Source of the DNA: Atrina japonica
Lineage: Eukaryota > Mollusca > Bivalvia > Pterioida > Pinnidae
Assembly (NCBI GenBank): GCA_030159075.1
Contig: BROG01000154.1
Span: forward strand, 176,001 to 240,000
Direction of reading: 5' to 3'
DNA: 64,000 nucleotides
Below are positions 1 to 64,000 of this stretch, piece by piece. Each line of letters begins with the position of its first letter. Position 1 is the first letter of the stretch. The translations under genes and the position numbers were made by a program. The notes under the pieces were generated by a model. It made no database searches. It was given only the letters and a program-made list of their open reading frames with translations, and was not told where the DNA came from.

Positions 1-704
1 GTTCTGATACATGTTTTATGTTTCTTAAAACTTTTCCACAGAAATTCATGCTTTCAGCTAAGTGCAAGATTCTTTTCTCTTGACTTATGTGAACTACTAT
101 CACCTTGTTGTACTAAAAAAATGGACTTACAAAAATAAAAATGAAAACTAGACTCAAAGCTGTTAACTCATCAACCCTAAAAAATGGATTCTTCTGTAAA
201 TCAATATGAACTTAGACTAGTGCAAATGTGTCCTTAGGGGTGAATGAGATAAGGGGATATTTCTACAGAGGGTCAAAACTTCATTTTTGTGCAAGCTTAT
301 ATTTTTGGATATAATTTCATAAGTTGAACATAATTATAGCAGTTAAAGCAGTATACCTTTTAATGTTTTTCTTCAGAGAAAACAGATGGCAAGACAACTA
401 GTATAAATATGGTATTTGTCTGTGGTGTACCAGTTATACAGTTGATATTGAAACTGCTGTGAGAGACCATACTTTCTGACACACAAATGTGGTCTCTCAA
501 GACAGTGGTCCCTCAAGACAGGTGGTCTCTTATAAGAGTTGTTATTTACAGAAATATTCACTGAGTGATTTCCAAAATGTGACTTTAAAGGACAGGTCAG
601 GTCTTTCAAGACAGTGTTTTCTCCTGACAGGTTCCACTGTAATTACTGTTTAAATTTTTTTGGTAATTTCAAATTATCTGTCATTTGCTATCTTATTTTT
701 GCAG
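1..704 (+). other. MAP3K7 intron, with dispersed repeat fragments
   Basis: No exon is recognised. A segment at about 170-250 resembles 37075-37190 (both contain 'ATGGA.TCTTCT.TAAATCA' followed by 'GTGTC.TTAG.GGTGAATGA'). A segment at about 455-625 with repeated GTGGTCTCTCAAGACAG-like motifs resembles 10855-10995. Both look like old interspersed repeats. Confidence 0.45.
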
Positions 705-760
705 CTTGCAGAAGAGTACCTGAAAGTTCAGACTGAATTGTCATTACTTATACAAAGAAA
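705..760 (+). CDS. MAP3K7: MAP3K7 internal exon A
   Basis: This is a 56-nt exon between an acceptor (TTATTTTTGCAG) and a strong donor (AAA then GTAAGT). It encodes LAEEYLKVQTELSLLIQR plus the first two bases of a Lys codon. The conserved KVQTE..LL.QRK motif marks the start of the TAK1 C-terminal coiled coil. A second AG seven bases into the exon (710-711) could be an alternative acceptor, but it would shift the frame. The preceding exon is not in the window. Confidence 0.88.
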
Positions 761-1871
761 GTAAGTAATATTTTCTCAATCACATACATCTAATCTGCTT
801 TTCTAATAATTGTCCTTTCTTCATGTTCTTTCTTCAAAAGCATTCTTTAAATCTTTGTATGAGAATGAAATTTGAACTGTACATTAGTTTAGAAAGGTGA
901 AGTATCATATGCTATCGTACCTGTCAAGTGTACTGAATTCGGCGGTAGTCTACCGATTTTTCTATTCATCTACCGCTTGTCTACCACCGAGAAAAAATCT
1001 ACTGATTTCTACCGATTTTTCTAATTTTCAACAGATTTCCCTATATTTCTATCGCTTCTTGTCCATTTTCCGGTGATCAGTAGATGTTTTTGTCAGGATT
1101 AAATGTTCTAAATCGTAATTTTCAATCTATTAATTGGCCACAAAAAAAAGCTTGAAATTTCTGGTGCCTCCATATCATTGAAGTATTTTTACTTTATTTC
1201 AATCCTTAGACCATAGATCTATTTTGTATAAGTATTAAGACATCTATTCTAGGTTATGTAAGTCCCCTATATCTTCCAAATAGTCATGAAGAACAAGGAC
1301 TAATAACCCTGTTTGTTAATTAATGTCATTAGACCATACAGAGGTGTCATTATCGGAGGTGTGCAGAGGGTAATTACACAATGACCTGTACTGTGGACAG
1401 GTACCTAATATACAGATTGATTACCTGTATATCTAATGACTAAACATCCACACCTATAATCACTATCCATATGTTCTGTACTATATACAGTTATCAGAGA
1501 TTAACATCATTGGTGTAATATTAATTTCATGCAGCTTCTGTAACAATCCTCAATGATTTTACTTTAAAAATTTAGCTGAGAAATATCAAAGCGAGATCGT
1601 GGTGTCTTCTACGATGTCCGTACTCCACATACTAAACAGTGTTATACATGTATCTTAAATTTGTGATGATTTCAATACAAAAATGATGTTTTATTTCATT
1701 TACATAATATTTTATACAAAGATAATAATATCATCCTGTAACACATTGAAACACATTAATATAACCTCAATAATCTTTTTTTTTTCTATTTAAAAGCAGA
1801 TGATTTGATATTTCTTTATCTATTCCTTATAAATTTCAAAGTCGACTAGAAAATTAAAAGAAATGTGATTG

Positions 1872-1923
<52 letters not shown>

Positions 1924-4900
1924 ATATATATATATATATATATATATCATCTATATTATTGATTTCCCTTTTAGATGCATAAAATGGCAGATATTGAAGT
2001 TTGAAATTACAATTTTTTCTTGTTATTTCCGAAGGGGGATACCCCCTCCCGTACCCTCCCCTTTCACTTATTTTGACACAACTGGTACACGCATATACAT
2101 CACAATGACAAAGCATTTAAAGTTCTACCGTTGTATGCATTTTCTATCCCCAGAAAAATTTCCTAATGTTGACAGGTATGTGCTATGATCAAATAAACTT
2201 ACCCCTTGCAGATCAAGGTTGAAATTTCCATTTAACTGTAGTATATTGTGTTCATATGATATTGTACTTTTACTTTTACATTTTTATGTCCACCTTCAAC
2301 ATATTGAAGTTTTTGTCATTTGAACTACACCTTGCTTAGATGCATTGTCATGTAATGAAAATCTATGCAATAATCTATAGATTCATTTGAAGTTTTATAT
2401 ATCAAATTAATGAATTAGAAATTGTGTGTAATCTTGTCATTCAAACTTTGATATTTAAGTTAGTGTAAGCGATGTATCGTGTTTATAGATTGATGTAGCA
2501 TGTATAGGCTATTTTTTTTCTTCCTTTTTATGACAGTGATTGTATACAGTTCACTTGTTACTTGAATTAAATATTATTCCGACATGATTTAATGTTTGTC
2601 TGGGATCACATCATTTCCATGAACGGTACTCAGACTAACTGACGGCTCTGTCTTCTTATTAACATTGTATTGCATAAAACAAATATAAAGTTGAAAATCT
2701 TGGGATTGTGTAGACTTATTCCGAACTCATATAGAGTTTTCATGTTATCATTATAGAAGGTTAGAGTTGCTGGAGAAAAAGCATAATTTGTTACCTCTTT
2801 AATAGGCAGTGTAATAACTTGTCTTTTGAGTTTGTCATGTGTGATAAATTTACTGCCGTAAACCACAGAGGACCATTGGCCATCAGACACTCAAAACTTT
2901 GTGTAAAATCAGGCAGAAAATGTTTTTGTGTATATCAGCCATTTAGAGCAAAATTGAGTAAGTAATTGCAGTATTCATGATATTTGATGGGAATTGAAAA
3001 TAAGATGTCTAAATAATTGTTGCAATGTCTGCTTATAGATGAGATTTATCATTCTAAATTCAAAATTTGATTTATCGAGGATCTGTAATTGCAATAAAAT
3101 AATTTTCAATGTAAATTAAACAATCCTTACATTTATAAGGATTGCAGTTCATGCTGCACAGACTTTTTTCCATGAGTAATTGCTTTTATACCCTGATGAT
3201 GTTCAAAAAATGAAAAACAATCCTTAATTAAGGTAAAATAATATCATAAAAGCAAAATTTTCTTGGTTTGGTATGTTCTCATTTTTGTGAAAATAGTATG
3301 TCCACACATAAGTTTTTACCGCAATCAATACATTTCCCCCCATTTTGAGGAATATTTTATGCAATTAACAGGAATTCTTGGTTAAATCTATACAATTAAA
3401 AGGAATATTTAACATGATAGGAAATGGTATTATGTTTTGAGTTCTTATACAATTAACAGGAATGTGCAATAAACAGGTATGCAAATAAGTGGAATCGACT
3501 GTATTTGTCTTTTTAAATTAAACATTTTTCTTTATAATATGTCGATTTTTATATCTTCAATGTATTAGTACTATGGATATGGTATATTTCCAAAATAGAA
3601 GATACTACAGGCTATGGAAAGTAGTGATAAAGGCTTTGGATTCAAGCTGTTTGTGTTCATCTGCCCATCTTTCTGTTCACCACATCCTTTATACGTTGAG
3701 AAGTTTAATGAGGTATCCTGTTAAGATAAGCATGTGCCAAGGCCCCCAAATTACCAAATTTTCTCAGTATTCAAGCTCAACTTTTATTTCATTATTTTGA
3801 CTATATAATTATTTATTAAACTTTTAGGTTAGAGTGATTAGGAAACATATTATTAATTGACATCAATTAGATAGAACATTTTGTGTCACATTTATGATTT
3901 TCTGTGTAAAAATGAATAAACATGTTGAGTACGGTACTCAAAATTTGAGTACATACACAAACAATTTTTTAATAATTTCTGAAGTTTTCTTCAAATGAGC
4001 AATAATTTGGATCATTATTTTTAACTGTATGCCATCGATATGCAAACATGTCCGGTTACAGAATAATTCTTGTGTGTTTTTTCCTTGAAATCAGGAAAAG
4101 TTAGTTGAGCTTGAGTAGAGAGTAAATTTGGTGACGTCGGGCCCAGAATGATTTAGAAAATAGAAACTCAGCACATGTACAGGATGAAAATCAGCTCTGG
4201 GTGGAGACTTTAATGTGTATTAAATTGATCTATGGCTTATAAAGACAGCACAGAAATATGATTTATAATTTATCAACAGCAGTAAATGACAGTTGTTGTC
4301 AGTAACTATGCAACCCATTGATATTTAAGCAATGAGAAACATTGAAACAGAAGATTTTAATGGTATCAGAATGAAATGTTACTGTGGCAGGGAAAATCTG
4401 AAGATGTGTGATACAACCATGATTAAACAGGTGATGAGGACCCCTGAAGGCACTTATAATTTTGTTGACCCCAGCCAAATTCAGACCTAAGTGATAACAT
4501 TTGAAGTAACACTACTTTATTCTATTTACCTTATCAAAATACGATTTACCCTAATAAAATAACCATACTATATACCCCAACAAAATAACCATACTATATA
4601 CCTTCACATATACCCTCACATAATAACCATACTATTTACCCTGACATAATAACCATACTTTTAGCCTCACATGGTAACCATATTACTCACCCCTCTAAAT
4701 GCAAAAGGAGCCATACTATTCACCCCTCTAATAGTAACCATACCATTTACCCTCACAAAATATTCATACTATTTACCTTTACAAAATACCCATACTTTTA
4801 CCCTCACAAAGTAACCATACTATTTACCCTCATATGATAACCATATTAGTCACTTTTCTAAATGTAACCATAATATTTACCCTAACAAAAGTAGCCATAC

Positions 4901-7900
4901 TATTTACCCCTCCAATAGTAACCATACCATTTACCCTCACAAAATATCCATACTGTTTACCCTTACAAAGTTACAATACTACCTGTAGTAACAACTCTAT
5001 TGACAGATTTTAAATAAGAAAGAGAGGACTGATTAGACAAATGAAATATTACAAGGAAAACCTATACAAATTGCCAGATATGATTTTTATGTCACATTTC
5101 TAGTCAGAACAGTAAACTTGAAATGGATCACTGCATCACATATCAATGAAGATGTGTGCTTCTTTTAAACAAACATAACTATGAATCAAGTTTCATTTGA
5201 CAATAAGTTCAAAAGTTGAACCTCCTAAATATTGTCCATAATTTGATGTTGTTTTTTATTGGTTCTGCATGTAATGCAAATCTCATTAGCTATAGTAAAA
5301 ACTTAGTTAGGAGAGGGTATAATTTGATTAAGATTTCTAGGCTTGTGTGGTGCAGACTTGGCGAGTATGTTAACAGGCACTGATACATCAATCATAATCT
5401 TGGTCATTGTTATACTCCTCCATGGATGGTAGATGTATTTTACAATCAGTATTTATTGACTTAAACTAAGTAGACTGGGGCATGGTGAAATATTTGGACA
5501 TGTATTTTAGCCAGATTTATGGCTGTGATCTAAAAATATAGAAAGACAAATTGTAAAGCAGGAATATCTGGGGAATAATAAACTTCCATTTCGTAGATGC
5601 AGTCTGCCATTCCTTGGACTTTCTTGCAGTCAGCCTATATTATCTGAAATGAGACTTGCTCATTCAAATTTGTTTCTTTTTTAAGATAATGGATATACTC
5701 TGACCTATTGCTGACATAATTATATTGTAATTTTTATGTTAAGGTACACGATCTCTATCTTGCCTTGAAATACTTGGGAGAAATTTATAATTGGCATGGA
5801 TTCTTTTTTGATGAAAAATTAAATGTTTATAGCATACACCAATTAAGAGCAGCAAATTGAATTAGATGCCAAGATGAGAAGGTGTATTCTTATCAGTTAT
5901 ATTATATATTTATGATCTAGAGTGAAAATTAAGGAAGATTTAGTAAAGACAAAAATGGCAAACAGTCAAATGTCAAGTTTAAACTATAAAATAACAAAAA
6001 ATTTGAATGTGTATATTTCAGTTTCATATTCTATATAACTTGTTAGTACAAATTCTTAAATTTACTCTGTTATTTTGTGTAAACAAGGGAGAATTTAAAA
6101 GAATTTCTGATTTTGACACCTGCTGTGAGCATAGAGTTATATAACATGTAATTTGTTGTTGTTAATGATAATTCCTTGGTATTAAAGGAACATTTTTGTT
6201 TATTTTTTGTGAATAGACAAACAGAAAAACATCTGCTAAATTGAGAGACTGTGAAAGCCATCACATGGTAATGATACAACGGTAGTGGGTCTCACGTGTG
6301 GAAAATCAAATTAGAATCATCAAAATGTAGTCTCATCAACAATAAGAATTTTTATCTTTTTCTTATCTTGCTCCCTTCACCATTCCTAAAAAAATAAAAA
6401 AGATAACTCTATTCTATATCAATAACACTGTAGATGGATGGTAGTCTATGTTTCTAACTCTGTAGATGGATGGTAGTCCATATAACTAACACTGTAGAGG
6501 GATGGTAGTCCATATAACTAACACTGTAGAGGGATAGTAGTCCATATTACTAACACTGTAGATGGGTATTAGTCTATGTTTCTAACTCTGTAGATGGATG
6601 ATAGTCCATATAACTAACACTGTAGATGGGTATTAGTCTATGTTTCTAACTCTGTAGATGGATGGTAGTCCATATAACTAACACTGTAGAGGGATGGTAG
6701 TCTATATTACTAACACTGTAGAGGGATGGTAGTCTACATTACTAACACTGTAGATGGGTAGTTGTCTATATTACTAACACTGTAGATGGGTAGTTGTCCA
6801 TATTACTAACACTGTAGAGGGATGGTAGTCTATATTACTAATGCTGTAGAGGGATGGTAGTCTATATTACTAACGCTGTAGATGGGTAGTAGTCTATATT
6901 AATAACACTGTAGTTGGGTGGTAGTCTATATTACTAACACTAGATGGATGGTAGTCTGTATTACTAACTCTGTAGATGGATGGTAGTCCATATAACTAAC
7001 ACTGTGGAGGGATGGTAGTCCATATAACTTACACTGTAGAGGGATCAGGTAGTCTATATAACTAACACAGTAGATGGATGGTAGTCTATATAACTAACAC
7101 TGTAGATGGATGGTAGTCTATATAACTAACACTGTAGATGGATGGTAGTCTATGTTTCTAACTCTGTAGATGGATGGTAGTCTGTATAACTAACTTTGTA
7201 GATGGATGGTAGTCTATATAACTAACACTGTAGATGGATGGTAGTCTATATTACTAACACTGTAGATGGGTAGTAGTCTATATAACTAACACTGTAGAGG
7301 GATGGTAGTCTATATTACTAACACTGTAGATGGATGGTGTTCTATATTACTAACACTGTGGAGGGATGGTAGTCTATATAACTAACACTGTAGATGGATG
7401 GTAGTCTATATTACTAACACTGTAGATGGGTAGTAGTCTATATAACTAACACTGTAGATGGATGGTAGTCTATGTTTCTAACTCTGTAGATGGATGGTAG
7501 TCTATATTACTAACACTGTAGATGGATGGTAGTCTATATTACTAACACTGTAGAGGGATGGTGTTCTATATTACTAACACTGTAGATGGGTAGTAGTCTA
7601 TATAAGTAACACTGTAGAGGGATGGTAGTCTATATTTCTAACACTGTAGATGGATGGTAGTCTATATTATTAACACTGTAGAGGGATGGTAGTCTATATT
7701 ACTAACACTGTAGATGGATGGGGATCATTAAGCTCCTTTCTACCATATTTATGGTAAACATCCTGTAGGATGGCTTTATAAGGGTCCGGATACTAATGTT
7801 AGACACCCTATAGTGATCAGTCTGCCTGTCCATATATTCAACCATACTTTAGTTTATTCATAACAGATTCTGTCCAATTTGTAACTGCTAAAAAAACCTC

Positions 7901-10900
7901 AATGAAACTTAGTGCATATATAATTTTTAGACTGTCATGTCTAATTGTGACATCTAGTAAGGTTCAGTATTTCTAAAATGGCTGCCATTTTCAAAATGGC
8001 CACCAAAACACACAAAAACAATTTTCATCCTTTTCCAATTTCAACCAAAAATGATACATTGGGGTAGGATGATATGACAAACAAAAACTATCAGAAATAT
8101 TTAAAATGGTGTCCATTTTCAAATTTTAAGGTGGTTCTTACAGAGCTACAATTTTGAAGGAAGTTTGACATGCAGAACAAAATTAAAAAGTTAACAAGAA
8201 GCTGGTAACAGCTCAACATTAGCATTTTGATAATAACCAAGTCATAACAACACTTTATGTACTACTTGACAAAACATTTTACGTTTTGTGATGAATTGCT
8301 GTCTTCCTAACATACCTTCATATCTGATATGGTTCATAGTATAATTTCCAATGAGGCTGGGTTTTTAAAAAAAATGTTTAAAAGATCTCTTTGTATTTAA
8401 TGCAACAAAAATCTAAGAGAGTGTTGCAATATCACTGGTGTCTAGTCATTTTGAGTGTTGTTATCTCACTGATTTTTAGTTGTTTTGAGCATTGCCATAT
8501 CACTGATGTCTAGTCATTTTGAGTGTTGTTATCTCACTGATGTCTAGTTGTTTTGAGCATTGCCATATCACTGATGTCTAGTCATTTTGAGTGTTGTTAT
8601 CTCACTGATGTCCAGTCATTTTGAGTGTTGTTATCTCACTGATGTCCAGTCATTTTAAGTGTTGCCATCTCACTGATGTCTAGTCATTTTGAGTGTTGCC
8701 ATCTTTTGAGTCTAGTTGCTAAGTGTTGTCATCTCACTGATGTCTAGTTATTTTTAGTGTTGCCGTCTGACTGATGTCTAGTCATTTTGACTGTTGCTAT
8801 CTCAGTGATGTCTTGTTGTTTTGAGTGTTGCCATCTCACTGATGTCTAGTTATTTTTAGTGTTGCCATCTGACTGATGTCTAGTCATTTTTAGTGTTGCC
8901 ATCTGACTGATGTCTAGTCATTTTAACTGTTGCCATCTCACTGATGTCTAATTGTTTTAAATGTTGCCATCTCACTGCTGTTTAGTCATTTTGAGTGTTG
9001 CCATCTCACTGATGTCTAGTCATTTTGAGTGTTGCCATCTCACTGATGTCTAGTTGTTTTTATTCTAAGTGTTGTCATCTCACTGATGTCTAGTTATTTT
9101 TAGTGTTGCCGTCTGACTGATGTCTAGTCATTTTGACTGTTGCTATCTCAGTGATGTCTTGTTGTTTTGAGTGTTGCCATCTCACTGATGTCTAGTTATT
9201 TTTAGTGTTGCCGTCTGACTGATGTCTAGTCATTTTGACTGTTGCCATCTCAGTGATGTCTTGTTGTTTTGAGTGTTGCCATCTCACTGATGTCTAATTG
9301 TTTTGAGTGTTGCCATCTCACTGATGTCTAGTCATTTTGAGTGTTGCCATCTCATTGATGTCTAGTCATTTTGACTGTTGCCATCTCACTGGTGTCTAGT
9401 CATTTTGACTGTTGTCATCTCACTGATGTCTAGTCATTTTAACTGTTGCCATCTCACTGATGTCTAATTGTTTTAAATGTTGCCATCTCACTGCTGTTTA
9501 GTCATTTTGAGTGTTGCCATCTCACTGATGTCTAGTCATTTTGAGTGTTGCCATCTCACTGATTTCTAGTTGTTTTGAGTGTTGCAATCTCACTGATGTC
9601 TAGCCATTTTGACTGTTGCCATCTCACTAATGTTTAGTTGTTTTGAGTGTTTGTCACTGATATTTAGTCATTTTGAGTATTGCTTTCTCACTGATGTCCA
9701 GTTGTTTTGGCAAAGGTATCATGTGACTAAATATTTGTCACTTTCTAATATTTATAGGCGATCTAGTGCTTTAAATGTTGGTTCTATAAAATGATTCTAA
9801 ATTGTTCCTGTCAAAAGATAAGTGCAATGTTTGGCAAATTAACCTATGCAAGACATTTACCACACAAGGAAAAGAGATAATGGAACAGCTATTAAATGTT
9901 GTGTCAGGTGTTGAACAAGGAACTGTATGATTTGCAAATTTGACAAATGTTAAGTTTAGTGTTCATCATGGGATAAAGCAATTATACAGTCCTAGGTTTA
10001 TAGAGTTCAACAAATGCAAAGAGAATTCAAAAAATGGATAAATGGTGTTTTCATTATAGTAAAACCTGCTTTAGTGGCCATTTGTGTATAAAGACACTTG
10101 GTCCCCAATAGAATCATTTGTGTATAAATCAACCTCTATATACAGACAATCTCCCTAGAAAGACTGGTTTTGCTGTGTCCCTAAGGGGATCTTTATATAC
10201 AAGTTAACTGTATTTATAAAAGGTCAAAGATCAATAAAATTGCAAAAGATAGTGTTCACACAGACCTTGAAAACTGTTTGAAAATAGATTTAGTCCTTGA
10301 AAAAGTGTTTTAAAACAAAAATACCTTTGAAAAGTTCTTGATTTATTTCATCAGAGTGCTTGAATTCTATTCTACTTCTTGCATGTTCATTCATCACTAA
10401 AGAAAGACTTTTAAATAAAGAAAAATTAGCTTGAACATACAGACGCTTCACCTAACATACATACTGTAATACATTTCGAGTCAAGCATTTTTGTGATGAT
10501 GTTCTGCTGAATCTCTTAAGTGTTTAGTGGAACTCTAGGCAGAAATATGAGGTCCATCATTGAAATGTGTAAGATCTTTGCTGTCAGTGTTTCTTTTTCA
10601 TTTTTTCATTCTTTTTTAATCTTTTTTTTTCGACTTGAAAAGTCTTGATAGCTTAATTATATTGAAAGTGCTTGAAAAGCACTATGAGTCTTGGAAAAGT
10701 GTTGAAAAATCTTTTTCCATGAGATACAAGGTTTGACTAAAAAGAACTTGCAAATAGGGCAAGATGAATTTTATACAGAGAAATACTTTTTTGATGGGTT
10801 AAACCATTTTATGAATTATTCAGATGGTAATAAGGAGATAAAAAACCCAACCCATCTGCCACAGAAATGTGGTCTCTCAGGACAGGTGGTCTCTCAGGAC

Positions 10901-13900
10901 AGTTGGCCTCTCAGGAGGTTTCGTAAATGTGGCTTCATAAAACAGATAGTTTTTCATGAGAATGGCATCTCAAGGCAGGTTTCAGTGCATAAAGGTTGCA
11001 TATGGAAATAATAAATAATATCTGTAAAATTGAAGTGGTTATATCTGATATCAAATGAAATGATTGTTATAGATTTGTCTACAGAGTAATTGTATTGTAT
11101 CCATAATTGCAATTTGTACTAGCATTATTTTCACATATATTTCTATGTCCGCAGACATGGATAAATATGGCTGATAAATAATGTAAAATTTGCTAGAAAT
11201 TGTCATCATTGATAAACAATTACACAGTACATGATATAAGTTCTACTATCAAGATTCCTTCATTTCCTGACTTTTAGACATAATTTCTCTTGACATAACT
11301 GATAAAAGCCCATGACAACCATTTTAAACAGGAAAAAGGGATGGTTTTGGCACAGGCATATTTTGGAACTTGTTACATGTAAACCTGAGCAGAATAATTT
11401 TTAGGTGAATGTTATTTGCTGTGCACTAAAAATTATAGCACCGGTACATGGTCTGTTGTGTATTGAAAAATGTAGTATATGGTCTGTTGTGTACTGAAAA
11501 ATGCATTACATGGTCTGTTGTGTACTGAAAAATGCAGTATATGGTCTGTTGTGTACTGAAAAATGCAGTATATGGTCTGTTGTGTACTGAAAAATGCAGT
11601 ATATGGTCTGTTGTGTACTGAAAAATGCATTACATGGTCTGTTGTGTACTGAAAAATGCAGTATATGGTCTGTTGTGTACTGAAAAATGCAGTATATGGT
11701 CTGTTGTGTACTGAAAAATGTAGTATATGGTCTGTTGTGTACTGAAAATGTAGTATATGGTCTGTTGTGTACTGAAAAATGCAGTATTTGGTCTGTTGTG
11801 TACTGAAGAATACAGTACATGGTCTGTTGTGTACTGAATAATGCAGTATATGGTCTGTTGTGTACTGCAAAATACCATATATGGTCTGTTGTGTACTGAA
11901 AAATACATTATATGGATTGTTGTGTACTTAGAAATATAATACATGGTCTGCTGCACTGAAAAATATAGAACATCAACTGTTGTATACTGAAAATACAATA
12001 AATGGACTGTTGTACTGAAAAATACAGTACATAGTCTGATGTGTATTGAAAAATGCAGTACATGGACTGTTGTGTAATGAAAAATACAATATACATAGAC
12101 TGTTGTGCACTGAAAAACACAGAACTTGTTTACTGAAAAACACAGTACATGGACTATTGTGTACTGAAAAATATTATACATGGTCTTTTGTCTACTGAAA
12201 AATGCAGTGCATGGTCTGTTGTCTACTGGAAAATACAGTACATGGTCGGTTGTGCACTGAAAAATACAGTTCATGGTCTGTTGTGTATTGAGAAATGATA
12301 GTATCAGTACATTGTTGTGTTCTGAAAAATACAGTTCATGGTCTGTTGTATGCTGAAAAATACAGTACTTGAATTGCTGTATACTGAAAAGTGCAATACA
12401 TGGTCTGCTGTACTGAAAAATACAGTACATGGTCTGCTGTACTGAAAAATACAGTACATGGTCTGCTGTACTGAAAAATACAGTACATGGCCTTTTGTGT
12501 ACTGAAAAATACAGTACATGGACTGTTATGTACTGAAAAATATAAAACATGGTGTGTTGTATACTGAAAAATACAGAATATGCTTGATTGTGTACTGAAA
12601 AATACAGAATATGCTTTATTGTGTACTGAAAAATACAGTACATGGACTGTTGTATACTGAATAATATAAAACATGGTCTTTTGTATACTGAAAAATACAA
12701 GGTCTGTTCTGTATTGATAAATATAGTATATGGTCAGTTTTGCACTGGAAAACAGTACATGGGCTATGGCAGAAATATATGTGTCATTCTGTGAATTTTT
12801 TACCTATTACATTGCAGAACTCTCACTAGAATTAGTTCATTATTCAATTCACAAAAGAACAATGTAGTTTGATAATCTAAAACCAAATACATTAACCTTT
12901 TTACTCAGGTGAATCTTATTGTTCTCCAGGGTCCCATCTTTCATGGAATTTAATTGATATTTCATTGTGCAAAATTTTTGTTAATTGACACATGAGTATG
13001 TTAACCAATCAAAATGATTATATGGCTTGATTTTATAAAAATGTCATTTGATATAACCTTATCCAATTTGATAATGGCAAACAATATCAAATTAATTTTT
13101 TTTAGTAATCTTCATAATGTTTATATTTTTGTAATATTACTCATTAACTCCCAAGACTTAATTTCCATTAATCTCTATTAATTATAAATTTCTGAAATGA
13201 AAACTCTGAACATTTGTATGCGCATCCATCATAACAAAAAAAACTGTGTGAGAGCTAAAGGCGGTCGTTGATGTTGATGAATCCGTTGTGGAACAGTAAG
13301 AGTAATGAAATTATTTTTGCATTAAGGCTGAAATAAAGTGCATATATGTACATAGTTGAAATGAAAGTCAAACAATCTATGATTGAAGCAAGCCATTGTG
13401 TACTTGACTTACCTGGTTATTATCTGACTTAAATCACCTAGATAACGAGATGAAATATATCAATAATGTGTCTCGGTATGCAATTATTATCAGTTTATTT
13501 TTTTTAATTCGTGGTTTCCTTTTTGATGTATGACAATTATAATGTGCCTTATTGTAGGTTGTTTCAATAAACTAAAATGTTTGCCCTTGTACTAGCAATA
13601 GCATGCTATTAATTTGAACAACAGATGCTTAGAAATCAGTGAATCATGTTTCATATGGTTATAAAATATATGTTGGAAGATATGTTTTAAATAAAAAATA
13701 AAATTAAAAATTTTCAAAAAAAGTCTTAGAGGTAATATAAGTAGGTTTTGAATTCTTTAACATAGATTTACTGGCCTTTCATTTGGATAAGGAATGAATA
13801 GGTCATTGAAGTCACTCATCTTCAGTCGATATGACTTAAAGCAATAAAGTCTCTCATCTCTAGTCAATGTGACTTTAAGCCATAAAGTCTCTCATTCTTA

Positions 13901-16900
13901 GTCAGTGTGACTTTGAGCCCCACTTGAACTAAAGTTGATAATATGAAAAAGTTTGCTAGCTTACTTGACTTTTGGTATTTTCACAAGTATATAAACACAC
14001 ATACAGAGACACTGAATCGTGTTTACACAATTCTGATATTAATGGTACCATTATAAAGTTATCACCACTTGCCAAATGAACCTTCATATTTTATAGCAGA
14101 CATTTCACCTACAATATTTTTCCATAGAAAAAGATAGTCAAAATCATCAATATGACTGCCTCCTGAGTATATAACACGACAATCTATCAGGATCACTTGA
14201 CAAAACTTCTTTTGCACATCAACCTTGATGCATAGTGGTGTGTTTTCCCATCGTGGAATTTTCATTTTGGATATTTTCCTAGAATTGAAACACATGGGCA
14301 AAATGAATAATTTAACAATTTCCAGAGTTTGTCTAAAATCAAAATTCAGTTTGCACATCAGTGTTGATGCCTAGAAGTTCTCATTTTCCATATTTTTCCT
14401 GATAAGGTGGACAGTGTCATTGTTGGAGTTCTTATCAGCTAATGTCCTTGTCAGTTTTTAGCCCACCATCAACAGATGGTGGGCTATTCAAATTGCTCTT
14501 CATCCATGTTCCATCTTCATTTATGAAACAATTCTTGTTATCGCTGTTATAGGTTCTTTTTAGGTCTTGTTGTGCAGTGTACATTTTCAGGAGGGTTGGA
14601 TCACAAAATGGCTGCCAGGTGGACATCATGGATTTTGACAATTACTGTTTGTTGTTGCAATTTCTATGAAAGTACTAAAGGGATCATTATGAAATTTGAC
14701 ATATAGGTTCTCCTTGAGGTCTAGTTGTGTAGTGTACATTTTCATGAGGGTCGGATCACAATATGGCTGCAAGATAGCCATCTTTGATTTTGACTTTTAA
14801 AGTTGTTATCGCTATTTCTCATTTTGTTGTGCATTTGGGGTCCTGACCCATCTCTGAAATTTATATTTTTGCTTATAACGTTAAAACCATTGACAGCCCC
14901 AACCTTAAATCATATATATTATTGATAGTTATGGGGAGACATTTAGTTGTGCATATTGGGGTCGTGCCCCAGCCCCTTATAAATTATATGTAATTCTTGT
15001 TTTACTCAATGCAGGTCATGACCAGCATTTTCACTTTTAAAGGTTGACAGGTATGGTTAAACTATCTTGGATTATAGCACTTTATGTTTGGTATTGTTAT
15101 AATCTTGTGAGAAAGCACTTGACAAATATTTAGGTTTTATTCAGATTCATTGTTGAGCCACAAAATTTAATTTGGGATATCTTGTTGAATTAGACCTACA
15201 TGTATGTTGTTGATTCTAAAGTACTTCAAGGTTATTAGAGATTATTAACTGGTGACATCACCATTGGTCAGATTTCAGATGGAGGGTATTTAATTCGTAC
15301 ACCTTTAAAGACACATTTGGACTGGTCTGTGTTATAGATTTTTAGTAGAGTCCATTATTTTCAGGTGTAGATGGTAAGACATGCTGTTTATCTATGTGAT
15401 CGTGCTGTACTAAATGAATTATGAAATGCAGTAGTGACAAATAAGTATGAGTGTATGGCCTTTGTCATCATATTAACTAAATCAGTGATGTACATGTTAG
15501 CCTTTCCATATAATGAGTTGTTTCCAACTTAATGAATTATAGCAAAACCAATGACGTCAGCTATATACTCATAAAATTCATATAATGATACTGTAAAACA
15601 CGGAATTTTGTACATATGTGGTTTTCACCATTTTTGCACAAAGGCATAGATATGTTAATTTTTTATGTGCACAAATATTTTGAAGTGAATATGAACAAAT
15701 ATACTGAAATACTCATTAACTAGTCAGTTGATATGTTGATATGAGGTGCAGGGTGAGCTCCATAGCTGACTGAGTTTAGGGAATCCCACTTTATACCATG
15801 AAGTCTTTCACTTCTAGTCAGCACGGGTTCAAGCCCTGATGGAAGCTGAACTGATTTTGTGAGAAAGTTTGCTAGTTTATGTACGGAAGGTTGGTGGTCT
15901 CTTCCTGGGTACACTGTAACCAGATCTCTCCTCCATTAATAATTGACTGCCGACATGTAACTGAAACATTGTTGACTGTGGTGTAAAACACCAATAAAAT
16001 AGATAAAACAAATGTTGAAACAGTCAACTGTACAAAACATTTACAGCTATGTAAATATTGATTGTGCCAAATCAAATTGTTTCACAGTATTAAAAAATGC
16101 AACATAGGCAAGTATCTAGAGATATACCAACAGAAGCATAATGAACCAATGTATGGAACATCTAGTATGTTCAGACACTAGTCAGAATTATTTCACTGGG
16201 GTGGGTGATTAAATCCTTGTGTGTATTATTTTATATTACCCCTTAAACAAGAGGATTTATTTTACAACCTTGTAAGTTGGCAGGTAACTTTTTATTTGAT
16301 TTTAAGGTGTTTTGGCTCATATGGATTGATTTTTGAACCTGTAAACTTGTCATTCTATAAATTCATATGTATTGCCATATATATTCTTACAGTAATTTTG
16401 TTTTCCCCATTTTAACTCGCTGGGACAGAATTCCGGAGAGCAAATGTAATACCCCCGGTGTAGATGTCCATAGATAAAACTTAACGTCTCCCATTATCTT
16501 TTTAACTGCAAGAGATACGGCTTTGATATTCCTCATATAGATTCTTTATGATCGGAGCTTTCATTTGGGACCTTGACTTTTGACTTAGTGACCTTGACCT
16601 TAGACTTTGACCTGCCTAAAAAAAAATTTAACCTGAGCTGAACAATCAAAATATTTACCAGTCCTTTGACCTTAAGACCTGACAATTGTTGGTAAAATAT
16701 CTACTTTTATAATTTAAATCCATTTTGAGCGTTGTTATCTTCTGACAACTCTCGTTACTACATAGATTGATATACAATAACAAACAAGAGATATACACAG
16801 GCATACTAATTCTTAATTCCCTATATATTTTGTGAAAATCGCTTGAGAAATCCAGGTTTGTCACTTCTTAGATTGCAGTAGATTAACTCAACCTTACTAT

Positions 16901-19900
16901 TTGTATATGAATACCACACTGGACCTGACATTATTTTCACAAAATATATAGGAATATAAGATTTTTCATGCTTGTGTCTATCAAAATAATTATATCTTTA
17001 TTTTTCTCAATGGTTTTGTGTCTTAAGTATCAATTTAAGTATTATTTCATATTAAGCTTAATTTTAAATAAAAATTTCTCAATGCATGTACTTCATGATC
17101 TACAATGTAGATGCACGTAATCTAGTTGCACTAAAAAGTTTTGAAGGCTGTGCAACATGCTATAATTTTGGGAGAATTTTGCACTTTTCTTTCCTTTTCA
17201 AAGTCTCTCATTCTAACAGGATCACCATATAATTATCTAATTCTTACTGTAACATTGATTTACTTGAAGCTTATGTGAAGATGTAAAGAGTTATCTTTAA
17301 AAGATATCATGTTAATTGTGAGTTAAGGTAAACTGGTGAAAAATCAAATAGAAAATTCCGAGTGAAGGAAGACTGATTAAAAATCAAATAAAGGAAAATT
17401 TTTCCCTTTGGTTATCACCGATATTTTGTACTGCTGATTTATAACAAGTGTGTTGATAGCATTTAAGACACTTAAAACGAAAATTGAGCTTATCTAGATT
17501 CTTACGATTTAATTAGAAATTCATTACATAAATAATTGTCAGATATTATGGCACTTTGAAAAACTTTAAAACTTTACTTATATATTTTATCTTATCTATT
17601 TTGCGTTATGTTTATATTGTAAACTAAATTACATAATTTCAAATAGAGAGATGAGGATTTTAATACATATTACAGTACATGAATCTTGTGGCTGTTAATT
17701 TCAACACCTCAGTAATTGATTTTCATCTACTGGTATACAGATGAGTCGAATTTTCAGATGTCAAAGTTGAATGGCTGGTCCTGATTTGTATGGATAGAAA
17801 ATGATGTTAATCAAAGTTTTTGGTTATCTCAAATTTCCAGGTATCTTAAAGTAGTGGAGGTGGTCCCATAGATTTTGAGACAGCGAGAATTTAAAATGTT
17901 TCACAGAGAAATGGACTCTCATGGATAAATTGTCATTTTTGATACAAATGCAGAAATTTTTGTTAACTCTTAAGGGAGAATCATATGATATAGAATTACA
18001 CATTTCTAACTGCATGTGCAATAATGTTCTCTAAGAATTTGTAGAAAATCTTTTAATCTAATCTAGATCTGTTTTTGCTTTAGGTTGAATTGTGTTTTAC
18101 AGCTGAAGTCTGGACTTGATATACATTTTGTTTTTGTGTGTGTGTCTCTGATATAAAGTATAGAAGGGCTCAGTGGCAAGTGGTTTAGAGGGCCACACTT
18201 CAAATGTCTGTCATTTCTAATCAGAGTGGTTGTGAGCCCTGCTGGAAACTAAGTTAATTTTGTGAGAAAGTTTGCCATTGCAATTGCGCTTTCCCCAGGT
18301 ACATTGTTATTGCATTTTCTTTTCAGCATTGAAAACTCGCTACCATACAACTGAAAAATGAATTGTTGTGTGTGATGTAAAACTCAGTAAAACAAAGTGC
18401 ATCTAATTTAGACCATAACAGGGGTGACAGGTTATGTGTTGGCACAAAATGATAGAGCTACAGTACAAAGCAGTACAAAATTATAGAGCTACAGTACAAA
18501 GCAGCACAAAATGATAGAGCTACAGTACAAAGCAGCACAAAATGGTAGCTACAGTACAGTAGCACAAAATGGTAGAGCAATACAAAGCATGAAAATAAAG
18601 AGCTACAGTACAAAGCAATACAAAATGATAGAGCTACAGTACAAAGCAGTACAAAATGATAGAGCTAATACAAAAAATGATAGAGCTACAGTACAAAGTC
18701 AATACAAAATGCTACAGTACAAAGCAATACAAAATGATAGAGCTACAGTACAAAGCAGCACAAAATGATAGAGCTACAGTACAAAGCAATAGAAAGTGAT
18801 AGAGCTACAGTACAAAGCAATACAAAATGATAGAGCTACAGTACAAAGCAATACAAAATGATAGAGCTACAGTACAAAGCAGTAAAAAATGATAGAGCTA
18901 CAGTACAAAGCAATACAAAATGATAGAGGTACAGTACAAATCAATACAAAATGATAGAGCTACAGTACAAAGCAATACAAAATGATAGAGCTACAGTACA
19001 AAGCAATACAAAATGATAGAGCTACAGTACAAAGCAATACAAAAAGTGTACAGTACAATGATACAAAATGCTAAAGCTACAGTACAAGAGCAAGATAGAG
19101 TCACAGTACAAAGCAGTACAAAATGATAGAGCTACAGTACAAAGCAGTACAAAAATGATAGAGCTACAGTACAAAGCAATACAAAATGATAGAGCTACAG
19201 TACAAAGCAATACAAAATGATAGAGCTACAGTACAAAGCAGCACAAAATGATAGAGCTACAGTACAAAGCAATACAAAATGATAGAGCTACAGTACAAAG
19301 CAATACAAAATGATAGAGCTACAGTACAAAGCAATACAAAATGAGCTACAGTAGCAATACAAAATGAGAGCTACAGTAACAAAGCAATACAAAATGATAG
19401 AGCTACAGTACAAAGCCAGTACAAAATGATAGAGCTACAGTACAAAGCAGTACAAAATGATAGAGCTACAGTACAAAGCAATACAAAATGATAGAGCTAC
19501 AGTACAAAGCAGCACAAAATGATACAGCTACAGTACAAAGCAATACAAAATGATAGAGCTACAGTACAAAGCAGCACAAAATGACAGAGCTACAGTACAA
19601 AGCAATACAAAATGATAGAGCTACAGTACAAAGCAGTACAAAATGATAGAGCTACAGTACAAAGCAATACAAAATGATTAGAGCTACAGTACAAAGCAAT
19701 ACAAAATGATAGAGCTACAGTACAAAGCAATACAAAATGATAGAGGTACAGTACAAAGCAATACAAAATGATAGAGCTACAGTACAAAGCAATACAAAAT
19801 GATAGTGCTACAAAGCAATACAAAATGATAGAGCAAGTAACAAAGCAATACAAAAATGATAGAGCTACAGTACAAAGCAATACAAAATGATAGAGCTACA

Positions 19901-22900
19901 GTACAAAGCAGTACAAAATGATAGAGCTACAGTACAAAGCAGTACAAAATGATAGAGCTACAGTACAAAAGCAGTACAAAATGATAGAGCTACAACAAAG
20001 CAGTACAAAATGATAGAGCTACAGTACAAAGCAATACAAAATGATAGAGCTACAGTACAAAGCAATACAAAATGATAGAGCTACAGTACAAAGCAATACA
20101 AAATGATAGAGCTACAGTACAAAGCAGTACAAAATGATAGAGCTACAGTACAAAGCAGTACAAAATGATAGAGCTACAGTACAAAGCAGTACAAAATGAC
20201 AGAGCTACAGTACAAAGCAATACAAAATGATAGAGCTACAGTACAAAGCAGTACAAAATGATAGAGCTACAGTACAAAGCAGTATACAAAATGATAGAGC
20301 TACAGTACAAAGCAGTACAAAATGACAGAGCTACAGTACAAAGCAGTACAAAATGATAGAGCTACAGTACAAAGCAGTACAAAATGATAGAGCTACAGTA
20401 CAAAGCAGTACAAAATGACAGAGCTACAGTACAAAGCAGTACAAAATGATAGAGCTACAGTACAAAGCAGTACAAAATGATAGAGAGATAGAGCAGTACA
20501 AAGCAATACAAAATGACAGAGCTACAGTACAAAAGCAGTACAAAATGATAGAGCTACAGTACAAAGCAATACAAAATGATAGAGCTACAGTACAAAGCAA
20601 TACAACATGATAGAGCTACAGTACAAAGCAATACAACATGATAGAGCTACAGTACAAAGCAATACAACATGATAGAGCTACAGTACAAAGCAGCACAAAA
20701 TGATAGAGCTACAGTACAAAATATAAAATGAAATAGCACAGTACAAAGCAATACAAAATGACAGAGCTACAGTACAAAGCAGTACAAAATGACAGAGCTA
20801 CAGTACAAAGCAATACAAAATGATAGAGCTACAGTACAAAGCAATACAAAATATTAGAGCTACAGTACAAAGCAATACAAAATGATAGAGCTACAGTACA
20901 AAGCAATACAAAATGATAGAGCTACAGTACAAAAGCAATACAAAATGATTAGAGCTACAGTACAAAGCAATACAAAAATGATAGAGCTACAGTACAAAGC
21001 AATACAAAATGATAGAGCTACAGTACAAAGCAATACAAAATGATAGAGCTACAGTACAAAGCAATACAAAATGATAGAGCTACAGTACAAAGCAGCACAA
21101 AATGATAGAGCTACAGTACAAAGCAATACAAAATGATAGAGCTACAGTACAAAGCAATACAAAATGTTAGAGCTACAGTACAAAGCAGCACAAAATGATA
21201 GAGCTACAGTACAAAGCAATACAAAATGATAGAGCTACAGTACAAAAGCAATACAAAATGATAGAGCTACAGTACAAAGCAAGTACAAAATGATAGAGCT
21301 ACAGTACAAAGCAATACAAAATGATAGAGCTACAGTACAAAGCAATACAAAATGGGTAGCAAGTACAAAATACATAATGAGCTACAGTACAAAGCAATAC
21401 AAAATGATAGAGCTACAGTACAAAGCAATACAAAATGATAGAGCTACAGTACAAAGCAATACAAAATGATAGAGCTACAGTACAAAGCAATACAGAATGA
21501 TAGAGATACAGTACAAAGCAATACAAAATGATAGAGCTACAGTACAAAGCAATACAAAATGATAGAGCTACAGTACAAAGCAATACAAAATGATAGAGCT
21601 ACAGTACAAAGCAATACAAAATGATAGAGCTACAGTACAAAGCAATACAAAATGATAGAGCTACAGTACAAAGCAATACAAAATGATAGCTACAGTACAA
21701 AGCAGCACAAAATGATAGAGCTACAGTACAAAGCAATACAAAATGATAGAGCTACAGTACAAAGCAGCACAAAATGATAGAGCTACAGTACAAAGCAATA
21801 CAAAATGATAGAGCTACAGTACAAAGCAATACAAAATGATAGAGCTACAGTACAAAGCAATACAAAATGATAGAGCTACAGTACAAAGCAATACAAAATG
21901 ATAGAGCTACAGTACAAAGCAACACAAAATGATAGAGCTACAGTACAAAGCAGTACAAAATGATAGAGCTACAGTACAAAGCAATACAAAATGATAGAGC
22001 TACAGTACAAAGCAATACAGAATGATAGAGCTACAGTACAAAGCAGTACAAAATGATAGAGCTACAGTACAAAGCAATACAAAATGATAGAGCTACAGTA
22101 CAAAGCAATACAAAATGATAGAGCTACAGTACAAAGCAGTACAAAATGACTACAGTACAAAGCAAAAAAATGATAGAGCTACAGTACAAAGCAATACAAA
22201 ATGATAGAGCTACAGTACAAAGCAATACAAAATGATAGAGCTACAGTACAAAGCAATACAAAATGAAGATGACAGTACAAAGCAATACAAACATAATAGA
22301 GCTACAGTACAAAGCAATACAAAATGATAGAGCTACAGTACAAAGCAATACAAAATGATTAGAGCTACAGTACAAAGCAATACAAAATGATAGAGCTACA
22401 GTACAAAGCAATACAAAATGATAGAGCTACAGTACAAAGCAATACAAAATGATAGAGCTACAGTACAAAGCAGTACAAAATGATAGAACTACAGTACAAA
22501 GCAATACAAAATGATAGAGCTACAGTACAAAGCAATACAAAATGATAGAGCTACAGTACAAAGCAACACAAAATGATAGAGCTACAGTACAAAGCAATAC
22601 AAAATGATAGAGCTACAGTACAAAGCAATACAAAATGATAGAGCTACAGTACAAAGCAATACAAAATGATAGAGCTACAGTACAAAGCAATACAAAATGA
22701 TAGAGCTACAGTACAAAGCAATACAAAATGTTAGAGCTACAGTACAAAGCAATACAAAATGTTAGAGCTACAGTACAAAGCAATACAAAATGATAGAGCT
22801 ACAGTACAAAGCAGTACAAAATGATAGCTATAGTACAAAGCAATAAAAAATGATAGAGCTACAGTACAAAGCAATACAAAATGATAGAGCTACAGTACAA

Positions 22901-25900
22901 AGCAATACAAAATGATAGAGCTACAGTACAAAGCAATACAAAATGATAGAGCTACAGTACAAAGCAATACAAAATGATAGAGCTACAGTACAAAGCAATA
23001 CAAAATGTTAGAGCTACAGTACAAAGCAATACAAAATGATAGAGCTACAGTACAAAGCAATACAAAATGATAGAGCTACAGTACAAAGCAGCACAAAATG
23101 ATAGAGCTACAGTACAAAGCAGTACAAAATGATAGAGCTACAGTACAAAGCAATACAAAATGATAGAGCTACAGTACAAAGCAATACAAAATGATAGAGC
23201 TACAGTACAAAGCAATACAAAATATTTTATCTGTACACCCCTAATTTTGGAAAATAGACTGTATTGTTTTGGTTTCTGACAGAACATGGATGTGCCACTT
23301 ATAATGGTAGACCTATACTTCATTTCTTTGGGTCTTTTGGTAATGGCTGACTTTCAGAAATGACCTTGAGTTACTTTTTTATTCTCTTTTTTCAGAAATG
23401 ACTTAATAAAAGAGTTTGAACTAGATGAGCAGAACCAACAATCAAGTACTAGATTGATAGAGGAATACAATCAGATATATGAAGAAAACGTAAGTCAAAT
23501 TTATACAACCTATATCAGTTCCCTGACTGGTTTCACAGGTGCACTGTCTCAGAATTTCACCAAATTCTATTTTCCATTATTTCACTTTTATAATATAGTT
23601 CTTTGCTATAGTCAAAGTATATTAAGTAAAACTTATTTAGTTAAGAAGGGGTGGATTGATTAATAATAACCAGAAATGTTTTGTAAGTGACAAAATTAAG
23701 GGGGTACTTAGTGCATGGTTAAGCACACTCATTTACACCATTGCGACCCGGGTTCGATCCTTACATTGTGCTGTCTTTTATGTGCAAATCTCCAGAAACC
23801 CCGGATAGGCTACTGTCCTATGAAAATGAGACAGCTTGGAACCGAGCTCCCGTGTACAGTGGTGTGTTGCAGTTTAAAGAACCCTGACGCTCAATGCCAT
23901 ATGTCGAGCTTAGTGTTTGAGCTACACCGGCATTGTTTCGTCTCCATATGAGTGAAAGATCTTGGTGGACTTAAACAACAATAAACAAACAATAAACAAA
24001 AAACTAAATTAAGGTATTGTATGTAAAGTGGCTGAGTTGTAAAGTATTTGCCTTACAAGTGCTGTTTTTTTTTTGGTGCAAATCCAGACCTGTATAGGGT
24101 ACTCTTATGAAGATTTTAGCCATTAACAAGTTTTTAGCCAGTTAGTGACCAGCTTATAGCAAGTGTTTGCCATTAGAGCTCGCGGTAGCTTAAGACACGG
24201 AGCCATTAGGCCAATACAAGTTTTTGAGTTCAAGCTTGCCACGCAAGTTTTTAGCCATTAGGCCATTACAAGATTTTAGCCATTACAAGTTTTTAGCCAT
24301 TAGGCCATTACAAGTTTTTAGCCATTAGGCCATTACAAGTTTTTACCCATTAGGCCATTACAAGTTTTTAGCCATTAGACCATTACAAGTTTTTAGCCAT
24401 TAGACCAATACAAGTTTTTAGCCATTAGGCCATTACAAGTTTTTAGCCATTAGGCCATTACAAGTTTTTAGCCATTAGGCTATTACAAGTTTTTAGCCAT
24501 TAGGCCATTACAAGTTTTTAGCCATTAGGCCAATACAAGTTTTTAGCCATTAGGCCAGTACAAGTTTTTAGCCATTAGGCCATTACAAGTTTTTAGCCAT
24601 TAGGCCAATACAAGTTGTTAGCCATTAGGCCATTACAAGTTTTTAGCCATTAGGCCATTACAAGTTTTTAGCCATTAGCCCAATACAATTTGTTAGCCAT
24701 TAGGCCATTACAAGTTTTTTCTATGTTAAGCATCCAGCCTGAATTCAAAAACCTAACTACTTATCTGGAAAAAACAGACACATCCTGATGAAAAACACAA
24801 AACCCTTCAATTGTAATTGTGATCATTTAATAGAAATAGATACATGTAGCATCATGTGATTGAGTTAAGTAAATTGGTCCTACTAATTAGAGTAAGCTAC
24901 AATACCCTGACTGTGCTAGAGTACTTTACATATTTGATGGTAGATCTATATTAGCTTTATTTTCTTTGAACATTATGTCTGCATCATACCAACTGCAAAC
25001 GTAAAATACTTTGATTTAATGTGCTTATGAAGGACTATACACTCCCAGATTACAAAGTGTGTGTGTGTGTTTTACAAATATGTTATGGTATCCTTAACCA
25101 AAGCACCCAGGGCATGACAAAAAATTGAAAAAAGGGGTAGACGTTCATTGAGACCAATTAATAATCAAATTGACGTAACATAGTTAATTTTTTATAAGGT
25201 ATGGTGGTTGTAGTTGTTGTAGTTAATACAGTGGCACCTATCAACATTGTTGTATTGCATGGCTCTAGAAATAAACCGTTATTTATGTTTTTCTGGTCCT
25301 CATCGCCTTGTCAACCAGCTAGAAAAGATACTTGAATGTGTGTGAAAAAAGGGGAAGTGGCAATTATAGGGACATGGGGTCTTATTTGGTCAAATTTGGT
25401 ATTTTTTTTTTGTCATAGTATGCTCAGCTTGCTCAGCTTGCTCAGCAAAAATCTGCTTAAGTCCATTGTTTTGGTTAAAATTTGTGTCACCTCACCTAAA
25501 TCTGTTGATATTTTGATATAAGTTCAAGATTTTTGATGCAAGATTAAGTGTGACTGATGATTTTAGAAAGAAAAAAATCATTCTTTTGTCAGAAAAAAAG
25601 AATCAATTATTATGCAACAAAAAAGTACATTTTCAGAGGATTGGTATTTGCTTTGATACTATCATGTTTTCATTTGAAACTTATGAATATGAAGTCATTT
25701 GGAGCAGATATTATTGGCTGTGTGTGTTGGGTGGGTGGGTGTGTGTGTTTTAACTTCACTTGCAATGACCTTAGGTACTCATTATTACAAGAATATATCT
25801 ATTCCCAATGTTATTTTTCAAGACCCTATCTACTTTAGTAACTTGTGTTGTTATAACCAAAAAACAAAACAAAAACAAAACAAACAAACAAATGGATTTG

Positions 25901-28900
25901 ACTCTATAAATATATATGTACTGTATATAAAAGAAAGCAAATTACAAGCAAAATTTCCCATATATATTTAAGTTTTAATTTCTGCAGACTACAGTGTTAT
26001 CTTCCAAGACACTATCTACTTTAGTAACTTGTGTTTTTATAACAAAAAAAAACAAAAAAAAAAACAAAAAACCAACATTTTAAATGAATACGTTGCTGTG
26101 TGGTGTCTCTCAACTTGTTTCTTCCACTTGTAAACTTAATAAATTTCTTATTTTCTCTGAAGTTTTTATACTAATGGCTGTCTTCATGATATCCCTGATC
26201 ACATTTCAGATTTCCATTACTGAGATATCGATAGTAAATAGGATCTATAATTAGATGACGGTTTTTCCCTTAGAAGTGTATTGTACAATCATTTAAACTC
26301 CTCACATTGAGTCAGAGACGAGATAGATCTCTCAAACCTATCAATAATATTTCTGTCTCGGCATTTACCTATTAATTTTTGATAGCTGGTAAAAACAAAA
26401 CAAAGAGGAAAAGTTCCAATTGGTATAAAAAAGGAAAAAATTAAGTGATAAAATTGATGAAAACCTTAATCATTTTTTGCGTTGATACAAAACAGTGGCT
26501 GATGGCGACTGATAATGTTACATTTAAGTATGTGGAGAAATGGCAGTGACTGTAACCATGTTTGTCTGTTTGTTTCTGAGGTTGATTGGATGCCCTCAGT
26601 AATTGAGAGAAGGATAAACTAAACAGTCAGGGAATACAGAAAGTTAACAAACTGTTATTTGAAGTCTCATGTAGTTTTACTAGCCATTAATCTCACAAAG
26701 AAACTCAGAAAAAAGTGAAATTGTTCTCTGTTACTAAATTAAATGCTTTTCTATTTAATCATTAGAAATGACAGGTTTGATGAATTGTGTTTTCACCCAC
26801 TAGATGCTCTGGTAGGCTATATGTAGTGTGTATGGTAAGTCTCACAGCAGTATTGATACATCAAGAAATTCTTAATGAAATTACTGTGAAAAATCTTGCT
26901 AGGAATAAAGATTTTTAAAAAAAAAAAAAAAAAAAAGAAGATATTTGATTAGATTTATGCCTAAATAAATGCAGTCCTGGTATATCAATGGAATGGAATT
27001 TATCTGACATGACTGTTGCTGTTACCCCAGGCTAGTTATCCATGTCAAGAGTGTGTAAATAAAGATTGGGCCAGTTTACTTGGGGTTTTTTCTGGGTATA
27101 TTGTAATCAGGTTCACTCCTCCACCATTAAAACATGGCTGTCTCAACATAACTGAAAAAGTGTTGAGTGTGGCTTAGAACATGAACATATATAAAATAAA
27201 ATATTGCATAAAATCTTCTTTTAAAATTTCTGTTGACAGTTTATATTGCTTTAATCTAGCAGTGATCTACAAAAGCTAGATTAGTTGATTAATCAGTTAT
27301 GATAAAATTATTAATATTATTATGGCCCTGACACTAAGTCTCAGATGCCAAAAGTGCTCAGTCTGTTTGTCCTTCCATCCATCCATCTGCCCATCCAACT
27401 GTCCATTACAAAATATTATTTTAGATTGCCATGTCTACATGTAGTTGTGAAATCCAGTGTCATTATCTTGAAAATGCCTTCTTTTCTCAAGATGGCCACC
27501 TAAACATGTAAATTTTTCATCATTTTCCAATTACAAAAAAAAAAATATATATATACATTGGGGTAGAATGATATGGCAAACAAGATGACACTATAAGTAT
27601 TCAAACTGATGACCATTTTCAAGATGTCTACCAAAACACAATGTTTTTCATTATAGTTCAATTTTAGATAGAAAAATTCAAAATGACACATCAGAGTAGA
27701 ATATTATGACAAACAAAAAGCCTAAAGTATTTTTGGAATGGTTACCACTTTTCCAAAATAACAGTTATTTCTATTTTGAAATTTAGGGGTAGTTTGACAT
27801 GCTGAACAAAATTACAAAATTATGGGGAAGCTGGTAAGATCCCCAGTACTGACTGTTAACATTCTGATTAGAACTAAGTCAAAACAACTCTTTAGTTTAT
27901 GTTATACTTAGACAAATGTAAAATTTTAATGCCTTGCTCTCTTTCTAACATACATGTACATGTACTTCCAGAACTGATCTTCTTAAAAGTTTTAACTTTT
28001 CAATAAAGCTTAAGTTTTTAACAAAAATAATCAGATCTCTTTGTATTTAATGCAGCAGGACCTTAGAGATGGTTGCCATCTCACTGATATCTAGTTAATG
28101 CCTTTTGTAGTATAAGATTATCTGAATTGATTTATAGTTCATTGCTCTGCAAGGTTTTATCTATCATTAATTTATGAAGTTCCCTGTATAACTCTTTTCA
28201 AGTATTTTATACTAAAATTATATTTCATGACATTGGGATGTATAAAAAATTGTTTAAATACTCTCTCAGGTCATCATTTCTTCTCAACATTTTTACAAAA
28301 AAGATGGCATTGGTTTAAAACTGATGTAGACTTCAGAATACCCTTGTTGGCAGAACAAATTCATGTTGACTTTGTATATTTGATTACGTTTATCCATTCA
28401 TCAGTTGCTTCATTCATAGTTTTATCTTTTGTCAATATGGCCTGGTTCACGTAGTACGTAAGGTCGTTCTCATCTTTTATCATGGCATCTGTTGCATTTT
28501 ATGGTCAGGTTTGAACATTCTACCAGTCAAATTACAAATGATAACTTCAATGTCATTCTGCATTGAAGAAATCGCAATAGAGATAGATAGATAGATTAAT
28601 TCTGGCAACAGATGGAATTTTTCATCCCTCTTAAGATGATGGTAGGAATGACTGAAAATGCAGGTTTCCAGTTGTTGAGTATATGGAATTCTTACATGTA
28701 GAATTACCCAGGATGATTGGATTTTTGAATCTTTTCTTTTAGTGGTATTTTTTTGCCATGATCTAGTTATATTTAAGTTAAATGATAGCAACCATTTTTA
28801 ATGGTAAAAGAACAAGGTTACAGCCTTCTGCACGTAAACTGGCAAATTATCTCAGAATATCAGCTTAGATTCCACTGGGGCTTGAACCTGCTTTGACCAG

Positions 28901-31900
28901 AGGTCAAAGACTTCACGATTTTAAAGCACAATGCCTAAATCGGGCACAGAGGCCTCTATTGAATTGTTGCATGTGTCTAAAACATACATTAAATACGGCT
29001 TCTGTATAACCATAGTAGCAGAACAGATGAAGAAATCTGACAATCTATTTTAAAGGTTTGGATGTAGGTTAATAGTTTGTTTCCAGTGTCTGAAATCAGA
29101 TGATACTCAAAACAAGTTTTTGTTTCGAAGTTAATTATTACAAAATGTTCGAGTGTACTTTGTTATTTTGATGTTGATATTACAAAGTGATTATGACGTA
29201 CCAAAATATGTCATTTTGTATTTGTGGGTAATTGACACTTTGAATATAAGCAGCCACTAAACATTATATGGAAAATTAGTATCTGAGAAATCACACGGAT
29301 ATGTGAAGACATATAGTTTTGTCAGCGCAAGATAAAATCAGGAAGAATAAAAACTGTAAAATGTGGCATATCATAACTTTATTTTTAGAGAAAATGATAA
29401 AATAATATTTTGCTTGAAATTCGGTTAATTTTGTGATTATTTATGATGGCCTTAATGTTTCTGTCATATCTAAATGAATTTGAAGCTCTACTTGCTCGGG
29501 ATCTATGTACTCTATGTTCAGAAGATCTATATTTTCAGTCATTTTATTATCTTGTCAAGAAAAATGCTGTCGCAGCTTTTTCATTAGAACTGTCATGAAA
29601 TTTCCTGATAAAGGATTTAAGATTATTAAGAAAATGTTCGGGTTTCTTCAAATGCAATTATAATTTTCTAACGTCTTTCATCATTTGAGGGTGTTTACAT
29701 TATACTCAGTTCATATAAAAGTCAAATTTGACATACAAATTTAATGGTTATAGTTATTTTCTTTATGTCTTGATACAAAAGACAAACATGGTGTTAATTG
29801 GGAAAAGTCACTAACAAGAGCACCGTAAGGGGTACATAATAACCCTGTCATGAATATACTGTGAAAGGCTTTCTCTATGATTACTTTGATATCATGTTTA
29901 TAATATATATTATTCAGCACCATAAAAGTAAGTATGGGTGAGAGTATGCTTCAGATAAGACATTTTTTAAGTGCCATTTTCCTACAGTGGCCTTGACTTT
30001 TGAGGTATGACATTATTGAGAACAAGTGTTGTGTGAAGTTTGAAAACTTTCCCATTTGTGGTGTACGAGAGTTACTTCTGACCAAAAAAAAATGCACTCT
30101 GCTATGGTGACCTTGACCTTTGAGATATGACCTGAAGTACTATAGCAATTGTAAACTGGCATTGCAATAGGAATAGCAATAGTTTACCTTCCAGTAGTAC
30201 TATTGTACTAATAAACTGGCAATGCAATAGACAATCACAACAGTGTACATTCCAATAGTACTACTGCAATAGTAAACTGACAATGTAATAGAAATCAGAA
30301 TATTTTACCTTCCAATAGTACTGTTGCAAATGATAAACTGGCAATGTAATAGACAATCAAAATAGTGTATCGTCCAATAGTACTTTTGCAGAGTAAACTG
30401 CAATGCATGACTAAACAAACATAATAGTGAGTTAGATTATTGATAGTTTTGGTAGATGTATTTTTTGCATAAAAGTTTACTTAAATCCTTGAATATTCAG
30501 AGTTTCTCCAGCAGATGGATTACATACATTATAGTGTACCAGAGAAATTTTAAACAGTAAAGAATACTTTTCCTCTCAGTTTCATCTTAAAATCTCATGA
30601 AAATTTCATCATTGGAACAAGATTGAGAAACTTTTGATTCATTTTCTTGACTTCAACATTAACATATGTATCTGAATAAAATTGATAAAAATGGCAATAA
30701 CTCATATCAAATTAACTCACTGTCAAGGTTGTTTCAAGAAACAAGAAGTCTTTCAAATTACAGAACTGTCATTCGTCAAGAAAGCCAGTAGGATTTCTGT
30801 GCCATCTGTCTCATTGAGGAGTGAGTAGTCAAACAAATAGAACAAAATATCTACAGATAACAACAAAGTTACAACAAATAATAGAAGGTCAACAAAATAT
30901 CTACAGATAACAACAAAGTTACAACAAATAATAGAATGTCAACAAAATATCTACAGATAACAACAAAGTTACAACAAATAATAGAATGTCAACAAAATAT
31001 CTACAGATAACAACAAAGTTACAACAAATAATAGAATGTCAACAAAATATCTACAGATAACAACAAAGTTACAACAAATAATAGAATGTCAACAAAATAT
31101 CTACAGATAACAACAAAGTTACAACAAATAATAGAAGGTCAACAAAATATCTACAGATAACAACAAAGTTACAACAAATAATAGAATGTCAACAAAATAT
31201 CTACAGATAACACAACAAGTTACAACAAATAATAGAATGTCAACAAAATATCTACAGATAACAACAAAGTTACAACAAATAATAGAAGGTCAACAAAATA
31301 TCTACAGATAACAACAAAGTTACAACAAATAATAGAAGGTCAACAAAATATCTACAAGTTACAACAAATAATAGAAGGTCAACAAAATATCTACAGATAA
31401 CAACAAAGTTACAACAAATAATAGAGGTCAACAAAATATCTACAGATAACAACAAAGTTACAACAAATAATAGAATGTCAACAAAATATCTACAGATAAC
31501 AACAAAGTTACAACAAATAATAGAATGTCAACAAAATATCTACAGATAACAACAAAGTTACAACAAATAATAGAAGGTCAACAAAATATCTACAGATAAC
31601 AACAAAGTTACAACAAATAATAGAATGTCAACAAAATATCTACAGATAACAACAAGGTTACAACAAATAATAGAATGTCTTTCGATGAAATAAAAAAACT
31701 TTAACAGATATGAGATATGATGCGTATTGACTAGTGACATGAAATGATTTGAAACATTCTTACATTAGGCTATCCTTTTGCCTTCCTGTCTTGTCTTGTC
31801 GAGTTAAAAAGAGATACTCAAGGTCACAGTTTATGTAATGTGCATTGATGTTTATCAAAGATATGCAGTTGGAAGCAGGTCTTTGTTAAGCCATAATAAG

Positions 31901-33980
31901 GCAAGGAGATGTTACAACATCTCGAAGGAATGTATAAAGTTGTCATGGTGAAGAGAAAAAGCCATCAATATACCAAAGAAAATCTGATTCATAGATACAT
32001 ATTTGAATGAGAAATTTGATTTACAACAATTCATGGCCTTGGTGGGTGAGAATTCCTATGTATGTATGAGAAAGAGAAGAGGTGTAATTAACAAAGGGTG
32101 TTTCAGAAGCACTATATGTTCCCAAAAGCTAAATCATTCATGAATGTTGCTTTGTTTGTGAGTAATACAAGTGTGGAAGTAATAAACAGCTTACAGTGAG
32201 GACTACACTGAATTTTCCTACTCATAGGGTTTGTTTAAAGTTTTTGCCCTTGAGTTATGGGCAGTATGAGGTATGCTTATACTTAACCCTGACATAGAAC
32301 AGAAATAGGAGGAGGGATGTTAGAAATTATACAGTATGGCTTTACAAGACTTTAATGTTTATGGAAACACAGATATAAACATAAAATTACAGAATTTATA
32401 CAGATGTTGACAGAAAAGTGATTGATTTACAATTGGTTAATCTGCAACATCTGTATTTTATAATTTACAGAAACATTAATATTCAATGAAAGACTCAGAT
32501 TTGCAAGATAAATTCTTGCAGTATATGTACAAAGTCCTGTGTGTTTTATCAGAATCAGTGGAGATAGAAAATGAATTATATAAAACTGCCACAATGTCAT
32601 AATGATAATGTCTTGTACAAACTATAAACTTGTTTGTATATTATGTCAGCATTAAATGTTTATCAAGTGCTTTTTTATATTTTCAGGAGAGTTTAACTCT
32701 TCTCCACAAAAATCTCCACAAACAAGTCGCTCAGATTCAGGAACACCAGAAGCGGTAAGAAACATATAGATTTCTCAGTTCATTTGTACAAATATGTTAA
32801 AGCTGTGTTTTTCACCACACCCAAAGACTTTCAGTTATATGGTGGCAGCCGACTTTTAATGGTGGAAGAACATGAAGAAAGAACATGTTTACAATGTACT
32901 CTGGAAGAGACCACCACCTTTGGAATAAAACTGGCAAAATTCCTCACAAAATCTGCTTACTCTCCAGCAAAGTTTGGACCCACGGGAGGGACTTCATGGT
33001 TTAAAATGCAGTGTTCTGACCACTCAGCCAGCCCCTATAAATATGCATAATATCATTTTCAAGAATATTTGATTTTGTCAAATCACATTTTATAGTCAAG
33101 GGCCAGCTTGCTTAAGAGTTACTTTATCTTGGCATTTTTAACCAATCAGATTTCAGGATTAGCTGAAGTTAGTTAAAAATTCCCAAACCAAGTTCATGTT
33201 TTGTAAAGATTTTCTAACAAAAATTTGTATTGAAAATCAATTTTCGAGTTAAATGGTGGTAGCTAGTTTTCCGTGGTTACAGTGTACCTGGGAAAAACCG
33301 CTGTAAAACTGGCCAAATTGGCCCGTAATCATGTTGGAGTGGGCCTTGAACCAATCATAGAAACTAGAGGTCAGATACCTCTGTAATAAATGGCAATGCT
33401 CTATTCATTCAACAATGGTGATCCCAATCTTTAAATTAAAATCAGGATTTTGTATGTGTGTGTGTATTTGTGTGTTTGGGTGTGTGTTTGTGTGATTGGG
33501 TATGTTTATTTGTGTGTGTATTTTGGTGTAGGTGTGTGTGCCTGTTTGGTTGTGTGTATGTGTGTGTGTGTCTGTGTGTGTGTGTGTTTCAACACTGTTT
33601 CTTATTACTCTCTCTGTTGTAATCAGATCTGACAAATGATTGGCAAATTTTAACTCTACATAGAAGCTGTACTTGGTAGGAAAGGTTGATCGAAAGGCCA
33701 ATGGCACTCTCTTACACTTTTTGAGCTCAAACCCTGTCATGGGAACTGGCTGATATATAAATATATAAAATTAGACATTGTTTACACAGTCATGTTTTTA
33801 TGCTATCAGACTAGTTTATCTAAAAAAATACAATACATAATTTCACTGTGAGTTTCTGATATACTTTTTATGATTTACCAAGTAAATTATTACAAGTCAG
33901 TGGTGTTTTTATTGAAACTAAATTTTATAACTTCAAGAGTAATATAACATAGGATGTATAAATAAAATATTATTGTGTGT

Positions 33981-34066
<86 letters not shown>

Positions 34067-34230
34067 ACATGTGTGAATATTTATATATAATGTGTACGAA
34101 TAATTCTTTGCAGGAGATGAAGAATCTGTTAAAGACAACCGAACATGTTGAATAGAGCAAATGCTTAGTTACAGAAGATGATGCATTTCATCATTGAAAC
34201 CTGCATGACTTAAGTGAAGTTACCAATAAA
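705..34230 (+). CDS. MAP3K7: MAP3K7/TAK1, 3' part of gene (4 exons, C-terminal TAB-binding coiled coil)
   Basis: This is the 3' end of a gene for TGF-beta-activated kinase 1, the cytoplasmic MAP kinase kinase kinase that activates JNK/p38 and IKK after binding TAB adaptors. The exons are 705-760, 23396-23489, 32687-32754 and 34114 onward, with the stop at 34118-34120. Joined, they give 74 residues in one frame. They contain EEYLKVQTELSLLIQRK, then a stretch with DEQNQQSSTRLIEEYNQIYEEN, then QIQEHQKRR before the stop. From memory this matches the last about 75 residues of vertebrate TAK1 (EYMKVQTEIALLLQRK, DEKDQQNTSRLVQEH, QQQKRQGTS), the segment that binds TAB2/TAB3. Spacing and length agree without gaps, apart from a C-terminus a few residues shorter. 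The kinase domain and proline/serine-rich middle lie upstream of the window. Every junction is GT..AG with a pyrimidine tract. The end coordinate includes the first polyA signal. Confidence 0.9.
761..4520 (+). other. MAP3K7 first intron, proximal part, no gene seen
   Basis: This is AT-rich intronic DNA. The segment 930-1110 repeats a CTACCGATTTTTCT-like motif in degenerate form. A TA microsatellite lies at 1873-1948. The segment 3340-3500 repeats 'AATTAACAGGAAT' several times. No exon or RNA gene is recognised. Confidence 0.4.
1873..1948. repeat. (TA)n microsatellite
   Basis: Nearly pure TA dinucleotides, interrupted by TGTA and TTGA. The reading frames through it (IYIYI) are artefacts. Confidence 0.9.
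4530..4985. repeat. Degenerate minisatellite, unit about 25 bp
   Basis: A diverged tandem array of a unit containing 'TAACCATACTATTTACCC' plus 'TCACAAAA' or 'CTAATAG'. There are about 17-18 copies with many indels, which points to an old array. Confidence 0.75.
6424..7722. repeat. Minisatellite, unit about 32 bp, about 40 copies
   Basis: A head-to-tail unit built on 'ACTGTAGATGGATGGTAGTC' followed by 'TATATTACTAAC'. Variants include GAGGGATGG, GGGTAGTAG and TGTTTCTAACTC. It ends at GATGGGGATCATTAAG and runs straight into the dispersed repeat at 7725-8420. Confidence 0.9.
7725..8425. repeat. Interspersed non-autonomous repeat, copy 1
   Basis: About 700 bp related to 27320-28110. Shared landmarks are CAGTCTG..TGTCC, ACATTGGGGTAG.ATGATAT, AGTTTGACATGC.GAACAAAATTA, GAAGCTGGTAA and ATCTCTTTGTATTTAATGCA. 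There are no ORFs. It lies between a 32-bp array and a 34-bp array. Class unknown; a MITE or non-autonomous Helitron-like element is possible. Confidence 0.65.
8421..9715. repeat. Minisatellite, unit about 34 bp, about 38 copies
   Basis: A tandem unit containing 'GTTGCCATCTCACTGATG' followed by 'TCTAGTCATTTTGAG', with alternate forms TCTAGTTGTTTTGAG and GCCGTCTGACTG. A higher-order block of several units recurs around 8740-8990 and 9080-9330. The first unit is continuous with the end of the interspersed repeat on its left. Confidence 0.9.
9716..11430 (+). other. MAP3K7 first intron segment, repeat fragments only
   Basis: No gene is seen. 10070-10215 ('TAGTGGCCATTTGTGTATAA', 'GGGGATCTTTATATACAAG') and 10855-10995 (repeated GTGGTCTCTCAGGACAG) look like decayed dispersed repeats. 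The latter resembles 455-625. An open frame of about 90 codons at 10733-11011 overlaps this repeat and is not credible as a gene. Confidence 0.4.
11440..12760. repeat. Minisatellite, unit 31 bp, about 42 copies
   Basis: The unit is built from 'GTCTGTTGTGTACTGAAAAA' plus 'TGCAGTATATG'. It is homogeneous at 11440-11870 and increasingly diverged towards 12760, where some copies carry deletions (GTCTGCTGTACTG). As 31 is not a multiple of 3, the minus strand cycles through all three frames. The unit has no stop in any of them, which creates a spurious frame of about 356 codons. Confidence 0.92.
12761..14450 (+). other. MAP3K7 first intron segment with a SINE fragment
   Basis: AT-rich, no exon seen. 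13785-13965 looks like a SINE head in which a segment of about 38 bp (AAAGTCTCTCAT..CTAGTCA.TGTGACTTT) is repeated three times. It is followed by 'GAAAAAGTTTGCTAGCTTAC', which is shared with other SINE-A copies. Confidence 0.4.
13785..13970 (+). mobile_element. SINE-A fragment with triplicated head segment
   Basis: A partial tRNA-derived SINE of the same family as 15748-16008. It has GTCTCTCAT.CTTAGTCAGTG, then GACTTTGAGCCCC, then AAAGTTTGCTAGCTTAC. The part before the B-box-like position occurs three times in tandem with a period of about 38 bp. Confidence 0.45.
14460..15000. mobile_element. Dispersed repeat with an 11-bp terminal hairpin
   Basis: It begins with a perfect hairpin at 14460-14485: AGCCCACCATC, loop AACA, GATGGTGGGCT. 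Inside, a block of about 160 bp occurs at least twice (CTTGTTATCGCT, TAGGTTCT.CTT.AGGTCT, GTGTACATTTTCA, GGATCACAA.ATGGCTGC). I recall a very common bivalve repeat starting with the same hairpin and carrying 'TTGTTATCGCTATTTCTCA'. Class uncertain; the hairpin suggests a foldback or Helitron-like end. Confidence 0.55.
15748..16008 (+). mobile_element. tRNA-derived SINE (family A)
   Basis: There is an A-box-like AGCTGACTGAGTTTAGG and a B-box-like CACGGGTTCAAGCCC. These are followed by the family body (TTTTGTGAGAAAGTTTGC, CTGGGTACACTGTAACCAG, CTGCCGACATGTAACTGAAA) and the tail GTGGTGTAAAACACCAATAAA. Related copies are near 18163, 27070, 28825, 32800, 33245, 35598 and 47640. No coding capacity. 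Confidence 0.65.
16430..16950. repeat. Dispersed repeat containing GACCTTGACCT motifs
   Basis: It contains 'GTGACCTTGACCTTAGACTT'. The segment near 16890-16935 (CAACCTTACTATTTGTATA, CACTGGACCTGACATTAT) reappears inverted near 56790-56820. A third segment with GTGACCTTGACCTTTGAG lies at 29985-30135. The TGACCT half-sites belong to the repeat and are not evidence of a nuclear-receptor enhancer. Confidence 0.45.
16951..18160 (+). other. MAP3K7 first intron segment, nothing recognised
   Basis: AT-rich sequence without a recognisable exon, RNA gene or repeat family. Confidence 0.4.
18163..18400 (+). mobile_element. SINE-A copy
   Basis: GAAGGGCTCAGTGGCAAGTG gives an A-box-like start. It is followed by GTTGTGAGCCCTGCTGGAA at the B-box position, TTTTGTGAGAAAGTTTGCC, CCCCAGGTACATTG and a GATGTAAAACTCAGTAAAAC tail. 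It is collinear with 15748-16008 and moderately diverged. Confidence 0.6.
18449..23222. repeat. Large 31-bp satellite-like array, about 150 copies (4.8 kb)
   Basis: The unit is ATGATAGAGCTACAGTACAA followed by AGCAATACAAA. Most units differ only in AGCAATAC, AGCAGTAC or AGCAGCAC, or by 1-base indels. A few are truncated (18541-18720, 19320-19380, 20480-20510, 21350-21380, 22140-22170). It is remarkably homogeneous for its length. It ends at 23222, 173 bp before exon B. All open frames inside it are artefacts. Confidence 0.95.
23396..23489 (+). CDS. MAP3K7: MAP3K7 internal exon B
   Basis: This 94-nt exon has the acceptor TTCTTTTTTCAG and the donor AAC/GTAAGT. Its first base completes the Lys codon split with exon A. 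It then encodes 31 residues from NDLIKEFELDEQ to EYNQIYEEN and ends in phase 0. It corresponds to the central part of the TAK1 TAB-binding coiled coil. It starts only 173 bp after the end of a 4.8-kb tandem array. Confidence 0.9.
23703..24003 (+). mobile_element. tRNA-derived SINE (family B), nearly complete
   Basis: There is an A-box-like TAGTGCATGGTTAAGCAC and a B box GGGTTCGATCC. The body has CCCGGATAGGCTACTGTCC, GAACCCTGACGCTCAATG, CGTCTCCATATGAGTGAAAG, GTGGACTTAAACAACAATAA and a short AAACAATAAACAA tail. The ending matches the 46555 and 51005 copies (GACGTCTCCA..., GGACGTTAAACAACA). It is transcribable by Pol III in principle. Confidence 0.7.
24170..24720. repeat. Minisatellite, unit 25 bp, about 20 copies
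   Basis: The unit combines TAGGCCATTACAAG with TTTTTAGCCAT, with variants CCAATACAAG and TTGTTAGCC. The early part (24170-24260) is interrupted by a tRNA-like stretch with CGGTAGCTTAAGACACGG and GAGTTCAAGCTTGCC, which may be a SINE head. Confidence 0.88.
24721..27065 (+). other. MAP3K7 second intron segment, no gene seen
   Basis: AT-rich DNA with small repeats: three copies of a 9-mer (GCTCAGCTT) at 25420-25447, TGGGTGGGTGTGTGTG near 25728, A-rich runs near 25860 and 26045, and an A18-like run at 26920. A 'CCTATCTACTTTAGTAACTTGTGTT' stretch is duplicated (about 25825 and 26010). No exon seen. Confidence 0.4.
27070..27205 (+). mobile_element. SINE-A 3' half
   Basis: GCCAGTTTACTTGGGG, CTGGGTATATTGTAATCAG, CACTCCTCCACCATTAA, CATAACTGAAAAAGTGTTGA, then AAATAAAAT. 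It is collinear with the 3' half of the copy at 15748-16008. Confidence 0.5.
27320..28110. repeat. Interspersed non-autonomous repeat, copy 2
   Basis: It is homologous to 7725-8425 through CAGTCTGTTTGTCC, ACATTGGGGTAGAATGATAT, TAGTTTGACATGCTGAACAA, GAAGCTGGTAAG and CAGATCTCTTTGTATTTAAT. It ends in a single GTTGCCATCTCACTGATATC. That is one monomer of the 34-bp unit that copy 1 carries as an array. An internal block around ACATTGGGGTAG appears duplicated (27555 and 27690). Confidence 0.65.
28825..28965 (-). mobile_element. SINE-A 5' fragment, inverted
   Basis: Read on the minus strand it gives the tRNA-like head with CAGGTTCAAGCCCC as B box and then the start of the family body (TAATTTGCCAGTTTACG). 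The rest is missing or unrecognisable. Confidence 0.5.
28966..30119 (+). other. MAP3K7 second intron segment, nothing firm
   Basis: No exon recognised. 29985-30135 carries the dispersed repeat motif GTGACCTTGACCTTTGAG. Confidence 0.35.
30120..30420. repeat. Degenerate tandem repeat, unit about 62 bp, 4 copies
   Basis: Repeated blocks share AATAGTACT.TTG, AATAAACTGGCAATGCAATAG and ACAATCA.AA.AGTGTA. Divergence is high. Confidence 0.65.
30838..31680. repeat. Minisatellite, unit 50 bp, about 17 copies, very homogeneous
   Basis: The unit combines TCAACAAAATATCTACAGAT, AACAACAAAGTTACAACAAA and TAATAGAATG, with the last part alternating AATG/AAGG. Only a few copies differ (a 1-base change near 31211, a short unit near 31350, a 1-base loss near 31425). 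This near-identity suggests recent expansion or ongoing homogenisation. Confidence 0.93.
31690..32686 (+). other. MAP3K7 second intron distal part, nothing recognised
   Basis: No repeat family or exon is seen before exon C. Confidence 0.4.
32687..32754 (+). CDS. MAP3K7: MAP3K7 internal exon C
   Basis: This 68-nt exon has the acceptor TTATATTTTCAG and the donor GCG/GTAAGA. It encodes ESLTLLHKNLHKQVAQIQEH, QK and the first two bases of an Arg codon. It matches the last coiled-coil part of TAK1 (ENKSLS..., QLEVIRSQQQKR in vertebrates, recalled). The exon enters in phase 0 and leaves in phase 2, so skipping it changes the downstream frame. Confidence 0.87.
32800..33047 (-). mobile_element. SINE-A copy, inverted
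   Basis: The minus strand has TGGCTGAGTGGTCAGAACAC (A-box-like), GTGGGTCCAAACTTTGC at the B-box position, TTTTGTGAGGAATTTTGCCAG, CCAGAGTACATTGTAAAC and GTGTGGTGAAAAACAC. It lies in the third MAP3K7 intron. Confidence 0.55.
33245..33420 (-). mobile_element. SINE-A fragment, inverted
   Basis: The minus strand shows a head near GAATAGAGCATTGCC, GGTTCAAGGCCCACTCC, then TTTTACAGCGGTTTTTCCC and CAGGTACACTGTAACC. It is diverged, with no tail. Confidence 0.45.
33451..33590. repeat. Imperfect (GT)n tract
   Basis: A GT-rich stretch with frequent TTT and GGG interruptions. Frames on both strands through it are artefacts. Confidence 0.85.
33974..34076. repeat. Long (GT)n tract before the last MAP3K7 exon
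   Basis: About 45 nearly uninterrupted GT units, ending GCACATGTGTG, 38 bp upstream of the exon at 34114. The intervening TAATTCTTTGCAG is the acceptor. Such tracts next to acceptors can change splicing efficiency, as with the human CFTR exon 9 TG tract. Confidence 0.93.
34114..34230 (+). CDS. MAP3K7: MAP3K7 terminal exon: last two residues, stop and 3'UTR
   Basis: The acceptor is TAATTCTTTGCAG, directly after a long GT tract. In the frame carried from exon C the exon adds G (completing CGG, Arg), AGA (Arg) and TGA (34118-34120), so the protein ends QKRR. The rest is 3'UTR. An AATAAA at 34225-34230 is a good polyA signal, and another at 34953-34958 could serve a longer transcript. In a second frame the same exon reads EMKNLLKTTEHVE and then TAG at 34153-34155, which matters only if exon C is skipped. 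Confidence 0.72.
34225..34230 (+). promoter_or_regulatory. Probable polyadenylation signal of MAP3K7
   Basis: This is a canonical AATAAA about 105 bp after the TGA stop, in AT-rich DNA with T-rich sequence following. A second canonical AATAAA at 34953-34958 is an alternative distal site. Which one is used cannot be told from sequence. Confidence 0.5.
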
Positions 34231-34609
34231 ATGATGTAAGATTGATATTTAGACTGATTGTAATGTTTATTTATAGATTTGTCTGTTAACTCATTTGTAG
34301 ATTAACCAAGGAAAATATGATAAATGTGATAATTCTATATCAGGATGTACATATGTAATCATCGAAGTGATTTAAATGTAAAATTTAATGTCTGTAAAAT
34401 TCCTCATTACGTGGGAAATTTTGTAAGACCATAAATCATGTGATGGAAATCAAGCCAGTTTTTATCCTGTAAATAGGGCATCCACATCCTGTATATGTGA
34501 TTAAACAAGATACAATATTGTTTGTTTTTAAGTAGACATAGATTTCAAAAAGTGCACTTTTAACCATGACTGATTATATAAACCTATATGATATGCAATT
34601 TTATTTACC

Positions 34610-34800
34610 CATTTTAAGTGTATTCCAATTGACCTCTTGTCAAATGTCTGACATGTGGCCCTCTATGTGCTTTTTGGACGTCATTTGATTGTGATGTCAT
34701 AATCACACATACATGTATGTTTGAAGAGCCATTTGATTGTGACATCATAATAGAAAAGTTTGTCATGTCTGGCATTAGGCGATAGGTCAGTTCACATAAT
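34610..34800. repeat. Dispersed repeat with CRE-like half palindromes
   Basis: It contains GACGTCATTTGATTGTGATG twice in related form (second as CATTTGATTGTGACATCA) and GGCGATAGGTCAGTT. Its reverse complement matches 55545-55640 (CACAATCAAATGACGTC, AAAAGCACAT, TTTGGCGATAGGTCAATT). Confidence 0.5.
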
Positions 34801-34959
34801 TTGGCGGGGTGGAGAGACCTTGTGATCATCATACAAATGATTTTACCCACTTTCGGTAAAGACGGGCTTCAAGGGAAAATTGTTTTATTCATCACTGGAT
34901 ACTCGTATGTATGGTGAAAAGTAGGATTGTTTACTCTTGCTGGTATAATTAAAATAAAG

Positions 34960-35597
34960 TTATGATTTATTATCAAAAATTCAAACTCGGCCAGGTCAGG
35001 AAAGAGTTAATGATACTTCACCCCGCCTTGTTATATGCATTTTGCTGCTAAATATAAATGGGAGATCAAATGTTATTTTCTATAGTAGAAATATTTTATC
35101 ACAATTATCAGTGTGTTTGGTGTGAAAAGAAGCATGTGTTATCATAGAGAGTGATTGTTGAACTTTGACCTTGTTTTTTTTTATCAGTACAAGACAGTTT
35201 GTTGACAGTTTGTTGACAGTTTTGTTTATGGACATTGTTGTGTAATGTATCCTGTATTTTTCATGTTAAACACATCAAGAAGGTAAACAGATTTTCTGTT
35301 TACAAATTTGTCATATTTTGCATTTTCTAATGTTTCTTTAAATCATCATTCATCCCATGTTATACTCCAGAAATACTGTTTTGTAGATAAGTATGGTTCC
35401 CTTTCTTACACTTTTATATTTTTAACCAGTTTTATTGTTAAAGTTGCCAGAGTTAGCATGCCTCATAAAAAAGGATTTTAAATTTCCAGAAATCACAATT
35501 GTTTAAAAGCTCAAATTCAGTGCAATGAAATTCTGATTGATTAATATTACTTGCAGTGCCAAACCACAGTATGTCACTATTATATAATATGATAAGG
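34960..35597. other. Intergenic or distal 3'UTR, nothing recognised
   Basis: AT-rich; only a triplet of GACAGTTTGTT-like copies at about 35190-35225. Confidence 0.4.
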
Positions 35598-35825
35598 GCT
35601 ATCGTGGGAAAGTGGTTAGAGCATTAAGTTTTAATGAATTCTCTCACACTAGTCCATATGTGTTAGAAGTTTGCAAGTTTACTTGTAGAAAGCTTTTGTC
35701 TTTTCCTAGGTATATGTACATTCTAATTATGTTTTTACTTCACCATTTAAATCCAGACACCTGAATAATTGAAAAATTATTAAATCTGGCTTAAACACCA
35801 TTAGAAGATATGAAAATCTCATGTT
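35598..35825 (+). mobile_element. SINE-A copy, diverged
   Basis: AGGGCTATCGTGGGAAAGTG, then GGTTAGAGCATTAAG (A-box-like), GAAGTTTGCAAGTTTACTTG, CCTAGGTATATGTACATTC and GGCTTAAACACCATTAGAA. It lacks a clear B box. Confidence 0.45.
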
Positions 35826-36319
35826 TCGTTCACTTTTAGTCAAAAACATATGAAGCAGCAATAACAGGTGCTATCAGTTTATCTTATTGATTAAGCTAAT
35901 ATTTTCTTTGTATTTTCCTTTTCTTTCTTGAGGGCAATAAGAAATATAAATCCATTTTCAAACACATTTCATGTCAAAAGCCATCTTTAGCTATGATAAA
36001 AATGATAAAGGTTTGGCACAAATAAACAGTTGCTGCAAGTTTGTCTCATCGTAACAAATGATATATCCTATAAATTATTTAAACATGTAATTATTTTGTA
36101 CACAAGCCTTGTATAACTTCAAACACTTCAAACATACTTACAGTACATATCTCTTTGATGTACATATGTGACATTTTGTGAAGCTCCTTGTAAAAAGGTT
36201 AAAATAAGTAGTGTGTAAATATCTTGGTTGCAGGTTTAAATTGTGTCATGATTCTGTTAATATAATCTACCTATATCTTTATAGGCTTCATTATTGTTCA
36301 TAGATAATGTTGTGGTGTG

Positions 36320-36333
36320 TGTGTATGTATGTA

Positions 36334-36430
<97 letters not shown>

Positions 36431-36470
36431 ACACACACACACACACATAAACATACACACATAAATGCAT
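36320..36470. repeat. Compound microsatellite (GT)(AT)(AG)(AC)
   Basis: GTGTGTATGTATGTATGC, then AT 36336-36379, AG 36379-36426, AC 36427-36446 and ACATAC-type ends. The outer GT/TATG and AC/CATA parts are partly complementary, so a single strand could fold back. Confidence 0.92.
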
Positions 36471-36599
36471 ACATACATTCATAGTTGAATCTTGAATTAC
36501 AGAGTGCATTGAAACCACTCTCTCACTTAGAAACCACATGTCTTTAGAGACAGCATTCTTAGAAGTGATCACTTATATAAACCTTTAAACAAAACCTAA

Positions 36600-36601
<2 letters not shown>

Positions 36602-36629
<28 letters not shown>
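36602..36629. repeat. (AT)n microsatellite
   Basis: 14 uninterrupted AT units. Confidence 0.9.
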
Positions 36630-36630
<1 letters not shown>

Positions 36631-39600
36631 GTTGCAAATGCACATTTTACGAATATTGATTTTTATTTGTTTACTGAAGGAATCTGAATTTTTGGCACAC
36701 ATGCACCAACACCTTTTATGATGGTATTTAGATTATGTAATGGATGTTTTAAAAATAAAAATTGATGCTTTTTGTTATATGAGAAGTTTTATTTTGTTCC
36801 ATCTGTTCAGATCTGTTTTCCCTGAAAGAATGTATTGTAATCTGTCCTTGTTTCTTACATATGTTAATATTTCTGGAACATCAGTAAGAAACAGCATACC
36901 ATGTTTCCCATTTGTATCTGGATCACATTTGGAATTCTGATTCAAACAGCAGTTATTAGCTGGTTCCACATATTTGTACAATCACCTGGGCAATCTTTGG
37001 CCTTCTCTTGTTGCATAACTTCTAGGATTCAAATATGCATCTTGTATTAACTTTGGAAGATTCTTACTCATCTACACCTAAAATACAATGGACTCTTCTA
37101 TAAATCAGTGTCATTGGTCAGTCCAAAAGTGTCTTTAGAGGTGAATGACTTATACGTCTTTCCAAAGAAAAGACGACTTATCCACTTCTGTTGCAATTTG
37201 ATATGTAGTATCACCAGAATAACAAAATTGTGAATTTCCATAGCCCCTGGGTCAGGTCTATATTTAGATAGGGCTGGGATTCAGGTGCCCGGGTCAGGGG
37301 TTTTGTAGATAGGATAATGTCTAAAATGACTGAGATGGCCCTTCTGCCTCATGTTAGATTAACACTAGTGAGGTTTGTTGTTTGCTTTGAGAAATAATTA
37401 TCCTATGATCATCTCTGCCAGGTATCATCACAGCTGAGATTTTCTGATAATATTTCTGATGTTTTTGAAGTTCCTGAAAGTGTTTTATAACATGCACATA
37501 TCTACAATTCTCTTGACATATCTAAAATGTGACAGTTTTTTGCAGTGATAAGAATCGCTTTGAAATAATACGGATGCATTCAACATAAGTGAATACATGA
37601 GAAATCCAACCAAGGATTTCCTGATTATTTATTCTAGGAAGATAATGCTAGCTCTTGGCATGCATTTGGCATACTTATTTTTGAGGGTATAACGGTTACT
37701 GATGCACCTTAATCACACACATTCCAGGTTTTATGTATCTCAAATAAAGAGTAAGGTGATTGTCCCAGCGATATGTATTTTTTACATCTGCACAGCTGAA
37801 TATGATCTGAACAACGGCAGGATCACCAGACAGTTGTGGCTACCATAAATGATAATTGTATAATTAGTTTGTAAGTTCTTGTCATAAGTCATAACCTATA
37901 GCATTGGTATTTGTTTTTTATCCTTCCCTCATTAGAAACTTGCATTAACTGCTCTTATTAGCAACACAAGACGTACATTAAATTACTTGAATCATTTCAT
38001 GGGGATTTATTTTACAGATATACAATACACTCCTAATGCTTTTTTTAAAAATATGAAATAAGTCATTCTTGGCGAGGAGAGGATTGGTTTTGGTGAGTCA
38101 AACGTGCTTTATTATAGTATGCGTGTGTTTAATTCTACCTAAGATTTTCAGTGAAAACGTGTTTTGTAAAAAATATTATGGATGTCAGGGTAAAGGCAGG
38201 TACCAGCACTTCATTTGACCAAGGAGTAAAGTAATTTATCTTACCGATGGTTTAGTTCTGCTATTTTTATCTTACAATAAGGTTTCCTTGGTTCTGCACA
38301 GGTGCTTCTTTACATTGGAGGTAGAAGAAAATGCATCTGTCTTTTCTGCATTTTACATATGTAAACAAATCTGTCAGAGATACACACTTGTACTGTAAAC
38401 AACCTGTTCCAACATATTTGTCAATTGCAGTTTGTCTTGGCGTTTTTGTTCTGAAATGATTGGCATAAATCTTGTATATATGCGTTTGTCATGGTTCTGT
38501 GTACATTTGGAATGCACTAGAATGATCACAAATGTGAACCTCTGTTTTCAAGCATCGGTTAACATTGTTGAGTTTTCTTGTAAATACGCTACATTGTACA
38601 GTTACGGATTCCTTGTAAACTGTGTGCCATAGAAAGTCTGCGGGAAGTATTACTGTTGTTTTTATTGCTGTAGTACATTGTATCATACGGATTTTACCTG
38701 GCATTAGCATATCGAAGCATGATTACATAATAGCTTCATGTATTGCTGTAACGCCATATCTTGCCAGTCACATCATGTTCATAGGTGATATTCACTCTAA
38801 CCTTATTTCCGAAGAAAAATAAATCACATGTATATGATATAAACGACAGACATGCGCAGATATAACAAACTTCTTGGAATAAACAATAGCCTTGCTGGCC
38901 TACCGCATTCAAAAGTGATTTTTGTCATTTTTGTCCATGAATTTTAAAATTTACTAGTTAGATATCCATTTGTCCAGAAGGTACAACTTCGTAGATGTTG
39001 GTTGAATACAGAAAAAACAAGTTCATATGATAATTGAATAATTATGCAATTTACTTTGTTGAACACATTTTAAGACTGACATAAAACTTCCTAGTCACAG
39101 ATATAGTAAAATACTAGTACTGTTATAAAAATATAATTTTCTTATTGGAGAGAAACGATTTCATATCTCAAATTTTTATGAAAATCTACCATTGGACAGT
39201 ACCTTACTTCCGAGAACAGAGTACCCATACCCAAACTCAGAAACAGCTCTTCGACTTGGTCTCCACAATTTATAAGTCAAGGACCGTTACCTGCTGTGAG
39301 GAGTGTGCCCCATAGCTTTTTTCAACATTGAAACAGTGTCGGCCATTTGTATGTACACATCAGATCTCGGCAATATATCCCATATCTGTGCTCTCGGAGT
39401 AATTTACATGTAATACTTCATACAACATTGTGTGTGCTTACTTACCGAACGCTAATTACTTTATAATAGCTGGTCATGCAATTGGAAAATAAAGATTTGC
39501 TAACATTCAGATTATCAAAGTTTTATACAAAAATGTGTGGTTTGAAATGTACATAGGTATAATGGTTTATAAAGAATGTTTCCAAAACAACTGATAGAAT

Positions 39601-42600
39601 GTTTTATTTTCCTGCGATCTAGAACAAGATGCCCATGGGGCCCTAACGGTCCCATGGGTGAATGTTTGATAACAGTAAAGATACGCTGATCATTGAATGA
39701 GAAGAATATTTGTAAAGATTTACAAAGTTTTACTCCGTTTTGATACCCATGTGGGTTTATGCCCCTTCTTGTTTTCAAACTTCATCCTGCTTCACATGGG
39801 AATACTTCCTGCCTACTTTGGTTGAAGTTATCAATGGTCTCGAAAACGTGTAGAAAATTATCCTTAGATCATTCCTAACAATTTTCTCATATATCTTTGT
39901 ATATTAAAAGGTCAATTTGTTTGTAAAACTGAACCGTTTCATTTTAGAACGCCTCTAGTGGCTCGTTTATAAAGAGATATTAATTTTCATTCGCAGACTT
40001 TATAGATATTGACTTGACAATCGTGCGTTCAAATCATGCTGAGGCATTTGTATGAAATTTTGGCCTTTTTGTTGCCCTTATGGATTCTAGCCCCTTTTCA
40101 TTCGCAAACGTTATGCGACTTTACTTGGGGATTACTGCCAGTCAATTTTGATTAAAAATAGAAAAGTGGTTCTTGAGAAGAAGTAGAAAATGTGTAAAAA
40201 TTAATGACAGACAAAGAACTATAGCAATAGGTCACCATGAGTCTTTAAATATATTTGTTTTAATTTTAAAGATAAAACTTGTGTATTGCATAAGCCCCTG
40301 TTACGCTATCGTATGATATTTGGTCGACGCACGATATTTGATATTTATTTTAATTAGAACAAAGCGAAACATTAACTACATAGGAAATTTCTATGTGAGC
40401 ATGCATATGAAAGGGTTACAATTAAAAAAAAATACATGTTTACCAAATTCTTCAGATCCCATAGATAGGATTGCTGAAGTTGCAGATATTTTCCATGCAA
40501 ACATATTTTTATTAAAAATGATACAACAGTATTGAAATTCTCAATCCGTCTCTCACCCAGGGGAGAATTGTACTGGATACAAAGAGTAACACTGCTTATA
40601 CAATAGTTACAAAAGATGGCATAAGCACACTTGTCAATCCAATCTATGAAAGGTTTTGACTTAGCATATTATTAATTGTTTTACTAATTTTATTGTTGAC
40701 GTTTTTCATAAATCCTATATTAAAACCGATAATACATGGATACAAGAAATTTGAACATCTAGAGATGATATATACCTCTCAATACTTTCGTTATTTTCAG
40801 TTTTATCTTTTTGAAAATTATGCCTATATTTATTTGACATTTTTTAATGACGATGACAGTTTGACGTATTCTTTTATCCTAAAAGAACTGTAGTAGATAG
40901 AAAAATGTATCTGGCTAAATTGATTTGTAGAAAAAATACATTGTATTTTAGATAAGCTCACAAAACCAAACAACATTATAAAAGTATATGGACATTTCAG
41001 CAATGTCAAATCATCGTTTTTTTGTATTTAAAATGTATTTTTGATGCTAATCAATAACAAATAATCAAAAAGTCTTTAGAATTATTTCAGTAATTATAAC
41101 GATTATAATAATTGAACACGTCTGATTTAACGTGCTTCAGTTGTTGAACGTCTATTCTTCATTAAATGTGATTTATATTTTCTGTTAGACAAATTTTTAT
41201 TTGATTGCCAAGACTCTGTTTCATGCGCGTATTTATTTTTAACGGATTAATTTAGCATTTAGCTCTAAAGTGACACAAGTTCATTTTATTGTTATTTGAA
41301 GATTTATGACCTAATTAATATTGACTATGCTCACAAACAAATATCAAATTCAATCAGTATTGTGTGGTTTAACATTTAGCGGTAACATGATACAGAAACC
41401 AAAGGTTACAAGTACAAAAAGGAACATTATTTATAAAGTCTATTTTGTGGTCTGCAGTTAGAGGTTTGTATTGGTCGGTATTATATGATAAAGTGCTATG
41501 ATAAACTTCAGGAATGATGTATTTCGCTATTGGATATCTCTAAACAGGTATCTTATAATTACATAAAATAGAATTAATGAAAATATTGGTTTTTGTTGGA
41601 TTACAGTTACTGTTGATTACAAACAAGATTATAACTTAATGACTGGAATCGAAGTAAAAATTATACACCCTTCGTATTTCACCTAACAATTATTGTTAAT
41701 AATATATATCAGATATTACTGGCAATTGAAATTCTTCAGGAGAAGGGATGTTTTAATATTTTTATCTAATTTGGAGATGTATACGCTGAAAGTACCGACA
41801 GATGATTAACACAGAAATAAAAAGATGTAGTAAATTGATTATATAGAGAATGAAAAAAAGGTTTAAGAGTACCCATAGTTATCGTCCTTGTCTGTCGTCT
41901 TTTCCCGCCATTTGTTGTTAATTATTTTAAACTTTCGACTTCTCAAGAGCCAAAAAAGAACAAAGAACAATCGTCCTGTGGAGCTGTATACTTTTTAACG
42001 AAAAGGACTGGCGTATGAGTAGGGGTGCAACAAGGAGATTTCTTTCAAAATGATTTATATGATTGTAGATAACATTGATATATATGCCCATATATGTGAT
42101 AGTAGGGGCGATTCAACTTTACGTATTATCTCATTCGTCACACTTGGTATCGAAAAATGGACCAAAACTTGGTACTTTAAAATTGTTTTTTCGAACTGAC
42201 TAAATGATTGCTATATATATTCTCACAGCAATTCATTTAAATAAACGTTACGGTTCTTTATGTAATTTCGATTTATCATCTCAGCTTTGTTCACAGGTTA
42301 GGCTCCACACAGTATGGGCGAATGTGTCAAAGTAAAAACTCATTTGAAAACACAGTCCTATATATGGGAAAGTTTCACACCACCTACGCTATAGACAATT
42401 GAACATGGGATACAGTTTTGGCATTTCCTCATAATCAAGCAAGGATATGATATTTGATAAATTTGGGAATCTTTAATTTCCATGGATTTAATTTTACTTA
42501 AAACTAGCAAATGAAATTGCCACATTTTTGATGATGCATTTTGTAAGACAATTTGAAACAGGAAATAATTTCATTTTGTAATCATAAAGACAGAAAAGGT

Positions 42601-44114
42601 AAGTGACCGATTTATAAGACAAAAGGAAGTGTACTTTTATACAACAAAATGATATTTTTATAATAGCAGTTTATGTTTGCCTTAGTGAATCTGACAAACT
42701 TCCCAAGTGTCAATATCCGGTGACGTAAGCATGCGCACTGTGTCAAAACTGACAGTCTAGCTATGGAGGTTGATTGTTGACTTCTTAAAATGATCATCAA
42801 GACATAAAAAACTAAACAGCAGCAGATAGTAAGACGTAAAATAAAAGAAGTACGTGTCTCTCTATTACATTATACCTATTATGTAGAGCACCTTCTGTGG
42901 GCGGTACATTTATTTTTGCAAATCTAAACTAATTTTTCAGTCGCGAAAATACGATTACCTCTTATTACAGTTGATCGATGTCAAGGCCTTCGACACATGG
43001 ATCGCACTGAAAATTCTCCATGTTAATGTTTGGGATTTAATATCCCACATCTAATTCAAACGCGATAAAAATGCATTATGTTTCATGTAGAAAAATGTGC
43101 TGAATTGTGGCGGAATTGAAGTGTAAGTACACTGATTAATTAGGCATTGATGATTGTGATGAATATACGAATGTGATGGGCATATCTTCATTCCATTCAG
43201 GTGTCAATTATGATTTCTGGAGAATTTTCTAGTAATGAACTGCGGGAAACGTTGACAACGAGTATGCTATTAGCAAATGAACTCGTCGTTATGTTTTTAC
43301 CACAATTTCAGAAGAAACCAAAGATCGACACCTTACATGTACTGCATCTCCATGCAGATACGTACCATACTGGCATACATATGTTAAATGTGTGATGAGT
43401 AGAATTTTACAAGCAGATATAAACAAAAACTAATAAAACGTTTGCATATTCTCGATAATACCACTATCAGATAAAACACACGACGTCAAAATGATTAGAA
43501 AAGATACATTTCGAATTTTTTTTATATCTTATTTTTCTTTGTCATGAGATGGGTAAAATTCCATCACTTTAATGGCTGGTGCATTTAATGTACAACCGAT
43601 TTTTGGTATTCAGTATATGGAGTCTAGCCTCACAGATAAATAATACCAAGACATTTCTGTAAATCGCATAATGGTTTCACCTTCATCTTCAAACTCATTC
43701 AGCAGCTATATATTATTGTATTTGTCTGATCTTCAGTCTCTTGTTACCCCAGGAGATTTTGAACTTGCAAGATTTATCCTCATTTTTGTCTGGTAAGTAG
43801 ATTACAAACAAATGTATTTGGAAGTGACGATCTTACGGTGGACAGTTATGGTTCACTTTCCAGCTGTTACCACAACGATTTGTAATGTCAGGAACCATTT
43901 CCTCCCACCTTTTAGACAGATATGGGTCATGTGACTGTTCCTGCCTCGTCTGCAATATGCAATAAGCAGTATAAAAAAGGAAATAATCATCAACACAACA
44001 CATATATCTATGAAATAAATTTTATGCAAAGGTCATAAAATAAATAGGTAAATAAAGGTCTCTTAGACCATCACATGTATAAAAGTAAACAGATATGTCA
44101 GGAGGCTTATGATT

Positions 44115-44118
<4 letters not shown>
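36630..44118. other. Long gene-poor AT-rich stretch
   Basis: No gene can be supported. 37075-37190 repeats the segment at 170-250. 39632-39658 is a GC-rich hairpin in a dispersed repeat. An open stretch at 36775-36981 (minus) has a varied composition (ILTYVRNKDRLQYILSGKT). Another at about 43201-43395 (plus) follows an acceptor-like TTCCATTCAG. Neither has a recognisable domain or partner exon. Confidence 0.35.
39600..40210. repeat. Dispersed repeat with CCCATGGGGCCC hairpin
   Basis: GCCCATGGGGCCCTAACGGT then CCCATGGG folds into a hairpin at 39632-39658. It is followed by CCTGCTTCACATGGGAATAC and TTCATTCGCAAACGTTATG. I recall molluscan dispersed repeats with the same ATGGGCC hairpin, but no second copy is in the window. 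Confidence 0.4.

Positions 44119-44119
<1 letters not shown>

Positions 44120-44198
<79 letters not shown>
44120..44198. repeat. (GA)n microsatellite
   Basis: About 39 pure GA units. The ERERER and SLSLSL frames are artefacts. Confidence 0.95.
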
Positions 44199-44201
<3 letters not shown>

Positions 44202-46305
44202 CAAAGCAGACGACAGTCATGAAATTGTACATAAGTAGATTCTTAATTATTTCAACCTATGTTTCGGTTCAGACGTTTGGAATTATTAAATGATTAAATT
44301 ACATAAAGTCATTTTCTATGTTAGCCGCCGGGATATTATCAATTTCAATGAAATATTCATTGGACAGACACATCCGTTGCAAATAATGCTGAATACATTT
44401 GAAATATCAATCAAAATTGCAATAATCTCAAAATTACACAATAATGTACATCGTAAGGTGCAATCTATTTGAATTTGTGATATGGAAGAAATTTTGCGGG
44501 AAATTTTCACACAGATATATATGACAGCAATATTTGGTTTAAGGGAGTGTTTGGTATAACAACTCGTCAGAATATAGATGTATTATGTCCTGATCAAGTC
44601 CCATATAATTTCTTATAAAACTCATCAGAAGAGACACGGAGAGTGATAATTGTTTTATAAATATAGCACCAGCAAATCAGCCATAACCATCTAAAACGTC
44701 ATTAAGACGACATATGCCACAATTAGTTACTTTTTTCTAAAAAAATCTTTATTGATCAAAGTTTTGATTGAATACTTGCTTTGAAAACCACTTTAGCTAG
44801 TCATTTAACCAAATTATACGGCGCATTATTATTGAACAATTTAATAATTTTTTTTAAATGATAATACATCTTGGATATCATTCTCTCATTTTATATTATC
44901 ATTTACAAATACAGCTAAATTGTCAGTTAATATGATATGTGTATTGTTAAGATAATAATCTGACTTATAATTATGATTTATTTACAAATATACTTCCTCG
45001 GCGGATGACTTTGATCTTTCCAAATTTTATATATTACTCTCCGCATAAAGACTGTTTTCATGTTAGAGACTCAAACGAAGGAGTTTGTTACTTTTTAAAA
45101 TATTAATGTAAAAGATATAAATTATTAGAAAGCTCCAGTTAAAAAACAACCAAAATGATTAGAGGACAATGCAAACCTAGACAAAATGCCGAAACACCAT
45201 CAAAAAAAATGATGGAGATAAACTTAGGCTCAGCGTCGGGAAATAAAACAAAAACATACACCTTTGTATTAGTATTGTATCAGCAACAAAAAGTGAAATA
45301 AAATTTGAAAAACATATAAACTTATATGGGTGTGTGGAGTGGATAAGGAAATCTCCACCCGGGTGGTAAGAATCTTGTTGCTCAATCCGAGGGTTCCTGA
45401 GGACTGGAGTTTAGGATTCTTAAAATGAGGGTTGTTATTCCCCTTTCACTCGACTATTATTTTTCTCCCAGGATTCAAACACATGTTTATGCACATAAAT
45501 AAAACTTGATGCAATTTTAATGCAATGTATTCTCATCACAGAAATCCTACGTTATAAAATGACATTGTAACGTCATAGCGCGTGTAGCCTGCCAACACCC
45601 TAGGGCATGGACGACGGAGAACTTCTGCCTGAAAAATGGCAGATACGCCTGTCCAAGGTCGGAAAATCAGTATATGTTGTGAAATTAGTGTATTACTCTG
45701 GTTGTGCTTTCTTAAACTTTGATCTGACGAAAAAGTTCATTGTCTGTACAATTGTTATTTTTTATTCGCAGACGTTTCTTACCACATAAAACTTTGATTT
45801 TTCACTAACAATGTTATCTGGAGCCTCTTGAATTACTTTTGATTTTGGTCTGTGCTATGGATAACAGTATTAAGAATCTTCAACGTGAAAGATATCCTGT
45901 TTTCATTTGTCACATCCAAAACAGATTCATGACCTTCATTTCCGAGAGAATGTGCAGTCACTGTCAATCTAATTGTAAGTACAGTTACGTTAATTGCACA
46001 AATGATATCGTCGTCAGAGCTGAGTGACAGACAATAGAAATAAATTATTCATGATTTTTAAAAAAAATATTCCTATCCATCAAGAGTATTGCAAAATACC
46101 GCCAAATTAAAAAGATATATAATATTTTTTTGCATTAACATTTCGGTGCTGTTGCAGTCAACAATTTGTATTTTCCATTTAAATATCTTGCTATATAAAA
46201 AATATATATCTTTTATGAACGAAGACCGAGAAAACTAAATCTCTAGTAGTATAATGCATGCGTGATGATGATCATCAAAAAGCTTATCAACTGATGTTGA
46301 GACCG
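44199..46305. other. No gene supported
   Basis: The ATG-led frame at 45607-45789 (MDDGELLPEKWQIRL...) sits in locally GC-richer DNA, which could suggest a first exon. There is no good donor (only AAG/GTCGGA) and no domain. A GTAAGT at 45975-45980 also lacks a convincing exon before it. Confidence 0.3.
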
Positions 46306-46309
46306 TTTT

Positions 46310-46465
46310 TATATCTACCTTTTCACAAAGCTTAAACCTTTCACCAATATGGAGCGATTTCCATGGGTCATTTGAGACTGGTGTGGCATGCAAACAGGGG
46401 ACGCTGACTCCTTTCGGACACCTGGTCCCACTCATTTGGGATTCGCAATTGTTCTTCATGTTAAG
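46310..46465 (+). repeat. Dispersed repeat, diverged subfamily of the Penelope-like 3'UTR block
   Basis: It contains ACGCTGACTCCTTTCGGACA, then CCTGGTCCCACTCATTTGGG and ATTCGCAATTGTTCTTCAT. Copies are at 49545-49720 (inverted) and 54440-54575. The core resembles the GGATGCTTACTCCTCC..GGCACCTGATCCCACC core of the 3'UTR blocks, so it may be a related subfamily. Confidence 0.5.
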
Positions 46466-46554
46466 TCCATGTGTATATCCAGTTTGTCGTTTTCTAACAT
46501 ACTTGGATTATCCTTTGGTACAGACATTTTCATTTTTACTTGATAACTGAAATA

Positions 46555-46780
46555 ACACCATGTTATTTTAAATATCATATCAATGAGCTTTCGAGTGTGG
46601 AAACCGAGGTCTCATATCCCGTAATAGTTGTTGGCATGTTCAAGAACCCTCACTGCTCAATGGTCTTAAGTGCCGAAAAAAGGCCAAAATTTGAAGCCAT
46701 TTATCGCCATTTGGTGACGTCTCCACACGAGTGAAAATTCTTGAATAGGACGTTAAACAACAACACAATACGAACTATCG
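46555..46780 (+). mobile_element. SINE-B 3' part
   Basis: CAAGAACCCTCACTGCTCAATGG, CCAAAATTTGAAGCC, GGTGACGTCTCCACACGAGTG, ATAGGACGTTAAACAACAAC. It shares its ending with 23703-24003 and 51005-51150. The tRNA-like head is not evident. Confidence 0.6.
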
Positions 46781-46834
46781 AATGAACAGCTCCACATTCC
46801 ATTCTATACAGCTAAGGGCTATGATGTGATTTGA

Positions 46835-47545
46835 ACCGAGGAGTTAGCTGGATATTCGTTGGCTGACTGGCTGTCCATTACGTTGGCCGAGGAGTTAGCT
46901 GGATATGCATTGTCTGACTGGCTGTTTATAATGTTGACCGAAGAGTTAGCTGGATATCCGTTGGCTGACTGGCTGTTCATTACATTGACCGAGGATTTAG
47001 CTGGATATTCGTTGGCTGAGTGGCTGTTCATTATGTTGACCGAAGAGTTAGCTGGATATTCGTTGGCTGACTGGCTGTTCATTACATTGACCGAGGAGTT
47101 AGCTGGATATTCGTTGGCTGAGTGGCTGTTCATTACGTTGACGGAGGAGTTAGCTTGATATTCGTTGTCTGACTGGCTGTTCATTACGTTGACCGAGGAG
47201 TTAGCTGGATATTCGTTGGCTGAGTGGCTGTTCATTACGTTGACGGAGAAGTTAGCTTGATATTCGTTGTCTCACTGGCTGTTCATTACATTGACCGAGG
47301 AGTTAGCTGGATATTCGTTGGCTGAGTTGCTGTTCATTACGTTGACGGAGGAGTTAGCTTGATATTCGTTGTCTGATTGGCTGTTCATTACGTTGACCGA
47401 GGAGTTAGCTGGATATTCGTTGGCTGAGTGGCTGTTCATTACGTTGACGGGGAACTTAGCTTGATATTCGTTGTCTGACTGGCTGTTCATTACGTTGACG
47501 GAGGAGTTAGCTGGATATTCGTTGGCTGACTGCCTGTCCATTATG
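46835..47545. repeat. Minisatellite, unit 51 bp, about 14 copies
   Basis: The unit combines GACCGAGGAGTTAGCTGGAT, ATTCGTTGGCTGACTGGCTG and TTCATTACGTT. As 51 is 3 x 17, both strands stay open: minus reads a 17-residue repeat with NEYPANSSVNVMNSQSA, plus reads EELAGYSLADWLF-type. On the minus strand the frame (47541 to 46819) is cut by one stop, caused by a single base change (TCTCACTGG instead of TCTGACTGG, about 47271). Coding is possible but unsupported: no non-repetitive domain, signal peptide or splice context. Confidence 0.88.
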
Positions 47546-47639
47546 TTCTGTTTGTCTATATGATTTGAATGTTATTTTACGCTACACAAAACATTTGTTC
47601 ACTTATATTGCAGCGGCCATATTTAATGTTACAATGTTC

Positions 47640-47800
47640 CCGAGAAGAGACCAGTGGCCTTGTTCAAGTACATCGGAAAACTTTCTCACTTAATCAACTT
47701 AGGATCCAGCAGGGTTCGAATCTGCACTGACCAGAAGTGAAACTTCATTGCTCAATGCATGATGCTCTAACCATTCGACCACAGGGCCCTGATCAATCTT
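47640..47800 (-). mobile_element. SINE-A 5' half, inverted, well preserved promoter boxes
   Basis: On the minus strand: AGGGCCCTGTGGTCGAATGG, TTAGAGCATCATGC (A box), GCAGATTCGAACCCTGC (B box), AAGTGAGAAAGTTTTCCGATG. It is the clearest tRNA-like head of family A in the window. Confidence 0.65.
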
Positions 47801-49544
47801 TTACAAGTTTGATTAGAAATGTGTCTTTTTAGATCAATATATACTTAAGAGCAAAAAGTTGTGTAATACTGATGCAGGGTGGTAAGGGATTTTGTCCTTT
47901 GAAACTTAGTTCATGTAATGCATGTATAACCATTTTAGGAATTAAAAGAAATGCCTTTAAAACACATATAAACAATAAATAGAAATGCAATGTTTGAGGT
48001 AATGTCCGATATAACTATTACACGTAGTCATTGTGTTGATTATGCTCAGCAGTCACCCGTGGGACACTGGACACAAAATGGAAACGTGCTTGCGTTGTTC
48101 TGATAATTCTAATGAGAAACACTGTCGACCATCGTGATACATTTATTTGGTTTATTACTTAGACCGAGTGTCTGGTTTCTTATATGCATGTTATGTTTAT
48201 CCTCTGTCATAATCCTCGACATTCGCGTTTTATTTCTACAAGAATCAAGATTATAACACTATTGGCGATCCTGACACAATACATGGGTTTGTACTTATTA
48301 TACCCAAAGAAAATTTAATACAAAGGAACGACATAAATCTCGTGTGTCAGTTGTCAATGTTACACGTACTGAGGATATATCTACAGAATAAGATACCTCC
48401 ATAATTACATTGCATAAAAGATAACAACTAGCTTTGTCTATCTGAGCTGTAATGCTTCCGATCTGCAGTGATAATGGCGTCAGAGAACAAAGCTCATCAC
48501 TGAGTCTTCCTGTGTATGAATTGAAAACACGTTTAAGAATACATATCTATCGTCAAACATATTAATAAATAGTGAAGTGTTAATACATTTTCAATTACTA
48601 TAGTTGACAGAGACTCAAGAGGGTGGCATGTTCTATTAAAATTATATTTGTCCATAAAATGATTCACAGACAAACTGTATTCATATTGAATAGACACCAG
48701 GATAATGCATGAAATATACTTTATTACAAAAAGACATGAATTAGTAGACATCTTAATTTTCCCATCCCATGTCAGTTCAATGCAAGGCTAACAATTGCCA
48801 GATCCTGTTGACATTATAACATTGTCTTTGACAAACTGGAAATGATAAAATACTTTTAAATATCTATTGCTATCTCTTCTAGAACACATGATCCCATCGC
48901 TAGCTTCTCCATATTCATACAATACTAAATTTTTGACTACCTAACTTCAAAGGTTATGCAACTATAATTGATGACTCGCCCATCTTATCCCAGCATTCTG
49001 GTCGACACGTAGATTACTTCTGATTGGTGTTTCATACTCTGTTTCCGAGTAATTGATTTTATGGCTAAATGTTGCCTATCCATGTCTAATGAAGCTGTAT
49101 TAAGTTTTTGTTTCAATGAACGTGCGAATTTGAGTTCTCTGAATTATTTTTCATTTCATGGTTACTGTATTGACATATTTAATCATTTAATTGTAAACCC
49201 ATGCGGTATAAAACAAAATGCATTTAACCTAATATTGGGCTCTGTTTAAAACCATCCATTTCAATTGTATTTTAGTTGTACCATTAGAATATATGATTAT
49301 CATGCATAACAAAACACAACATACTTTGTGACGTCAATCGGACCTTAAATCTTTGTATCAACACGTTTTGTTTAATTCCTCGATATGTAGGAATAACCTT
49401 TGGGAAATATTTGCCAAGGTGATGTGATATTTAAGATCTGTTAATAGTAGTTTCAATTGAGATACATCTTGCTAAAGTAAAAGTGAAGAAGTACCAATTC
49501 GAAACTCAAGTCCATTAGAACACGACAAATTAGATGTGTAAATG
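47801..49544. other. No gene or repeat recognised
   Basis: AT-rich DNA without convincing exons. Confidence 0.4.
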
Positions 49545-49720
49545 GTCTCAACATGAAAAACAATTGCAAATCCCAAACGGGATAGTGCCAGGTGTCTGAA
49601 AGGAGTCAGTGTCCCTTGCTGGCATGCCACACTCGTCGAAAATGTTCCACGAAAAGGTCAAGCTCGGTGAAAAGGTCAAGTTCAGTGAAAAGCACGGTTG
49701 GCGAAAGGGAGTCACTGTCT
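49545..49720 (-). repeat. Dispersed repeat copy (inverted relative to 46310-46465)
   Basis: ATGAAAAACAATTGCAAATC, CCAGGTGTCTGAAAGGAGTC, CTGGCATGCCACACTCGTCG, followed by GGTCAAGCTCGGTGAAAA, which is then repeated with small changes. An ATG-led frame over it is repeat-derived. Confidence 0.5.
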
Positions 49721-49929
49721 GTGGTCGTGCTCCAGAATACTATCTAATATTCCTAATAGGGGAACGTCATATTTTTAAACAAGATCCCCGTATCGACCAT
49801 ACAACTTCATAAACGACGATTTTAAGCGTTCAACAACGTAACCTTATATAAGAAGTTTATATGCGAGTCGTTTCGCTCACAGAATAAAAAATCACGTCAT
49901 GGATATACCTGTAATATTGAACCGAGATG

Positions 49930-50325
49930 CTAACTGTTAATTAGCTTTGGAGAGCAAAGTCTGTACAAATTCGGCTTCATATGAATACAAAAAGATGTCA
50001 GCCAAGAGAGGGTACAATTGGTACCCATTGGAATGCCGACAATTTGTTGGAAAATTTTCCCTGCAAAAGCCACGAATATGTTGTCTACTAGAATACCAGC
50101 ATCTTGATGATATCGTCTTCAGTGTAATTATTATTGGAATCAGAGTGTTTCGCCACAAAATGAGGTTCTAGCACTAAATATTTATATCTGCGATTTCCAT
50201 TTTTGTATACAAAGGAGTTTTGTATAATAGATGTAAATCTGTTTTTGAATTTTTGATGATGAATTGTTGTGTAACGGGTCGAAAAATCAAAAGAATTGTG
50301 TGAGGTACTAAAATTTAAGTATCTA
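49930..50325 (-). pseudogene. Reverse transcriptase fragment of a Penelope-like element
   Basis: The minus strand encodes LYPLLADIFLYSYEAEFVQ followed by TLLSKAN. In another frame, just upstream, lies the remnant of QTVGIPMGTN (GGAATGCCGACAATTTGTTG on the plus strand). This is the RT region before the catalytic YIDD box, and it aligns with 59895-60195. It is frameshifted and lacks the catalytic box, the N-terminus and the C-terminus, so it is a relic. Confidence 0.7.
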
Positions 50326-50539
50326 TTCTAACGTTTTATACATTTTATATGTATATACAATGGTGTGCAATGATATACAAAAAACAGTTGAAGCATCAAG
50401 GCAGTGTATTAATTTCATAAACAATTATTTGAGCTCTAATATTTAGAGTACTTTGTTTTTTTATGCCGTTGCTTTGTACATGAGTTTCAATTACTCTTTC
50501 GGTGGAGTATATCAAGAAGGTTAAATTTCAATGTAGTTC

Positions 50540-50890
50540 GTATACAAATCACAGATCTTCAGGATGTCGAGGATACATATACAAATCACAGGTAACAAAG
50601 TATAAATCTTCAGAATGTCCAGAATACATATACAAATCACAGGTAACAAAGTATAAATCTTCAGAATGTCCAGGATATATACAAATCACATGTAACACAG
50701 TACAAATATTCAGAATGTCCAGGATACATACAAATCACAGATGCCAAAGTATAACTTTTCAGGATGTTCGAGATACATACATACAAATAACAGATACTAA
50801 AGTATTAATCTTCAGGATGTCCAAAGTACATATATACAAATAACAAATACCAATGTATAAATCTTTAGGATGTCCAGGATACATATACAA
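50540..50890 (-). repeat. Tandem array (about 50 bp, 7 copies) of the Penelope-like 3' tail
   Basis: Units share AAAGTATAAATCTTCAGGAT, GTCCAGGATACATATACAAA and TCACAGGTAAC. The same AAAGTATAAATCTTTAGGATGTCC..GATACAAATC sequence forms the outer end of the 3'UTR blocks at 55935 and 59155. The array runs directly into such a block at 50860-51000. Confidence 0.75.
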
Positions 50891-51003
50891 ATCTGGTGAA
50901 TGTTGGACAACATCTTGAAATCCAGAGTTGGGATCAGGTGCCATGTAGAAGTAAGCATCCCCTATTGACCGTCCACTCCCGCCGAGAGTCCACAGTCCAA
51001 TTC
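50860..51003 (-). mobile_element. 3'UTR block of the Penelope-like element (copy 1, partial)
   Basis: GGGATCAGGTGCCATGTAGAAG, TAAGCATCCCCTATTGACCG and GAGAGTCCACAGTCCAA are collinear with the blocks at 55935, 59155 and 62205. Confidence 0.7.
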
Positions 51004-51004
51004 A

Positions 51005-51150
51005 AATGTTTGGTTATTGATGTTTAACGTCCCACTTAAGAATATTTAATTCATATGGAGACGTCACTAAATTCCGGTGAAGGGCTTCAAATTTTGACCT
51101 ATGCTCGACACTTACGGCCATTGAGCAGTGAGGCTTTTTTAAAAAAATGC
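51005..51150 (-). mobile_element. SINE-B 3' part, inverted
   Basis: On the minus strand: GCCTCACTGCTCAATGGCCG, AAATTTGAAGCCCTTCACCGG, GTGACGTCTCCATATGAATT, GTGGGACGTTAAACATCAAT. It abuts the 3'UTR block ending at 51003. Confidence 0.62.
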
Positions 51151-51880
51151 CCGTCATACGTTTAAATAAATTAGTTTACAATAGATGCTATATCAGCTAT
51201 TTTAAGAGCATTACTAAAAGTATTCAATAATCTTATGATATATGTTTATGGATCTTGATGCTGTTAAACATCACAGTAGTAATTTGTTTCTCTGAAATAT
51301 TAAGAATAAAATTGAATTCACAGCAAGTTTCTCATTTGTTTTGTGAGAACTACTAATACAACTGCAGCAGAAAAAAGGAATGTAATTCCATATGTATATA
51401 TAAAGGAAACGAGGAACTGTAAATATAGTAAAACAAAGAAATCTGTTTTGTATTATTTATAAATCACTCTCTTTAAAACAAGAGAGCAATAACAGTAAAT
51501 ATCAGGCCAAAACCAGGGCCATAAATGCATAATATTAACCGATGTGAAATAACAACTGAATTACATGTGAAGATATTGAAATATTAGCAGGAGAGATGAT
51601 GACTCGAGTAAACACTATTGATATGTTTGATGTTATTGCATAACACTGTAATTTATTTCTCCCGGATCTGTTAATGTACTATTTGCATGTAGTTCTTGTT
51701 CCAAATTTGAATATGATTTTGATTATATCCATATGACATTGGCAATGAATGAATTGTTTCTAAAAAAATAATCATTATGATTTTTAAATGAATTATGGAG
51801 AATAAAAAAGAAACTGCACTTGTAACACAGTAAGGGACATTTCTTCTTGGCATGAAAGTGAATCTGAAGATATTTTTTTT
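51151..51880. other. Nothing recognised
   Basis: AT-rich sequence without repeat or coding signal. Confidence 0.35.
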
Positions 51881-51884
51881 CATG

Positions 51885-52170
51885 TGCAGAGGCAGTCTGC
51901 TTGCTGGTGCATTATTGTAACAGGGGCATGGAGAATCCCGTTTGATGTCAACGTTTCGTGAATTTTGCTGTCTGTGTGATGGCCTTGTTTACAGTTACTC
52001 TGTTTTAGCTGGGTGGAGTTTTGGGTTGCCTGTTCGATGGTGGTTGTTGGGTCATCTGTGCCAATTGTGTTGGGGATTTTTGTCTCCTGGATATCCTTAA
52101 GATTAATGCTTTGGTATATTTTGTGTATTAGCGCAACATCTGTTTGAAAACTGTATAACTTAGACATTTA
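51885..52170 (+). mobile_element. 3'UTR block of the Penelope-like element, internally deleted
   Basis: In plus orientation: CCCGTTTGATGTCAACGTTTCG, GGCCTTGTTTACAGTTACTC, GAGTTTTGGGTTGCCTGTTCG, GTCTCCTGGATATCC and AATGCTTTGGTATATTTTG. It is collinear with 52945-53265 but lacks the central GGATGCTTACTCC..CCTGATCCCACC part. The minus-strand open frame here (about 95 codons) is incidental. Confidence 0.6.
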
Positions 52171-52329
52171 CAGTTGAACTGGTGCAAATTATGAGCGGTG
52201 CTATGGACCATTCCTAATACAGAGGGGATTCTAAAAAGTATCGCATTTGTAAGTACGTGAGACATTGATTTTAAGCCTCATCCACAAGATGTAACTTTCA
52301 CTTCTTATGCCGAGCGTTTGGCGACGGAA

Positions 52330-52430
52330 CAGACAATGCATTTCTTAAGTATTAGATATTACTCCGTAATAGGGATTGAATCCGGGACCCCCGCCCGTCT
52401 GTGTGGAAGGCTCCCGTACAAGATAAAGCT
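52330..52430 (-). mobile_element. Possible tRNA-like SINE head
   Basis: The minus strand reads GTCCCGGATTCAATCCCTATT, which resembles a B box, after GTAGCTTTATCTTGTACGG. There is no body or tail. Confidence 0.3.
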
Positions 52431-52675
52431 ACACATAAGTGTCAACTCTTCATTGTTTATATTGATGCATTGGAGAACTTGTATTTTGTTATCTCGTCAA
52501 TGACACCTGAGCCGCATTAAATAGACAGCTGTGTTTGTTGAATGTTCTCTTTATTGGTATGCTGCCTTCTAGTCTTTCAAAAACAGGTACATGTATATAT
52601 GATGCACAATATCTATGTCGCTGTATTAAATTGTATTATACCACTTTCCCGTTAGGAAATCTATTAAAAATTGTA

Positions 52676-52719
52676 GCTCAACTGATGGAGTCTAATTGAC
52701 AGAAACGATCGTCTTGAGC
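52676..52719 (+). ncRNA. Hammerhead ribozyme-like motif, core mutated
   Basis: Stem I GCTCAA (52676-52681) pairs with TTGAGC (52714-52719). Between them: CTGATGG, AGTC, loop, GACA, GAAA and the palindrome ACGATCGT followed by the cleavage-site C. It matches 63829-63872 except for CTGATGG in place of CTGATGA (position A9) and one change in the stem II loop. Cleavage is probably weakened. Confidence 0.6.
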
Positions 52720-52739
52720 ATTCTAACTTTGGTATTTAA

Positions 52740-53600
52740 AGATGAACATAAGAAATTCTAATCGACATATAAGATGCTATGGTAACAAAAAGTTCTGATG
52801 ACTTGTTAGATAACATGATGTTGCCCGTTGATTCGTCCTATGCCCAGGTGATAAGTCAGATAATTTTGGACTTACAAATATTACGATGAGACTACAAAAA
52901 TATCTACGGACGTCTTAAATAATGCTCTTATATGGAGTATGATAGTCTTGTTTGCGATTACTCTATTTCACTGGGTGAAATGTTGAGTTGCCTTTTCGTT
53001 GGCGGCTGTTGAGACGTCTGTACCAATGGTGGCAAGGATTCGTTCCTCACGTATTTTATTTTGACTTGACTGTAAACTTACGGCCGGAGTGACCCGTCGA
53101 CAGTGGATGCTTACTCCTCCAAGGCACCTGATCCCACCTCTTGGTTTGAAGAGGTCTGTGTATGTCGTCCATTTTTGCTAGATTTTTAACTGTGTCCTGG
53201 ACATCTTAAAGATTTATACTTTGGTATCTGAGATGTTTTATATTATAGTATTGTTGACTTGTCAAACGTTACGATGATAAATTAGAAAGGTTCTTTTAAA
53301 TTGTCTGATCGTTCTTCCTACTTATAAGATTTTGCAGCATTCTATATTTAGCTCTGCTGAATCATCAGACCTTACTGTGACAGGTCATATAGACTTCGCG
53401 ACTAGTCATATGACATATCAGAGCGCTCTTCCTACTCGTAATATTTTGCAAGATGCTATAGACTTTCCAGACATTACGGCGATAAGTTAGGTATTTTTTT
53501 CGACATGCCAAACATTATGACGAAAAGTCATCTAGCTCTGCTGAATCACTCTACCATACTGTTACTTATAATAGATTATATAGACTTTGACTGAATGAGA
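52740..53600. repeat. Degenerate long-period repeats around a 3'UTR block
   Basis: Related segments with TCTTCCTACT..TAAGATTTTGCA or GTAATATTTTGCA, TAGCTCTGCTGAATCA (twice) and ACATTA.G.CGA.AAGT recur with a period of roughly 100-130 bp. Divergence is high. Confidence 0.4.
52945..53265 (+). mobile_element. 3'UTR block of the Penelope-like element (plus orientation, full)
   Basis: GTCTTGTTTGCGATTACTC, ACTGGGTGAAATGTTGAGTTG, CGTTGGCGGCTGTTGAGACG, GGATGCTTACTCCTCCAAGG, CACCTGATCCCACCTCTTGG, GATTTATACTTTGGTATCTG. It has the same order as the reverse complement of 62205-62580. I recall this core as one of the commonest oyster repeats. Confidence 0.75.
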
Positions 53601-54435
53601 TCGGAGCAATCAAACAAAATTAATTAAAAACCATTTTGGTTTGGACGCGACGAATGTGAATAAGCGAGAACAAAAACTACACTTTATCGAATTAAAGAAG
53701 AAGTAAGTGAGGAAAATAAAATTTGACTTATGTGATTATGCCGAGTTATTGATATTCTATACACAGTCAAGTGCAGCATGTACGTTACATAACCCTTAAT
53801 AGCTGCCGTTTTCCAATTCCAAATTTATAAAATATTGTCAGGGTGTAAAATGCTGTCGAAACGACCCATTTGAGAGTCACATCTCATGGATGTAAATAAA
53901 TGTGTGAAAATAAAATTACATGTATTGGGTTTCGTATTGACAAGGCTTTGAAGTAATTTGCATTTGTGATGTAAAGACTTAGACACTTAATGTTACTAAA
54001 CAGCAAAAACATAACCTTGAAATGTGATTTAATGAGAAATACGCATAATAGATCTTGTACAAAGGGACTGGTTGTAAATATACACGTCATTCGGATAGAA
54101 AATCGAAGGAAAACAAGAAAAACAATGGATGTATTTGATTTTGGACAGCTGGATCTGAGCCTTGACTTTTCATGATATTTTTAAAGATATTTTAATATTT
54201 TTCATAACATTTTCGTTTGGCGTGTAAAATAATAGGATATAAGAGAAGATATTCACTAATTTTTAGGATGAGAGTTACTGCATTGTCATAGGCCCAATTT
54301 ACTGGTCAAATAGCTGCATAGCTTGACTTAATAATAAGAAGCCCCCATTTGCAAGAATGGTAGATTGTATTCTGAATTACGACCATATATACTAACTCAT
54401 TTTCACCAATGAAATATACAACTGATTACCGTTTT
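53601..54435. other. Nothing recognised
   Basis: AT-rich; overlapping short frames on both strands at 53884-54175 have no recognisable content. Confidence 0.35.
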
Positions 54436-54439
54436 ACTA

Positions 54440-54575
54440 AGCTTGACCCTTTCACCGAACTTGAGAGGCTTCCATGGGGCATTTGCAACGGGTGTGTTAT
54501 GCTAAAATGGGACGCGGGTTCCTTCCGGACACCTGGTTCCATCCTGTTTGGGATTCGCAATTATTCTTCATAATT
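54440..54575 (+). repeat. Dispersed repeat copy (same family as 46310-46465)
   Basis: AAGCTTGACCCTTTCACCGAA, TTCCATGGGGCATTTGCAAC, TTCCGGACACCTGGTTCCATC, GGGATTCGCAATTATTCTTC. Confidence 0.52.
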
Positions 54576-55264
54576 ATATCTAATTATATCTAATTTGTCA
54601 TATTCTAATGGAACTGGAGTTTCGAAAATCAAGTGAATCTCTTTTACTTCTTTACCGCTCACTTTTACTTAAAGCAATATCAAAACGAACGAACGAAAAG
54701 TGTAACAAAGAAAAAGATATATGGGTTGGTGATATAAAGGGTCATTGTTTATATAATATAGCATTGTTTGACAGATAAAACAATATCTATGAATTAATAA
54801 ATTACAAAATGTTACTGTATACATATAATTTGAAGATTAATGTTTGAACATAAAAAAATCATTTTTAGTGCAATGCCCAAATTTTTCTTTTCATTTTATA
54901 ACATCTCGTTTTCAAAACTGCAACATTGTTCAGAGTAATTATTGTTGGTCAACAAAACTGTCAAAAGTTTGTCGGATACCTAATGGATAGTAAATGTGTA
55001 TCCCGACGTGCCAAACCATATCGTATTTCTATTTCTTGAATTACGTATAGGTAACACTATACACTTATTGCCCTGGTTGTAGGTAGACACGAGGATTTGA
55101 TTACCCAAGGCAAATCATTTTTCCTGAGGGCGAAGCCCGAGGGGATCATGACTTGTCGCAGGTAAACAGATTCTCATGTCTTCCTAAAACAGGACAATGA
55201 ATTGTTTGTTATATCGAAATGCAGAATCAATAAAGACTGTCGAATAAGCTGCAAGGGTTTTCGG
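54576..55264. other. Nothing recognised
   Basis: AT-rich. 55115-55150 has GAGGGCGAAGCCCGAGGGGA, a short GC-rich inverted motif. Confidence 0.3.
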
Positions 55265-55336
55265 GTCAGGGAGACATGACGCACGCGAGGGAGACATGAC
55301 GCACGCGAGGTAGTCATGAGATGTAGTCTCCCTGAC
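55265..55336. repeat. Inverted repeat enclosing a 20-bp tandem duplication
   Basis: GTCAGGGAGAC (55265-55275) and GTCTCCCTGAC (55326-55336) are perfect reverse complements. Between them GAGACATGACGCACGCGAGG is present twice in tandem. It is GC-rich for the region. Confidence 0.7.
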
Positions 55337-55544
55337 ACGTGACGGCTCTCAACTAATCTGACTGTGTTTTTAATGAGGTATTAATAATATATTTAAGATC
55401 ACAGTCGTTAATATATGAGCCAGTGGGTGAAAATATGGTCCTCAGAACATAACCAATGATATGCCTGCCCACATTCTCATATTATATTTTAAAATCCACA
55501 TAATTTGTAAAAAATTCACAATTAAAAGGGCATTCAAACATTTG

Positions 55545-55640
55545 TTTGATGATGACGTCACAATCAAATGACGTCAAAAAGCACATGGAGACCTATGTGT
55601 CAGACGTTTGGCGATAGGTCAATTATGTGTGCGGTAGTGA
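55545..55640. repeat. Dispersed repeat copy with perfect CRE palindrome
   Basis: ATGACGTCACAATCAAATGACGTC, then AAAAAGCACATGGAGACC and TTTGGCGATAGGTCAATT. It is the inverted counterpart of 34610-34800. TGACGTCA is a consensus CREB/ATF site, but here it is part of a repeat. Confidence 0.5.
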
Positions 55641-55929
55641 GTGGCAATCCGTTTATACAATTATTGTCACCGCGGTTTACTCTTCATTTATATAGATGAT
55701 TGTTTCAGCTGTTACTGGTCAACAGAGTATATCCATTCCTTACTGATACATATATCCACATTTGACATTCCCCGATGTCTGTGATTACCGTTCATTTGTC
55801 TGTGCAAATTACATTGCTGTTTTCGTAATAAGTAACGCTTTAAGGTCGTTTTTCAGATAGATTTCTCGGTAATTAAATGTCAGAAAAGTCTTGTACAGAG
55901 TTTATTTCATAATCCTTAGAAACATTAAA

Positions 55930-56275
55930 CATCTCCGATACCAAAGTATAAATCTTTAGGATGTCCTGGACACAGATACAAATCCAGAAAAAATGGACAA
56001 GCACGGGCCTCTGCAAACCAAGAGGTTGGATCAAGTGCCATGGAGGAGTAAGCATCCCCTGTCGACCGGTCACACCCGCCATGGTCCACAGTCAAGTCCA
56101 AATGAAATACATGAGGAAGGAATCCTCGTCACAATTGGTACAGACATCTCAACAAAAAGGCAACTCAACATTTCACCCACTGAAACATAGTATTCGCAAA
56201 CAAGACTATTATACCGAACGTAAAATTTTCAGGACATTGACATCAAACGCGGTTTTCGATATCCCCGTGTCACTA
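55930..56275 (-). mobile_element. 3'UTR block of the Penelope-like element
   Basis: In minus sense it runs from the RT side outward: AACGCGGTTTTCGATATCC (plus-strand reading, 56247-56265), TTCGCAAACAAGACTATTATAC, CGTCACAATTGGTACAGACA, GGAGTAAGCATCCCCTGTCG, GATACCAAAGTATAAATCTT. This is the complete block order. Confidence 0.75.
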
Positions 56276-56730
56276 ATTTATGTGGAAAGCTGTGTAAAGA
56301 GTATAGAAGTCGTATCTTTTGATACTGCGAATTTGCGAAAAAATGTGTGCCTTTAAATTTTCTAAAAGTTGTTCAGAATTTTTAAGTATCCACATCTGAT
56401 TTACACCGCTTCTGGAATAAGCAACTGTACAGTATTGCTGAAGTTTCCCATTAATGGCTGTCAATATCTTGATAAGGAGTAAAGATAAAAGTTTGATAGA
56501 ACATTTGCTGGATCCTGCTATGTACCTCTGCTTTTATGGGTTTATGAAATTTAGGTATCCAATATAAATATGGTAGCTCAAAATCAGTGTCGGTTGTAGG
56601 TACATCAAAAGAGCGTAATACGGACAGTATCTCGTCTTTTGAAAGTGAGTTACGTGTGTATGTAGGATTACCAGAATGATGTTAGTTAAAAGGTTAGCTG
56701 CGTTTTCCAAAAAAAGTATTATTCTGTTTT
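56276..56730 (-). pseudogene. Penelope-like RT N-terminal part, joined to the 3'UTR by a deletion
   Basis: The minus strand encodes YCTVAYSRSGVNQMWILKN, then SEQLLENLKAH and, after a shift, DFYTLYT. Upstream lie remnants of ELPYLYWIP and a KQRYIA/SSKCSTK-like segment. This is the region before RT box GIPMGTN. It is directly followed by the 3'UTR block, so the catalytic core is missing: an internal deletion of at least about 700 bp compared with 59460-60350. Confidence 0.68.
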
Positions 56731-56734
56731 TTTA

Positions 56735-56900
56735 CATCTTTAATAGATATACACAGGCAGAAACATAGTTATATTTATAATGTCAGGTCCAGTATACCTA
56801 TACAAATAGTAAGGTTGAATTTTAAAATTATTTGCAAACAAATAATTGACAAACTCGGTTTCTCAAGGAATTTGCACAAGAGATTCAAGAATTTTTATGT
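56735..56900. repeat. Dispersed repeat, inverted relative to 16640-16945
   Basis: AATGTCAGGTCCAGTATACC, ACAAATAGTAAGGTTGAATT and AGATATACACAGGCA match the reverse complement of the first-intron repeat. It abuts the RT relic. Confidence 0.5.
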
Positions 56901-57713
56901 CTTTGTATATCTCTCTTTTTGCTTATTGGTACACCAATCTAAGTAGTAAAAACAAATAACAATTTTTGAAAAACACAGCTTATGCCCCTGTAAGATGGAT
57001 ATGAAAGGACAAGAGACATCTTAATTCACATTGAATTGTTCTTTTTGGTTGTAAAATCATTGCAATTTACATTATTTCGTTTTAATGAAATAAATTAATG
57101 ATTTGTATTGTAATCATGTCTGTTTGATATTAAAATATCATCAATATAAAAATTATGTTATCCGCCATGAGATATTGGAGTTTATGGGCAATGTTGATAT
57201 AATTGAAATAACTGACGTCAAAGCTTACTAAACTTCTGTGGATAGCACGCATATCTTTAGAAATTATCTTTCAAATTACTATACATTGCAAATATCTGTT
57301 CAATAATTATGTTTGAAAACGAAAAATGAGTATCGTGAGTTTTATCTAATATTGCAATACAAATAAACGTTTTTAATATGATTGATATAACTAGTCTTTG
57401 CTAACTTTGCAAGGTGTTTGTGTTCTATTTACAGACACACTCAAGTGTAAACCCCTATGACCATTAAAATTCTGTATCTCTGTTACTTTTTCATAATTTT
57501 CCGGACATAGTCGTAAAATAATTCAGATGATTTGCAATTTTAATCTACCTGAATAATAGTTTTGACCGGGTATACACTCAAGTATCGAAATCATTTAGTG
57601 CGGCACACTCGGCACGAATGCATGCATGTACATACAGATGCAAACAAAACATATACAATCACGCACGCAAGCAAATGTACTTACTATACGCATGGACGCA
57701 CGCATACAAACAC

Positions 57714-57716
<3 letters not shown>
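56901..57716. other. Nothing recognised
   Basis: AT-rich sequence with no repeat or exon signal. Confidence 0.35.

Positions 57717-57791
<75 letters not shown>
57717..57791. repeat. (GA)n microsatellite
   Basis: 37 pure GA units. Confidence 0.95.
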
Positions 57792-57792
<1 letters not shown>

Positions 57793-58468
57793 ATTTCTTC
57801 AGTTTGCTAATGATACAAATCATTTATCTCATGACATATTTTTTCAGAGTTGTTCGGAAAATAAACAAACTCCTTTCAACGAGTATTGTCTTTTTATTTT
57901 TGTAGATCGAAACGATAAAATAAAGCTGTAGATATGTATGTTTTTATTTTTTGTATTCAACAAACGGTAGAAATGCTGGACTGTTGAAGCGTGCTGAAGT
58001 GTTATTCAAGAAAGCATCTGATCAAGCCTTATATTTAATTAGAAAGAAATACAACAGTTGCAATAGATGTATTACATTTCCCAAAGGAAATGTTATCATC
58101 TCCGCAACCATACTTTAACTGCATTTTAAACCTTTTATGTGTGTATATATTCTTACAGCTTTCTTGCAAATGCTCGCCTACATTCTCAGTGGTTTTACAA
58201 TTTCACACTTCTGTCGTAAACAGAACGCTATATAGTCTTCAAATGCGAGTAGTTTATCTTCATCCGTTTTCATTTTGTGTTTGTGTTTAAAAATTGTTTT
58301 TAAATCTTTATTTATATTGCAAAGATAAACAACCTTTACCAATGTCAAAACCGGAATATTCGGGAATAACCGTAATGTCTGTGCTGGTGACAGCTTTATT
58401 ATGTGCTGAGAAAGATAATGCGTAATTAAAATGTTATGATTCTAACTTATTTGCCTAACGCACGTAGA

Positions 58469-58472
<4 letters not shown>
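57792..58472. other. Nothing recognised
   Basis: Spacer between two similar-length GA tracts. Confidence 0.35.

Positions 58473-58541
<69 letters not shown>
58473..58541. repeat. (GA)n microsatellite
   Basis: About 34 pure GA units in the same strand orientation as those at 44120 and 57717. Confidence 0.95.
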
Positions 58542-58543
<2 letters not shown>

Positions 58544-59149
58544 ATCAAATAAATAAAAAAGAGATTGAGCAACAAAGCACTTCAATAGTTTAAATCATAT
58601 ATCGTTGTTAAGTTGATATCAGACCATGACTTTTATCAATTATTTTCAACTGATTAACAATTTGTGATAGACAAAAAAATGAAAAGATTATGTTTATAAA
58701 TTTATAAAACATTAAGAAGTTACATATGTTATCTCTGTTCTTTTGTTTTCATATCTATCATTTACAATGCAGTAATAAATTAATCAAGCGATTAACGCCT
58801 TGAATACAAAATAAAAAAAACAGGAACAAAATAATTCACAGAATCACGGTTATCACTTATTTACGGCTGCATTCTACCATTTGCCATATTCCGATATTGC
58901 GACAATATTAGCAATTACAGTGACAGTCACATGCTCAGTGATATGAATAATTGACAGGGCTACCTCCTTTGGACATGAAATTCACAATTTAATATTCCTC
59001 TAATGGGTTCTTCTAGTCCACATGCCAAAAGGAGACCTTATAAGAAAGAATTCTATTGATTTCACATATTTCACTTAAATGTTAAACACTTTTTACACGA
59101 CCTTTCAAATTATCAATAAGATTCGGCGTAAATGCATTGATATAAAAAG
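58542..59149. other. Nothing recognised
   Basis: AT-rich sequence before the first Penelope-like block. Confidence 0.35.
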
Positions 59150-59470
59150 TCTTAGATACCAAGGTATAAATCATTAGGATGCCCAGGATAAAGGTACAAG
59201 TCTGGGAAAAAACGAACAAACACGGACCTCTTGAAATCAAGAGGTGGAATCAGGTGCCATGGAGGAGTAAGCATCCCCTGTCGACCGTGAATCCATAGTC
59301 AAATAAAAAATGAAATACGTAAGGAAGGAATCCTCGTCATAATTGCCACAGACGTCTCAACAACCGCCATCGCAAACAAGACTATTATACCGATCATAAA
59401 ATTTGCGGAACGTTGACATCAAACGCGGTTTTCGATATTATTGTGTCAATAATTTGTCAGTAAATAGTTT
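59150..59470 (-). mobile_element. 3'UTR block of Penelope-like copy 1
   Basis: GATACCAAGGTATAAATCAT, GGTGGAATCAGGTGCCATGG, AGGAGTAAGCATCCCCTGTC, CGTCATAATTGCCACAGACG, AACGTTGACATCAAACGCGG, in the same order as the other blocks. It is continuous with the RT reading frame that ends just to its right, so it is the element's 3'UTR. Confidence 0.78.
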
Positions 59471-61432
59471 ACCTCTGTATAAGAAATCTTCATATGTTGA
59501 ACATGCCATGGCATATCTGATTATTTGTGAAATATAAACGCCATATGCAAATGATTGTGGGATATTACTACTTAAATGTGGAAAAGTAACGATGGTTTGT
59601 CGTATAGCATAGTTGTTAATTTTCCGTCTGTGTCTATAGTTAGTAAAATGTCTAAGAATGAAGCGTGTTTGCTTGATTCTGTTGTATCTTTTATTTCTAG
59701 TTCGCTGGGATATATGGCATTGACATATGTATGAAAATTGTCATTATTAATTGACAAAACGTCGTCGATAAATCTAAATGTCAAATTAAAGGACACCGCT
59801 AACTTTTTCTTCTTTTGATTTAGCAGTTTCTGAATGACGTCTGCCTCATATGAATTAAGGAACAGGTCAGACAATGAAGGAGCACAATTGGTACCCATAG
59901 GAATGCCGACGGTTTGTTGAAAGACCACGTCTCAAAACATTACAAATATATTGTCTATTAGATATTCCAGCATCTTTTTACATCAACTTCAGTATATCTA
60001 TGTGTACAATCAGAGTGGTGTTTGACAAAATAGGTATCATGATAACCAATCACTAGGTATTTAAATTTCCAGGTACCACTTTTAGTGAAAAAAACAGTTG
60101 TTTTTGAAGCTCTAAAGTCTCTCTCTTTTTTTCTTTATGTGGAATTGTTGTGCAAAGAGTAGAGAAGTCGTATCTTTTGATAATATGAATAATTGTGTTC
60201 CTTCAAATTTTCTAAAAGTTGTTTAGAATATTTAAGTATCCACATCTGATTTACACCGCTTCTGGAATAAGCAACTGTACAATTTTGCTGAAGTTTCTCC
60301 TGAACGGCTCTTAGTATCTTGGTAAGAAGTTTCGGTTGTAGGTACATCAAAAGAACGTAATACGGACACGTGATTTTGAAGGATTTCGTCCCTTGAAAAA
60401 GGGTTACGTAGGATTATCAGAATCTGGTTTAAACCCTAGTTCTTCTAATAAACAATTATAGTAATGTGCCTTACGAATAAAAGCTACATGTATATTATTT
60501 GAGGCTTTGTCTGCTGGGACCAGTACATATAAACTATCCAGCTCGGTTATCACTTCTAAATCACTAAACACAGAGGGATAACGTGTTTTCATAGTTTCCG
60601 AATACAAGATTATATTAACCATCGTATGACTTTTAGCCATTCAGACAAAGCGTCCGGTTCCACGTCTTCATGTATGGTCAATCGTCTGGCATAATCTTCG
60701 ACAGAATTCATACCTAAACTTAAACTCTGTCGCCAATTAAAGGAACGGGCTTCGCGGTATTTTGTACCTCTTAAAATAAGTTTTTTAGGGCTTCATTTTC
60801 AACAATAGAAACGTCTCCGGTGTTGCCATGCCCGAAAGGATTATTTTTGTCTAGGCACTGCAAAACCCGTTTGTAATTGAATAGCATGGTTGCGATGCTG
60901 GGTGTATAGTTATATGAAATGCAAGGTGTGGTCTTCAATTTAAAATATGGTGGAACACAGGACCGAACTTTTTGTGATTTACAACTTTGCGAATGTTTAA
61001 AGTGTCTTTACCTTTATTAATTAATCTAAGTTAAAGGAAACGACGTTTCTGTTATCGCTAGTAACGCATGTGGGCTTGAACAGTCTGTGATAAGCAATGT
61101 TTGGGGGGGGGGTAATTCTTGCTTCCTGAAAAAGTCTAAAAGGATTAGAATAAAATTTGCTGCGAATGTCATGAAGAGCCATTTTTTGTTGACGTAAGGT
61201 AAAAGAGATGAAAAGTGGAATCATGTATGTTGGGTCTGTTCTATAAATGATGTCTTACGTTGGAATTAAAAAGGTCCATCACATTGACATTACCACACTG
61301 CGGACACGACAAATTTCCCACACATTGGATATTATCATTACCTCCATAGGGGTATGCAGTGCCAAGCTGTCCAATCCAGTATTCTTTATGTTGTCTACGG
61401 AAGGGGGTACTCAAGGTAGGATTGTTGGTCCA

Positions 61433-61526
<94 letters not shown>

Positions 61527-61930
61527 TTCAATTATACGCACTATCATAGACAAAACGAAATAGTCAGGTGGGTTTAAATGCCGATAGAGTATCTGGTTAC
61601 CCCCATTTTTAACCTCAAATCTATGACCAGATACTCTTTTATGTAATGGCCCCTTTGTTTTGCCAACATTTGATTTGTTGCATTTTATAATTTCTGCATC
61701 ATAACCTTATGGAGACGTATACAACGTACACATTTTCCACAAAATATTATTTCAGCCGTTTCAATGCACAATTTATGTATATTTTCAGAATTGTTATTTT
61801 CATAGTAGATTATAAAAATTGTACATTTGGGACCGATAAATCTTTTTAAAGGACACACACATATTTTCCCATCAGTTTGCAATTCTAAATTCCACCTTTG
61901 GGTAATATAATATTGTCATCATTCAAAAAG
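59471..61930 (-). pseudogene. Naiad-type Penelope-like retroelement: N-terminal GIY-YIG, then reverse transcriptase, degraded
   Basis: Read on the minus strand, in order. (1) A Cys-rich part at 61882-61685 with CVCPLKRFIGPKC and FCGKCVRC. (2) In another frame, a GIY-YIG-like core at 61676-61617, NVGKTKGPLHKRVSGHRF, with the Arg and His expected of that nuclease. (3) EYWIGQLGTAYPYG and CPQCGNVNVMDLFNS near 61400-61250, interrupted by an expanded TA tract. (4) HDIRSKFYSNPF and FKPTCVTSDNRNVVSF at 61224-61021. (5) LDSLYVLVPADKASNNIHVA at 60640-60404. (6) SRSGVNQMWILK near 60290. (7) the RT core at 59928-59572 with TVGIPMGTNCAPSLSDLFLN, FRFIDDVLS (catalytic FIDD at 59761-59772) and ELEIKDTTES. 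Nuclease before RT is the permuted Naiad arrangement (as I recall the literature). Several frameshifts and stops make it inactive as it stands. Confidence 0.82.
61436..61526. repeat. (TA)n microsatellite inside the retroelement relic
   Basis: About 45 TA units splitting the nuclease segment from the EYWIGQLGT segment. It post-dates the element's decay or grew from a short TA run in it. Confidence 0.92.
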
Positions 61931-62190
61931 TTAAATAACATTCTATACCACTAGAGGACATTTTTAATCAATAAGTTCTCGTTTCCATAGCCATTTGAGC
62001 AAATGTGTAAGCCTATGATCTGACGCTGTCGTTGGTCTGCTAAATCATCCAGAAAGAGGAAATGATTGTCTCATACGTTAATGACAGCTCGGGTATCTGA
62101 AGTACATTTAGTTTAAAAAAAGGTCTGGTTTAAGTTTAATTGCTTTTGTCAAAACAATTATTGGTGTCTACAGTTTTTGGCAATCTGAGT
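61931..62190. other. 5' flank of Penelope-like copy 1, unassigned
   Basis: No coding match. It may contain the 5'UTR or the N-terminal end of copy 1. It lies between copy 1 and the 3' end of the next copy. Confidence 0.35.
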
Positions 62191-62194
62191 TGTA

Positions 62195-62600
62195 ATATAA
62201 CAAATCTCAGATACCAAGGTATAAATCAATAGAATGTTCAGGACATAGATACAAATCCGATAAAATTGGACACACAAAGACCCCTGAATACCAAGAGGTG
62301 GGATCAGGTGCCATGGAGGAGTAAGCATCCCCTGTCGACCGGTCACATCCGCCGTGAGTCCACAGTCAAGTCCAATGAAATACATGAGGAGTGAATTCTC
62401 GTCACAACTGGTACAGACGTCTCAACAACCGCCAACGAAAAGGCAACTCAACATTTCACTTAGTGAAACAGAGTATTCGCAAACAAGAATATTATACCGA
62501 CCGTAAAATTTGCGGAACGTTGACATTAAACGCGGTTTTCGATATCCCTGTGTCACTAATTTGTCATTGAGTAGTTTAACCTCTGTATATTAAATCTTCA
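62195..62600 (-). mobile_element. 3'UTR block of Penelope-like copy 2a
   Basis: A complete block: TCAGATACCAAGGTATAAAT, GGTGGGATCAGGTGCCATGG, AGTAAGCATCCCCTGTCGAC, CACTTAGTGAAACAGAGTAT, AACGTTGACATTAAACGCGG, TGTGTCACTAATTTGTCA. Confidence 0.78.
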
Positions 62601-62850
62601 TATATTGTACATGCCCTGACATATCGGGTCATTTGTGAAATATAAACTCCATATGCGGGTGACTGAGGGATATTACTACTTATATGTGGAAAATTTACGA
62701 TGGGAAAACCGAAATCGTCGCGTTTGTCGGTCGTATAGCTTAGTTGCCAATTTCCCGTCTGTGTCTATATTAAGTAGAATGTCTAAATACGAAGCGTGTG
62801 TGCTTGATTCTGTTGTATCTTTAATTTCCAGTTCGCTGGGATATATCACA
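62601..62850 (-). pseudogene. RT C-terminal fragment, Penelope-like copy 2a
   Basis: It aligns with 59500-59715: CTTCATATATTGTACATGCC, GGATATTACTACTTATATGTGG, GTCTAAATACGAAGCGTGTG, TCCAGTTCGCTGGGATATAT. It breaks off at 62850, where the hammerhead-bearing segment begins. The plus-strand open frame here is a shadow. Confidence 0.65.
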
Positions 62851-62886
62851 TTGTTAATATTATAAAGATAATACCAAAGTTATAAT

Positions 62887-62929
62887 GCTCAAGACGATCG
62901 TTTCTGTCAATTAGACTTCATCAGCTGAG
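62887..62929 (-). ncRNA. Hammerhead ribozyme-like motif (type I), minus strand
   Basis: Reading the minus strand: stem I strand CTCAG, core CTGATGA, AGTC, loop, GACA, GAAA, the palindrome ACGATCGT as short stem III, the C before the cleavage site, then TTGAGC closing stem I with one G-U pair. It is in the same sense as the surrounding RT relics and lies between two of them. Confidence 0.68.
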
Positions 62930-62949
62930 GTACAATTATGAATAGATAT

Positions 62950-63800
62950 TCTAAAGAAATGTCTAAGTATGAAGCGTGTTTGCTTGATTCTGTTATAATT
63001 CCTAGATTGTTGGGATACATCGCATTGACATATGCATGAAAATTGTCATTATTAATTGACAAACCGTCGTCGATATATCTAATGTCAAATTAAAATACAC
63101 CACTAACTTTTACTTCTTTTGATTCAGCAGTTTCTGAACAAAGTCTGCTTCGTATGAATAAAGGAACAGGTCGGCCAATAAAGGGGCGCAATTGGTTCCC
63201 ATAGAAATGACGACTGTTTGTTGAAAGACCACATCTCCGAACATTACAAATATAATGTCTATTAGAAATTCCTGCATGTTTTTTATATCATTTTCAGTGT
63301 ATTTATGTGTATAACCAGAGTGGTGTTTGACAAATTAAGTATCCTGATAGCCAATCACTGGATTTTTAAATTTCCGGGTACCACCTTTAATGAAAAAACA
63401 GTTGTCTATGAAGCTAAAAATCTTTCTTTTAACTTTTTACGTAGAATAGTTGTGTAAAGAGTAGAGAAGTCATATGTTTTGATACTGTGAATTCGAGAAA
63501 ATTTGAGGGCACACAAATTTTCTAAAAGCTGTTTAGAATTTTTTAAATATCCACATCTGATTTACACCGCTTCTGGAATAAGCAACTGTACAGTATTGAT
63601 TAAATTTCTCCTTAACGGCTGTCAATATCTTGGTAAGGAGTAAAGATAAATGTTTGGTAGAACATTTGCTGGATTCTGCTATGTATCTTTGCTTATATGG
63701 GGTTTTATGAAGTTAAGGTATCCAATATAAATATGGTAGCTCAAAATCGGTATCCGTTGTAGATTTATTATTTGTCCTTGTATGATACCGCTTTCTCTTT
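62950..63800 (-). pseudogene. RT fragment, Penelope-like copy 2b
   Basis: The minus strand keeps YIDDG at 63066-63077, a mutated TVVISMGTNCAP near 63200 (GIPMGTN in other copies), NQMW near 63550, and upstream ELPYLYWIP-like sequence near 63720. The left end repeats about 70 bp of the RT tail already present at 62779-62849 (about 15% different). So 2a and 2b are separate copies or a template-switch product. It has frameshifts and stops. Confidence 0.68.
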
Positions 63801-63828
63801 AGAAAATATACATATATTTTGAATTGGA

Positions 63829-63872
63829 GCTCAACTGATGAAGTCTAATCGACAGAAACGATCGTCTTGAGC
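63829..63872 (+). ncRNA. Hammerhead ribozyme candidate (type I), best copy
   Basis: Stem I GCTCAA (63829-63834) pairs perfectly with TTGAGC (63867-63872). Core CTGATGA is at 63835-63841 and core GAAA at 63855-63858. Stem II is GTC/GAC (63843-63845, 63851-63853) with a TAATC loop and an A-A mismatch at its base. Stem III is the palindrome ACGATCGT (63858-63865), followed by the cleavage-site C at 63866. A very short palindromic stem III is typical of hammerheads in Penelope-like elements and retrozymes, which act better as dimers (recalled). The non-GC pair at the base of stem II is the main doubt. Confidence 0.75.
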
Positions 63873-64000
63873 ATTATAACTTTGGTATTATGTTTATAAT
63901 ATTTAACCCACTGCTGGTGGACCGTTTGAGTCCCTGAGGATATACATAACCCTAGTACCTGGTATTTCGATACCTTATAATAATGATAATCTTATACTAA

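Follow-up and report, generated by a model that had tools for sequence, protein, structure and literature searches.

A putative minimal type I hammerhead ribozyme with an A-A mismatch at the base of stem II, carried by a short dispersed element among Penelope-like remnants of Atrina japonica

The 64,000-nucleotide stretch of Atrina japonica DNA analysed here (the window) contains, near its downstream end, a motif that resembles a type I hammerhead ribozyme and lies beside the remains of Penelope-like elements. The locus raises the question of whether the motif is a genuine hammerhead in spite of a mismatch at the base of stem II, and of which element it belongs to. Our analysis points to a minimal type I hammerhead that probably belongs to a short (~100–126 bp), dispersed, non-autonomous element present in the window as copies A, B and C; the hammerheads of copies A and C are two extra copies absent from the original prediction. 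The features referred to below are:

63829–63872, plus strand: hammerhead B, the reported motif (RF00163 24.5 bits, below the gathering score of 34; R1 41.2 bits)
62887–62930, minus strand: hammerhead A, second copy (RF00163 22.3 bits; R1 37.5 bits)
52676–52719, plus strand: hammerhead C, third copy (RF00163 19.2 bits; R1 36.2 bits)
63778–63903, plus strand: dispersed element copy B, with hammerhead B (nhmmer 63779–63902)
62856–62956, minus strand: dispersed element copy A, interrupting the reverse transcriptase (RT) remnant (nhmmer 62957–62857)
52631–52736, plus strand: dispersed element copy C (nhmmer 52632–52736)
62195–63762, minus strand: Penelope-like RT remnant, 5'-truncated and split by element A; in sense, the next remnant follows immediately downstream
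59140–61915, minus strand: best preserved Penelope-like remnant, RT core at 59572–59931 (RVT_1, E 0.0015)
62777–62853, plus strand: flank of copy A, possible long target-site duplication, repeated at 62957–63028
62957–63028, plus strand: second copy of the duplicated flank at 62777–62853

Hammerhead B is closed by a stem I of six pairs (63829–63834/63867–63872, GCTCAA/TTGAGC), followed by the core CTGATGA at 63835–63841, a stem II of three pairs (63843–63845/63851–63853, GTC/GAC) with the loop TAATC, and GAAA at 63855–63858. At the base of stem II A10.1 (63842) faces A11.1 (63854), the stem III palindrome ACGATCGT occupies 63858–63865, and C17 is at 63866, with the predicted cleavage site 3' of it. 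Read directly from the sequence, the fixed core elements (CTGATGA, GAAA and UC before the cut), the perfect 6-bp stem I and the palindromic stem III are all as the original prediction had described them. The core CUGANGA...GAAA...UH with stems I, II and III is complete in copies A and B, and copy C reads CUGAUGG, with core A9 changed to G (CTGATGG in the DNA). In hammerhead A the outer stem I pair is broken (C opposite C) and the inner pair is G-U; hammerhead B has one loop II letter changed relative to A and C. A loose pattern, CTGATGAN{4,24}GAAACN{4,14}GTC, matched twice in the window, and 100 shuffles gave a mean of 0.03 matches, none of them with two. A descriptor requiring the stems also gave two matches in the real window, counted as one event because they are copies of one element, and gave 4 matches per 400 order-1 random windows and 0 per 400 order-2 random windows.

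Two covariance models support the type I assignment of the original prediction, at different strengths. Rfam at gathering level found no hammerhead in the whole window, and at E up to 10 none in the last 4 kb, the latter miss being attributed to speed filters. When short stretches (~110–120 bases each) were scanned with laxer filters, positions 1–45 of RF00163 (Hammerhead_1) aligned to exactly 63829–63872 with 24.5 bits (E 2.8e-4), and the full model length also aligned to copy A (22.3 bits, E 1.4e-3) and copy C (19.2 bits, E 0.014). The RF00163 gathering score is 34 bits, and as all three copies fall under it they are not filed as members of that family. Like RF00163, the window motif has the full model length, CUGAUGA, GAAAC..GUC and an open stem I, whereas it differs in having A-A rather than a pair at the stem II base and just two stem III pairs in a single copy. 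The second model, R1, was built from 13 viral-contig hammerheads with an A-A stem II base, without the window sequence, and none of its training loci had been retrieved via the window's own stem II. Run over the whole window with filters off, R1 recovered hammerhead B (63830–63871, 41.2 bits, E 2.2e-10), hammerhead A (62888–62929 on the minus strand, 37.5 bits, E 3.2e-9) and hammerhead C (52677–52718, 36.2 bits, E 8e-9), and its fourth-ranked match scored 11.4 bits (E 0.58), against 36–41 bits for the three copies. Since the R1 E-values are rough, owing to a short calibration, the gap in bits is the telling measure. The covariance check suggested with the original prediction has accordingly a divided outcome, below gathering level with RF00163 and strong with R1, and does not refute the candidate.

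In PMC3088659 the 10.1–11.1 pair is described as the most conserved after A15.1–U16.1, with a natural U-U exception reported; in the window hammerheads these positions are A-A. The exact 32-base core had no match in viral contigs, and a looser stem II pattern had none in genome contigs. The window stem II with a free loop was found in five viral-contig stretches (six matches), three of the six, two in contig L004 and one in L007, having full stems I and III. One L004 hammerhead has a stem-loop II of exactly AGTCTAATTGACA, identical to copies A and C, whereas its stem I (GTAATA/TATTAC) and its stem III, which has six pairs past A15.1–U16.1, differ from those of the window and are fully paired; in Rfam this hammerhead scored 22.9 bits as RAGATH-1-hammerhead and 13.4 bits as RF00163, both below gathering. 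In L007 a second hammerhead with an ordinary G-C stem II base follows 690 bases on.

A wider A-A pattern was matched in 96 viral-contig stretches. From 102 collected viral-contig loci came 35 rows with stems, 31 of them A-A; after duplicate removal 27 of 70 distinct A-A matches had stems, a figure drawn from scans that fixed A-A and including several close relatives. In an open scan, among the matches listed, stems were present in 50/51 with G-C, 6/18 with U-C and 1/39 with all other combinations, and full stems in none of the eight A-A loci listed (L008–L015). From these sequences we conclude that A-A at the stem II base is a minority but natural state. The original prediction had called the mismatch unusual, and uncommon it is; it was not treated as disqualifying, because natural exceptions exist (U-U in PMC3088659, A-A in viral contigs). 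The viral-contig A-A hammerheads (L004, L007, L020–L095) have this base in common with the window copies, whereas several have a longer stem III, and their surroundings are unrelated, lying in L004 and L007 between phage-like genes. As side observations, L004 carries a complete match at 666–707 (minus strand) and a core match at 1093–1117 (minus), and L007 has matches at 11669–11693 (plus) and ~12359 (plus); the intergenic hammerheads repeated in these two phage-like contigs have the stem I GTAATA/TATTAC in common and differ in stem II (A-A or G-C) and stem III. L007 11300–12500 had no similar record in a phage collection, and an A-A hammerhead region in L024 (6230–6340) is ~79–81% like places in 15 Klebsiella phage records, among the matches listed.

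The three copies are homologous well past the ribozyme, over a dispersed element of ~100–126 bp. The 5' end of copy A is shorter than those of B and C, the 3' end of copy C is shorter than those of A and B, and the downstream end of copy B lies less than 100 bp from the window edge. In the three-copy alignment the whole motif is gap-free, with 4 of 44 columns variable against 11 of 47 in the flanks (Fisher p 0.09), so that conservation of the motif above its flanks is suggested only and is not significant. Copies A and B make up an inverted repeat whose 92-nt arms are 90% complementary and separated by 864 nt; in a plus-strand transcript across 62856–63903, B would be expected from the sequence to pair with the opposite arm. 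The window holds no same-strand tandem pair, copies B and C being ~11 kb apart. The minimum-energy structure calculated for copy B (63778–63903) has an outer helix of ~10 pairs that closes off the entire element, with the hammerhead region inside. At 29877–29909 a short stretch lacking the hammerhead matches the element's 3' part at 85% (nhmmer just 3.4 bits). The left part of copy B also matches 25 bp of the coding remnant at 61762–61786 (E 0.003), a similarity set aside as probably due to chance.

Folding energies, computed without tertiary contacts, separate the monomer from the dimer. Stem III has two pairs and a GAUC loop in the monomer and eight pairs in the dimer. For the 44-mer of copy B the hammerhead fold was calculated at -4.6 kcal/mol and the minimum at -10.2 kcal/mol, a gap of 5.6, and in the minimum-energy fold the core is paired with the stem III strand. 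The copy B double hammerhead was calculated at -24.0 kcal/mol, compared with -20.4 kcal/mol for two separate minimum-energy strands, and lies 2.1 kcal/mol above the best two-strand fold (-26.1 kcal/mol); copy C has the double hammerhead itself as its best two-strand fold, at -25.4 kcal/mol. The same calculation gave hammerhead-like minimum structures for three viral A-A hammerheads as monomers. Self-cleavage of the monomer is disfavoured by the calculated energies, and the balance between monomer and two-strand folds favours a dimer mode. A dimer mode has been described both for motifs with a palindromic stem III (PMC3088659; PMC6466107) and for the minimal type I hammerheads that Penelope-like elements carry (PMC7761336).

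Fragments of one Penelope-like family lie at 55931–56599, at 59140–60368 and further upstream, and at 62195–63762, with 51911–53245 in the opposite orientation; copy C sits between the fragments 51911–52069 and 52937–53245. The best Pfam match of the RT remnant is RVT_1 (E 0.0015, below the Pfam cut-off), a 119-residue piece of the RT core matched 618 proteins at E up to 0.001 (best 120 of 618 listed), and among solved structures telomerase RT comes closest by sequence, with a weak match (E 0.13). Two RT relatives (L001 and L002) come from contigs titled as Bathymodiolus gill-symbiont assemblies, which are most simply explained as host DNA; no RT relative was found in viral contigs. On the minus strand a possible GIY-YIG-like stretch, read by eye at 61706–61244 and split by an AT microsatellite, would lie N-terminal to the RT. 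This stretch (61244–61706) had no match in Pfam and no homologue in a sequence search, so it stays a lead, although by its place ahead of the RT it could correspond to the arrangement of the permuted Penelope-like clade. Craig et al. 2021 reportedly describe such a clade, with permuted domains and an N-terminal GIY-YIG endonuclease upstream of the RT, which is said to be without canonical hammerheads. The AT microsatellite spans 61436–61526 within the coding remnant. Elsewhere in the window there are minisatellites with periods of 31–34 bp (18444–23223, and also 6413–7721, 8419–9709 and 11444–12762), the largest with ~156 copies and a strong AT skew (0.42 at 20001–24000).

Within the RT remnant, copy A is bordered by flanks in which 70–77 bp of RT sequence are repeated. 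The two flanks differ at 12 of 71 gap-free columns, and a comparison of each with the other remnant (59645–59723) shows 8 differences in the 71; all three agree in 57 columns, the two flanks alone in 2, the left flank and the remnant in 6, and the right flank and the remnant in 6. By these comparisons the duplicated flanks may be an old long target-site duplication or may stem from two remnants joined, and both fit. R1 found no hammerhead from the best preserved remnant onwards (59140–62194), and no convincing one in L001 and L002 (12.8 and 7.0 bits), fragments that may stop short of the 5' end. The original prediction was right that Penelope-like RT remnants adjoin the motif; the link it drew between them is one of position only, the ribozyme being in its own short element.

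Several other origins have to be weighed against a separate short element. The motif might be a detached pseudo-LTR (pLTR) piece of the neighbouring autonomous Penelope-like element, acting in tandem or inverted pLTR arrangements, a reading that we consider unlikely yet worth keeping in view. In its favour, each of the three copies is found in or next to Penelope-like fragments; copy B stands inverted at the 5' side of a 5'-truncated copy, an arrangement of the kind reported for Penelope (inverted pLTRs and partial tandems; PMC3846280); and in Anolis a Penelope-like hammerhead has been assayed (PMC11167929). However, the RT coding remnant is broken by copy A, which has duplicated flanks on its two sides, R1 detected no hammerhead in 59140–62194, where the remnant's ORF start is uncertain, and the related mussel symbiont-assembly fragments reached at best 12.8 bits, with the reservation on their 5' ends given above. 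A point of caution for any such role comes from the Anolis hammerhead, which failed to cleave in the absence of its protein and whose mutants left insertion in vitro unaffected (PMC11167929). With the minimal type I hammerheads known from Penelope-like elements or dispersed in animal genomes (PMC7761336), the window motif shares a very short stem III, a possible dimer, a dispersed distribution and Penelope-like elements nearby, and it has the minimal dimer-type stem III of the Penelope-like hammerheads; in contrast to them it was not seen at a pLTR or, as far as that start can be placed, an ORF start, and it sits in a separate short element. The primary papers on these hammerheads are reportedly Cervera and de la Pena 2014 and Lunse et al. 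2017.

A metazoan retrozyme family, whose short tandem repeats carry type I hammerheads and are expressed as circular RNA, seems improbable as the source. PMC7229834 reports ~5000 hammerhead copies in 350–390 bp repeats of Mytilus galloprovincialis and mussel retrozyme duplications of more than 4 bp, and metazoan non-LTR retrozymes, known from mussels, resemble the window element in that a short non-coding repeat carries a type I hammerhead. The tandem units of retrozymes measure ~170–400 bp, whereas the window units are single, ~100–126 bp and thus shorter than 170 nt, and non-tandem at all three loci. Repeat-type hammerheads such as those of Aedes, likened here by their description in PMC3088659, have a palindromic stem III and a loop III that permit a double hammerhead, as in the window. 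That the motif is a chance resemblance in an AT-rich repeat is highly improbable: the stem descriptor did match in order-1 random windows, and the copies count as one event, but it matched in no order-2 random window, R1 gave 41 bits against a background of 11, and stem-loop II recurs in a viral hammerhead.

We prefer the reading of a minimal type I hammerhead within a short, dispersed, non-autonomous element. The full core, the three stems, the repeated presence of the motif and its resemblance to viral A-A hammerheads are there to be read at the level of sequence. Against it count the Rfam scores below gathering level, the folding energies of the single copy, the lack of a same-strand tandem pair in the window, the complementary arm that B would meet in a plus-strand transcript, and conservation of the motif not significantly above that of its flanks. 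RNA of an intact element is predicted to be cut after C17 (63866), which would leave 2',3'-cyclic phosphate and 5'-OH ends. The active form would most likely be a double hammerhead, with two copies joined through their ACGAUCGU palindromes and exchanging stem I, because a lone stem III has two pairs and a four-base loop. Ancestrally the ribozyme may have processed the element's multimeric or read-through transcripts ahead of retrotransposition, for which the surrounding Penelope-like machinery is a possible agent, and the window copies are probably relics of a decaying element. A more specific proposal, that of an independently mobile A-A hammerhead element of ~125 nt living off, and inserting into, a permuted-domain Penelope-like element, is doubtful.

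By its sequence the window hammerhead looks like an addition to a known kind of ribozyme, with a mismatch also seen in viral hammerheads, and the finding suggests that searches which demand a stem II base pair, or the Rfam gathering score, overlook real hammerheads. Animal genomes are reported to hold thousands of minimal type I hammerheads, mostly dispersed in non-coding DNA, and such hammerheads are common in animal mobile elements, their role being described as unknown (PMC7761336). If the proposal of a ~125-nt mobile element were true, the element would rank as the smallest retrozyme-like passenger, its palindromic stem III restricting cleavage to the dimer. A short element with little besides a ribozyme, in or beside Penelope-like elements, would make a simple test case for whether mobility is affected by cleavage of the dimer.
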